From: an uncultured Eubacteriales bacterium
Lineage (GTDB): Bacteria > Bacillota > Clostridia > Christensenellales > Aristaeellaceae
Length of the DNA: 41,192 nt
Assembly: GCA_902790525.1 (NCBI GenBank)
Contig: CADASI010000018.1
Coordinates: forward strand, 1 to 41,192
Direction: 5' to 3'
Under the pieces are notes generated by a model that searched no databases, was not told where the DNA came from, and worked only from the letters and a program-made list of their open reading frames with translations. Both the position numbers and the translations under genes were made by a program. Below are positions 1 to 41,192 of the stretch, in pieces. Every line of letters starts with the position of its first letter. Positions within the stretch are counted from its first letter, which is position 1.

Positions 1-2
1 TA

Positions 3-1265
3 TTGAAGGGCAACATCTGCCACACCCCCGCGCCGGACCGCCTGGAGACGCTGGCGCAGGGGTTCGCGGTGTGTGAGGGCGGCGTCTGCCGCGGCGCGTT
101 CGACGCCGTGCCGGAGCGCTTCGCCGGACTGGAGGTCGTCGACTGCGGCGACCGGCTGATCCTGCCCGGCCTGGTGGACCTGCACACCCACGCGCCCCAG
201 TACGCCTTCTGCGGCACGGGGATGGACTGTGAGCTGTTGGACTGGCTGTTTCAGATCGCCTTCCCGGAGGAGACGCGCTACGCCGACGCCGCCTATGCCG
301 AAAGGGCATATGGCATCTTCGCGCGGAAGCTCAAAGAGGGCGCGACCACGCGGGCTGTGATCTTCGGCACGATGCACGCCGACGCCACACTGACGCTGAT
401 GGACCTGATGGAACGCAGCGGGCTCGTCACCCTGGTGGGCAAGGTGAACATGGACCGCAACGCCCCCGCCGACCTGATGGAGCCAAGCCCCGAGCAGGCG
501 GCGGCGGACACCCGGCGGTTCATCGAGGCGTGCCTCAGGCGCGGCTACAGGCGCACCGAGCCCATCGTCACCCCACGCTTCGTGCCGAGCTGCACGGACG
601 CGCTGATGGAAAAGCTGGGGAAAATTCGCCGGGAGTACGACCTGCCGGTGCAGTCCCACCTGTCGGAGAACCCCGACGAGGTGGCGTTCGTCCGGGAGCT
701 CACCCCGGACGCTGCTTTCTATGGCGACGCCTACGACCGCTTCGGCCTGTTCGGCCGGGACAGCCGCACCGTGATGGCCCACTGCGTCTACTCGACCGAC
801 GCGGAGGTCCAGCGCATGCGGGACAACGGCGTGTGGGTGGCCCACTGCCCGTCCTCCAACATGAACATCGCCTCGGGCATCGCCCCGGTCCGCCGCTACA
901 TGGAGGCGGGCCTGCGCATGGGCCTGGGCACCGACGTGGCCGGGGGCAGCTCCATCTCCATGTTCCGCGCGGTGACCGACTGTATCCAGGTGTCCAAGAT
1001 GTACTGGCGGTACGTGGATAAGGAGGCGAAGCCGCTGACCTTCCCCGAGGCCCTCTTCCTGGCCACCAAGGGCGGCGGGAGCTTCTTCGGCAACACCGGC
1101 AGCTTCGAGGACGGCAGCGCCTTCGACGCCGTCGTGCTGGACGATTCCGCCGAGCCCCGTGCCCGCGACCTCTCCGTCGCCGAGCGCCTCGAGCGCGCGT
1201 TTTACTGGGAGCTTGACCGAAGCGGCATCGTGATGAAGTTTGTTGATGGAATCAGAGTGATATAA
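3..1265 (+). CDS. guaD: guanine deaminase (5'-partial)
   Basis: Amidohydrolase that hydrolyses guanine to xanthine and ammonia in the cytoplasm, feeding the xanthine dehydrogenase encoded directly downstream. Visible metal and catalytic motifs are LHTH (about residues 60-63 of the visible frame), QSHLSEN (about 216-222), AHC (about 258) and GTDVAGG (about 308-314). The LLDWLFQIAFPEE stretch after the HTH motif resembles the guanine-deaminase signature and separates it from SsnA or cytosine deaminase. The visible frame opens with a TTG at position 3 and no ribosome binding site can be seen, so the true start almost certainly lies upstream of the window. Sixteen bases separate its stop from the next gene, so co-transcription is likely. 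Family assignment is firm; substrate is inferred from motifs and context. Confidence 0.88.
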   Translation: MKGNICHTPAPDRLETLAQGFAVCEGGVCRGAFDAVPERFAGLEVVDCGDRLILPGLVDLHTHAPQYAFCGTGMDCELLDWLFQIAFPEETRYADAAYAERAYGIFARKLKEGATTRAVIFGTMHADATLTLMDLMERSGLVTLVGKVNMDRNAPADLMEPSPEQAAADTRRFIEACLRRGYRRTEPIVTPRFVPSCTDALMEKLGKIRREYDLPVQSHLSENPDEVAFVRELTPDAAFYGDAYDRFGLFGRDSRTVMAHCVYSTDAEVQRMRDNGVWVAHCPSSNMNIASGIAPVRRYMEAGLRMGLGTDVAGGSSISMFRAVTDCIQVSKMYWRYVDKEAKPLTFPEALFLATKGGGSFFGNTGSFEDGSAFDAVVLDDSAEPRARDLSVAERLERAFYWELDRSGIVMKFVDGIRVI

Positions 1266-1281
1266 AAAGGGGGGATCGCCC

Positions 1282-3600
1282 GTGTATGCGGGACAGCGCG
1301 TCAGGCGCGTGGACGCCTTTGACAAGGTGACCGGGCGCGCCAGGTACACCGACGACCTGTGCGACCGGGGGGCCTACGTCGCCCGGATACTGCACGCCAC
1401 CGTCGCCAACGGCAGGGTCGTTTCCATCGACACCTCCGAGGCCGAAAAGGTGCCCGGCGTCATCCGGATACTCACCTGCTTCGACCTGAAGGAAAAGCAC
1501 TACTTCCCCACGGCGGGGCATCCGTGGTCCACGGACCCGTCCCACCAGGACGTGGCCGACCGCCTGATCCTGACGGACCGGGTGCGCTTCTACGGGGACG
1601 ACGTCGCCGCCGTGGTGGCCGAGGACGAGGTCGCCGCCGCCCAGGCCCTCAAGCTGATCCGCGTGGAGTACGAGGCATACCCCTTCGTGCTGGACGTGCA
1701 AAAGGCCATGGCGGACGGCGCGCCGCAGCTTCATGAGAAGTACCCCAACAACATCTTAAAGCACACGCAGATCAGGCTGGGGGACTACGAAAAGGCCATC
1801 CGGGAGCCCGGGCTTACAAAGGTCGAGGGCTGGTATGAGACGCCGGTGGTGCAGCACTGCCACATCGAAAACTTCATCTGCTACGCCGAGGCGGAGGGCG
1901 ACCGGATCAAGGTGGTCACCTCCACCCAGATCCCGCACATCGTCCGGCGCGTCGTGGGCCAGGCCCTGGGCATCGACTGGGGCCGTGTGCGGGTCATCAA
2001 GCCCTACGTGGGCGGCGGCTTCGGCAACAAGCAGGACATACTCTACGAGCCGCTGTGCGCCTGGCTGAGCCTCCAGGTGGGCGGGCACCTTGTGAAGCTG
2101 GACGTGCCCCGGGAAGAGACCTTCGTGTGCAACCGCACGCGCCACTCCATCCGCAACCACATCGTCTCCTGGGTGCGCCCCGACGGCACCTACGCCGCCC
2201 GCAAGCTGGAGAGCTTCTCCGACCAGGGCGCCTACGCCTCCCACGGCCATTCGATCTGCGCCAAGGGCGCGGGCGCGTTCCCGCAGCTCTACCCCTGCGA
2301 CAACGTGGAGGTGGACGCCTACACCGTGTTCACCAACAAGCCGGTGGCCGGGGCCATGCGCGGCTACGGCATCCCGCAGGCCATGTGGGCCGTGGAGTGC
2401 CACACCGAGGACGTCTGCGCCAGCATCGGCGCGGACCCCGTCGCCTTCCGCCGCAAAAACCTGATGCCCGTGGGCTACGTGGACGGCTTCTCGAAGAACG
2501 AGATGTACTTCGATTCCTTCAACCAGTGCCTGGATAAGGCCATGGCCGCCATCGACTACGAGGGCAAGTACAGGGAATACCAGAACCAGACCGGCGACGT
2601 GCGCCGGGGCATCGGCGTGGCCGTTTTCTGGTACAACACGGCGGTGTGGCCCATATCGCTGGAGTCCTCCTCCTGCCGCATGGTATTGAACCAGGACGGC
2701 TCCTTCCAGGTGCAGCTCGCCGAGACCGAGATCGGCCAGGGCGCGGACACGGCCTTTGCCCAGATGGCCGCCGACGTGGTGGGCGTGCCGCTTGAGAAGG
2801 TGCACGTGGTGTCCTGCCAGGACACCGACGTCACCCCCTTCGGCACCAGCGCCTACGCCTCCCGGCAGACCTACATCGCGGGCTTCTCCATCCGCCAGAC
2901 GGGCCTTCTGCTGAAGGAGCGCATACTGGACTACGCCCACAAGCTGACCCGCATGCCGGTGTTCAACCTGGACATCGTGGACGGCAACATCGTGCGCACC
3001 ACCGACGGCCGCGTGCTGATGAGCCTGGCCGCGCTGGCGGAGGAGGCGCTCTACAGCCTGACCGACAGCCGCCACATCGCGGCGGAGAGCACCTACCAGA
3101 TCAAGTCCAACGCCTACTCCTTCGGCTGCACCATCGCCGAGGTGGAGGTGGACATCCCCCTGTGCAAGGTGAAGCTCTTAAACATCGTCAACTGCCACGA
3201 CGCCGGCAAGCTCATCAACCCTGCGCTGGCGGAGGCGCAGGTGCACGGCGGCATGAGCATGGGCATCGGCTTCGGCATGTCCGAAAAGCTGATGTTCGAC
3301 GAAAAGACGGGCCGCCCCCTCAACAACAACCTGCTGGACTACAAGCTGCCCACCATGCTGGACCATCCGCGGCTCGTGGCGGAGTTCGTGGAAAACCCCG
3401 AGCCCACCAGCGCCTTCGGCACCAAGGGCCTGGGCGAGCCCCCGGCCTGCTCCCCCGCCCCGGCGATCCGGAACGCCATACTCCACGCCACCGGCGTGGG
3501 CGTGAAGACCGCCCCGGCCAACCCCCACAACCTGTTCCGCGCCTTTACCGAGGCGGGACTGATCCATGACGAAAGGCAGGTGCCTCCATGTACGACATAA
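1282..3600 (+). CDS. xdhA: xanthine dehydrogenase, molybdopterin-binding subunit
   Basis: Large catalytic subunit of a three-subunit molybdenum hydroxylase that oxidises hypoxanthine or xanthine at the Mo centre. The 772-residue protein has the aldehyde oxidase/xanthine dehydrogenase a/b hammerhead at its N-terminus, then the Mo-cofactor domains with GGGFGNKQD (244-252), AMRGYG, GQGADTAF and GTKGLGEPP, whose Glu (about 719) corresponds to the catalytic base of the family. Start is GTG 1282, preceded by an AAAAGGGGGGAT ribosome site. It overlaps xdhB by 13 bases, and order and lengths match E. coli xdhABC (about 752, 292 and 159 residues). Substrate could be another N-heterocycle, but guanine deaminase upstream and the cluster favour purines. 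Confidence 0.92.
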   Translation: MYAGQRVRRVDAFDKVTGRARYTDDLCDRGAYVARILHATVANGRVVSIDTSEAEKVPGVIRILTCFDLKEKHYFPTAGHPWSTDPSHQDVADRLILTDRVRFYGDDVAAVVAEDEVAAAQALKLIRVEYEAYPFVLDVQKAMADGAPQLHEKYPNNILKHTQIRLGDYEKAIREPGLTKVEGWYETPVVQHCHIENFICYAEAEGDRIKVVTSTQIPHIVRRVVGQALGIDWGRVRVIKPYVGGGFGNKQDILYEPLCAWLSLQVGGHLVKLDVPREETFVCNRTRHSIRNHIVSWVRPDGTYAARKLESFSDQGAYASHGHSICAKGAGAFPQLYPCDNVEVDAYTVFTNKPVAGAMRGYGIPQAMWAVECHTEDVCASIGADPVAFRRKNLMPVGYVDGFSKNEMYFDSFNQCLDKAMAAIDYEGKYREYQNQTGDVRRGIGVAVFWYNTAVWPISLESSSCRMVLNQDGSFQVQLAETEIGQGADTAFAQMAADVVGVPLEKVHVVSCQDTDVTPFGTSAYASRQTYIAGFSIRQTGLLLKERILDYAHKLTRMPVFNLDIVDGNIVRTTDGRVLMSLAALAEEALYSLTDSRHIAAESTYQIKSNAYSFGCTIAEVEVDIPLCKVKLLNIVNCHDAGKLINPALAEAQVHGGMSMGIGFGMSEKLMFDEKTGRPLNNNLLDYKLPTMLDHPRLVAEFVENPEPTSAFGTKGLGEPPACSPAPAIRNAILHATGVGVKTAPANPHNLFRAFTEAGLIHDERQVPPCTT

Positions 3601-4475
3601 AAGCGCTCTATGAGGCGGAAAGCGTACAGGATGCCATCCGGCTGTTGCAGGAGCATCCCAAGGCGCAGATCATCGCCGGCGGCAGCGACGTGCTGGTGCA
3701 GATTCGGGAGGGCCGCCGCGCCGGGGCGGAGCTGGTGAGCATCTTCGGCATTGACGAAATGCGGGGCGTATGCTACGACGAGGATCAAGCCATCCGCATC
3801 GGCTCGCTGACGTCGTTTTCCCACATCGCGGCGTCGCCCATCATCCAAGAGAAAATTCCCGTGCTGGGCGAGGCGGTCAGCCTGGTGGGCGGGCCGCAGA
3901 TTAGAAACATCGGCACCATCGGCGGCAACACCTGCAACGGCGTCACCAGCGCCGACTCCGCCTCCACGCTGATGGCCTGGGACGCCATCGTGGAGCTTCA
4001 TGGCCCCGAGGGCGTGCGGCGGCTGCCGATACGGGACTTCTACATTAAGGCGGGCGTGGTCGACTTAAAGCCCGCGGAGCTCCAGACCGCCATACTCATC
4101 CCGAAGGCGGCCTACGAGGGCTATTACGGCCGCTACATCAAGTACGCCATGCGCGAGGCCATGGACATCGCCAACCTGGGCTGCTCCGTGAACGCCAAGC
4201 TGTCCGAAGACAAACGGACGATCATCGACGCCCGCGTCGCCTACGGCGTGGCCGGGCCGGTACCCATGCGGGCGCCGTCGGCGGAGGCGATGGCCCGGGG
4301 CAGGGCGGTGTGCCGCGAGACCGTGGACGCCTTCGCCCGGGCGGTGCTTGACGACATCCATCCCCGCGACAGCTGGCGCGCCGCCAAGGCCTTCCGCGAG
4401 CACATCGCGGTGGAACTGGCGAAGCGGGCGCTGACGGAATCCATTGAACGGGCGGGAGGTGTGATCGATGGGTAA
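3588..4475 (+). CDS. xdhB: xanthine dehydrogenase, FAD-binding subunit
   Basis: Medium subunit carrying FAD and passing electrons from the Fe-S subunit to NAD+ or another acceptor. The 295-residue protein shows the FAD_binding_5 motif IIAGGSD (28-34) and RNIGTIGGNTCNG (about 105-117), followed by a CO-dehydrogenase flavoprotein C-terminal domain. The ATG at 3588 lies inside the end of xdhA, and the gene overlaps xdhC by 8 bases, which implies translational coupling. It is the only recognisable FAD subunit of a molybdenum hydroxylase in the window, so it might also serve the fused xanthine dehydrogenase at 14805; that is inference. Confidence 0.92.
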   Translation: MYDIKALYEAESVQDAIRLLQEHPKAQIIAGGSDVLVQIREGRRAGAELVSIFGIDEMRGVCYDEDQAIRIGSLTSFSHIAASPIIQEKIPVLGEAVSLVGGPQIRNIGTIGGNTCNGVTSADSASTLMAWDAIVELHGPEGVRRLPIRDFYIKAGVVDLKPAELQTAILIPKAAYEGYYGRYIKYAMREAMDIANLGCSVNAKLSEDKRTIIDARVAYGVAGPVPMRAPSAEAMARGRAVCRETVDAFARAVLDDIHPRDSWRAAKAFREHIAVELAKRALTESIERAGGVIDG

Positions 4476-4992
4476 GCAGTACAAGCTGATCCACTGTACC
4501 GTCAACGGCAGGGCGCGCGAGGTCATGGTGGACGTGCGCGCGTCGCTGACGGACCTGCTGCGCAACGACTTCCGGCTGACCAGCGTCAAGAAGGGCTGCG
4601 AGGTCGGCGAGTGCGGGGCGTGCAATGTGATCATCGACGGCGAGTGCTTCAACTCCTGCATCTACCTGGCGGTGTGGGCCGACGGCAAGGACATACTGAC
4701 GCTGGAGGGCCTCGAGGGCCCGGGCGGGGAGATCTCCGATATCCAGCAGGCGTTCATCGACGAGGCCGCCGTACAGTGCGGCTTCTGCACGCCCGGGGCC
4801 ATCATGAGCGCGGTGGAGATATTGAACGAGGGTCGGCTCTTATCCGACGAGGAGATCCGCATCCGCATGTCCGGCCACCTGTGCCGCTGCACCGGGTACG
4901 AAAACATCTTCCGCGCGGTGAAGAAGACCATGCTCAAACGGCTTGAGGCCAGGCAGAGGGAACAGGGAACAGGGAACAGGGAACAGGAATAG
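4468..4992 (+). CDS. xdhC: xanthine dehydrogenase, [2Fe-2S] subunit
   Basis: Small electron-transfer subunit with two [2Fe-2S] clusters. The plant-ferredoxin-like cluster is bound by C44, C49, C52 and C64; the second by C104, C107, C139 and C141 in CGFC and CRC motifs. Residues 1-160 match the usual length of the family. The extra C-terminus, REQGTGN followed by REQE, is encoded by a 7-bp tandem repeat (4957-4990) that runs through the stop codon, so the tail is probably a by-product of repeat expansion rather than part of the fold. Start ATG 4468 overlaps the end of xdhB. Confidence 0.93.
   Translation: MGKQYKLIHCTVNGRAREVMVDVRASLTDLLRNDFRLTSVKKGCEVGECGACNVIIDGECFNSCIYLAVWADGKDILTLEGLEGPGGEISDIQQAFIDEAAVQCGFCTPGAIMSAVEILNEGRLLSDEEIRIRMSGHLCRCTGYENIFRAVKKTMLKRLEARQREQGTGNREQE
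4957..4990. repeat. 7-bp tandem array (AGGGAAC x4 plus partial)
   Basis: Four perfect AGGGAAC units (4957-4984) and a partial fifth cover the 3' end of xdhC up to its TAG. Related heptamer arrays sit directly after other stop codons in this window. Unlike the others, this array has no obvious inverted partner before the next gene. Confidence 0.85.
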
Positions 4993-5041
4993 CCGACCTT
5001 GTATTCACAGCGCTCATTTTCCCCATCAAAGGAGTGATTCC

Positions 5042-6382
5042 ATGTTATTGATCGGCAACGGACAGGTCATTACCCGCGACCCGGACCGGCCTTATCTTAA
5101 AGACGGCGCGGTGGTCACGGAGGGCGCGAAGATCGTCGCCGTGGGCGAGACCGACGCCATGAAGAAAGCCTGCCCCGGCGCGCAGTTTGTGGACGCGCGG
5201 GGCAACGTCATCATGCCCGGCCTCATCAACGCCCACACGCACATCTACTCCGGGCTGGCCCGGGGGCTGGCCATCGAGGGCAACAACCCCACGAACTTCC
5301 TGGAGGTGCTGGAGGGCATGTGGTGGGCCATCGACCGGAAGCTCACACTCGACGGCACCCGTGCCTCGGCCTACGCCACCATACTCGACTGCATCCGCAA
5401 CGGCGTGACCACGATATTCGACCATCACGCCAGCTTCGGCGAGATCCCCGGCTCCCTGTTCGCCATCAAAGACGTGGCGCAGGAGCTGGGCATGCGCGCC
5501 TGCCTGTGCTACGAGGTGTCGGAGCGCGACGGCGCGGAGAAGACCCGACAGGGCATCCAGGAAAACGCCGACTTCGCCCGTTGGGCGATAAAGGCCGACG
5601 ACCCCATGATCAAGGCCATGTTCGGCGGCCACGCGCTGTTCACGATTTCCGACAAGACCTTTGAAGAGATGGTGAAGGCCAACGACGGCATGACCGGCTT
5701 CCACATCCACGTGGCCGAGGGCATGAACGACGTCTACGACAGCCTGCGCAACTACGGCTGCCGCCCGGTGAACCGGCTTTTGTACAACGGCATCCTGGGC
5801 GAGCGGACGCTCCTTGGCCACTGCATCCACGTCAGCCCCGCCGAGATGGACATCATCAAGGAGACCGGCACCATGGTGGTCAACAACCCCGAGTCCAACA
5901 TGGGCAACGCCGTGGGCTGCGCGCCGGTGTTGCAGATGATGAAGAAGGGCATCACCGTGGGCATGGGCACCGACGCCTACACCCACGACATGCTGGAGAG
6001 CATGAAGGTGTTCCTCATCATACAGCGCCACAACGCCGCGCTGCCCAACGTTGCCTGGGGCGAGGACGTGACGATGCAGTTCGTCAATAATCGCGTGATC
6101 GCCGAGAAGTACTTCGGCGTGCCCCTCGGCATCCTCAAGGAGGGCGCGGCGGCGGACGTCATCGTGATGGACTATAAGCCCTTCACGCCCTTCAGCAACG
6201 AGAACATCGACGGCCACATGCTCTTCGGCATGAACGGCCGCAACTGCTCGACCACCGTCATCAACGGCCGCCTGCTGTACCACGACCGCCGGTTCGTGGA
6301 CATCGACGAGGACCGCATCAACGCCTGGACGCTGGAGCAGAGCAAAGCGCTGTGGGGCGCGCTGAACCACAGGACCTATTGA
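5042..6382 (+). CDS. ssnA: putative aminohydrolase SsnA
   Basis: Amidohydrolase-superfamily enzyme of the SsnA group, 446 residues (E. coli SsnA about 442). It belongs to purine/selenium gene clusters; its reaction is not settled, and a purine-derived or ring-opened intermediate is the likely substrate. Motifs: NAHTH (H65, H67), GFHIHVAEG (about 219-227), GHCIH (about 260) and GTDAYTHD (about 309-316), giving the usual metal ligands. The start ATG 5042 is chosen because AAAGGAG lies 6-12 bases before it; the frame continues upstream into xdhC only because there is no stop. It precedes ygfK as in other purine clusters. Confidence 0.9.
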   Translation: MLLIGNGQVITRDPDRPYLKDGAVVTEGAKIVAVGETDAMKKACPGAQFVDARGNVIMPGLINAHTHIYSGLARGLAIEGNNPTNFLEVLEGMWWAIDRKLTLDGTRASAYATILDCIRNGVTTIFDHHASFGEIPGSLFAIKDVAQELGMRACLCYEVSERDGAEKTRQGIQENADFARWAIKADDPMIKAMFGGHALFTISDKTFEEMVKANDGMTGFHIHVAEGMNDVYDSLRNYGCRPVNRLLYNGILGERTLLGHCIHVSPAEMDIIKETGTMVVNNPESNMGNAVGCAPVLQMMKKGITVGMGTDAYTHDMLESMKVFLIIQRHNAALPNVAWGEDVTMQFVNNRVIAEKYFGVPLGILKEGAAADVIVMDYKPFTPFSNENIDGHMLFGMNGRNCSTTVINGRLLYHDRRFVDIDEDRINAWTLEQSKALWGALNHRTY

Positions 6383-6398
6383 CAACGCGCAACCGTAG

Positions 6399-6418
6399 GG
6401 GCGATGCCCCCATCGCCC
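6399..6418. other. short GC-rich hairpin between ssnA and ygfK
   Basis: GGGCGATG and CATCGCCC form a perfect 8-bp stem with a CCCC loop. There is no T-run after it, so it is not a convincing terminator. It may be an intergenic repeat or an mRNA-processing structure. Confidence 0.5.
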
Positions 6419-6453
6419 AACCGGCTGAACGATTGCAATGAAAGGAGCATTCC

Positions 6454-9435
6454 ATGAGCGATATCATGCGCCCGATCGCCTTTGGGCATCTGATGAACTG
6501 GATACTGGCGGAATACCGCTTAAACGGCAGCGTGTTCGGCGTGTCCGATCCCGTCCGGCACGACAACGGACAGGCCCTGCCGATCTTCGAGGAGAAAATC
6601 GAGGCGCCCTTCGGCCCCGCCGCCGGGCCGAACACGCAGCTGGCGCAGAATATCGTCGCCGCCTACGCCGCCGGGGCGCGGTTCTTCGAGCTCAAGACGG
6701 TGCAGGTCATGGACGGCCCGGAGCTGGCGGCCTGCGTGAACAAGCCCTGCATACTCGCCGACGACGAGTGCTACAACTGCGAGTGGTCCACCGAGCTCTA
6801 CGTCCACGAGGCCTACGCCGAGTACGTCAAGGCCTGGGTGGCCTGCAAGCTGCTGGCGCGGGAATACGGTCTGGGCGACCCGGACGCCTTCGTGTTCAAC
6901 ATGTCCGTGGGCTACGACCTCGCGGGCATCAAATCAGAGAAGATCAACGCCTTCATCGACGGCCTGATCGACGCGAAGGACAGCCCGGTCTTCCGGTCGT
7001 GCATCGACTGGGCGCTCTCCAATGTCGATCAGTTCAAAAACGTGGACGCAGCCTACATCCGCGGCATCAGCCCCCGCATATCGCGCTCCATCACGGAGTC
7101 CACGCTGCACGGCTGTCCCCCGGACGAGATCGAGCGCATCGCCACCTACCTGATCGAGGAGAAGGGCCTGAACACCTACATCAAGTTAAATCCCACCCTG
7201 CTGGGCTACGACTACGCCCGGCAGCGGCTTAACAGCCTGGGCTTTGACTACGTGTGCTTCGACGATAAGCACTTCCGCGAGGACCTCCAGTGGGCCGACG
7301 CGGTGCCGATGCTTCGCCGCCTGACGGCGCTGGCCGCACAGAAGGGTCTCGAGTTCGGCGTCAAGCTGACCAACACCTTCCCGGTAGACGTGACCCGCGG
7401 CGAGCTGCCCAGCGAGGAGATGTACATGGCCGGGCGCGCGCTGTTCCCGCTGACCATCCACCTGGCGGCGATGATCAGCGAGACCTTCGGCGGGCGCCTG
7501 CGCATCTCTTACTCCGGCGGCGCGATGGCCACCAACGCCGCGGCGCTGTTCAACGCCGGCATCTGGCCCATCACCATGGCCACCACGATTTTAAAGCCCG
7601 GCGGCTACCGGCGGTTTGGGCAGATCGCGGCGACCCTCATGGAATGCGGCAGCGCGCCCTTCGCGGGCGTGGACGTGGCCGCGGTGAAGGCGCTGGATCA
7701 GGGCGTCGCCGCCTCCGCGCTGTACAGAAAGCCCGTCAAGCCGCTACCGGACCGCAAGAACGGCAGGGAGCTTCCCATGTTCGACTGCTTTTCGGCCCCC
7801 TGCCGGGACGGCTGCCCCATCGGCCAGGACATCCCCGCCTATCTCCAGGCGATGCTGGAGGGCGACGCCGAAAAGGCCCTGCGCGTCATACTCGAGCGGA
7901 ACCCGCTGCCGTTCATCACCGGCACCCTCTGCCCCCACCACTGCGGGGACAAGTGCATGCGCAACTACTACGAGGACAGCGTGAACATCCGCCAGACCAA
8001 GCTGGCCGCGGCCCGGGGCGGCTTCGACAGGGTGCTGCCGACCCTGCGCCCGGCAAAGGCCGTCGGCGACAAAAAGGTCGCCGTGATCGGCGCGGGTCCC
8101 GCGGGCCTCGCGGCGGCGGCGTTTCTGTCCCGCGCGGGCGTTGAGGTGACCGTGTTCGAGCGCAGGGACGCGCCGGGCGGCGTGGTGCGCCACGTCATCC
8201 CCGGCTTCCGCATCGACCCCGCCGACATCGCGCGGGATATCGAAATCTGCACGGCCTTCGGCGCGAAGATCGTCTGCGGCAGGGAGATCTCCTCCGTCGA
8301 CGCATTGAAGGCCGAGGGCTTCACGGACATGATCGTGGCCGTCGGCGCGTGGAAGCCCGGCAAAAACCCGCTCAAGTCCGGCGAATGCCTGGACGCGCTG
8401 GAATTCCTGGAGGCGATCCGGAAGGACCCCGCCCTGCCGGTCGGCGAGGACGTGGCGGTGATCGGCGGCGGCAACACGGCCATGGACGTGGCCCGGGCGG
8501 CGAAGCGCCTGCCGGGCGTCAAAAACGTGCGGCTGGTCTACCGCAGGACGCGCCGCTACATGCCCGCCGACGGCGAAGAGCTGCAAATGGCGCTGGACGA
8601 CGGCGTGGCATTCATGGAGCTTCTGGCCCCGGAGCGCCTGGAGGACGGCAAGCTGATCTGCCGCAAAATGGCGCTTGGCGCGCCGGACGCTTCCGGCAGG
8701 CGCGCGCCGGTGGACACCGGCGAGGTCGTGGAAATTCCCGCGAACACCGTCATCGCGGCGGTGGGAGAGGCCGTGGACACCGGGCTTTACGAGGCCGCGG
8801 GCTGCGCGCTCGACGCCAAGGGACGCCCGGCGGTTAACGCCGACATGCGCACCAGCGTCGAAGGCGTGTACGCCATCGGCGACGCCCGCCGCGGCCCGGC
8901 CACCGTGGTAGAGGGCATCGCGGACGCGGCGGCGGCCGCGGCGGCCATCGCGGGCGCGCGCTTCGACGGCTTCGCGGCGGAAAACCGCGCGCCGGAGGAG
9001 AAGTACCGCTTCAAGAAGGGCATGGTGACGGAGGACACCTCCGCCGCGCCCGACTGGCGCTGCCTGGGCTGCCCGTCGGTGTGCGAGGCCTGCGCGGACG
9101 TGTGCCCGAACCGCGCCAACGTGGCCGTGCGCGTGCCCGGCAGGTGTCAGACGCAGATCGTCCACATCGACGGCATGTGCAACGAGTGCGGCAACTGCGC
9201 CGTGTTCTGCCCCTACAACGGCAGGCCCTACCGCGACAAGCTCACGGTGTTCTGGTCGGAGGAGGACTTCGCGGCCAGCGAAAACGCGGGCTTCATGGTC
9301 CTCGGCGACGGCCGCGTAAAGGTGCGGCTCGACGGGCGGGAGCAGGTCGCCGATGTGGACATGCTGCCTCCCGACGCGGCGGACGTGATCCGCGCCGTGA
9401 TCCGCGACTACCCCTGGCTTTTGCACAACGAATGA
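6454..9435 (+). CDS. ygfK: YgfK-type flavin/iron-sulfur reductase (putative selenate reductase subunit)
   Basis: Large cytoplasmic redox protein of 993 residues (E. coli YgfK about 1032). Visible order: N-terminal dihydroorotate-dehydrogenase-like TIM-barrel region (about 1-430); a glutamate-synthase small-subunit-type Fe-S segment with SAPCRDGCP and TLCPHHCGDKC (about 445-505); an FAD motif GAGPAG (about 545-550); an NAD(P)H motif GGGNTAMD (about 670-677); and a ferredoxin region with CLGCPSVCEAC (from 870) and CNECGNC (from 909). It resembles a fusion of dihydropyrimidine-dehydrogenase-like parts and plausibly reduces a purine-derived ring using NAD(P)H; the selenate-reductase name is historical. 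AAAGGAG sits 7 bases before the ATG. It is flanked by ssnA and ygeX. Confidence 0.9.
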   Translation: MSDIMRPIAFGHLMNWILAEYRLNGSVFGVSDPVRHDNGQALPIFEEKIEAPFGPAAGPNTQLAQNIVAAYAAGARFFELKTVQVMDGPELAACVNKPCILADDECYNCEWSTELYVHEAYAEYVKAWVACKLLAREYGLGDPDAFVFNMSVGYDLAGIKSEKINAFIDGLIDAKDSPVFRSCIDWALSNVDQFKNVDAAYIRGISPRISRSITESTLHGCPPDEIERIATYLIEEKGLNTYIKLNPTLLGYDYARQRLNSLGFDYVCFDDKHFREDLQWADAVPMLRRLTALAAQKGLEFGVKLTNTFPVDVTRGELPSEEMYMAGRALFPLTIHLAAMISETFGGRLRISYSGGAMATNAAALFNAGIWPITMATTILKPGGYRRFGQIAATLMECGSAPFAGVDVAAVKALDQGVAASALYRKPVKPLPDRKNGRELPMFDCFSAPCRDGCPIGQDIPAYLQAMLEGDAEKALRVILERNPLPFITGTLCPHHCGDKCMRNYYEDSVNIRQTKLAAARGGFDRVLPTLRPAKAVGDKKVAVIGAGPAGLAAAAFLSRAGVEVTVFERRDAPGGVVRHVIPGFRIDPADIARDIEICTAFGAKIVCGREISSVDALKAEGFTDMIVAVGAWKPGKNPLKSGECLDALEFLEAIRKDPALPVGEDVAVIGGGNTAMDVARAAKRLPGVKNVRLVYRRTRRYMPADGEELQMALDDGVAFMELLAPERLEDGKLICRKMALGAPDASGRRAPVDTGEVVEIPANTVIAAVGEAVDTGLYEAAGCALDAKGRPAVNADMRTSVEGVYAIGDARRGPATVVEGIADAAAAAAAIAGARFDGFAAENRAPEEKYRFKKGMVTEDTSAAPDWRCLGCPSVCEACADVCPNRANVAVRVPGRCQTQIVHIDGMCNECGNCAVFCPYNGRPYRDKLTVFWSEEDFAASENAGFMVLGDGRVKVRLDGREQVADVDMLPPDAADVIRAVIRDYPWLLHNE

Positions 9436-9449
9436 TCGAGGAGGCCGCT

Positions 9450-10661
9450 ATGGAGAACATCAAATGGACCCTCAACGCCATGCCGAAGAGCGACGACAGG
9501 CACCTTCAAATCATGTCGCTTGACAACGTCTCAACGGCCCGGGCGTTTCACAAAAGCTTCCCCCAGTACGCCGTCACCCCGCTGGCGCGGCTGGACGGCA
9601 TGGCCGCGCGCCTCGGGCTGGGCAATCTGTTCGTCAAGGACGAGAGCTACCGCTTCGGCCTGAACGCCTTCAAGGTGCTGGGCGGGGCCTTCGCCATGGC
9701 GCGCTACATCGCGGGCGAGATGGGCAGGGACATCGGGGAGATGAACTACGCCTACCTCACCAGCGCGCAGTTCCGCAGGGACTTCGGCCAGGCCACCTTC
9801 TTCACCGCCACCGACGGCAACCACGGCCGCGGCGTGGCGTGGGCGGCCAACAAACTCGGGCAGAAGGCCGTGGTCCACATGCCCAAGGGCAGCGCGAAGA
9901 TGCGCTTTGACAACATCGCCAGGGAGGGCGCAAAAGTCACCATCGAGGAGATGAACTACGACGACTGCGTGCGCCTCGCCGCCAGGGAGGCCGCGCAGAC
10001 CGAGCACGGCGTGGTGGTGCAGGACACCGCCTGGGAAGGCTACGAGGAGATCCCCGCCTGGATCATGCAGGGCTACGGCAGCATGGCGCAGGAGGCGGTC
10101 GAGCAGCTCCGGGCACTGGAGGTCAACCGGCCCACCCACGTATTCGTGCAGGCGGGCGTGGGCAGCCTCGCCTCGGCGGTGGTGGGCTTCTTCGCCAACC
10201 TGTTCCCGTCGAATCCGCCGAAGTTCGTCATCATGGAGGCCGAGTCTGCCGCGTGCCTGTACAAGGGCGCGTGTCAGGGCGACGGCAGCCCCGCCATCGT
10301 CACCGGCGATTTGCCCACCATCATGGCGGGCCTGGCCTGCGGCGAGCCGAACACCCTCGGCTGGGACATACTGCGCAACCACGCCGACGCCTTCCTGGCC
10401 TGCCCGGACTGGGTCAGCGCCACGGGCATGCGGATGCTGGCCGCGCCCCTTCGCGGCGACCCCGCCGTCACGAGCGGCGAGTCCGGCGCGGTGGGCATGG
10501 GCGTCGTCGCCGCGCTGATGACCGACCCCGCCTATGCCGGATTGAAAGAGGCGCTTCAACTGAACAGGGACAGCGCCGTGCTTTTGTTCTCCACCGAGGG
10601 CGACACCGACCCCGAAAAGTACCGGCGCATCGTCTGGGGCGGCGAATATCCCACGGTTTGA
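9450..10661 (+). CDS. ygeX: diaminopropionate ammonia-lyase
   Basis: PLP enzyme converting 2,3-diaminopropionate to pyruvate and two ammonia. The 403-residue protein (E. coli YgeX 398) has the Schiff-base lysine at K75 in RFGLNAFKVLGG, the TDGNHGRG substrate/cofactor loop, and GVGSLAS as the phosphate-binding glycine region. Start ATG 9450 follows GAGGAGG and lies 14 bases after the ygfK stop. The frame stays open upstream inside ygfK, but only the ATG at 9450 matches family length. In the proposed anaerobic purine pathway it produces pyruvate at the end. Confidence 0.94.
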   Translation: MENIKWTLNAMPKSDDRHLQIMSLDNVSTARAFHKSFPQYAVTPLARLDGMAARLGLGNLFVKDESYRFGLNAFKVLGGAFAMARYIAGEMGRDIGEMNYAYLTSAQFRRDFGQATFFTATDGNHGRGVAWAANKLGQKAVVHMPKGSAKMRFDNIAREGAKVTIEEMNYDDCVRLAAREAAQTEHGVVVQDTAWEGYEEIPAWIMQGYGSMAQEAVEQLRALEVNRPTHVFVQAGVGSLASAVVGFFANLFPSNPPKFVIMEAESAACLYKGACQGDGSPAIVTGDLPTIMAGLACGEPNTLGWDILRNHADAFLACPDWVSATGMRMLAAPLRGDPAVTSGESGAVGMGVVAALMTDPAYAGLKEALQLNRDSAVLLFSTEGDTDPEKYRRIVWGGEYPTV

Positions 10662-10682
10662 TCACTGAAAGGAGTACATAAA

Positions 10683-12062
10683 ATGTCACTTGATTACAAT
10701 GCAATCAAACGGGCGGCGGAGGGCTACAAGGCCGACATGGTCCGCTTCCTCCGCGCGATGATCTCCCATCCCAGCGAGAGCTGTGAGGAGAAGGAAGTCG
10801 TCGCCTGCATCAAGGCGGAGATGGAAAAGCTCGGCTTTGACAAGGTCGAGGTCGACGGCCTCGGCAACGTGATCGGCTGGATGGGCGCGGGCGAGAAGAT
10901 CATCGCCATCGACTCCCACGTCGACACCGTGGGCGTCGGCAACCGGGACAACTGGACCGCCGACCCCTACGAAGGCTACGAGACGGACGAGATCATCTAC
11001 GGCCGCGGCGCCTCTGACCAGGAGGGCGGCCTGGCCAGCGCGGTCTACGGCGCGAAGATCATGAAGGACCTGGACCTCATCCCCGAGGGGTATAGGATCA
11101 TGATCGTCGGCTCCGTGCAGGAGGAGGACTGCGACGGCATGTGCTGGCAGTACATCGTCAACAAGGACGGCATCCGCCCCGAGTTCGTCATCTCCACCGA
11201 GCCCACCGACGGCGGCATCTACCGCGGCCAGCGCGGGCGCATGGAGATCCGCGTGGACGTGCGCGGCGTCTCCTGTCACGGCAGCGCGCCGGAGCGTGGC
11301 GACAACGCCATCTACAAGATGGCCGACATCCTCGAGGACATCCGCGCCCTCAACAACAACGGCTGCACCGAGAGCACCGCCATCCGGGGCCTGGAGAAGA
11401 TGCTCGACCCCAAGTACAACCCCGACCACTGGGAGGACGCCCGCTTCCTGGGCCGCGGCACCTGCACCGTGTCGCAGATCTACTTCACCTCCCCCAGCCG
11501 CTGCGCCGTGGCGGACTCCTGCGCGATCTCCATCGACCGCCGCATGACCGCCGGGGAGACCTGGGAGAGCTGCCTCGACGAGATCAGGAACCTGCCCGCC
11601 GTGCGGAAGTACGGCGAGGACGTGCAGGTGTCCATGTACATGTACGACCGGCCCTCCTGGACCGGCGAGGTCTACGAAACCGAGGCGTACTTCCCCACCT
11701 GGATCAACCGGGAGAGCGCCGCCCACGTCAAGGCGCTGGTGGACGCCCACAAGGCGCTGTTCGGCGACGAACGCATCGGCGCGCCCAGCTCCATGAGCAC
11801 CCGCGCGGGCAGGCCGCTGACGGACAAGTGGACCTTCTCCACCAACGGCGTGGCCATACAGGGCCGCTACGGCATCCCCTGCGTGGGCTTCGGCCCCGGC
11901 GCGGAGAGCCAGGCCCACGCCCCCAACGAGATCACCTGGAAGCAGGACCTCGTGACCTGCGCGGCGCTGTACGTGGCCGCCGTCAACCTGTATCCCCAGG
12001 AGGAGCAGACCGGCGACGCCACCCAGTTCCGGGCGGGCAAGACGAACAACGACATCAAGTGA
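10683..12062 (+). CDS. ygeY: YgeY-family M20 metallohydrolase
   Basis: Cytoplasmic M20/ArgE-type zinc hydrolase of 459 residues, from the selenium-metabolism-linked YgeY group. Expected dinuclear metal and catalytic residues are visible: H79 and D81 in SHVDT, D112 in GASDQEGG, E147-E148 in QEED, E173 in STEPTD, and a C-terminal HAPNE histidine. A typical reaction would be hydrolysis of an N-acyl or N-carbamoyl amide, here perhaps an N-substituted diaminopropionate; that is inference. AAAGGAG precedes the ATG. Longer than E. coli YgeY (about 403), partly through a polar C-terminal tail ([12 protein letters not shown]). Confidence 0.9.
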
Positions 12063-12075
12063 GGGAGGTCATCCT

Positions 12076-13272
12076 ATGGATTCCAGGCTTCAATCCTATC
12101 TCGACAGGCTCAACAAACTGAACTTCAAAGCGATGTACGAAAACGACTTCTTCCTGACCTGGGAAAAGACCGACGACGAGCTGGAGGCCGTGTTCACCGT
12201 GGCGGACGCGCTTAGGTACATGCGCGAAAATAACATCTCCACGAAGATCTTCGAGTCCGGCCTGGGCATCTCCCTGTTCCGGGACAACTCCACCCGCACG
12301 CGCTTCTCCTTCGCCTCCGCCTGCAACCTGCTGGGGTTGGAGGTGCAGGACCTGGACGAGGGCAAGAGCCAGATCGCCCACGGCGAGACGGTGCGCGAGA
12401 CCGCCAACATGGTGTCCTTCATGGCCGACGTCATCGGCATCCGCGACGACATGTACATCGGCAAGGGCAACAAGTACATGCACGACGTGGTGGACGCCGT
12501 GACCGACGGCCACGCCCAGGGCGTGCTGGAACAGAAGCCCACGCTGGTCAACCTCCAGTGCGACATCGACCACCCGACCCAGTGCATGGCCGACATGCTG
12601 CACATCCTGCACGAGTTCGGCGGCGCGGAGAACCTCAAGGGCAAGAAGATCGCCATGACCTGGGCCTACTCCCCCAGCTACGGAAAGCCCCTGTCCGTGC
12701 CCCAGGGCGTCATCGGGCTGATGACCCGCTTCGGCATGGACGTGGTGCTGGCCCACCCGGAGGGCTACGAGGTCATGCCCGAGGTGGAGGCCGTCGCCCG
12801 CGCCAACGCCCAAAAGAGCGGCGGCAGCTTCCGCAAGACCCACTCCATGGCCGAGGCGTTTAAGGACGCCGACATCGTCTACCCCAAGAGCTGGGCCCCC
12901 TTCGCCGCCATGGAAAAGCGCACCAACCTCTACGCCGAGGGCGACAGCGACGGCATCAGGGCGCTGGAGAAGGAGCTGCTCAAGCAGAACGCCGAGCACA
13001 AGGACTGGTGCTGCACCGAGGAGCTGATGCAGACCACCCGCGACGGCAAGGCGCTCTACTTGCACTGCCTGCCCGCCGACATCAACGGCGTGTCCTGCGC
13101 GGACGGCGAGGTCGCCGCCTCCGTGTTCGACCGCTACCGCACCCCGCTGTATAAGCAGGCGTCCTTCAAGCCCTATATCATCGCCGCCATGATCTTCCTC
13201 GCCAAGGTCAAGGACCCGCAGGCGACGCTAAGGGCGCTGGAAGCAAGGAAGATACCCCGCTTTTTCCAATGA
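12076..13272 (+). CDS. ygeW: YgeW-type carbamoyltransferase
   Basis: Aspartate/ornithine carbamoyltransferase-superfamily protein of 398 residues (E. coli YgeW about 396). The carbamoyl-phosphate site is intact: FRDNSTRTR (STRTR 72-76), DHPTQ (about 166-170) and HCLPAD (H330). In purine-degrading bacteria this enzyme is thought to run in the phosphorolytic direction, transferring a carbamoyl group from a ureido compound such as N-carbamoyl diaminopropionate to phosphate; the natural substrate is not proven. The carbamoyl phosphate would go to the carbamate kinase encoded next. GAGGGAGG precedes the ATG. A heptamer array starts at its stop codon. Confidence 0.92.
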   Translation: MDSRLQSYLDRLNKLNFKAMYENDFFLTWEKTDDELEAVFTVADALRYMRENNISTKIFESGLGISLFRDNSTRTRFSFASACNLLGLEVQDLDEGKSQIAHGETVRETANMVSFMADVIGIRDDMYIGKGNKYMHDVVDAVTDGHAQGVLEQKPTLVNLQCDIDHPTQCMADMLHILHEFGGAENLKGKKIAMTWAYSPSYGKPLSVPQGVIGLMTRFGMDVVLAHPEGYEVMPEVEAVARANAQKSGGSFRKTHSMAEAFKDADIVYPKSWAPFAAMEKRTNLYAEGDSDGIRALEKELLKQNAEHKDWCCTEELMQTTRDGKALYLHCLPADINGVSCADGEVAASVFDRYRTPLYKQASFKPYIIAAMIFLAKVKDPQATLRALEARKIPRFFQ

Positions 13273-13303
13273 ATTAGGAATTAGGAATGAGGAATGAGGA
13301 ATT
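13271..13303. repeat. 7-bp tandem array (GAATTAG/GAATGAG)
   Basis: Units GAATTAG, GAATTAG, GAATGAG, GAATGAG and a partial GAATTA begin at the ygeW stop codon. It faces the inverted array at 13510-13540, so the transcript between ygeW and yqeA could fold with these arrays as a base stem. The rest of the 303-base gene gap holds the mobile element at 13347-13466. Confidence 0.85.
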
Positions 13304-13346
13304 ATCAGACCATGGCAACTCGGGGCGCACGCATGTGATACGGTTT

Positions 13347-13466
13347 AGAGTGTGTTTCTAAATGCCGGGAGATGCAGTTTCGAGCGGATTTGGCTGCATT
13401 TCAAGGCGATTTCCCGCAGGCTTAGTGGGGCTAAGTCAAGGGGCAGGCATTTTAGAAACACACTCT
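13347..13466. mobile_element. MITE-like palindromic element, copy 1 (120 bp)
   Basis: The element starts AGAGTGTGTTTCTAAATGCC and ends GGCATTTTAGAAACACACTC followed by T, giving near-perfect terminal inverted repeats of about 20 bp and no coding capacity. Internally it matches the reverse complement of copy 2 (14516-14677) over about 98 bp with one visible substitution, then lacks about 42 bp present in copy 2. No clear target duplication flanks it (ATACGGTTT left, AATTCAAGT right). A non-autonomous transposable element mobilised in trans is the best reading. Confidence 0.8.
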
Positions 13467-13509
13467 AATTCAAGTGTCGCGCCTACGGCGGGTTTCCGGC
13501 ATTCTGCAA

Positions 13510-13540
13510 CTCCTAATTCCTAATTCCTAACTCCTAATTC
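13510..13540. repeat. 7-bp tandem array, inverted (CTCCTAA/TTCCTAA)
   Basis: Units CTCCTAA, TTCCTAA, TTCCTAA, CTCCTAA, TTC lie just before the yqeA ribosome site (CGGAGGGAT). It is complementary in type to the array at 13271-13303. Confidence 0.85.
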
Positions 13541-13575
13541 ACCCTCATCCACACCAACCATCGGAGGGATTATTC

Positions 13576-14494
13576 ATGTCCAACCGAATCGTAATCGCCC
13601 TGGGCGGCAACGCCCTGGGGAGCAATCTGCCGGAGCAGATGAAGGCGGTCAAGGTGACGGCGAAGGCCATCGTGGACCTGATCGAGGACGGCCACGAGGT
13701 CGTGATCTGCCACGGCAACGGCCCGCAGGTGGGCATGATCCAGAACGCCATGACGGAGCTGGTGCGCTCCGACCCGGCGAAGTACATCCCCTGCCCGCTA
13801 TCGGTGTGTGTGGCGATGAGCCAGGGCTACATCGGCTACGACCTGCAAAACGCCCTGCGGGAGGAGATGCTGGACCGGGGCATCGACAAGGGCGCGGCCA
13901 CCGTGCTCACGCAGGTGGAGGTGGACCCGGCGGACCCGGCGTTTGAGCATCCCACCAAGCCCATCGGCGCGTTCATGACCGAGGCGGAGGCGCGCAGGCT
14001 GGAAAAGGAGCGCGACTACCACGTCGTCGAGGACGCCGGCCGCGGCTGGCGGCGCGTGGTGGCCAGCCCCGAGCCCGTGGGCATCGTGGAGATCGACACC
14101 ATACGCTCCCTCGTCAACACCGACCACGTGGTGGTGGCCTGCGGGGGCGGCGGCATCCCGGTGTTCAGGACCGAGGGCAACCATTTGAAGGGCGCTGCCG
14201 CCGTGATCGACAAGGACTTCGCCGCCGCCGTGCTGGCCAGGCAGCTCGACGCCGACTTCCTCATCATACTCACCGCCGTGGAGAAGGTGGCGATCCGCTT
14301 CGGAAAGCCACATCGCGGACGGCGAATTCGCCCCCGGCTCCATGCTGCCCAAGGTCGAAGCCGCCCTGTCCTTCGCCACTTCCGCCCCCGGCCGGAAATC
14401 CCTCATCACCCTGCTTGAAAAAGCGCGGGAGGGCATCCACGGAAAGACGGGGACGATGGTGTGCGGGGATGACGAAGCTGTCGAGGAAACGTAG
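13576..14494 (+). pseudogene. yqeA: carbamate kinase, frameshifted
   Basis: Carbamate kinase converts carbamoyl phosphate and ADP to ATP, CO2 and ammonia. Residues 1-244 read normally in one frame (IVIALGGNALG at the start, CHGNGPQVG, ACGGGGIPV, LTAVEKVAIRFGKP). The expected C-terminus, ESHIADGEFAPGSMLPKVEA through EGIHGKTGTMV, is in another frame from 14303 to the TAG at 14494. The original frame instead runs into an unrelated arginine/proline-rich tail and stops at 14418. About 13-14 residues normally between FGKP and the AE-SHIADG segment are missing, and GAAAGCC at the junction is what a deletion between two short repeats would leave. Either the gene is inactivated, or this is an assembly collapse. 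Both flanks carry a MITE copy and heptamer arrays. Confidence 0.85.
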
Positions 14495-14495
14495 A

Positions 14496-14516
14496 GGGAT
14501 TAGGGACTAGGGATTA
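14496..14516. repeat. 7-bp tandem array (GGGATTA/GGGACTA/GGGATTA)
   Basis: Three units begin one base after the in-frame TAG of the carbamate kinase remnant. The flanked segment up to CTAGGGATTAG is interrupted by MITE copy 2. Its exact reverse complement, including the variant middle unit, occurs at 14750-14782. Confidence 0.85.
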
Positions 14517-14677
14517 GAGTGTGTTTCTAAAATGCCTGAAACGCATTTTCGGCGTCTTTGACTGCATTTCTGCGTTGCTTTCCCTTGACTTAGCCCCACT
14601 AAGCCTGCGGAAAATCGCCTTGAAATGCAGCCAAATCCGCTCGAAACTGCATCTCCCGGCATTTAGAAACACACTCT
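14516..14677. mobile_element. MITE-like palindromic element, copy 2 (162 bp)
   Basis: Ends AGAGTGTGTTTCTAAAATGC and GCATTTAGAAACACACTCT form terminal inverted repeats. It is inverted relative to copy 1 at 13347-13466 and contains about 42 bp missing there. The 9-bp sequence CTAGGGATT lies directly on both sides (14507-14515 and 14678-14686), which fits a target-site duplication, although the heptamer array it sits in could mimic one. No open reading frame. It lies between yqeA and the fused xanthine dehydrogenase. Confidence 0.82.
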
Positions 14678-14749
14678 CTAGGGATTAGAAATAGTGGCTG
14701 CTGCGTTTTTATTCCCAGGATTTCAACAGAAATGGCGGTAGCGGCATTT

Positions 14750-14782
14750 CCTAATCCCTAGTCCCTAATCCCTAATCCCTCC
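14750..14782. repeat. 7-bp tandem array, inverted (CCTAATC/CCTAGTC)
   Basis: Units CCTAATC, CCTAGTC, CCTAATC, CCTAATC, CCTCC lie just before the AAAGGAGG of the next gene. A 23-base stretch is the exact reverse complement of 14495-14517. With the MITE, it accounts for most of the 310-base gap after yqeA; 14690-14749 shows nothing recognisable. Confidence 0.85.
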
Positions 14783-14804
14783 AATTGAGAAAGGAGGCCC
14801 CTTC

Positions 14805-17393
14805 GTGCCTGAGATTTATCGCTTCACCGTCAACGGCACCCCCTGCGAAACGGCGGAGGTCAAGCCGCTGTTGCGGTATCTGCGGGACGACCTGCACCTC
14901 TATTCCGTCAAGGACGGCTGCAGCGAGGGCGCGTGCGGCACCTGCACCGTCGTCGTGGACGGCAGGGCGGTCAAGTCCTGCGTGCTGAGCACCAAGCGCG
15001 CCGACGGCAAGGCCATACAGACCGTCGAGGGCCTGACGGACTTCGAGAAGGAGGCGTTCGTGTACGCCTTTGGGGTCTCCGGCTCGGTGCAGTGCGGCTT
15101 CTGCACGCCGGGCATGGTCATGGCGGGCAAGGCGCTGATCGACCGGGACCCGGACCCCTCGGAGCATGAGATCAAGGTCGCCATACGGGGCAACCTCTGT
15201 CGCTGCACCGGCTACCGCAAGGTCATCGACGGCATCAAGCTGGCCGCCGCCATCCTCCGCGGGGACGCCGAGATCGACCCGGAAATCGAGAAGGGCGACG
15301 CCTTCGGCGTCGGGCAGCGGGCGTTCCGCGTGGACGTGCGAAAGAAGGTCCTCGGATATGGCAAGTACCCGGACGACGTCGACATGGCGGGCATGCTGCA
15401 CCTCTCCGCCGTGCGCTCGAAGCACGCCCGGGCACGGGTACTGTCCATCGACGCCTCAGAAGCCCTCGCCATGGACGGCGTGGTCGGCGTGCTGACCGCC
15501 GAGGACGTGCCCAACAACAAGGTCGGCCACATCCAGCAGGACTGGGACGTGATGATCCCCGTCGGCGATGTCACGCGCTGCGTGGGCGACGCCATCTGCC
15601 TGGTGGCCGCGGAATCCGAGGCGATACTGAAAGAAGCCAAGGCAAAGATCAAAATCGAATACGAGGTGCTGACGCCCGTCACCTCCATCGCCGAGGCCAT
15701 GGCCCCCGACGCGCCGAAGGTCCACAGCAGGGGCAACCTCTGCCAGACCCGGCACGTCACCCGCGGCGACGCGAAGGCCGCGCTGGCGGCCTCGGCCCAT
15801 ACCGTCACGAAGTCGTTCAGCACCCCCTTCACCGAGCACGCCTTCCTCGAGCCCGAGTGCGCGGTGGCCTTCCCCTACAGGGACGGCGTGAAGATCCTGA
15901 GCACCGACCAGGGCGCCTACGACACCCGCAAGGAGACCGCCATCATGTTCGGCTGGGACCCGGAGCGCATCGTGGTGGAGAACATGCTGGTGGGCGGCGG
16001 CTTCGGCGGCAAGGAGGACGTGAGCGCCCAGCACATCGCCGCGCTGGCGGCGTGGAAGTTCAAGCGGCCCGTCAAGGCGAAGTTCAGCCGGCAGGAGTCC
16101 ATCAACTTCCACCCCAAGCGCCACGCCATGGAGGGCACCTTCACGCTGGGGTGCGACGAAAACGGCATATTCACCGGGCTGGACTGCGACATCTACTTCG
16201 ACACCGGCGCCTACGCCTCGCTGTGCGGCCCGGTGCTGGAGCGCGCCTGCACCCACTCCGTGGGCCCGTACTGCTACCAGAACACCGACATCCGCGGCTA
16301 CGGCTACTACACCAACAACCCGCCCGCCGGGGCCTTCCGTGGCTTCGGCGTCAGCCAGAGCGAGTTCGCGCTGGAGAGCATGATCAACCTGCTGGCCGAG
16401 AAGGTGGGCATCTCCCCGTGGGAGATACGCTACCGGAACGCCATCGAGCCGGGCAAGGTGCTGCCCAACGGCCAGATCGCCGACTGCTCCACGGCCCTGA
16501 AGGAGACGCTGCTGGCCGTGAAGGATATCTACGAGCAAAATCGCACCCACGCGGGCATCGCCTGCGCCATGAAGAACTCCGGCGTGGGCGTGGGCCTGCC
16601 GGACAAGGGCCGGGCGCGGCTTCAAATCGAGGACGGCGTGTGCGTGATCTACTGCGCCGCGTCGGACATCGGGCAGGGGTGCCTCACGGTGTTCTGCCAG
16701 GACGTGGCCGAGGCCACGGGGCTTCCGCTGTCGAAGATCCGCAACGGCAGTCCCAGCACCGAGGTCGCGCCGGACTCCGGCACCACCTCCGGCTCCCGGC
16801 AGACGCTGCTGTCCGGCGAGGCCGTGCGCATGGCGGCGCTTCAGCTGAAAGAAGCATTGGATGCGGTAAACGGCGACCTCGACGCGCTGAACGGCCGGTC
16901 CTTCTTCTACGAATACTTCGAGCCCACCGACAAGCTGGGCGCGGACGTGCCCAATCCCAAGAGCCACATCGCCTACGGCTACGCCACCCACGTGGTGATC
17001 CTGGACGACGACGGCAAGGTCAGCGCGGTCTACGCGGCGCACGACTCCGGCAGGGTCGTCAATCCCATCGCCATACAGGGGCAGATCGAGGGCGGCGTGC
17101 TGATGAGCATGGGCTACGCGCTCACCGAGGACTTCCCCTTAAAGGACGGCGTGCCGCAAGCGAAGTTCGGCACACTGGGGCTTCTGCGCGCCAGCCAGAT
17201 CCCGGACATCCACGCCATCTACGTGGAGAAGGACGAACTGCTCCCCGTGGCCTACGGCGCGAAGGGCATCGGCGAGATCGCCGCCATCCCCACCGCGCCC
17301 GCCGTGCAGGGGGCCTACTACGCGCTGGACGGCATGTTCCGCACGAAGCTGCCGCTTGAGAACACCTGGTATCGAAGGGGTGATAAAAAATGA
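14805..17393 (+). CDS. xdhD: selenium-dependent xanthine dehydrogenase, fused Fe-S/molybdopterin protein
   Basis: Fusion of the [2Fe-2S] and Mo subunits of a purine hydroxylase, 862 residues, like E. coli XdhD and the family annotated as selenium-dependent xanthine dehydrogenase. Cluster ligands are C39, C44, C47, C59 and C97, C100, C132, C134. The hammerhead and Mo domains follow (about 180-860), with VGGGFGGKED (about 395-404), GAFRGFG, and GAKGIGE with the catalytic Glu at 824. No FAD domain is present, so it must pass electrons to a partner such as XdhB or YgfK. There is no in-frame Sec codon; selenium would be a labile Mo ligand. Start GTG 14805 follows AAAGGAGG. It overlaps hyuA by ATGA. 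Confidence 0.92.
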   Translation: MPEIYRFTVNGTPCETAEVKPLLRYLRDDLHLYSVKDGCSEGACGTCTVVVDGRAVKSCVLSTKRADGKAIQTVEGLTDFEKEAFVYAFGVSGSVQCGFCTPGMVMAGKALIDRDPDPSEHEIKVAIRGNLCRCTGYRKVIDGIKLAAAILRGDAEIDPEIEKGDAFGVGQRAFRVDVRKKVLGYGKYPDDVDMAGMLHLSAVRSKHARARVLSIDASEALAMDGVVGVLTAEDVPNNKVGHIQQDWDVMIPVGDVTRCVGDAICLVAAESEAILKEAKAKIKIEYEVLTPVTSIAEAMAPDAPKVHSRGNLCQTRHVTRGDAKAALAASAHTVTKSFSTPFTEHAFLEPECAVAFPYRDGVKILSTDQGAYDTRKETAIMFGWDPERIVVENMLVGGGFGGKEDVSAQHIAALAAWKFKRPVKAKFSRQESINFHPKRHAMEGTFTLGCDENGIFTGLDCDIYFDTGAYASLCGPVLERACTHSVGPYCYQNTDIRGYGYYTNNPPAGAFRGFGVSQSEFALESMINLLAEKVGISPWEIRYRNAIEPGKVLPNGQIADCSTALKETLLAVKDIYEQNRTHAGIACAMKNSGVGVGLPDKGRARLQIEDGVCVIYCAASDIGQGCLTVFCQDVAEATGLPLSKIRNGSPSTEVAPDSGTTSGSRQTLLSGEAVRMAALQLKEALDAVNGDLDALNGRSFFYEYFEPTDKLGADVPNPKSHIAYGYATHVVILDDDGKVSAVYAAHDSGRVVNPIAIQGQIEGGVLMSMGYALTEDFPLKDGVPQAKFGTLGLLRASQIPDIHAIYVEKDELLPVAYGAKGIGEIAAIPTAPAVQGAYYALDGMFRTKLPLENTWYRRGDKK

Positions 17394-18772
17394 CGACGCT
17401 GATCCGCGGCGGGACGATCGTGACCGACGAGCGCCTGTTCAGGGGCGACATCCTCATAAAAGACGGCAGGATCGCCGAAATCTCGAACCGCGCTGACGCC
17501 GACGAGGTGATCGACGCCACGGGCAAGTACGTGCTGCCCGGCGCGGTGGACATCCACACCCACATGGACCTCGACGTGGGCATCGCCCGGGTGATCGACG
17601 ACTTCTACACCGGCACCGTGGCGGCGGCCTGCGGCGGCACCACCACCATCGTGGACCACATGGCCTTCGGCCCGAAGGGCTGCAGCCCCTGGCATCAGGT
17701 GAAGGAATACCACCGGCTGGCGGACGGCGTTGCCGCGGTGGACTACGGCTTCCACGGGGTGCTGCAGCACGTGGACGACGCCGCGCTCGACGACATGGCG
17801 CAGATCGCCGCCGACGAGGGCATCACCAGCTTCAAGATCTACATGACCTATGACTACCGGCTTAACGACCTCGACCTGATGAAGGTGCTCTCCCGCGCCG
17901 AAAGGGGGGGCATACTGATCGCCGCGCACTGCGAGAACCACGGCGTGGTGACGTACTTCCGGGAGCGGTTCGTCCGGGAGGGGAAAACCCAGGCCCGCTG
18001 GCACCCCGTCAGCCGTCCCGCCGTGGCCGAGGCCGAGGCGGTGAACCGGCTGCTCTGCCTGGCGCATGCCGCCGGGGACGCGCCGGTGTACGTGGTGCAC
18101 CTGTCCACCCGCGCGGGGCTCGAGGAGATCCGCAAAGCCCGCGCCGCGGGGCAGAGGCGCTTCGGGGCCGAGACCTGCCCGCAGTACCTGCTGTTGGATG
18201 AAGCGCTGTACGACGACCCGCAGCAGGGTTTAAAGGCCCTGATGGCCCCGCCCCTGCGCGCGCAGGCCGACCGGGACGCGCTGTGGGCGGCGCTTGCGGG
18301 GGACGAGCTGGACACCGTCGCCACCGACCACTGCCCCTTCACCTTTGCCAAACAGAAGCAGCAGGGCGCGCAGGACTTCACCAAGTGCCCCAGCGGCGCG
18401 CCGGGGGTGGAGGAGCGGCTGATTTTGCTGTACTCGGAGGGCGTCGCCAGGGGCCGGATCACGCTGCCGCAGCTGGTGAAATACGCCTGCGTGAACCCCG
18501 CGCGGGTGGCGGGGCTGTACCCGAGGAAGGGCGCGATCACCCCCGGCGCGGACGCCGATCTGGTGATACTGGACCCCGACAGGGAGTGGACCCTGACCAC
18601 GGAAAGGCTCCACGGCAACGCGGACTACACCTGCTACGAGGGCATGCCCGTGAAGGGCATGATCGAGCGCGTGCTGCTGCGGGGCAGGACCGTGGCGATG
18701 AACGGCGATTTCACCGGCGAACGCGGCAGCGGGCAGTACCTGCGCCGCGCTCGGAGCGCGCTGGCTCTATGA
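17390..18772 (+). CDS. hyuA: dihydropyrimidinase/hydantoinase-like HyuA
   Basis: Cyclic amidohydrolase of 460 residues that opens dihydropyrimidine, hydantoin or related rings. Metal ligands are visible as H56 and H58 (DIHTH), carboxylated K149 (SFKIYMTY), H180 (AHCEN), H237 (VHLST) and D313 (ATDHCPF). In purine clusters it probably opens a ring produced by YgfK or xanthine dehydrogenase action; this role is inferred from context. It is coupled by ATGA overlaps to the upstream dehydrogenase and the downstream MocA-like gene. Length matches E. coli HyuA (461). Confidence 0.92.
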   Translation: MTTLIRGGTIVTDERLFRGDILIKDGRIAEISNRADADEVIDATGKYVLPGAVDIHTHMDLDVGIARVIDDFYTGTVAAACGGTTTIVDHMAFGPKGCSPWHQVKEYHRLADGVAAVDYGFHGVLQHVDDAALDDMAQIAADEGITSFKIYMTYDYRLNDLDLMKVLSRAERGGILIAAHCENHGVVTYFRERFVREGKTQARWHPVSRPAVAEAEAVNRLLCLAHAAGDAPVYVVHLSTRAGLEEIRKARAAGQRRFGAETCPQYLLLDEALYDDPQQGLKALMAPPLRAQADRDALWAALAGDELDTVATDHCPFTFAKQKQQGAQDFTKCPSGAPGVEERLILLYSEGVARGRITLPQLVKYACVNPARVAGLYPRKGAITPGADADLVILDPDREWTLTTERLHGNADYTCYEGMPVKGMIERVLLRGRTVAMNGDFTGERGSGQYLRRARSALAL

Positions 18773-19401
18773 CGAACATCGGCTGCATACTGATGGCCTC
18801 CGGGGTCTCCGCGCGGTACGGAAGGAACAAGCTGCTGGAGGAGATCGACGGCCGGGCGGTCATACTGCACGCCGCCGACAGCCTGATCGGGGCCGGGCTC
18901 GCGCCGCTGGCGGTGACCCGGAGCGCGGAAGTCAAGGCGCTGCTGGACCGGGCGGGGATTCGCTGCGTCCTCCACGACGGCCCGCGCAAGTGCGACACCA
19001 TGCGCGTGGGCCTTATAAACCTGCCCGCGGACGCGGCGGGCTATCTGTTCATGCCCGCCGACCAGCCCCTCGCGCTCCCCGAATCGCTGAAAAGGCTGGT
19101 CGAGGCGTTCCTCGAAGACCCCTCCCGGGCCGTGCGGCTGGGCTACGGGGACGCCGTCGGCAGCCCCGTGATCTTCCCCGCCGCCTGCCGGGAGGCGCTC
19201 ATGCGCTACACCGGCGACCGCGGCGGCATGGACGTGCTCAGGACAAACCGCATCCCCTGCAAAACCGTCCAGTCCGCGCACCCCTGGGAGCTGTGGGACA
19301 TCGACACCCCCGAGGACATGGCGCGAATAAAGGCGATTAAAAACCACGAATGCGAAGGGCCTGTCCTTATCAGGCGTGACAGGTTCACCGATACGAAATG
19401 A
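18769..19401 (+). CDS. mocA: MocA/MobA-like nucleotidyltransferase (molybdenum cofactor cytidylyltransferase)
   Basis: NTP-transferase fold protein of 210 residues, likely attaching CMP to molybdopterin to make the cytosine dinucleotide cofactor used by the xanthine dehydrogenases. The N-terminus CILMASGVSARYGRNKLLEE is a relaxed version of the LAAGxSxRxGxxK nucleotide-binding loop, and FMPADQPL contains the metal-binding aspartate. The C-terminal DIDTPEDMARI is typical. Start ATG 18769 overlaps the hyuA stop by ATGA. E. coli MocA (YgfJ) is about 192 residues. It closes the first part of the operon. Confidence 0.88.
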   Translation: MTNIGCILMASGVSARYGRNKLLEEIDGRAVILHAADSLIGAGLAPLAVTRSAEVKALLDRAGIRCVLHDGPRKCDTMRVGLINLPADAAGYLFMPADQPLALPESLKRLVEAFLEDPSRAVRLGYGDAVGSPVIFPAACREALMRYTGDRGGMDVLRTNRIPCKTVQSAHPWELWDIDTPEDMARIKAIKNHECEGPVLIRRDRFTDTK

Positions 19402-19428
19402 CGGCACAGGAAATACAAAGATTGCCTA

Positions 19429-19457
19429 TTGAGAACCCGGCGGGGTTGTGGTATCAT
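19429..19457 (+). promoter_or_regulatory. sigma-A-type promoter for the toxin-antitoxin pair
   Basis: TTGAGA (19429-19434), a 17-base spacer, and TATCAT (19452-19457), about 60 bases before the antitoxin ATG. Each hexamer has one deviation from consensus. It would let the pair be expressed independently of the surrounding operon. Confidence 0.6.
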
Positions 19458-19518
19458 ACTGTATGGATGATCGTGTCCGGACGAGGGGACGCCATGGACA
19501 GAGAAAGGGTGATCGTAT

Positions 19519-19755
19519 ATGTTGGCAATTCAAGGTTATTATGATGGCGTAACCATCAAGCCCCTTGAAAAAATAGCGGCAAAGCCCAATCAGCGCGTCA
19601 TTATCACAATACTGGATGAATATGTGGAGCCGATCAAGGTTGTTCGCAAAAAGGGAATGCGTGGGGTCCTCGCACAGTACGCTGACCCGGAACTCAGAGA
19701 GAAGGAAAACGGCGCCTGGGAGCGTGCTGTGGTGGGAAAATATGGTAATACTTGA
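19519..19755 (+). CDS. probable antitoxin of a VapC-type toxin-antitoxin pair
   Basis: Small 78-residue protein (MLAIQGYYDG at the start, PNQRVIITILDEY at 23-35) encoded directly before and overlapping a PIN toxin by 14 bases. The placement and size are those of an antitoxin; its fold was not identified from motifs, though an N-terminal DNA-binding part and a C-terminal toxin-binding tail would be expected. GAAAGGG precedes the ATG. The base composition is visibly lower in G+C than the flanking purine genes, suggesting acquisition. Confidence 0.7.
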   Translation: MLAIQGYYDGVTIKPLEKIAAKPNQRVIITILDEYVEPIKVVRKKGMRGVLAQYADPELREKENGAWERAVVGKYGNT

Positions 19756-20104
19756 TACGAACATGATATTGCGGTATCTGCTCAATGACGATCAGGAGAT
19801 GGCAGATATCGCCGAACAACATCTGAATGCCGGGGATGCGTCCGTTACGATCGAAGTCATTGCAGAAGTTGTTTATGTCCTCAAGGGCGTATATTCAATG
19901 GATCGCGATGTGATCGCCGAAACCGTCAAAGGTTTTTTGGAACTTGTAAATTGTCAGGAAATGGCAGTGTTGAATCTTGCGCTTGATACTTATGCGGAAC
20001 GCAATCTTGATTTTGTCGATTGCGTCCTGTATGGATATCATGCTGTTAAAGGCATTGAAATAGCGACATTCGACAAGAAGCTGAAAAAACTGCTTGAATC
20101 CTGA
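19742..20104 (+). CDS. vapC: VapC-like PIN-domain ribonuclease toxin
   Basis: PIN nuclease of 120 residues. Acidic active-site residues are visible as the Asp in ILDTNMI near the N-terminus, Glu in IEVIAEVVY (about 40), Asp in LDFVDCVLYGY and Asp in IATFDKKL. Such toxins cleave RNA, often tRNA, when released from the antitoxin. The ATG at 19742 overlaps the antitoxin frame, giving translational coupling. Low G+C and its own promoter mark it as a separate module inside the metabolic cluster. Confidence 0.85.
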   Translation: MVILDTNMILRYLLNDDQEMADIAEQHLNAGDASVTIEVIAEVVYVLKGVYSMDRDVIAETVKGFLELVNCQEMAVLNLALDTYAERNLDFVDCVLYGYHAVKGIEIATFDKKLKKLLES

Positions 20105-20156
20105 TGGGGAATCGCACTTGGTTTCGCTTTGACGCAAACGCCTCTGTCCAATGCGC

Positions 20157-20196
20157 TTGACAACATGAATTAACCATAGTACAATAACTATGGTTA
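20157..20196 (+). promoter_or_regulatory. promoter with palindromic operator over the -10 box
   Basis: TTGACA (20157-20162), a 17-base spacer and TACAAT (20180-20185). A perfect 9-bp inverted repeat TAACCATAG / CTATGGTTA (20171-20179 and 20188-20196) has the -10 box exactly in its 8-base centre. A protein bound here would block RNA polymerase; the ModE-like regulator encoded 37 bases downstream is a candidate. A run of seven T follows, so the hairpin might also end transcripts from vapC. No other feature is seen in 20105-20156. Confidence 0.68.
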
Positions 20197-20232
20197 TTTT
20201 TTTGGAAACATAACGCTAAAGAGAGGCTTACG

Positions 20233-20586
20233 ATGGAAGCGAGGGTCAAGCTGACGCTATGGGGGGCGGAGAAGTTCTTCGGCCCCGGGGTGTGCGAGCT
20301 GTTGGAGCGGATACGGGACACCGGCTCCATACAGGCCGCGGCGGCGCAGATGGAGATGTCCTACACGAAGGCGTGGAAGATACTGAACCGCGCCGAGCGG
20401 GGCATGGGCGTCGCCCTGATCACCCGGGTGACGGGGGGCAAAAAGGGCGGCAGCTCCACGCTGACCGGGGCCGGGGAGAAGGCGGTCGCGGACTTCCGGG
20501 TGATGGAGGCGCGGCTGATGGCAGCGGGCAACGCGCTCTTAATCGAGTACGAACGCACATTCAGGCCCGGCGGGGAGGAAGCATGA
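20233..20586 (+). CDS. ModE-like winged-helix DNA-binding protein
   Basis: 117-residue protein matching the N-terminal DNA-binding half of ModE. A LysR-type helix-turn-helix occupies about residues 20-65 (IRDTGSIQAAAAQMEMSYTKAWK), followed by the wing region with GGKKGGSSTLT. There is no molybdate-binding (molbindin) domain, so it cannot sense molybdate the way E. coli ModE does, unless it responds to another ligand or partner. It leads the selenium/molybdenum maturation genes and overlaps the next gene by ATGA. The palindrome at 20171-20196 is a plausible binding site. Confidence 0.82.
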   Translation: MEARVKLTLWGAEKFFGPGVCELLERIRDTGSIQAAAAQMEMSYTKAWKILNRAERGMGVALITRVTGGKKGGSSTLTGAGEKAVADFRVMEARLMAAGNALLIEYERTFRPGGEEA

Positions 20587-21347
20587 GCGCGCGCTTCGGG
20601 GTGGGCATCGACATCGGCTCCACCTGCGCCAAGACGGTGGTCGTCGACCAGGGCGGCAACGTGATCTGGCGGGACCTCCGTCCCACCGGCTGGAGCAGCG
20701 TGGACACCGCGGAGGCCATACGGCGCGACCTGCCGCCGGAAATCACGGGCAATGCCCGGTGCGTGGCCACCGGCTACGGGCGCGTGTCGGCGCCGTTTGC
20801 GGACCGATGCGTCACGGAGATCACCTGCCACGCGAAAGGCGCGGCGGCGCTGTTCGGGCTTTGTGACCTCAACGTGATCGACATCGGCGGGCAGGACACC
20901 AAGCTGATCGTCCTGCAGGACGGCGCGGTGTCGGAGTTCGCGATGAACGACAAGTGCTCCGCGGGCACGGGCCGCTTCCTCGAGGTGATGGCGAACACCC
21001 TCGCCGTGACCCCCGCCGGGCTGTGCGACATGGCCGCCCGGGGCGCGCCGACGCGCATCAGCGCGCTGTGCACGGTGTTCGCGGAGTCGGAGGTCGTGGG
21101 CCTCATCGGGCGGGGCACGCCGCGGGAGAACATCGCCTGGGGCGTGGTGGACTCCGTCGCCCAGAAGGTCAAGACCCAAGCCGGCAAGCTGCGCCTCGGC
21201 CCGGGCCCCCTGTGCCTCACCGGCGGGCTGTGCGACTTCCCCTTCGTGCTCAGACGGCTGGAGGCGGCCTTCGGACGACCCGTGCGCACCGCGCCGGAAG
21301 CAAGGTTTGCCGGGGCGCTGGGGGCGGCGTTATTCGCTTTGAGATAG
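20583..21347 (+). CDS. BadF/BcrD-type ATP-dependent activase of a double-cubane reductase
   Basis: ASKHA-fold ATPase of 254 residues, member of the acyl-CoA dehydratase activase family. ATP-site motifs are GIDIGSTCAK (8-17) and DIGGQDTK. C125 (KCSAGTGRF) and C163 (ALCTVFAESE) are the ligands of a [4Fe-4S] cluster bridging the homodimer. It hydrolyses ATP to drive low-potential electrons into its partner, encoded 140 bases downstream. Similar to E. coli YjiL. Start ATG 20583 overlaps the ModE-like stop. Confidence 0.88.
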   Translation: MSARFGVGIDIGSTCAKTVVVDQGGNVIWRDLRPTGWSSVDTAEAIRRDLPPEITGNARCVATGYGRVSAPFADRCVTEITCHAKGAAALFGLCDLNVIDIGGQDTKLIVLQDGAVSEFAMNDKCSAGTGRFLEVMANTLAVTPAGLCDMAARGAPTRISALCTVFAESEVVGLIGRGTPRENIAWGVVDSVAQKVKTQAGKLRLGPGPLCLTGGLCDFPFVLRRLEAAFGRPVRTAPEARFAGALGAALFALR

Positions 21348-21353
21348 GCAAAT

Positions 21354-21384
21354 GAGGAGTTAGGAATTAGGAATTAGGAATTGA
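21354..21384. repeat. 7-bp tandem array (GGAGTTA/GGAATTA)
   Basis: About four heptamers start 6 bases after the activase stop codon. The inverted partner is at 21431-21449, so the intergenic RNA could form a stem around a 46-base centre. Confidence 0.82.
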
Positions 21385-21430
21385 GTTACTCGCTGCCGCG
21401 CGAGATACCCGTAAAGCTTCAAGCATTTAA

Positions 21431-21449
21431 TAATTCCTAATTCCTAATT
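21431..21449. repeat. 7-bp tandem array, inverted (TAATTCC)
   Basis: TAATTCC, TAATTCC, TAATT lie about 22 bases before the AAAGGAG of the reductase gene. They complement the array at 21354-21384 exactly over about 19 bases. Confidence 0.82.
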
Positions 21450-21487
21450 GAAATCCCAACACTACACCACAAAAGGAGATGTATCAT

Positions 21488-22762
21488 ATGGCTGACTACA
21501 TACAAATGTGGAAAGACCTCGGTATGGACCTTGAATCGCACGACATGCTGTGTCAGGTACTGCCCACGGCGGTGGGCGACGTGTTCATGACGCAGCAGAA
21601 CCGGCCCAAGGCCATGGATTTCTGGGATCTGGTGATCTCCGAGGTCCACGGCATCCGCCCCGCGGAGCTGATCGAGGCGCAGAAGGCGGGCCGCAAGGTG
21701 TTCGGCACGTTCTGCGTGTTCGTGCCGGACGAGATCGTCATCGCCTTGAACGGCATCGTGACCGGCCTGTGCGGCGGCTCGCAGTTCTGGGTGCCGGGCG
21801 GCGAGGCGGTGCTGCCGAAGAACACCTGTCCCCTGATCAAGGCGTCGGTGGGCGCGCGCCTCGGGCGGACCTGCCCGTTCTTCCGCATCGCGGACGTGTA
21901 CGTGGGCGAGACCACCTGCGACGGCAAGAAGAAGGCGTATGAGATCCTCGGCCAGGACGTGCCCATGATCATCATGGACGTGCCGCAGATGAAGCGCCCG
22001 AAGGACATCCTCAAGTGGAAGGACGAGATCGCCGAATTTGCCGCGAAGGCGGAGGCAATCACCGGCAACGCGCTGACCGTCGAAAACCTGAAGGCCGCCA
22101 TACGCACCGTCAACGAAAAGCGCAGGGCCATGGCGCGGGTCTACGACGCCCGCAAGAGCCTGAACCTGCCCATCTCCGGCCGCGACGCGCTGTTGATGAC
22201 CCAGATCTCCTTCTTCGACGACCCCGTCCGCTGCGCGCAGATGTGCAACCGCCTGGCCGACGAGCTGGAGCAGCGCATCAAAGACGGCGTCAGCGTGGCG
22301 AAGCCCGGCGACAAGCGCATACTGATCACCGGCACGCCGCTGGCGGTGCCCAACTGGAAGCTGCACAACATCGTCGAGACCAGCGGCGCGGTGGTGGTGT
22401 GCGAGGAGATGTGCACCGGCACCCGCTACTTTGAAAACCTGGTGGACGATTCCGGCGAGACGCTGGACGACCTCTTCATGGCCCTGGCCGAGCGCTACAT
22501 GAAGAACAACTGCGCCTGCTTCACCCCCAACCCGGGGCGCATAGAGGACATCATACGGCTGGCGCGGGCGTACCATGCGGACGGCGTGATCGATTGCAGC
22601 CTCAAGTTCTGCGGACTGTACGACATCGAGAAGCGGACGGTCTCGGAGGCGCTGCGGGCCGAGGGCATCCCGGTACTGTCGCTGGAGACCGACTACGAGG
22701 ACTCCGACGCCGGGCAGCTCCGCACCCGCATCGAGGCGTTCGTGGAGATGCTCAACGGCTGA
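21488..22762 (+). CDS. double-cubane-cluster-type reductase (HgdB-like, 2-hydroxyacyl-CoA dehydratase family)
   Basis: 424-residue protein of the HgdB/FldC superfamily, the partner of the activase. Cysteines at 76, 95, 114, 129, 144, 305, 309, 342, 344, 370 and 375 include candidates for an iron-sulfur cluster; single-subunit members such as the double-cubane protein and E. coli YjiM carry a double [4Fe-4S] cluster and reduce small substrates with ATP. Only one subunit is present, arguing against a genuine hydroxyacyl-CoA dehydratase, which needs two. AAAGGAG lies 9 bases before ATG 21488; an in-frame ATG at 21479 abuts the ribosome site and is unlikely. Substrate unknown; position within selenium genes suggests a link to Se or Mo cofactors or purine rings. 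Confidence 0.85.
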   Translation: MADYIQMWKDLGMDLESHDMLCQVLPTAVGDVFMTQQNRPKAMDFWDLVISEVHGIRPAELIEAQKAGRKVFGTFCVFVPDEIVIALNGIVTGLCGGSQFWVPGGEAVLPKNTCPLIKASVGARLGRTCPFFRIADVYVGETTCDGKKKAYEILGQDVPMIIMDVPQMKRPKDILKWKDEIAEFAAKAEAITGNALTVENLKAAIRTVNEKRRAMARVYDARKSLNLPISGRDALLMTQISFFDDPVRCAQMCNRLADELEQRIKDGVSVAKPGDKRILITGTPLAVPNWKLHNIVETSGAVVVCEEMCTGTRYFENLVDDSGETLDDLFMALAERYMKNNCACFTPNPGRIEDIIRLARAYHADGVIDCSLKFCGLYDIEKRTVSEALRAEGIPVLSLETDYEDSDAGQLRTRIEAFVEMLNG

Positions 22763-23022
22763 TGGTCCGCTACTATATACTCTTTGAAAACTACGAGCAG
22801 GGGCTCGCTCTCCACGACCTGCTGGATAATGCCGGGGTGATGAACCGCATCGCCCCGGCCCCCGCCGCGGCCCGGGGGAAGCTGTGCTGCGGCATGTCGC
22901 TGCTCGTCGAGGCAGACGCCATCGACGCCGCGCGGGACGTGATCGCGCGGGAAAGCGCGGCGCATTACGGCATCGTGCCGATGGAGGACCAGCTCCGGCC
23001 CAAGCGGGACAGATATTGTTAA
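22762..23022 (+). CDS. DUF3343 putative Se/S carrier protein, copy 1
   Basis: 86-residue protein of the DUF3343 family, proposed as a small selenium or sulfur carrier. It has the expected beta-alpha start RYYILFENYEQGLALHDLL and a central LCCGMSL with C42 and C43. It also ends in a C-terminal cysteine (RDRYC, C86), which may be a second redox or carrier site. Start overlaps the reductase stop by one base (TGATG), so the two are translationally coupled. A cysteine desulfurase follows. Confidence 0.85.
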   Translation: MVRYYILFENYEQGLALHDLLDNAGVMNRIAPAPAAARGKLCCGMSLLVEADAIDAARDVIARESAAHYGIVPMEDQLRPKRDRYC

Positions 23023-23037
23023 CCAGAGGTGTGTCTC

Positions 23038-24183
23038 ATGATCTATCTGGACAACGCCGCCACCACGATGATAAAACCCCCCTGCGTGGCGGAGGCGGTG
23101 ACGGCGGCGCTCACGTCGCTGGGCAACGCCTCCCGCGGGGCCCACGAGGGCGCGCTGAACACCAACCGCCTGCTGTACAGAACCCGCGGGAAGCTGGCGG
23201 ACTTCTTCGGCTGCCCGAAATCGGAGCAGGTCATATTCACCAACAACTCTACCGAGGCGCTGAACATCGCCCTGACCGGCACGCTGCGCCCGGGCGACCA
23301 CGTGATCACCACGGTATTGGAGCACAACTCGGTGCTCCGCCCGCTGTACCGGCTTCAAAGGGAGCGGGGCGTCGGGCTGTCCTTCGTGCCCGCGGACCGG
23401 CGGGGCTTAATCGACTATGCCGACTTTGAGCGGCTGATTCAGCCCAACACCCGGGCCGTCGTGTGCACCCACGCCTCGAACCTCACCGGCAACCTGCTGG
23501 ACATTAAGCGCATCGGGGAAATCGCGGCAAAGCACGGGCTATTGTTCATCGTGGACGCCTCCCAGACCGCCGGAGCCGTGCCCATCGACATGGTCGATAT
23601 GAACATCACCCTGCTGTGCTTCACCGGGCACAAGTCCATGATGGGGCCGCAGGGCACCGGCGGGCTGCTGATCAACGGGGACGTCGAGGTCGAGCCCTTC
23701 AAGGTGGGCGGCACCGGCGTGCAATCCTTCCTGACGACCCAGCCCCGGGAGTACCCCACGCGCCTCGAGGCCGGCACGCTGAACGGCCACGGCATCGCGG
23801 GCCTGTCCGCGGCGGTGGACTTCATTCGACAGACGGGCATCGACGCCATCCACGCCCATGAGATCGCCCTGGCGCGGCGGTTTCACGGGGTCGTGTCCGC
23901 CATCCCCGGCGTCGTGACCTACGGCGACTTCGCCACATGGGACCGCTGCCCCATCGTGGCGCTGAACGTCGGCGGCGCGGACTCGGCGCTGGTCTGCGAC
24001 GCCCTCTCCTGCGACTACGGCATCGCCACCCGCGCCGGCGCCCACTGCGCCCCGCTGATGCACCGGGCATTGGGCACCGAGAAACAGGGCGCGGTGCGGT
24101 TCAGCTTTGGGTACTTCAATACTGACGATGACGTGGAGGCGGCGGTTCAGGCCGTGAAGGAGATTGCGGAACGCATTGGATAA
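23038..24183 (+). CDS. class V cysteine desulfurase / selenocysteine lyase-like
   Basis: PLP enzyme of 381 residues that mobilises sulfur from cysteine or selenium from selenocysteine as an enzyme-bound persulfide or perselenide. The Schiff-base lysine is K199 (TGHKSMMGPQG) and the catalytic cysteine C337 (RAGAHCAPLMH). The family occurs beside SelD and YedF in genomes with selenium-dependent molybdenum hydroxylases, where it could supply selenide or the sulfido ligand of the cofactor. The ATG at 23038 is preferred over the GTG at 23029 because AGAGGTG is correctly placed. A heptamer array follows the stop. Confidence 0.88.
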   Translation: MIYLDNAATTMIKPPCVAEAVTAALTSLGNASRGAHEGALNTNRLLYRTRGKLADFFGCPKSEQVIFTNNSTEALNIALTGTLRPGDHVITTVLEHNSVLRPLYRLQRERGVGLSFVPADRRGLIDYADFERLIQPNTRAVVCTHASNLTGNLLDIKRIGEIAAKHGLLFIVDASQTAGAVPIDMVDMNITLLCFTGHKSMMGPQGTGGLLINGDVEVEPFKVGGTGVQSFLTTQPREYPTRLEAGTLNGHGIAGLSAAVDFIRQTGIDAIHAHEIALARRFHGVVSAIPGVVTYGDFATWDRCPIVALNVGGADSALVCDALSCDYGIATRAGAHCAPLMHRALGTEKQGAVRFSFGYFNTDDDVEAAVQAVKEIAERIG

Positions 24184-24215
24184 TGAGGAATTAGGAGATA
24201 GGAATTAGGAATTGG
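24184..24215. repeat. 7-bp tandem array (GGAATTA-type)
   Basis: Heptamer-type units (GAGGAAT, TAGGAGA, TAGGAAT, TAGGAAT) begin directly after the TAA of the desulfurase gene. Confidence 0.78.
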
Positions 24216-24225
24216 GGTTACAACC

Positions 24226-24251
24226 TCATTCCCCATTCCCCATTTCCCATT
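24226..24251. repeat. 7-bp tandem array (CCATTCC/CCATTTC)
   Basis: TCATTCC, CCATTCC, CCATTTC, CCATTC lie before the yedF ribosome site. The unit matches the array at 32281-32313 rather than its close neighbour at 24184, with which it pairs only partly. Confidence 0.78.
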
Positions 24252-24286
24252 CAAAACACCTATCATCACGAAAGGAAGCGTATAAT

Positions 24287-24904
24287 ATGGAACGCACACT
24301 CGACTGCATGGGCATGGCGTGTCCGCTGCCCGTGATCAACGCGAAGAAGGCCATCGAGGCCTTCACGGAGGACGGCACCCTCCGCATACTCGTGGACAAC
24401 GAGACGGCAGTTCAGAACCTCACCCGCCTGGGCGAGCACAACGGCTTTACGGTCACCTCCGCGCAGGACGGGGAAAAGGCGTTCACGGTCACGATGGCCG
24501 TGAAGGCATCCGCGGCGAAGGCGGCGACCGTCCCGGCGGAGGCGGTCAGCTGCGCCGTGCCCGCGAAGGGCGGCAGGGTGGTCGTGCTGTCCGCGGACAC
24601 CATGGGCGGCGGCGACGAGCAGCTCGGCAGGAAGCTGATGAAGGCCTTCATATTCGCGCTGACCAGTCAGGACGTACTGCCGGACAAGGTGATCTGCTAC
24701 AACCGCGGCGCGTTTCTGACCACGCAGGATCAGGACACCGTCAACGACTTGAAGAAGCTCGAGGCCGCCGGGGTCACCGTCATGACCTGCGGCACCTGCC
24801 TGGACTACTACGGCCTCAAGGAAGCGTTGAAGGTCGGCATCGTGTCCAACATGTACGATATCGTGGAGGCGCAGGTGGGCGCGTCCCTGATCATCCGGCC
24901 GTGA
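24287..24904 (+). CDS. yedF: sulfurtransferase-like selenium metabolism protein YedF
   Basis: 205-residue protein with a TusA/SirA domain (about 1-70) and a DsrE-like C-terminal domain (about 95-205). The CPxP motif is GMACPLPV with C12, the presumed thiol or selenol carrier residue. The C-terminal part has MTCGTCLDYYGL with two cysteines. This long form is the one tied to selenium-dependent molybdenum hydroxylases. It likely carries Se or S between the desulfurase and SelD or the cofactor. AAAGGAAG precedes the ATG; the start overlaps no other gene, and its stop overlaps the next start (TGATG). Confidence 0.9.
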   Translation: MERTLDCMGMACPLPVINAKKAIEAFTEDGTLRILVDNETAVQNLTRLGEHNGFTVTSAQDGEKAFTVTMAVKASAAKAATVPAEAVSCAVPAKGGRVVVLSADTMGGGDEQLGRKLMKAFIFALTSQDVLPDKVICYNRGAFLTTQDQDTVNDLKKLEAAGVTVMTCGTCLDYYGLKEALKVGIVSNMYDIVEAQVGASLIIRP

Positions 24905-25140
24905 TGCGCACGAAGGAGCGGCGGCTGATCGTGGCGTTTCACACCACCCACGACGCCATGGCGTTCGAGGACTACTGCCTGTCGCGCGGCGCGGCGGGGC
25001 GGCTGATACCGCTGCCCCGGGAGATCAGCGCCGGGTGCGGCCTGGCGTGGAGCGCGCCGCCCGGCGACATGGCTGGCCTGCGGGACCTGCTCGCCGGGGC
25101 GGGCATCGCGCCGCAGCACATAAAGGAGATGGAGATCTGA
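24904..25140 (+). CDS. DUF3343 putative Se/S carrier protein, copy 2
   Basis: 78-residue DUF3343 protein with LIVAFHTTHDAMAFEDYCL near its N-terminus and AGCGLAWSA around C45, the position equivalent to the CCG of copy 1 at 22762. It lacks the C-terminal cysteine of copy 1 and differs widely in sequence, so the two are old paralogues rather than a recent duplication. It overlaps yedF by one base and stops one base before selD. Confidence 0.83.
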   Translation: MRTKERRLIVAFHTTHDAMAFEDYCLSRGAAGRLIPLPREISAGCGLAWSAPPGDMAGLRDLLAGAGIAPQHIKEMEI

Positions 25141-25141
25141 C

Positions 25142-26170
25142 ATGGAGACAAGCGCAAGGCTGACCCGGCTGGCGTCCTGCGCCGGGTGCGGCGCGAAGGT
25201 GGGCGCGGGCACGCTCTCGGCTCTGTTGCAGGATTTCAAGACGCGCACCGACCCCAGGCTGATCGTGGGCTTCGACAAGTCCGACGACGCCAGCGTCTAC
25301 GTCATCAACGACGACACCGCGCTCATACAGACCGTGGACTTCTTCCCGCCCATCGTGGACGACCCCTACCTGTTCGGCCAGATCGCCGCCGCCAACGCCA
25401 TCTCGGACATCTACGCCATGGGCGGGGAGCCGAAGCTGGCGCTGAACCTGCTGTGCGTGACGGAGCGGATGGAGGATGCGTGGGTCCGTGAGATCCTGCG
25501 CGGCGGCTACGACAAGGCCTACGAGGCCGGGGTGATCATCTCCGGCGGGCACACCATCCGCGGCGGGGAGCCGCTGTACGGCCTGGCGGTCACGGGGTTC
25601 GCGAAGCCCGACCGTATCCGGAAAAACGACGCCGCCATGCCCGGCGACGCGCTGATACTGACCAAGCCGCTGGGCGTGGGCGTGCTGACCACGGCGGCCA
25701 AGGCCGACCTGGCGGACGCGGCGGTGATGGCGCGCGTCTACCGTCAGATGGCCACGCTGAACCGGGATGCCTGCCGCGCCATGCAGAAGTACCGCGTCCA
25801 CGGCTGCACCGACGTGACCGGCTTCGGCCTGATGGGCCACGCCACCGAGATGGCCCAGGGCAGCGGCTGCACGCTGCACATCGGGGTCGGGAAGGTGCCC
25901 TTTCATCGCGAGGCATTGGAATTTGCGGACATGGGGCTTGTGCCCGCCGGGGCCTACCGCAACCGGGATTTCGCGGAGAGGTCCGCGTCGGTGCGGGGCG
26001 ACGTGTCCCGGGCCATGCAGGACATACTCTACGACCCCCAGACCAGCGGCGGGCTGCTGATCGCCGTGGACGAGGGGGACGCCGAAGCGTTGTGCGCCGA
26101 GGTCCCCGGGGCCGCCGTGATCGGGCATGTGACAGAAAGGGAGGCCAGCGCGCTGGTGCTGGAGGGATAA
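25142..26170 (+). CDS. selD: selenide, water dikinase
   Basis: Makes selenophosphate from selenide and ATP. The 342-residue protein has the active-site loop SCAGCGAK with C16 and K19 at the positions of E. coli Cys17 and Lys20, and the metal/ATP motif DDTALIQTVDFF followed by GQIAAANAISDIYAMGG. It is the cysteine, not the selenocysteine, form. With no selA, selB or selC in view and YqeB/YqeC neighbours, it probably serves selenium insertion into molybdenum hydroxylases (orphan SelD context). The gene abuts yqeB without a gap. Confidence 0.95.
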   Translation: METSARLTRLASCAGCGAKVGAGTLSALLQDFKTRTDPRLIVGFDKSDDASVYVINDDTALIQTVDFFPPIVDDPYLFGQIAAANAISDIYAMGGEPKLALNLLCVTERMEDAWVREILRGGYDKAYEAGVIISGGHTIRGGEPLYGLAVTGFAKPDRIRKNDAAMPGDALILTKPLGVGVLTTAAKADLADAAVMARVYRQMATLNRDACRAMQKYRVHGCTDVTGFGLMGHATEMAQGSGCTLHIGVGKVPFHREALEFADMGLVPAGAYRNRDFAERSASVRGDVSRAMQDILYDPQTSGGLLIAVDEGDAEALCAEVPGAAVIGHVTEREASALVLEG

Positions 26171-26998
26171 ATGGACAGCAATAATCTGATCATCGTACGG
26201 GGGGCCGGGGACATCAGCACCGGCACCATCCACCGCCTCGCCCGGGCGGGATTCCCGGTGCTGGCGCTGGAGGTCGCGCGCCCCTCCGCCATCCGCCGGA
26301 GGGTAGCGTTCTCGGAGGCCGTCTACGACGGCGCGGCCACCGTGGAGGGCGTCACGGCGGTGCGGATCGCCGACATAAAGGAGATAGATGAAGTGCTTGC
26401 GCGGGGCGAGGTGCCGCTGCTTGTAGACCCCGCGGGCGAGAGCATCCGAAGGCTCCGGCCTGCCGTCGTGGTGGACGCCATACTGGCCAAGCGCAACCTC
26501 GGCACGACGATGGACATGGCCCCGCTGACCGTGGCGCTGGGCCCGGGCTTCGCAGCCGGGCGGGACGTGCGCTACGTCATAGAGACCATGCGGGGGCACG
26601 ACCTGGGGCGCATCATCACCGAGGGCAGCGCGGCGGCCAACACCGGCGTGCCCGGCATGATCGGCGGCTACGGGGCCGAGCGCGTCATCCACGCGCCCGC
26701 CGCGGGCGTCTTCCGCATGCGCCGGGACATCGGCAGCGCGGTCGATGCGGATGAGATCATCGGCGTCATAGCGTCCGGGGACGGGGAGGTCCCCGTGCGC
26801 GCGCAGATCGCGGGCATACTGCGGGGCGTCATACGCGACGGCTTCCCGGTCACGGTGGGCTTCAAGCTGGCCGACGTGGATCCCCGGCTGGAGCAGTTGA
26901 AAAACTGCACCACCGTCTCCGACAAGGCCCGCTGCATCGCCGGGAGCGTGCTGGAGCTGGTCAGCGCCGCAGCGAACCGGCAAAGGCGTCCACGGTGA
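26171..26998 (+). CDS. yqeB: selenium-dependent molybdenum cofactor biosynthesis protein YqeB
   Basis: 275-residue YqeB-family (EF2563-type) protein, a marker of selenium-dependent molybdenum hydroxylases. It opens with IIVRGAGDISTGTIHRL, a glycine-rich Rossmann-like loop, and contains LVDPAGESIRRLRP and GPGFAAGRDV. Biochemical function unproven; a role in making or inserting the Se-containing Mo ligand is assumed. Its ATG follows the selD TAA directly. Its 3' end overlaps the 3' end of convergent yqeC by 38 bases. Confidence 0.92.
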   Translation: MDSNNLIIVRGAGDISTGTIHRLARAGFPVLALEVARPSAIRRRVAFSEAVYDGAATVEGVTAVRIADIKEIDEVLARGEVPLLVDPAGESIRRLRPAVVVDAILAKRNLGTTMDMAPLTVALGPGFAAGRDVRYVIETMRGHDLGRIITEGSAAANTGVPGMIGGYGAERVIHAPAAGVFRMRRDIGSAVDADEIIGVIASGDGEVPVRAQIAGILRGVIRDGFPVTVGFKLADVDPRLEQLKNCTTVSDKARCIAGSVLELVSAAANRQRRPR

Positions 26999-27608
26999 TC
27001 AGGTCGCACAGCCGCCGGGCGACGGACGGGTCGGGCAGTACGTCGATCTGATTGATCAGGCAGCAGTCCGCGAGGTTTTCACGGTTCAGGACCCGCGCGA
27101 CGTGCTCGATGTTGACCGGCGCGTCGGGGGTCGTCCCGGCCAGCTCCGCGAACAGCTCCGGACAGTGGCAGGCCTCCGACACCGGCTTTCCGAGGCCCGA
27201 AGCCCCGACCACGCACACGGTCAGCCCGGTGCAGGCCGGTATGACCGGCTCCCACGGGCGGTGGGCCTTGAGGGGACGCCCCGCCGCGCCGTCCGCCTCG
27301 ATCAGCACGCGGTCCGCCACGGACAGCAGGTCCTCAAACGGGATCTCCGGCGCGGCCAGCTTGCCGGTGGACTGCGGCGTGCCCGCGCACACCACGCGGT
27401 GGCTTGCGAGGAGTGAACGCACCTCGTCGAGTTCGCCGGAGGCCGCCAGCGGCACCCCCGGGAAGGGACGGATGTGCGTGGAGGTCGTGAGGATCACGGT
27501 CCCGTCCAGTTTTTCCGACAGATGGCGCAGCAGCGCGGTCTTTCCCCCGCTGCCGATCACAGACACGCACCGTGCGGCGGGCATGAAATCCTCAAAGGGT
27601 CGGTACAT
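26961..27608 (-). CDS. yqeC: selenium-dependent hydroxylase accessory protein YqeC
   Basis: 215-residue P-loop protein with Walker A-like GSGGKTALL (19-27) and an EADGAAGRPLKAH motif (about 120-132). YqeC is found with YqeB and SelD in selenium-dependent hydroxylase clusters; it presumably uses a nucleotide in cofactor maturation. Start ATG 27606-27608 follows an AGAGAGGAG site on the minus strand. It is transcribed toward yqeB and overlaps it tail to tail, so antisense interference is possible. Confidence 0.9.
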   Translation of the reverse strand: MYRPFEDFMPAARCVSVIGSGGKTALLRHLSEKLDGTVILTTSTHIRPFPGVPLAASGELDEVRSLLASHRVVCAGTPQSTGKLAAPEIPFEDLLSVADRVLIEADGAAGRPLKAHRPWEPVIPACTGLTVCVVGASGLGKPVSEACHCPELFAELAGTTPDAPVNIEHVARVLNRENLADCCLINQIDVLPDPSVARRLCDLITVDAFAGSLRR

Positions 27609-27625
27609 AGCGGTGCGCTCCTCTC

Positions 27626-27654
27626 TTGCCCAAATCAGGCAAATCCATTATAAT
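27626..27654 (+). promoter_or_regulatory. promoter for the XdhC-like/modBC genes, with TTGCC-N7-GGCAA dyad
   Basis: TTGCCC (27626-27631), a 17-base spacer and TATAAT (27649-27654) precede the XdhC-like gene. A dyad TTGCC CAAATCA GGCAA (27626-27642) covers the -35 region and may be an operator. The -10 overlaps that of the divergent yqeC promoter. Confidence 0.62.
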
Positions 27655-27676
27655 ACCATCATATCGACAGGGTCAA
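27647..27676 (-). promoter_or_regulatory. divergent promoter for yqeC
   Basis: On the minus strand TTGACC (27676-27671), an 18-base spacer and TATAAT (27652-27647). It shares the ATTATAAT core with the plus-strand promoter, so the two cannot be occupied at once. Confidence 0.62.
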
Positions 27677-27691
27677 GGAGGTCATGGGTCC

Positions 27692-28708
27692 ATGCCGGGT
27701 TTCTATGAGACGATCATGCGCGAAAAGACGCACAGGCGGCTGCTGGCGGCCTGGGTGATCACAGGCGACGCCGCGGGGACAAAGGCGCTGTTTGCCCGCG
27801 ACGGGGAGCGCCTCACCCCCCTCTGCGCGGACGCCGCCTTCCCCGTAGCCCTCGCCGCGGAGATCGGCAAGACGGCCCCGGATCAGACCGGCATCGCGGA
27901 ATATACCGGCGCGCGCGTCTTCCTGGAGCCGATCGTCGCGGGCAGGCGGCTGGTGGTGTGCGGCGCGGGCCACGTGGCGCTGTGCGTCATCCGGCTGGGC
28001 GTCGCGCTGGGGTTTGAGATCACCGCCATCGAGGACCGGCCCGAGTTCGCCGAAAAGGCCCGGGCCGCCGGGGCGCACAACGTGCTCTGCCAAGCCTTCA
28101 CCGACGCGCTGGATCGTATCGACGGCGACACCGACACCGCCTTCGTGGTCATGACCCGCGAGCACGCCCACGACGTGGACTGCCTGCGCCGCATCCTCCG
28201 AAAGCCCTGCGCCTACGCCGGCATGATGGGCAGCCACGGCCGCTCGGCGCAGATTCGCCGGCAGTTGGTCGCGGAGGGCTTCGATTCCGGGCGCGTGGAG
28301 GCGCTGCGCATGCCCATCGGCATCCCCATCGGCGCGCGCACGCCGGAGGAGATCGCCGTGTCCGCGGCGGCGGAGATCATCTCCGTGATGAACGCCGCCG
28401 ACCCCGGCGAGGGCTGGCCCCAGGGCATGCTGGAGGCGCTCTGCGCCCCCCATGAACCGGGGGTGCTGGCGATGATCGTCGAAAAGCGCGGCGAGGCCCC
28501 CCGGCGGCCCGGCACGAAGATGCTGGTCATGGGGGGCGGGCGGTTCATCGGCACCGTGGGCGGCGGGTACGCCGAGGCCGAGATCCTCCGCCTCGCCGGG
28601 GAGATGCTCCGGGACGGCGATAAAGCGTGCCGCCTCATGTCGATCGACATGAACAAGGGACCCACCTTCTGCGGCGGGGAGATCGAGGTCTTCCTGCTGC
28701 CGGTGTGA
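27692..28708 (+). CDS. XdhC/CoxI-family molybdenum hydroxylase maturation factor, reversed domain order
   Basis: 338-residue maturation factor that likely delivers the sulfurated or selenated Mo cofactor to xanthine dehydrogenase. The NAD-binding Rossmann part comes first (VVCGAGHVAL near residues 88-97, then AGMMGSHGRS), and the XdhC_CoxI part comes last (about 262-338: GEAPRRPGTKMLV, GTVGGGYAEAE, FCGGEIEVFLLPV). The common order is CoxI domain first, Rossmann second, so this protein looks circularly permuted. AAGGAGG lies 11 bases before ATG 27692. modB and modC follow in the same direction. Confidence 0.85.
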   Translation: MPGFYETIMREKTHRRLLAAWVITGDAAGTKALFARDGERLTPLCADAAFPVALAAEIGKTAPDQTGIAEYTGARVFLEPIVAGRRLVVCGAGHVALCVIRLGVALGFEITAIEDRPEFAEKARAAGAHNVLCQAFTDALDRIDGDTDTAFVVMTREHAHDVDCLRRILRKPCAYAGMMGSHGRSAQIRRQLVAEGFDSGRVEALRMPIGIPIGARTPEEIAVSAAAEIISVMNAADPGEGWPQGMLEALCAPHEPGVLAMIVEKRGEAPRRPGTKMLVMGGGRFIGTVGGGYAEAEILRLAGEMLRDGDKACRLMSIDMNKGPTFCGGEIEVFLLPV

Positions 28709-28727
28709 GGCCGGGGAGGGTGACGTC

Positions 28728-29411
28728 ATGACGGACCTGTTTCCGCTTTACAACTCCCTGCGCATCGCCGCCATCAGCGGCGTGATCGTGTTCTTCACGG
28801 GTATCGCCGCCGCCTGGTACGCCTCGAAGCTCCCCCGGACCGTGAAGGGCCTGCTGGACGTGCTGCTGACGCTCCCGCTGGTACTGCCCCCCACGGTGTG
28901 CGGCTACTTTCTGCTGCGCGTGTTCGGGGCCCGGCGGCCGCTGGGACGGCTGCTGCTGCACTGGGGCGTCAGGCTGGCGATGCACTGGACCGGGGGCGTG
29001 GTCGCCGCGGTGGTGGTGGCCTTTCCGCTGATGTACCGCACGGCCCGCGGGGCCTTTGAGAGCTTCGACGAGCGCCCCGCCTGGGCCGCCCAGACGCTGG
29101 GCCTCTCCAACACCTGGATCTTCTGGCATGTGCGCATGCGCGCCTGCCGTCAGGGCATACTGGCCGGCGGGGTGCTGGCCTTCGCCCGGGCGCTGGGCGA
29201 GTACGGGGCCACCAGCATGCTCATCGGCTACACCCCGGGACGCACGGCCACGGTGGCCACCACGGTCTATCAGCTCTGGCGCACCGACGACGAACGCGGC
29301 GCGTTCTTCTGGGTGATGGTCAACCTGGCCATCTCCGCCGTTGTGCTGTTGAGTGTGAACCTGCTGGAATCGCGGCAGAGAACCGGGAGGTCGCTATGGC
29401 GCTGGAGGTAG
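28728..29411 (+). CDS. modB: molybdate ABC transporter permease
   Basis: 227-residue inner-membrane permease with about five hydrophobic segments and the EAA-type loop GLSNTWIFWHVRMRACRQG followed by GEYGATSM, typical of ModB. It would form a homodimer with ModC to import molybdate for the two xanthine dehydrogenases. Its last 16 bases overlap modC. No modA for the substrate-binding protein is present in the window. Confidence 0.9.
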   Translation: MTDLFPLYNSLRIAAISGVIVFFTGIAAAWYASKLPRTVKGLLDVLLTLPLVLPPTVCGYFLLRVFGARRPLGRLLLHWGVRLAMHWTGGVVAAVVVAFPLMYRTARGAFESFDERPAWAAQTLGLSNTWIFWHVRMRACRQGILAGGVLAFARALGEYGATSMLIGYTPGRTATVATTVYQLWRTDDERGAFFWVMVNLAISAVVLLSVNLLESRQRTGRSLWRWR

Positions 29412-30436
29412 ACATCGAGAAGCGCCTGGGGGCGTTTCACCTGCGCGCGGCGTTTTGCTGCGACCGGGAGACGCTGGGCATACTGGGCCCGTCCGGCAGC
29501 GGCAAGAGCCTGACGCTCAAGTGCATCGCGGGCATCGAGCGGCCCGACCGGGGCCATATCGCGCTGGACGGCCAGGTGCTGTTCGATTCACAGCGGAAGA
29601 TCGACCTGCCGCCCCAGGCGCGGCGGGTGGGCTGTCTTTTCCAGAGCTATGCGCTGTTCCCCGGCATGACAGTGCGGCAGAACCTGCTCTGCGCGCTGCA
29701 CGCCGAAAGGGACCGCAAGACGCGCGCGGCCCGGGTCGACGCCATGCTTAAGCTATTGCAGCTTCGTGACGCGGCGGACCTGCGGCCCGAGGCGCTGTCC
29801 GGCGGGCAGGCCCAGCGGACGGCGCTGGGGCGGATACTGTTGAACGCCCCGGACCTCATGATGCTGGACGAGCCCTTCTCCGCGCTGGACGCCCACCTGC
29901 GGCTCAGGCTGCAGATGGAGATGAAGGACCTGCTGGCCGGATTCGGCCGGAGCGTGCTGCTGGTCACCCACGACCGCGACGAGGCCTACCGTATGTGCGA
30001 CCGGCTGGGAGTGATGTCGGCGGGGCGTATGACGACGGTCAAGGACACAAAAGCCCTGTTCGCCGACCCGGAGACCCGCGCCGCCGCCGCGCTCACCGGC
30101 TGCAAGAACATCGCCGACGCCGTAAAGACCGGCCCGCGCGAGGTGTTCGTGCCCGCGTGGAACGCGCGCCTGGTCACGCAAGCACCAGTGCGCGACGGCC
30201 TCGTCGCCGTGGGCATCCGCGCCCACAGCTTTAAGCCCGACGAAGCCCTGAACCGCTTCCCCGTGCGCATCCTCAAAGAGATGGAGGAGCCCTTCGCCTG
30301 GGTCAGCGCGTTCCGCTTCGAGGGCCAGGCCCCCGACGCCCCCGCCCTCTGGTGGCGCTATCCCCGGGAATGCAGGCCGACAGAAACCCCCGAGGCGCTT
30401 GGCGTCGCCCCGGGGGAGGTGCTGTTGCTGTATTGA
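29396..30436 (+). CDS. modC: molybdate ABC transporter ATP-binding protein
   Basis: 346-residue ABC ATPase with Walker A GPSGSGKS (31-38), signature LSGGQAQRT, Walker B LMMLDEPFSALD and the switch histidine in LLVTHDRDEA. The C-terminal region (about 235-346) is of the TOBE type, which in ModC can bind molybdate and regulate transport. Start ATG 29396 overlaps modB by 16 bases; GGGAGG lies just before it. The stop is one base from the convergent adenine deaminase stop. Confidence 0.9.
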   Translation: MALEVDIEKRLGAFHLRAAFCCDRETLGILGPSGSGKSLTLKCIAGIERPDRGHIALDGQVLFDSQRKIDLPPQARRVGCLFQSYALFPGMTVRQNLLCALHAERDRKTRAARVDAMLKLLQLRDAADLRPEALSGGQAQRTALGRILLNAPDLMMLDEPFSALDAHLRLRLQMEMKDLLAGFGRSVLLVTHDRDEAYRMCDRLGVMSAGRMTTVKDTKALFADPETRAAAALTGCKNIADAVKTGPREVFVPAWNARLVTQAPVRDGLVAVGIRAHSFKPDEALNRFPVRILKEMEEPFAWVSAFRFEGQAPDAPALWWRYPRECRPTETPEALGVAPGEVLLLY

Positions 30437-30437
30437 T

Positions 30438-32174
30438 TTACGCCTCCACCGGCACGGTCTTAAAGGCGTTGACGTCGAACAGGCCGGTGTCGGTGATCTT
30501 GAGCGCGGGGATGACCGGCAGCGCCATGAAGCACAGCGCCATGAAGGGGTCGATATTCCCGTGGATGCCCAGGGCGTTTCCGGCGATATCGCACAGCCGC
30601 GCGATCTCCCGGGCCACCCATTCGCCGGGGCGGTCGGTCATCAGGCCGGCGATCTCGTGCTCCAGGCTGCCCAGCAGCCGCCCGTTCTGCGCGATCGCCA
30701 TGCCGCCGCCCATCTCAATGAGCCTTTCAACGGCCAGCGCCATGTCGTCGTCGCTGTCCCCGGCCACGATGATGTTGTGGGAATCGTGGGCGACGCTGGT
30801 GGCGATGGCCCCGTTTTTGAGCCCGTAGCCCTCCAATAAGCCCAGCCCCACGTTGCCGGTGCCTCTGTGCCGCTCCACCACGGCGATCTTGACGATGTCC
30901 TGCCCGTCGCGGCGCCAGCGCCCATCGGCGTCCCGACGCACGGTGGCGCGGCCCTCGCCCGTCACCACGGAGCCGGGGCAGACCCGTATCGTGCGCACGT
31001 GATCGGACTTCAGCGTCAGCGCCAGCCGCGCGGCGGAGAAGTCCCGCACGTTCATGCGCCCGCTGACGCCCTCCGGGGCCACGCGGACGTCCTCGGCCAG
31101 ATAATCGCCGCGGCTGGCCGCGTGCCGGCCCGCGACCCACACCTCCTTAACGCGCAGGTCGTTCAAATCGTCAAAGAGTATCATATCGGCCCGCATGCCC
31201 GGCGCGATGGCCCCGCGGTCCCGCAGGCCGTAGCACTCGGCGGCGTTGATCGTGGCCATGCGCAGCGCGGTGAGGGGGTCGAGCCCCGCGCCCACCGCCA
31301 GGCGGATGTTGTTGTCGATGTGGCCCTCCTCAATGAGGCTCGCGGACTGTCGGTCGTCGGTGCAGAACAGGCAGAAGCGCTCGTTGTCGCCGGTCACGCC
31401 GGGCAGCAGGTTCAGCACGTCGTGGCAGGACGTGCCCTGGCGCAGCAGCACGTAGATGCCGCGGCGCACGCGGTCCCGAAGCTCGTCGGGGGTGGCGCAC
31501 TCGTGATCGGTGCGGATACCGGCGGCGGCGTAGGCATCCAGCATATGGCCCGACAGGCCGGGGCTGTGGCCGTCCACCAGCTTGCCGGCGCGCGCCGCCT
31601 CCATCAGCTTGTCCAGGATATCGCTGTCCGCGGCGCACACGCCCACGAAGTTCATCATCTCCCCCAGGCCCAGCACCCGCTCAAGCCCGATGCGCCTGGC
31701 GATTTCCTTCGCGTCCAGCGTCGCCCCGGCGTTTTCAAAGGGCGTGCAGGGCACGCAGGAGGGCGCCTGCAAAAACACCTGCAGCGCCGTGTGCTCCGAG
31801 GCCCTGAGCATGTAGTCGAAGCCGTCCAGCCCGCAGACGTTGCAGATCTCGTGGGGGTCCGCCACGATGGTGGTCGTGCCGTGGGGCACCACCAGCCGGG
31901 AGAACTCCGCCGGGGAGAGGTGGCTGGATTCGATGTGCACGTGGCTGTCGATCAGTCCCGGCGCGAGGTACGCGCCCCCGGCGTCGAAGACCTCCCGCGC
32001 CTCAGGGAAACCCGGCGCGCCCCAGCCCGCGATGCAGCCGCCGGAGACGAGCACGTCGGCGGGAAATACGGTCCTGTTGTAGACGTCGACGACGCGGCAA
32101 TTCGCAATGCGCAGATCCGCTGGGGCGCGTCCCGCGGCCACGTCGATGCGCTGTTTGAGGCTCTGCTTGTCCAT
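30438..32174 (-). CDS. ade: adenine deaminase
   Basis: Converts adenine to hypoxanthine, entry point for adenine into the xanthine dehydrogenase route. The 578-residue protein (E. coli AdeC/Ade about 588) shows GLIDSHVHIESSHLSP with H78 and H80, VADPHEICNVCG, HSPGLSG, TDHECAT and FCTDDRQ. Start ATG 32172-32174 follows GGAAAGGAG on the minus strand; the frame stays open upstream through heptamer repeats, but that extension is not real. It has its own promoter and is convergent with modC. Confidence 0.94.
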   Translation of the reverse strand: MDKQSLKQRIDVAAGRAPADLRIANCRVVDVYNRTVFPADVLVSGGCIAGWGAPGFPEAREVFDAGGAYLAPGLIDSHVHIESSHLSPAEFSRLVVPHGTTTIVADPHEICNVCGLDGFDYMLRASEHTALQVFLQAPSCVPCTPFENAGATLDAKEIARRIGLERVLGLGEMMNFVGVCAADSDILDKLMEAARAGKLVDGHSPGLSGHMLDAYAAAGIRTDHECATPDELRDRVRRGIYVLLRQGTSCHDVLNLLPGVTGDNERFCLFCTDDRQSASLIEEGHIDNNIRLAVGAGLDPLTALRMATINAAECYGLRDRGAIAPGMRADMILFDDLNDLRVKEVWVAGRHAASRGDYLAEDVRVAPEGVSGRMNVRDFSAARLALTLKSDHVRTIRVCPGSVVTGEGRATVRRDADGRWRRDGQDIVKIAVVERHRGTGNVGLGLLEGYGLKNGAIATSVAHDSHNIIVAGDSDDDMALAVERLIEMGGGMAIAQNGRLLGSLEHEIAGLMTDRPGEWVAREIARLCDIAGNALGIHGNIDPFMALCFMALPVIPALKITDTGLFDVNAFKTVPVEA

Positions 32175-32223
32175 AGCTGCTCCTTTCCGGGATCGGTGTT
32201 GCGTGGATGCGGTTGTTAACAAT

Positions 32224-32252
32224 ATAATAACCTTTGCGGGCGCAGTTGTCAA
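32224..32252 (-). promoter_or_regulatory. promoter for adenine deaminase
   Basis: On the minus strand TTGACA (32252-32247), a 17-base spacer and TATTAT (32229-32224), about 50 bases before the ade ATG. The short leader leaves no room for a purine riboswitch. Confidence 0.68.
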
Positions 32253-32280
32253 GGTGGTTTGGGATTGTGTATTGGGAACA

Positions 32281-32313
32281 CCATTCCCCATTTCCCATTC
32301 CCCATTTCCCATT
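32281..32313. repeat. 7-bp tandem array (CCATTCC/CCATTTC)
   Basis: Alternating units CCATTCC, CCATTTC, CCATTCC, CCATTTC, CCATTGA in the gap between divergent ade and the iron alcohol dehydrogenase gene. The array runs directly into the -35 box at 32312. Confidence 0.83.
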
Positions 32314-32340
32314 GATTTTCCCGCCCACATTCATTATAAT
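32312..32340 (+). promoter_or_regulatory. promoter for iron-type alcohol dehydrogenase
   Basis: TTGATT (32312-32317), a 17-base spacer and consensus TATAAT (32335-32340), 36 bases before the ATG. The -35 box borders the heptamer array. Confidence 0.66.
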
Positions 32341-32376
32341 GTAAATATGACATTCGACCTAAAGGAGGATTCGATC

Positions 32377-33555
32377 ATGTTTGACTTCAAGTACTACACC
32401 CCCACGAAGGTGGTCTTTGGACGGAACACGGAGGCCAGGGTCGCGGAGCTGATCCGCGAGTTTGGCGGCAGCAGGGTGCTGATCCACTACGGCGGCGGCA
32501 GCGTGGTGCGCTCGGGGCTTTTGAAGAAGGTCACGGACACGCTGGATAAAGCCGGCATCCCCTACGTCACGCTGGGCGGCGCGGTGCCGAACCCGCGGCT
32601 GAGCCTGGTGTACAAGGGCATAGAGCTTTGCAAGAAAGAGGGCGTGGACTTTCTGCTGGCCGTGGGCGGCGGCAGCGCCATCGACTCCGCCAAGGCCATC
32701 GGCTACGGCGTGACCAACGAGGGCGACGTCTGGGACTTCTACGACTACAAGCGCAAGGCTACGGCCTGCCTGCCCCTGGGCGTGATACTGACCCTCGCCG
32801 CCACGGGCAGCGAGATGAGCGACTCCTCCGTGATCACCAAGGAGGAGGGCTGGATCAAGCGCGGCTACAGCAGCGACTTCGCCCGGGCCAAATTCGCCAT
32901 CATGAACCCGGAGCTCACCATGTCGCTGCCGGACTACCAGACCGCCTGCGGGTGCGCCGACATCATGATGCACACCATGGAGCGCTACTTCACCAACGGC
33001 GGCAACATGGAGATCACCGATTCCATGGCCGAGGGCCTGCTGCGCACGGTGATGACCAACGCCGAGATCCTGGTGAAGGACCCGAAGAACTACGACGCCC
33101 GCGCCGAGGTGATGTGGGCCGGCAGCCTGTCGCACAACGGCCTCACCGGCTGCGGCAACGACGGCGGCGACTGGATGACCCACAAGATGGAGCACGAGCT
33201 GGGCGGGCTGTACGACGTGGCCCACGGCGCGGGCCTCGCCGCCATCTGGGGCAGCTGGGCACGGTACGTCTACAGGGACTGCCTGCCGCGGTTCAGGCGG
33301 TTCGCGGTGAACGTGATGGGCGTCGAGCCCGTGGGCACCGACGAGGAGATCGCGCTCAGGGGCATCGAGGCCATGGAGGACTTCTACCGCCGCATCCACA
33401 TGCCCACGAACCTGCGGGAGCTGGGGGTCAACCCCACCGAGGCGGAGTTTGCCGACATGGCCCACAAGTGCGCTGTGGGCGTGAACGGCGCGAAGGGCTC
33501 CGCCAAGCTGCTGCACGAGGCAGACATGCTGGCGATCTACAAGGCCAGCATGTGA
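32377..33555 (+). CDS. iron-type (group III) NAD(P)H-dependent alcohol dehydrogenase
   Basis: 392-residue Fe-ADH of the butanol dehydrogenase/YqhD branch, reducing aldehydes to alcohols. It has the nucleotide motif GGGSAIDSAK (about 95-104), AATGSEMSDSSVI, and metal ligands in CADIMMHTMERY and HKMEHELGGLYDVAHGAGLA. AAAGGAGG lies 8 bases before ATG 32377; the frame stays open further upstream without a suitable start. It is monocistronic, ending at the terminator 33568-33603. Its link to purine breakdown may be redox balancing, which is a guess. Confidence 0.9.
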   Translation: MFDFKYYTPTKVVFGRNTEARVAELIREFGGSRVLIHYGGGSVVRSGLLKKVTDTLDKAGIPYVTLGGAVPNPRLSLVYKGIELCKKEGVDFLLAVGGGSAIDSAKAIGYGVTNEGDVWDFYDYKRKATACLPLGVILTLAATGSEMSDSSVITKEEGWIKRGYSSDFARAKFAIMNPELTMSLPDYQTACGCADIMMHTMERYFTNGGNMEITDSMAEGLLRTVMTNAEILVKDPKNYDARAEVMWAGSLSHNGLTGCGNDGGDWMTHKMEHELGGLYDVAHGAGLAAIWGSWARYVYRDCLPRFRRFAVNVMGVEPVGTDEEIALRGIEAMEDFYRRIHMPTNLRELGVNPTEAEFADMAHKCAVGVNGAKGSAKLLHEADMLAIYKASM

Positions 33556-33567
33556 GCCTGTATGCCA

Positions 33568-33610
33568 CGCGGCGCCTTCCCCCGATGCGGGGAAGGCGCC
33601 GCGCGTCTTT
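33568..33610 (+). terminator. Rho-independent terminator after the iron alcohol dehydrogenase
   Basis: Perfect 15-bp stem (33568-33582 with 33589-33603) and a CGATGC loop, followed by GTCTTT on the plus strand. The T-run is weak but the stem is very stable. It also sits at the 3' end of the convergent zinc alcohol dehydrogenase operon and could stop both. Confidence 0.82.
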
Positions 33611-33613
33611 ATA

Positions 33614-34681
33614 TCATTCCATCTCCATATTGACGCACACCTTGCCGGTCTTGCCGGTGGCGAATATGGCGTAGGCCTTGTCGGTATCCTTGAGGGCAAA
33701 GCGGTGGGTGATGATGGCGTTGGGGTGGATGCGCTTGCGGGCCAGGAACTCCACCAGCCGCTCCATGTTGGCCACGCTGGTCACCCAGGAGCCGTACAGC
33801 GTGAGGTTCTTGTGCAAGAGCAGCGGGCTGGGCTCGAAGGTCACGGTGCCCTGCTCGCCCAGGAACACCACCCGGCCCCACATCCGCGCGGCCTCCAGGC
33901 AGCGATGGCGGCCCACGGCGCTGCCGGAGCAGTCGATGGCCACCTCCACGCCGGTGCCGCCGGTGAAGTCCATGATCTTTTGAACGCACTCATCGTCCCC
34001 CAGGAACACAGCGTCCGCGCCGCACTTCTCCCGGGCCATGGCCATGCGCTCCTCGGAGATGTCCACGCCCACGGTCTGCGCGCCCAGGGCCCTGGCGAGC
34101 ATCAGCGTCGCCTGGCCCACCGGGCCCAGGCCCATCACCAGCACGCGGTCCGCGCCGGACACGCCCGCGCGCATCAGGCCCTGCCAGGCCGTGCCGAAGC
34201 CGCAGGACACCATCGCGCCGTCCTCGTAGGTCAAAAAGTCCGGCAGGTGGATGCAGGTGGCGGCGTCCGCCACCATGTACTCCGCCAGCGCGCCGTCCCG
34301 CTGCCAGCCGTAGGCCCGGCGCTCGGGGTTCTGGCAGTTGATGAAGTACCCCTTGCGGCACTCGTCGCAGTAGCCGCAGCCCTGGATGTGGTACACCAGC
34401 ACCCGGTCGCCCTCGCGAAAGTCCAGCACGCCCTCGCCCACGGCCACCACCTGGCCGCTGGGCTCGTGGCCCGCGATCACGTCGTCGTAGCGCGCGCCGC
34501 CGGTCTTGTCGGTGTGCTCGTAGTAGATGTACTTGAGGTCGCTGCCGCACAGGCTGGCGGCCTTCATCTTCAGAAGCACCTGCCCCGGGCCGGGCCTGGG
34601 CACCTCCACCGTCACGCACTGCACCTTCGCGCCGCCGGGCAGCTTCATGCCCATCATCAGCTTCCGCGTCTCGCTCGCCAT
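33614..34681 (-). CDS. zinc-dependent alcohol/polyol dehydrogenase (MDR family)
   Basis: 355-residue medium-chain dehydrogenase. Catalytic zinc ligands are C45 (LCGSD) and H72-E73 (GHE); the structural zinc site is C102, C105, C108 and C116. The NAD(P) loop is VMGLGPVGQ (about 176-184). As last gene of the sugar-transport operon, it may oxidise a sugar, polyol or sugar-derived alcohol. Start ATG follows GGAAAGGAG on the minus strand. Precise substrate cannot be told. Confidence 0.88.
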   Translation of the reverse strand: MASETRKLMMGMKLPGGAKVQCVTVEVPRPGPGQVLLKMKAASLCGSDLKYIYYEHTDKTGGARYDDVIAGHEPSGQVVAVGEGVLDFREGDRVLVYHIQGCGYCDECRKGYFINCQNPERRAYGWQRDGALAEYMVADAATCIHLPDFLTYEDGAMVSCGFGTAWQGLMRAGVSGADRVLVMGLGPVGQATLMLARALGAQTVGVDISEERMAMAREKCGADAVFLGDDECVQKIMDFTGGTGVEVAIDCSGSAVGRHRCLEAARMWGRVVFLGEQGTVTFEPSPLLLHKNLTLYGSWVTSVANMERLVEFLARKRIHPNAIITHRFALKDTDKAYAIFATGKTGKVCVNMEME

Positions 34682-34714
34682 GTTGTCGCTCCTTTCCGGT
34701 CTGATTATACCAGG

Positions 34715-34743
34715 AGAGCCCCGGACATTCCTGCCGGGGCTCT
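34715..34743. other. hairpin between binding-protein and alcohol dehydrogenase genes
   Basis: AGAGCCCCGG and CCGGGGCTCT form a perfect 10-bp stem with a 9-base loop, 26 bases after the binding-protein stop (minus strand). There is no T-run, so it may attenuate or protect mRNA ends, giving higher expression of the transporter genes. A TATAAT on the minus strand (34709-34704) follows, without a clear -35. Confidence 0.6.
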
Positions 34744-34768
34744 TGCTGTGTCAGGTGCAACCGTTCGA

Positions 34769-35752
34769 TCAGCCGAGGATATCGTGATAGTTCTCGGGCG
34801 TGGTGATCTCGGCGGGCACGGCGGTCTCCATGGCGACCTCCTTGCCGTCGATCACGTCGAACAGGGTGTTGACGGAGTAGGTGCCGATGGCCACGTCGGA
34901 GAAGTACGGGGCCGCGCGCAGGCAGGAGCCCTTCTCATACTCTTCCGCGACCAGGTAGGCGCCCATGCCCACGCAGGCGGACTCGGCGTCCACACCGGCG
35001 GTCTCCAGCGCGCGCACGCAGCCGATGATGCCTTCCTCGTTGGCGCCCATGACCATCCACTTGGTGATCTGGGGATTGCCGGTGATGATGGCGGCGGAGT
35101 TCACGTTGCCCTTCTCGGTGGTGCCGTCATAGTCGGCGTAGAACAGGCGGCCGTTGCCGTTGTCCTTGAACTCGGGGAAGCGGGAGATCAGCACGTCGTA
35201 CTCGCCGTCGGTGCGCGGCACGCAGCTGGACACGGTGGACATGGTCATGATCAGCACGCCGCAGCTCTCGTCCTCGACCAGGCCCTTCTCCTCCATGTAG
35301 TCGCACAGCCACTCGGCGCAGGAGGAGCCGATGTCGTAGCCGGCAATGCCGACCCAGGGCGCGATCTTCTCGCCGTTCATCTCCAGCGCGTCGTCAGCGG
35401 CGACCACGGCGATGCCGTACTCGTTGCACTTGTCGACGATGTTCTGGGACATGGTCTGGTCGGGGCAGCAGGTCACGATGCCGTCCGCGCCGTTGGAGTA
35501 CGCGCGGTCGATGGCGTCGAGCATCTTCTGGCCGTCCATGAAGCAGTCCTCATAGTAGAACTCGCCGCCGGCATCCTCGACGGTCTTGCGGGCCGCTTCG
35601 CCCTCGTTGATGAACCAGGTCTGGTCGCCGGCCTTGTAGATGCCGTAGACGACCAGCTTGCCGTCACCGTTCTTGTCGTGCAGCACTTCCGCGAAAGCAC
35701 AGCTTCCGATGGCCAGCATTGCGATCAGTACCAGAGCCAAGATCTTCTTCAT
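34769..35752 (-). CDS. arabinose-type sugar ABC transporter substrate-binding protein
   Basis: Exported 327-residue periplasmic-binding-fold protein. Residues 1-22 form a signal sequence (KKILALVLIAMLAIGSCAFAE); IGSC could serve as a lipoprotein cleavage site, or AFA-E as a signal peptidase I site. The mature part resembles AraF: WFINEGEAARK, DGQKMLDAIDRA, GADGIVTCCPD, AVVAADDAL. It has about 11 cysteines in the mature region, unusual for an exported protein. The ribosome site TTAGGAGGG precedes the ATG. The ligand is probably a sugar but cannot be named. Confidence 0.85.
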   Translation of the reverse strand: MKKILALVLIAMLAIGSCAFAEVLHDKNGDGKLVVYGIYKAGDQTWFINEGEAARKTVEDAGGEFYYEDCFMDGQKMLDAIDRAYSNGADGIVTCCPDQTMSQNIVDKCNEYGIAVVAADDALEMNGEKIAPWVGIAGYDIGSSCAEWLCDYMEEKGLVEDESCGVLIMTMSTVSSCVPRTDGEYDVLISRFPEFKDNGNGRLFYADYDGTTEKGNVNSAAIITGNPQITKWMVMGANEEGIIGCVRALETAGVDAESACVGMGAYLVAEEYEKGSCLRAAPYFSDVAIGTYSVNTLFDVIDGKEVAMETAVPAEITTPENYHDILG

Positions 35753-35829
35753 GATGATACCCTCCTAAGAATAGTTTTTCTATGTTCAAGGCGTCGTTGC
35801 CCTGTACATCGGAAATATTGGGAAATTCC

Positions 35830-36813
35830 TCACCGGTTCTTCTTGCTCTCGGCGAGCAGGCGCTTCTCGGTGTTGACCTTGCGCACGTAGTCGGCGGCCA
35901 GGGCGATCAGCAACAGCGCGCCCTTGCCCACGTACTGCCAGAAGTTGGCGTTGGGGATGCCCGCCATGTTGAGGCCGGTGTTGAAGCTCTGTATCAGCAG
36001 CACGCCGATCACGGTGCCCATCATGTTGCCCACGCCGCCGGAGAACGACACGCCGCCCAGTATGACCGCGGTGATGGCGTCAAACTCCAGGTTGATGTTG
36101 GCGGCGGGCTGGCCGGACTGGAGCCTGGCTACGTACACGATGCCGCCGATGGAGCACAATAGGCCCATCGTCACGAAGGACGTGGTGACGATGCGCTTGG
36201 GGTTCATGCCCGCCAGCCGCGCCGCCTGGGCGTTGCCGCCGATGGCGTAGACGCTTCTACCGAAGCGGGTCTTGGCCAGTATGATGCCGCCGATGATGAA
36301 AGCCACGATCATCAGCCACACGCTGAAGGGCAGACCCAGCAGGCGGGCCTTGCCCACCCAGATGAAGGTGGGATCGGTGATGCCCACGGGCTTGCCTTCG
36401 CAGATGATGTAAGCAAAGCCGCGCATGATGGACTGCGTGACCAGCGTGGCGATGAAGGCCTCGAGCCTGAGCTCATTGACCATGAAGGCGTTGCACAGGC
36501 CCACGATGGCGCCCACCACCATGGTGATCAGCAGCGTCACGCCGAAGCCCACGCCCTTGGACACCAGAAGCGCCGAGAGCACGCCCAGGAATGCCACCAG
36601 CGAGCCGGGGGACAGGTCGTTCTGGCCCTCGATGATCAGGTAGGTGTGGCCGATGGCCACCAGGCCCACCAGGGAGGCGGCGATCAATATGTTCACCATG
36701 TTGACGGTGGTGAAGTAGTTGTGGTTCAACAGCGAGAATACGCCGATGACCGCCACCAGGGCAATGACCAGCACGATCAGGTTGCCGTTGATCTTCAATC
36801 CCTTTTTGTTCAT
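35830..36813 (-). CDS. sugar ABC transporter permease (RbsC/AraH type)
   Basis: 327-residue membrane protein with about ten hydrophobic helices, of the ribose/galactose/arabinose permease family. The motif AQAARLAGMNPKRIVTTSFV is the conserved cytoplasmic ATPase-contact loop, and GGVSFSGGVGNMMGTVIG is typical of the C-terminal half. Start overlaps the ATPase stop by ATGA on the minus strand; the binding-protein gene follows after 77 bases. Confidence 0.92.
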   Translation of the reverse strand: MNKKGLKINGNLIVLVIALVAVIGVFSLLNHNYFTTVNMVNILIAASLVGLVAIGHTYLIIEGQNDLSPGSLVAFLGVLSALLVSKGVGFGVTLLITMVVGAIVGLCNAFMVNELRLEAFIATLVTQSIMRGFAYIICEGKPVGITDPTFIWVGKARLLGLPFSVWLMIVAFIIGGIILAKTRFGRSVYAIGGNAQAARLAGMNPKRIVTTSFVTMGLLCSIGGIVYVARLQSGQPAANINLEFDAITAVILGGVSFSGGVGNMMGTVIGVLLIQSFNTGLNMAGIPNANFWQYVGKGALLLIALAADYVRKVNTEKRLLAESKKNR

Positions 36814-38312
36814 TTCGCGCTCTCCTCCATCATGCCGAGGCTCAACAGCCTGGGTTCAGTCGCGTCCTCCCGCATCACCTCGCCGCTGACCTTGCGGCCG
36901 CGCATGACGATGATGCGGTCTGAAAGCCCGATGATCTCCGGAAGCTCGGACGAGATCAGTATCACGCCCAGGCCCTGCTTGGCGAAGCTGCAGATCATGT
37001 GGTAGAACTCGGACTTCGCGCCCACGTCGATGCCCTTGGTGGGCTCGTCCAGTATCAGCACCTTGGGCTGGGTCTCCATCCAGCGGGCGACGATGCACTT
37101 TTGCTGGTTGCCGCCGGAGAGCTCCACGATCTTCTTGTCCGGCGAGGGCGTCTTGATGTTGAAGGCCTTGATGCCCCGCTCGGCGGCCTCGGCCTCCTTG
37201 CGGGTGCTCACGAAGCCCAGCTTGTCGGAGTTTTCATTGAGCAGCGATATGTTGATGTTGCCCGAAACCGACAGGTTCGCCAGTATGCCCTGGTCCTTGC
37301 GGTCCTCGGGCACCAGCACGATGCCCAGCTTCTGCGCCTCGGCGGGGGACTTGCAGCGGATGGGCTTGCCCTCCAAATAGACCTCGCCGCCGGTCATGCG
37401 GTCCGCGCCGATGATGGCGCGCATCACCTCCGTGCGGCCCGCGCCCACCAGGCCGGAGAAGCCCAGCACCTCGCCCCTGTGCAGCCGGAAGGACACGCCG
37501 TCCACGTAGTCGGACTCGAGGTTTTTGACCTCCAGGAGCACCTCGCCGATCTGCTTGTCGCGGTCCAGCGAATTGTAGATGTCGCCCAGGTCGCGGCCCA
37601 CCATCAGCCTTATCATCTCGGGCTCCGTGGCCTGCTTGGCGTCCAGCGTGGTCACGTAGCGGCCGTCCTTGAAGATGGCCACCTTGTCCGCGATCTGCTT
37701 GATCTCGTTCATGCGGTGGGACACGTAGATGATGATCTTGCCCTGCTGGCGCAGCTTGTCGATGATGCGGAACAGGCACTCGATCTCCGCGTCGGAGAGG
37801 GAGGCGGTGGGCTCGTCGAAGCAGATCACCTTCATGTTCTCGCGGCTGTACGACTTCATGATCTCCACCATCTGCTGGTAGGCGATGGAGAGCTCGTGCA
37901 CCTTCGCCGACGGCGATATGGGCAGCTCGAAGTCGTCGATGATGCGCTTCGCCATGCTGTTCAGGGTGCGCGTGTCGATAAACCCGCCCTTGGTGGGCAG
38001 CCGGCCCAGGTAGATGTTCTCCGCCACCGACAGCGCCGGCAGTATCTGCCGCTCCTGGTAGATCACGCTGATGCCGGCCTCGATGGCCTCCTGCGGATTC
38101 TTGAAGTGCGCCTCCGCGCCGTTGATCAGGTACTGGCCCTCGTCGGGCTGGTAGTCGCCGTTGAGCGTCTTGAGCAGCGTCGACTTGCCGGCGCCGTTTT
38201 CCCCCAGGAAGGCCAGCACCTCGCCGCCGTGGGCCACGAAGCTCACGTCGTCAAGCGCCTTGACGCCTGGAAAATACTTGGTGATATGCCTGAATTCCAG
38301 CGTATCCGCCAT
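36810..38312 (-). CDS. sugar ABC transporter ATP-binding protein (MglA/AraG type, two ABC domains)
   Basis: 500-residue tandem ABC ATPase. Domain 1 has Walker A GENGAGKST (37-45), signature-region LSIAYQQMVEI and Walker B ICFDEPTASLSD. Domain 2 has the degenerate Walker A GLVGAGRTEV, signature LSGGNQQK and LILDEPTKGIDVG, the usual pattern of this sugar family. Upstream by 30 bases lies the URO-D-fold gene, so the operon seems to start there. Confidence 0.93.
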   Translation of the reverse strand: MADTLEFRHITKYFPGVKALDDVSFVAHGGEVLAFLGENGAGKSTLLKTLNGDYQPDEGQYLINGAEAHFKNPQEAIEAGISVIYQERQILPALSVAENIYLGRLPTKGGFIDTRTLNSMAKRIIDDFELPISPSAKVHELSIAYQQMVEIMKSYSRENMKVICFDEPTASLSDAEIECLFRIIDKLRQQGKIIIYVSHRMNEIKQIADKVAIFKDGRYVTTLDAKQATEPEMIRLMVGRDLGDIYNSLDRDKQIGEVLLEVKNLESDYVDGVSFRLHRGEVLGFSGLVGAGRTEVMRAIIGADRMTGGEVYLEGKPIRCKSPAEAQKLGIVLVPEDRKDQGILANLSVSGNINISLLNENSDKLGFVSTRKEAEAAERGIKAFNIKTPSPDKKIVELSGGNQQKCIVARWMETQPKVLILDEPTKGIDVGAKSEFYHMICSFAKQGLGVILISSELPEIIGLSDRIIVMRGRKVSGEVMREDATEPRLLSLGMMEESAK

Positions 38313-38342
38313 GGATGGTTTACCTCCCCGTCAGAATCCTTC

Positions 38343-39629
38343 TCAACGAATCTTCGTCCCCAGCACCGTCTCGTACATGGCGACGAGGTTCTCCTCGGGC
38401 ACGTTGGCCACCACGTTGTGGATGGGGTTGAAGATGTAGCCGCCGTTTTGATTGAGTATGCGCACGCGCTCGGCCACCTGGGCGCGCACCTCCTCGGGCG
38501 TGCCGAAGGGCAGCACCCGCTGGGTGTCCACGCCGCCGCCCCAGAAGGTGAACTTGTCGCCGTATTCGTCCTTCAAGCGCTGGGGGCCCATGCCGTTGGG
38601 CTCCATGGCCGAGAACTGCACCGGGTTTAAGCAGTCCACGCCCATCTCGGCGAAGTCGTCCAGCAGCTCGTTGACGCAGCCGCAGGTGTGATAGAAGGTC
38701 TTCCAGCCGGTGTGCTGATGGACCCAGTCGTTGACCTTTTTGTAGTGGGGCTTGTACAGCGACCGGAAGGTGTTCTGGCCGAAGTACAGTCCGCGCTGGG
38801 TGCCGAAGTCGGTGCCGGAGATCCAGACGACCTGTATGCGCTCCCCCACCGCCTGTTTGTAGATTTCGAGGTTCTTGAGCATGACCTCGGTCTGGTAGTC
38901 GAACACCTCGTCCACGTAGTCCGGGTACATGGCCTGCGCCAGCAGCCAGTCCTGCACGCGGCGGATGCCCTTGGGATGCTTGACCGTCGGGCCCGGCACC
39001 CAGGCCACGTCGCCGAAGCCCGCGCCGCCCAGCACGCCCACGATGGCGTAGTCGGTGCCCTCGTAGAGCTCCTTCGACTTCTCCTCCCAGTAGCGGGCGT
39101 CCTCGTCGGTGGCCACCTGGAAGTCGTCCTTGAAGTCCTCGCGGGGGGTCATGTCCTCCTCGTCGATGTCCATGTCGTAGGGCTCGTCGAAGTGGTCGAT
39201 ATTGTCAAAGAACGTGCCGCCCCTGGGCATGCAGTAGCCCACCGGCGCCTGGCGGTCGCCGCACACGAAGGCCCGCACGTCGCCGGCGGCGTTGCGCTCG
39301 TACTCGAAGCCGCCGCCCATCCAGGTGGGGGTGCCGTCGTCCATGTCGAAGGGCTTCCAGTCGTCCTGCATGAAGCCCATCATGTTGCCCCGGTTCCACA
39401 GTCCCACGAAGTCGCTGTGCACCGCCTTCAAAAGGTCCTCCTCGATCTCGCCCAGCATCTGCAGTGGCTCGATGACCTTCAGACGGTGCTCATCCAGCCC
39501 CAGCGCCTTGCGCAGCCGGTACACCGTGGAGACGTTCATGCCGGTCTGGCCGTTGCTGCCCAGGTCGATGGGACACCGGTCCGGCGTTTGGTGGTTCAGG
39601 GCCGCAAGCACCCGTTCTCTTGAATTCAT
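38343..39629 (-). CDS. uroporphyrinogen-decarboxylase-fold protein (URO-D/methyltransferase family)
   Basis: 428-residue TIM-barrel protein beginning MNSRERVLAALNHQTPDRCPID, the hallmark of URO-D-related proteins in anaerobes. The HTCG motif in FYHTCGCV could bind zinc, as in corrinoid methyltransferases MtaA/MtbA, but no corrinoid protein is encoded nearby. Heme synthesis is unlikely: no heme genes are present and its context is sugar uptake. Many URO-D-like genes stand beside ABC transporters or dehydrogenases without a known role. It is the first gene of the minus-strand operon. Confidence 0.85.
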   Translation of the reverse strand: MNSRERVLAALNHQTPDRCPIDLGSNGQTGMNVSTVYRLRKALGLDEHRLKVIEPLQMLGEIEEDLLKAVHSDFVGLWNRGNMMGFMQDDWKPFDMDDGTPTWMGGGFEYERNAAGDVRAFVCGDRQAPVGYCMPRGGTFFDNIDHFDEPYDMDIDEEDMTPREDFKDDFQVATDEDARYWEEKSKELYEGTDYAIVGVLGGAGFGDVAWVPGPTVKHPKGIRRVQDWLLAQAMYPDYVDEVFDYQTEVMLKNLEIYKQAVGERIQVVWISGTDFGTQRGLYFGQNTFRSLYKPHYKKVNDWVHQHTGWKTFYHTCGCVNELLDDFAEMGVDCLNPVQFSAMEPNGMGPQRLKDEYGDKFTFWGGGVDTQRVLPFGTPEEVRAQVAERVRILNQNGGYIFNPIHNVVANVPEENLVAMYETVLGTKIR

Positions 39630-39669
39630 GGTTGTTTTCCTCCAGCTGGTTTGTCTCTACCATACAGTC

Positions 39670-39688
39670 GTCCGGGTTTTGCCCGGAC
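39670..39688 (-). promoter_or_regulatory. leader hairpin of the sugar-transport operon
   Basis: GTCCGGG and CCCGGAC form a perfect 7-bp stem with a 5-base loop inside the transcribed leader, 12-30 bases downstream of the -10 box. It could be an operator or a 5' mRNA-stabilising hairpin. Confidence 0.5.
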
Positions 39689-39699
39689 CGAACGCATTT

Positions 39700-39728
39700 A
39701 TTATATCACACATTTTTCACGTTCACAA
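39700..39728 (-). promoter_or_regulatory. extended -10 promoter of the sugar-transport operon
   Basis: On the minus strand TTGTGA (39728-39723), a 17-base spacer ending TGA, and TATAAT (39705-39700). The TG before the -10 makes it an extended type. No other promoter is seen before 33614, so five genes are likely one transcript. Confidence 0.68.
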
Positions 39729-39767
39729 TACCTTCTTTACAATTTCCGAAAACGTTTTTTTATATAA

Positions 39768-39799
39768 AACAACTCCCGACCGGTCAGTCGGGAGTTGTT
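39768..39799 (-). terminator. Rho-independent terminator of hsp20
   Basis: Perfect 13-bp stem AACAACTCCCGAC / GTCGGGAGTTGTT with a 6-base loop, followed on the minus strand by TTATAT. It lies 14 bases after the hsp20 stop and isolates it from the sugar operon. Confidence 0.82.
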
Positions 39800-39812
39800 C
39801 ATACGAAGGACT

Positions 39813-40256
39813 TTATCCTTCGATCATGATGACCTTTTTCTCGGGCAGCTTTTTCGCCTCCGCCTTCGGGATGTTCACGCTCAGCACGCCGTGCTCCAGC
39901 TTGGCGCCGATGTCCGCCTCCGTGATGCCCTCGCCCACATAGAAGCTGCGCTGCATGCTGCCCGCGTAGCGCTCCTGCCGGATGACCTTGCCCTTCTTCG
40001 TCTCCTCCTGGTCGAGGCCCTTCGCGGCAGTCACGGTCAGGTAGCCGTTCTGCAATTCCAGCGTGATCTCGTCTTTCTTGAAGCCCGGCAGATCGACGTC
40101 CAGCTCGTAGTGGTCCTCGTGCTCGTGCACATCGGTCTTCATCTCGCGCGCCGCGTTCCTGCCGTACAGCTTGCGGTCCATGTGCCGCATCTGACGATCC
40201 CAGTCGCCAAAGAACTCGTCAAACAGATTCTCACCAAAGATGCTCGGCATCAACAT
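39813..40256 (-). CDS. Hsp20/alpha-crystallin small heat shock protein
   Basis: 147-residue ATP-independent chaperone that holds unfolding proteins. The alpha-crystallin domain spans about residues 38-135 (HYELDVDLPGFKKDEI; YLTVTAAK; RSFYVGEGI), closing with the conserved LEHGVLSVNIPKAE. The N-terminal arm MLMPSIFGENLFDEFF is typical of clostridial Hsp20. Start ATG 40256 is chosen over the second Met because AAAGGAGG is 8 bases upstream. Control by HrcA is indicated by the CIRCE site. Confidence 0.95.
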   Translation of the reverse strand: MLMPSIFGENLFDEFFGDWDRQMRHMDRKLYGRNAAREMKTDVHEHEDHYELDVDLPGFKKDEITLELQNGYLTVTAAKGLDQEETKKGKVIRQERYAGSMQRSFYVGEGITEADIGAKLEHGVLSVNIPKAEAKKLPEKKVIMIEG

Positions 40257-40375
40257 AAGTCAACCCTCCTTTGACCAGCCACACCGCTCGTGTGCGCCTC
40301 ATCGGCGTCGCCGCGTCGTGTCGGTCTCTATGCTTTGCCGTTTGAACTTCGGGCCCTTCCCTCTGTTCGCATCCT

Positions 40376-40417
40376 ATTATATCCATTTTGTTAGCACTGT
40401 CAATAGTCGAGTGCTAA
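40376..40417 (-). promoter_or_regulatory. hsp20 promoter overlapped by a CIRCE (HrcA) operator
   Basis: The CIRCE element is 40391-40417: TTAGCACTG, a 9-base spacer, GAGTGCTAA; one base differs from the consensus TTAGCACTC-N9-GAGTGCTAA. On the minus strand a perfect TTGACA (40403-40398), 16-base spacer and perfect TATAAT (40381-40376) form the promoter, with the -35 box inside the operator. The leader to the start codon is about 115 bases. Confidence 0.9.
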
Positions 40418-40499
40418 AAAACCGATTAACAATCTTTGAACAATATTGCACAATCCGATGCATCCCCTGCATCAAACGAATCGCAAATCAATCCCCTGC

Positions 40500-40919
40500 T
40501 TAAACGTCTGAATAGATCCACAGCTTCCTCGACAGGAAGTTCCAGATAAAGACGATCCCTGTCGCGAGCACCTTGGCCAATGTCTTCATAATATTGGTAT
40601 TCATGCCTACGACTTCGACGAAGAAATACATCAGCAGCAGATTGAACAGGAGGCCTATCCCGCTTACCAGAAAAACCAGCAGCACTTCTTTCGTCTTCTT
40701 TTTCTGATACTTTGAATCCCTGAATGTAAACCTGCGCCCCAGATACCAGTTCGTCGTCGTGGAAACAATAAACGCCAGAATTGTTGCCAAAAGATAAGGA
40801 ACGGAAAACAGGTATTCAAGGATTGAGAAAACGCCCCATTCGACCAGGGCAGATACACCGCCTACTCCGAAGTAAGAGAAAAACTGCCTGATATTCTTGG
40901 TGGAAAGCAATTCCTTCAC
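40500..40919 (-). CDS. GtrA-like membrane protein
   Basis: 139-residue protein with four hydrophobic segments (about 13-35, 38-60, 80-100, 108-130) and the motif NWYLGRRFTF between helices 2 and 3, as in GtrA-family proteins that flip lipid-linked sugars or assist cell-surface glycosylation. GTG 40919 is the start, with TAGGAGG upstream; a nearby ATG is out of frame. Its A+T content is higher than the rest of the window. No glycosyltransferase is next to it. Confidence 0.85.
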   Translation of the reverse strand: MKELLSTKNIRQFFSYFGVGGVSALVEWGVFSILEYLFSVPYLLATILAFIVSTTTNWYLGRRFTFRDSKYQKKKTKEVLLVFLVSGIGLLFNLLLMYFFVEVVGMNTNIMKTLAKVLATGIVFIWNFLSRKLWIYSDV

Positions 40920-40931
40920 GCATGTTTCCTC

Positions 40932-41051
40932 CTACTTGCAGTATCTGCAGGTGGGCATGGCGCGGTAGATGGCTTTCTCTCCGGTGATTTCCGCAATGGC
41001 GGCGACGAGCGCCTTGCGCGTGGTTCCGTTCAGGTTCATTTTCGTTGTCAT
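40932..41051 (-). pseudogene. 39-residue gene remnant with intact start region
   Basis: Minus-strand frame begins ATG at 41051 after ACGGAGG and encodes MTTKMNLNGTTRKALVAAIA then EITGEKAIYRAMPTCRYCK before a TAG. The first 30 residues look like the N-terminus of a longer family of gut-Firmicutes proteins (ITGEKA...PTC pattern, from memory and unverified), so it may be truncated. A real 39-residue peptide ending in CRYCK is possible too. Confidence 0.4.
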
Positions 41052-41192
41052 GGTCTGTACCTCCGTAAAGTGTGATTCCCCCTTGGGGTACTGTTGTTAT
41101 TGCTCCCGTAGCCTGTCACAGAACTGCTCTATCAGCCTGACATGAAACTGCTCCGCAAGTTGTCACAGGCTGGAAATCCGGAAGGGGCCAGG
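41052..41192. other. window-edge region with imperfect direct repeat
   Basis: No convincing gene. Two 24-base stretches share the pattern CCTG-ACA-GAA-CTGCTC (41113-41136 and 41137-41160), and a 7-bp inverted pair AGCCTGT/ACAGGCT brackets them. It may be the edge of an inserted or broken element that continues past the window. Confidence 0.35.

Follow-up and report, generated by a model that had tools for sequence, protein, structure and literature searches.

The question raised by this locus is what an ATP-driven reductase of the double-cubane type does among selenium and molybdenum-cofactor genes in an uncultured Eubacteriales bacterium. The DNA analyzed here, hereafter the window, is a stretch of 41,192 nucleotides (contig CADASI010000018.1), and an earlier note on it had proposed that an activase and an HgdB-like reductase reduce a selenium/sulfur intermediate, a Mo-cofactor intermediate or a purine-derived ring. 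To our knowledge, how selenium reaches the selenophosphate synthetase SelD as selenide is poorly understood. SelD phosphorylates selenide using ATP (PMC11448449, available part), and the biological function of double-cubane cluster proteins (DCCPs), which reduce some small molecules, was stated as unknown in 2025 (PMC11971306, available part). We argue herein that the activase, the DCCP and an adjoining DUF3343 protein, a gene trio of many anaerobes and also of E. coli, most likely ready selenium for the selenophosphate step rather than attack purines.

The coordinates and family scores of the features (Table 1) confirm the gene order described earlier, together with the overlaps, ATGA between the regulator and the activase at 20583, and a single base (TGATG) between the reductase and DUF3343 at 22762. 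By profile search, the regulator scored 36.5 bits with PF00126 (cut-off 26.6) and 61.9 with TIGR00637, under the cut-off of 98.5. The activase and the reductase are not closely coupled: in the 140 bp between them, GGAATTA repeats are arranged as a hairpin (-36.1 kcal/mol by RNA folding, z -3.9), and similar repeats were found by pattern scan in the desulfurase-YedF gap (24184-24286). The desulfurase scored 428.5 bits with TIGR01977 (cut-off 377) and 358.4 with the SclA model NF040779, under the cut-off of 525, while YedF scored 218.2 with TIGR03527 (cut-off 110), 61.9 with PF01206 and 23.2 with PF02635. Directly 3' of the 20233-25140 block are selD (TIGR00476 394.6 bits, cut-off 125; no in-frame TGA and no internal stops) and yqeB (TIGR03309 341.2 bits, cut-off 220). 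The XdhC-family ORF remained below both of its cut-offs (NF045664 216.7 against 350; TIGR02964 127.6 against 161.6), and an ORF at 27052, checked within the window as a yqeC candidate, had no family match in the profile search. The region 5' of the block is a reductive purine island, encoding XdhABC, SsnA, YgfK, YgeX, YgeY, YgeW, carbamate kinase, Se-XDH and dihydropyrimidinase. The set expected of a selenium-dependent Mo hydroxylase system, namely selD, yqeB and the hydroxylase, is all present in the window, and Se-XDH is the likely user of the selenium.

Table 1. Features of the locus, in window positions
Feature	Position	Strand	Length	Models or method
YgfK	6454..9435	+		TIGR03315 1295.5 bits (cut-off 835.3)
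Selenium-dependent xanthine dehydrogenase (Se-XDH)	14805..17393	+		TIGR03311 1227.4 bits (cut-off 830.45)
ModE-like DNA-binding domain regulator	20233..20586	+	117 aa	TIGR00637, PF00126
ATPase activase of DCCP (DCCP-R)	20583..21347	+	254 aa	TIGR00241, PF01869
Gap activase/DCCP, inverted repeat of GGAATTA heptamers	21348..21487	.	140 bp	pattern scan, RNA fold
Double-cubane-cluster reductase (DCCP), long type	21488..22762	+	424 aa	NF040772, PF06050
DUF3343 (PF11823 Se/S carrier-like), DCCP-linked type	22762..23022	+	86 aa	PF11823
PLP cysteine desulfurase / selenocysteine-lyase-like (EF2568 family)	23038..24183	+		TIGR01977
YedF (TusA-like + DsrE-like)	24287..24904	+		TIGR03527, PF01206, PF02635
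Second DUF3343	24904..25140	+	78 aa	PF11823
SelD selenophosphate synthetase	25142..26170	+		TIGR00476
YqeB, selenium-dependent Mo cofactor protein	26171..26998	+		TIGR03309
XdhC-family protein	27626..28708	+		NF045664, TIGR02964, both below cut-off

Judged from its sequence, the window reductase is a double-cubane cluster protein with a dedicated activase. It scored 477.6 bits with NF040772 (cut-off 350) and 400.5 with PF06050 (cut-off 28.4), and matched 6ENO at E 5e-137; we take 6ENO, 7YYL, 7YZM and 7YZQ to represent the DCCP or DCCP-R of Carboxydothermus hydrogenoformans. The predicted model (pLDDT 84.9) fitted 6ENO with a TM of 0.95 and an rmsd of 2.0 A over 421 columns at 48% identity, and C76, C95, C114, C129, C144, C309, C342 and C375, invariant in 20 aligned DCCPs including that of the window, also occur in 6ENO. 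The activase scored 206 bits with TIGR00241 (cut-off 125.4) and 156.8 with PF01869 and matched 1HUX and 7YYL_E by phmmer; its motifs NDKCSAGTGRF and LCTVFAESEV, whose cysteines are presumably cluster-binding, line up with 1HUX. Two other identities were rejected, 2-hydroxyacyl-CoA dehydratase (NF052456 105.1 bits against a cut-off of 700, and one subunit gene instead of two) and benzoyl-CoA reductase of the bzd type (TIGR03190 95.2 bits against 453.8). The activase domain model aside, no CoA-ester enzyme scored above cut-off among the scanned ORFs, a subset of those in the window, which agrees with the noted absence of CoA-ester metabolism nearby. At the sequence level, the claim of an ATP-driven reductase pair tied to selenium genes is supported by the NF040772 and TIGR00241 scores and by the adjoining selD and yqeB.

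A quick tree of 44 rows, in which several branches are long and parts are unsure, placed long and short DCCPs apart, save for L032, a short ORF inside the long clade. Some NF040772 matches were very long open frames (up to 863 aa); gene fusion was rejected, and because no second reference domain was found in 18 such stretches compared with 20 reference proteins, these frames look like start-codon overcalls.

The first DUF3343 protein (PF11823 42.6 bits, cut-off 25) has a CCG motif and a C-terminal RDRYC, and Cys43-Gly44 was kept in 88 of 88 aligned DUF3343 rows. The second (76.5 bits, same cut-off) has an AGCG cysteine and no C-terminal cysteine; in this type, a cysteine occurred among the last 4 residues in 1 of 20 relatives. 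A fold search with DUF3343 brought no functional clue, its matches being PII/ferredoxin-like and weak throughout (TM about 0.5, best E 2.1e-3).

Around the 80 close relatives of the DCCP, DUF3343 was found no more than 600 nt downstream in 72, an activase nearby in 59, and a Sec-lyase-like gene in 46. One ORF cluster recurs near the DCCPs of L042, L055, L067, L069 and L124; its L067 member belongs to the PF04143 sulphur-transport proteins and resembles YedE. selD was within 10 kb of the DCCP in 6 of 31 home-class genomes and in 19 of 50 genomes, where about 0.7% would be expected. That the home-class figure is only 6 of 31 is a point against the selenium-supply reading argued for here.

The wider distribution was surveyed in three samples, the home class (Clostridia, the class of the window's bacterium; 243 genomes), Coriobacteriia and Synergistota, counting matches above curated cut-offs only and keeping genomes with sub-cut-off matches alone as a control set. 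The DCCP module was found almost only with selD, which was present in 137 of 139 DCCP genomes when the samples were pooled (the exceptions, without an above-cut-off match, were G465 and G287). Among home-class genomes, selD accompanied DCCP in 31/31, against 28/212 of those without DCCP (p 3.7e-23), YedF gave the same counts and p value, and at the genus level the figures were 23/23 and 21/137. The corresponding values for selD were 56/58 and 32/67 in Synergistota, and 50/50 and 48/69 in Coriobacteriia, where selD is common anyway (98/119 genomes overall) and the sample therefore says less. selD was also present in 47 of 49 genomes holding the relatives L079-L128, which are partly the same genomes as those of the survey; one of this set, G289, had no above-cut-off match. 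DCCP and selenium traits are both common in anaerobes, and a function unrelated to selenium, with lifestyle behind the co-occurrence, might be considered. This appears decidedly improbable, as the comparison was made within three groups that are themselves largely anaerobic, in one case at the genus level, and the control genomes, with sub-cut-off superfamily relatives only, had selD in just 13 of 50.

By marker genes, the 31 home-class DCCP genomes comprise 9 with selenocysteine only, 6 with a selenium cofactor only and 16 that are mixed. Since both the first and the second kind occur, the common denominator would be selenophosphate supply. SeU was ruled out as such a denominator, given that selU was present in 11/31 DCCP genomes and rarer there than in selD genomes without DCCP (19/28; p 0.019). 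We put at about even chances that the DCCP acts with its activase and DUF3343 at or before SelD, as a selenium-supply module common to differing selenium end-uses and working by the mechanism proposed below. Among the earlier options, reduction of a selenium/sulfur intermediate, a putative substrate, is the best supported.

As DCCP was present in 31 and absent from 28 of the 59 home-class selD genomes, the step is optional and not needed everywhere. This optional character also suits a variant in which the module reduces one environmental form of selenium (selenite, Se0, or oxidised or organic Se), protecting or feeding the cell, with DUF3343 as product acceptor or chaperone. The recurrent YedE-like ORF cluster and the DCCPs in methyl-selenium clusters (Kountz and Balskus, PMC10418091, available part) speak for such a variant, which we nonetheless regard as unlikely in view of the DCCP-DUF3343 order and the frequent Sec-lyase-like neighbour, both suggesting internal selenium handling.

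A maturation step confined to the selenium-dependent Mo hydroxylases, as suggested in the earlier note, is encouraged by the gene order in the window, by the closest relative, L049 (95%), which has the same Se-XDH/ModE cluster, by ModE-like genes that adjoin DCCP in L051 and L067, and by short-type DCCPs that adjoin yqeB in L017, L022, L030, L031, L139 and L140. However, yqeB was absent from 12 of the 31 home-class DCCP genomes, and DCCP, present in 19 of 33 yqeB genomes, was absent from the other 14 and hence is no constant part of the Se-dependent Mo hydroxylase system. Among selD genomes, yqeB made no difference to the presence of DCCP (p 0.44). The tree of home-class DCCPs, which had been proposed as a check, showed no clade by yqeB (12 changes against a shuffled mean of 13.9, with 97 of 500 shuffles as low), the count being the same with E. 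coli marked yqeB-positive or left out, and the genomes behind the three rows nearest the window DCCP have selA but lack yqeB. This reading is largely refuted and very improbable. Scattering of close homologues away from Se-hydroxylase genes, which the earlier note held would tell against its proposal, is largely what was found (a Se-XDH gene near 1 of 80), yet selenium genes stay alongside. Reduction of a purine-derived ring, for which the location of DCCP in a purine island might speak, is hardly credible: the same 12 genomes and the same 1 of 80 stand against it, and YgfK and SsnA, both encoded in the window, carry out reductive purine dearomatisation in E. coli (PMC12507026, available part).

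The selenium-supply reading builds on what was directly observed, namely gene identities, fold, conserved cysteines, co-occurrence and gene order, and would provide an optional ATP-driven step that supplies SelD with selenide from selenium bound to a carrier. Se (or S) would be released from (seleno)cysteine by the PLP lyase/desulfurase and then bound by DUF3343 through the cysteine of its Cys-Gly pair, where the C-terminal cysteine of the same protein might close an S-Se-S or disulfide. Through ATP hydrolysis, an activase dimer would supply the double-cubane cluster with electrons of low potential; once reduced, the cluster would free selenium, the putative substrate, as HSe-, and YedF or the second DUF3343 might hand HSe- to SelD. 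The resulting selenophosphate would be used by YqeB and, in the purine island, by the selenium hydroxylases. By chemical judgement, perselenide reduction should need no such low potentials, and the model therefore leaves the ATP cost unexplained. DUF3343 and YedF may handle sulfur too, and a sulfur role is conceivable. Another reading is chalcogen proof-reading, with the DCCP stripping sulfur as sulfide from selenium carriers or the SelD pathway and so separating S from Se. The supply reading and this one both draw on the family relative TudS, a desulfidase with a [4Fe-5S] cluster at which sulfur is handled (PMC11971306, available part). For proof-reading it also speaks that DUF3343 and the desulfurase are both capable in principle of carrying sulfur, but sulfur stripping has no obvious need for ATP-driven electrons, and we find this role improbable.

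In E. coli K-12, yjiM-yjiL-ytiA encode a DCCP, an activase and a DUF3343 protein consecutively (531.4, 363.7 and 48.9 bits), the same three gene types as in the window. The E. coli DCCP is of the short type, whereas that of the window is long, and YtiA is without the RDxYC tail, in contrast to the DCCP-linked DUF3343 of the window. No annotated selenium gene was found beside the trio in the 12 kb inspected; yjiM has been assigned to the FNR regulon, and, in one data set, yjiM and yjiL shift jointly with hyc/hyp genes. We tentatively suggest, at somewhat less than even chances, that many SelD-using prokaryotes, E. coli with yjiM-yjiL-ytiA included, possess a nitrogenase-like ATP-driven selenide-generating reductase (DCCP plus activase) acting on selenium held by DUF3343, a carrier often equipped with an extra C-terminal thiol. 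If true, this would supply a missing reductive step ahead of selenophosphate synthesis and a long-sought physiological role for double-cubane proteins, which are rare complex iron-sulfur enzymes of the [8Fe-9S] kind. The survey links the question of DCCP function with that of selenide supply in three bacterial groups and adds E. coli K-12 with its trio, an organism whose simple selenium genetics make both the DCCP role and selenide supply testable at once.

Among known systems, the C. hydrogenoformans DCCP/DCCP-R pair resembles that of the window in identity (48%), full-length TM (0.95), the 8 invariant cysteines and the possession of its own activase; the window DCCP belongs to a selenium operon that also encodes DUF3343. 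BzdN, which carries a double-cubane cluster (PMC11971306, available part), and 2-hydroxyisocaproyl-CoA dehydratase share its fold, but they are two-subunit CoA-ester enzymes, under whose cut-offs the window protein falls far. Hydroxyglutaryl, HgdB, activase and dehydratase are unmentioned in PMC2276186, PMC11448449, PMC2432076, PMC5029168 and PMC9312934. A cluster of Slackia heliotrinireducens, given via STRING in Table 1 of PMC5322559, contains an activase, two 2-hydroxyglutaryl-CoA dehydratase-like subunits, DUF3343s, a Sec lyase, YedF and SelD; its setting is Sec biosynthesis, whereas the window has a Se cofactor and no selA match, and in the available part of that paper the activase and dehydratase are table entries undiscussed in the text. 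In the Type 1 mlp gene clusters, a "dicubane cluster protein" and its reductase are drawn among selenium genes and the DCCP is provisionally selenium-linked, the context being methyl-selenium; in the available part of PMC10418091, the DCCP itself is unsurveyed and the text has no mention of DUF3343. Given these table entries and this provisional link in print, the description of the system as not yet described holds in part, and what is new is how general the association is, the trio itself and the test case that E. coli offers.

Across three genome samples, in which only matches over curated cut-offs were counted, selD, the marker of selenophosphate, was present in 137 of the 139 genomes that encode a double-cubane-cluster protein (DCCP); the two DCCP genomes without a selD match over cut-off were G465 (1.2 Mb) and G287 (2.1 Mb). 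Among 243 genomes of the home class, Clostridia, matches were found to DCCP in 31, selD in 59, selA (selenocysteine) in 42, yqeB (selenium cofactor) in 33, YedF in 59 and selU (tRNA selenouridine) in 31. Both selD and YedF occurred in 31/31 genomes with DCCP versus 28/212 without (p 3.7e-23 each). These survey counts share phylogeny, and collapse to genus level, made for the home class only, left selD in 23/23 DCCP genera versus 21/137 others. As a control, home-class genomes with only below-cut-off superfamily relatives of DCCP had selD in 13 of 50 cases, and those without any DCCP match in 15 of 162. Similarly, selD was found in 50/50 genomes with DCCP versus 48/69 without among 119 Coriobacteriia, and in 56/58 versus 32/67 among 125 Synergistota. 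Named relatives gave 47 selD genomes out of the 49 behind 50 of 80 DCCP loci (exceptions, G287 and G289), a set that overlaps the samples by one genome in Coriobacteriia (G243) and four in Synergistota (G266, G283, G287 and G290); the contig of L121 also matches G227:C1 in length and in the position of the locus. In 14 control genomes, where Gammaproteobacteria and archaea are represented by single genomes only, DCCP exceeded the cut-off in two (Escherichia coli and Methanocaldococcus jannaschii), and selD in two. DCCP is optional among selenium users, being missing from 28 of the 59 home-class selD genomes. The module of activase (the ATPase partner), DCCP and DUF3343 (PF11823, Se/S carrier-like) is very probably involved in selenium metabolism.

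The markers accompanying DCCP in the 31 home-class genomes were selA only (9), yqeB only (6), selA and yqeB (5), selA and selU (3) or all three (8). Within home-class selD genomes, yqeB was no predictor of DCCP (p 0.44), selA was a weak one (two-sided p 0.088), and DCCP was present in 19/33 yqeB genomes. The module is thus neither specific to nor required for selenium hydroxylases, which counts against the option in the earlier note of a Mo-cofactor intermediate as substrate. Nor did DCCPs from yqeB genomes cluster on a quick tree of 42 DCCPs (home class plus E. coli) and two outgroup rows, built without the named relatives, among which are closer kin of the window protein: yqeB required 12 changes, against a shuffled mean of 13.9, and 97 of 500 shuffles were as low. 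The three rows nearest the window protein belong to genomes that have selA and lack yqeB. Among the traits tested, selD and YedF are the features common to DCCP genomes. Within the 59 selD genomes, DCCP and selU tend to avoid each other, selU occurring in 11/31 with DCCP versus 19/28 without (p 0.019).

In the window, a ModE-domain regulator, an activase of the acyl-CoA-dehydratase type, the HGD-D reductase with its single subunit, a first DUF3343 protein, a cysteine desulfurase of the TIGR01977 type, YedF and another DUF3343 protein lie in a row, directly followed by selD and then yqeB. The gene overlaps described earlier are borne out (ATGA at 20583, TGATG at 22762). The 140-bp gap between activase and reductase folds as a hairpin of GGAATTA heptamers, for which a scan of the window gave 15 matches (up to two mismatches, overlapping matches counted) versus 0.01 expected, with inverted pairs at 13.3-13.5 kb and 21.35-21.45 kb. 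The genes further upstream form an island for reductive purine degradation (XdhABC, SsnA, YgfK, YgeX, YgeY, YgeW, carbamate kinase, Se-dependent xanthine dehydrogenase (XDH) and dihydropyrimidinase). Since selA and selU had no match in the window's own genome (94.66% complete), selenium appears to be used there only as a hydroxylase cofactor.

Positions of features in the window
Feature	Position	Strand	Evidence
GGAATTA heptamer repeats, intergenic	13270-13299, 13512-13541, 14764-14779, 21356-21451, 24187-24216		pattern scan
Se-dependent XDH	14805..17393		
PIN-domain protein, with the small ORF before it	19519-20104		41.7 bits (cut-off 23.6)
Regulator to second DUF3343	20233-25140	+	
Activase	20583-21347	+	
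DCCP	21488-22762	+	NF040772 (double-cubane model), 477.6 bits (cut-off 350)
First DUF3343, DCCP-linked	22762-23022	+	
Second DUF3343	24904-25140	+	
Conserved 218-aa ORF	27052-27708		no Pfam or NCBIfam match
URO-D superfamily protein	38346-39629	-	61 bits, C-terminal half

Three further genes were observed. The conserved ORF between yqeB and an XdhC-like gene has relatives adjoining DCCP/yqeB genes in L049, L139 and L140, and may be a selenium-cofactor gene without a name or a yqeC that escaped recognition. The PIN-domain gene, between the purine and selenium parts, is preceded by a small overlapping ORF weakly resembling AF2212 (E 0.084, below cut-off), and the two look like a toxin-antitoxin pair. 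The URO-D superfamily, which includes MtaA-like Se/S methyltransferases, is represented by a gene adjoining an ABC transporter.

DCCPs fall into a long type (~424 aa), to which the window protein belongs, and a short type (~385 aa). For 80 long-type DCCPs of named genomes, with loci at contig ends kept in the count, a same-strand DUF3343 gene lay no more than 600 nt downstream in 72; one had no room, and of the seven without, L079 and L082 have one farther downstream, and L123 and L124 each contain a putative one, an ORF grouped with DUF3343-like ORFs by clustering. Anywhere in the stretch, these loci held activase (59), desulfurase/lyase (46), YedF (16), SelD (8), SelA and SelB (3), YqeB (2) and Se-XDH (1), the last in L049, a goat ileum Clostridia MAG (95% identity) with the same cluster as the window. 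Seven of 23 home-class short-type loci (L017, L021, L022, L023, L030, L031 and L036) have clearly scoring genes for SelD, YedF, lyase, YqeB or an XdhC-like protein as neighbours within the fetched stretch. Coriobacteriia show complete selenium operons; in two examples, from stretches chosen for long frames rather than at random, the order is DCCP-DUF3343-activase-lyase-YedF between selD and selAB (L145), and two DCCPs-activase-SelD-YedF-DUF3343-lyase (L144). Overall, selD was within 10 kb of DCCP in 6/31 home-class and 19/50 Coriobacteriia genomes, versus ~0.7% expected from random placement in 2.8 Mb.

Other neighbours were also seen. A truncated HGD-D-like protein of ~260 aa, which may act as a third component or as a partner in a dimer, is encoded near long-type DCCP in L121 (9195-9989, the member tested by HMM) and 12 more loci (L042, L043, L088, L090, L095, L118, L120 and L122-L126). 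Beside the DCCP of L037, a single ORF (10882-12720) joins an ATP-pyrophosphatase domain (PF01902) to a class-V aminotransferase/desulfurase domain, as if it were a thiolating or selenating enzyme; L039 and L040 have ORFs of similar length, the HMM test covering that of L037.

The Cys-Gly pair is invariant in 88 aligned DCCP-linked DUF3343 proteins, E. coli YtiA among them, and 69/87 have a cysteine among their four C-terminal residues (the RDxYC tail) versus 1/20 of the second type (p 5e-10), a contrast partly built in because types were assigned by best blast match to the window's own pair. Lin et al. (PMC5322559), in the part treating this family, describe one conserved cysteine and no selenium-specific subfamily. 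The tail provides a second thiol in the DCCP-linked form, and the two thiols might hold selenium as S-Se-S. Gene order and chemistry are most simply read as a chain in which the lyase or desulfurase would pass the chalcogen to DUF3343 and this to DCCP, which, driven by ATP and activase, would release selenide for SelD. We give this chain an even chance of being right. Its weak point is the thermodynamic need for ATP, which could be explained by a selenium form that is hard to reduce, or by a requirement for irreversibility at trace selenium. Activase and dehydratase-like genes appear in a STRING table of Lin et al. (2015), without discussion in the accompanying passages, and Kountz and Balskus (PMC10418091), in the relevant section, provisionally link a dicubane cluster protein to selenium metabolism; in the literature listings searched, with most subscription journals outside their scope, no functional proposal uniting DCCP, DUF3343 and SelD was found.

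E. coli K-12 MG1655 carries the trio in a row: yjiM (383 aa, short type, NF040772 531.4 bits), the activase gene yjiL (363.7 bits) and ytiA (85 aa, PF11823 48.9 bits), whose product keeps the Cys-Gly pair without the RDxYC tail. Formate hydrogenlyase needs the selenoprotein FdhF. In the tables and passages concerned, yjiML bear '+' signs in an FNR regulon table, ahead of the FNR-repressed heading (PMC3688515), yjiM is counted in the Fnr regulon (PMC12724342), and yjiM (-6.9) and yjiL (-5.3) share an expression table with hycF, hycE and hypB, in the YgfI section (PMC9068703). All this is in keeping with a selenium role without proving it.

Among known systems, the solved structure nearest the window reductase is DCCP 6ENO (phmmer E 5e-137), aligned over its full 421 aa; the AlphaFold model (pLDDT 84.9) superposed on it at TM 0.95 and 2.0 A, and the eight cysteines invariant across 20 aligned home-class DCCPs are all present in 6ENO. 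Scores for a dehydratase (105 bits, cut-off 700) and a benzoyl-CoA reductase (95 bits, cut-off 453.8) led to rejection of both identities. Short and long DCCPs occur in tandem in L009 (8668-11252) and L144 (3391-5992), a layout recalling two-subunit benzoyl-CoA reductase, and may form heterodimers. According to the sections of PMC11971306 on these proteins, DCCPs are able to reduce acetylene, hydrazine or azide, no biological function is known for them, and BzdN carries a double-cubane cluster. By eye, BzdN cysteines align with five of the eight in DCCP (76, 114, 144, 309 and 375), and a sixth BzdN cysteine is offset from C342 by two residues, next to a gap in the alignment. The same source describes TudS, a one-domain relative, as an enzyme that transfers sulfur and has a [4Fe-5S] cluster, which provides a precedent for chalcogen chemistry in the DCCP superfamily.
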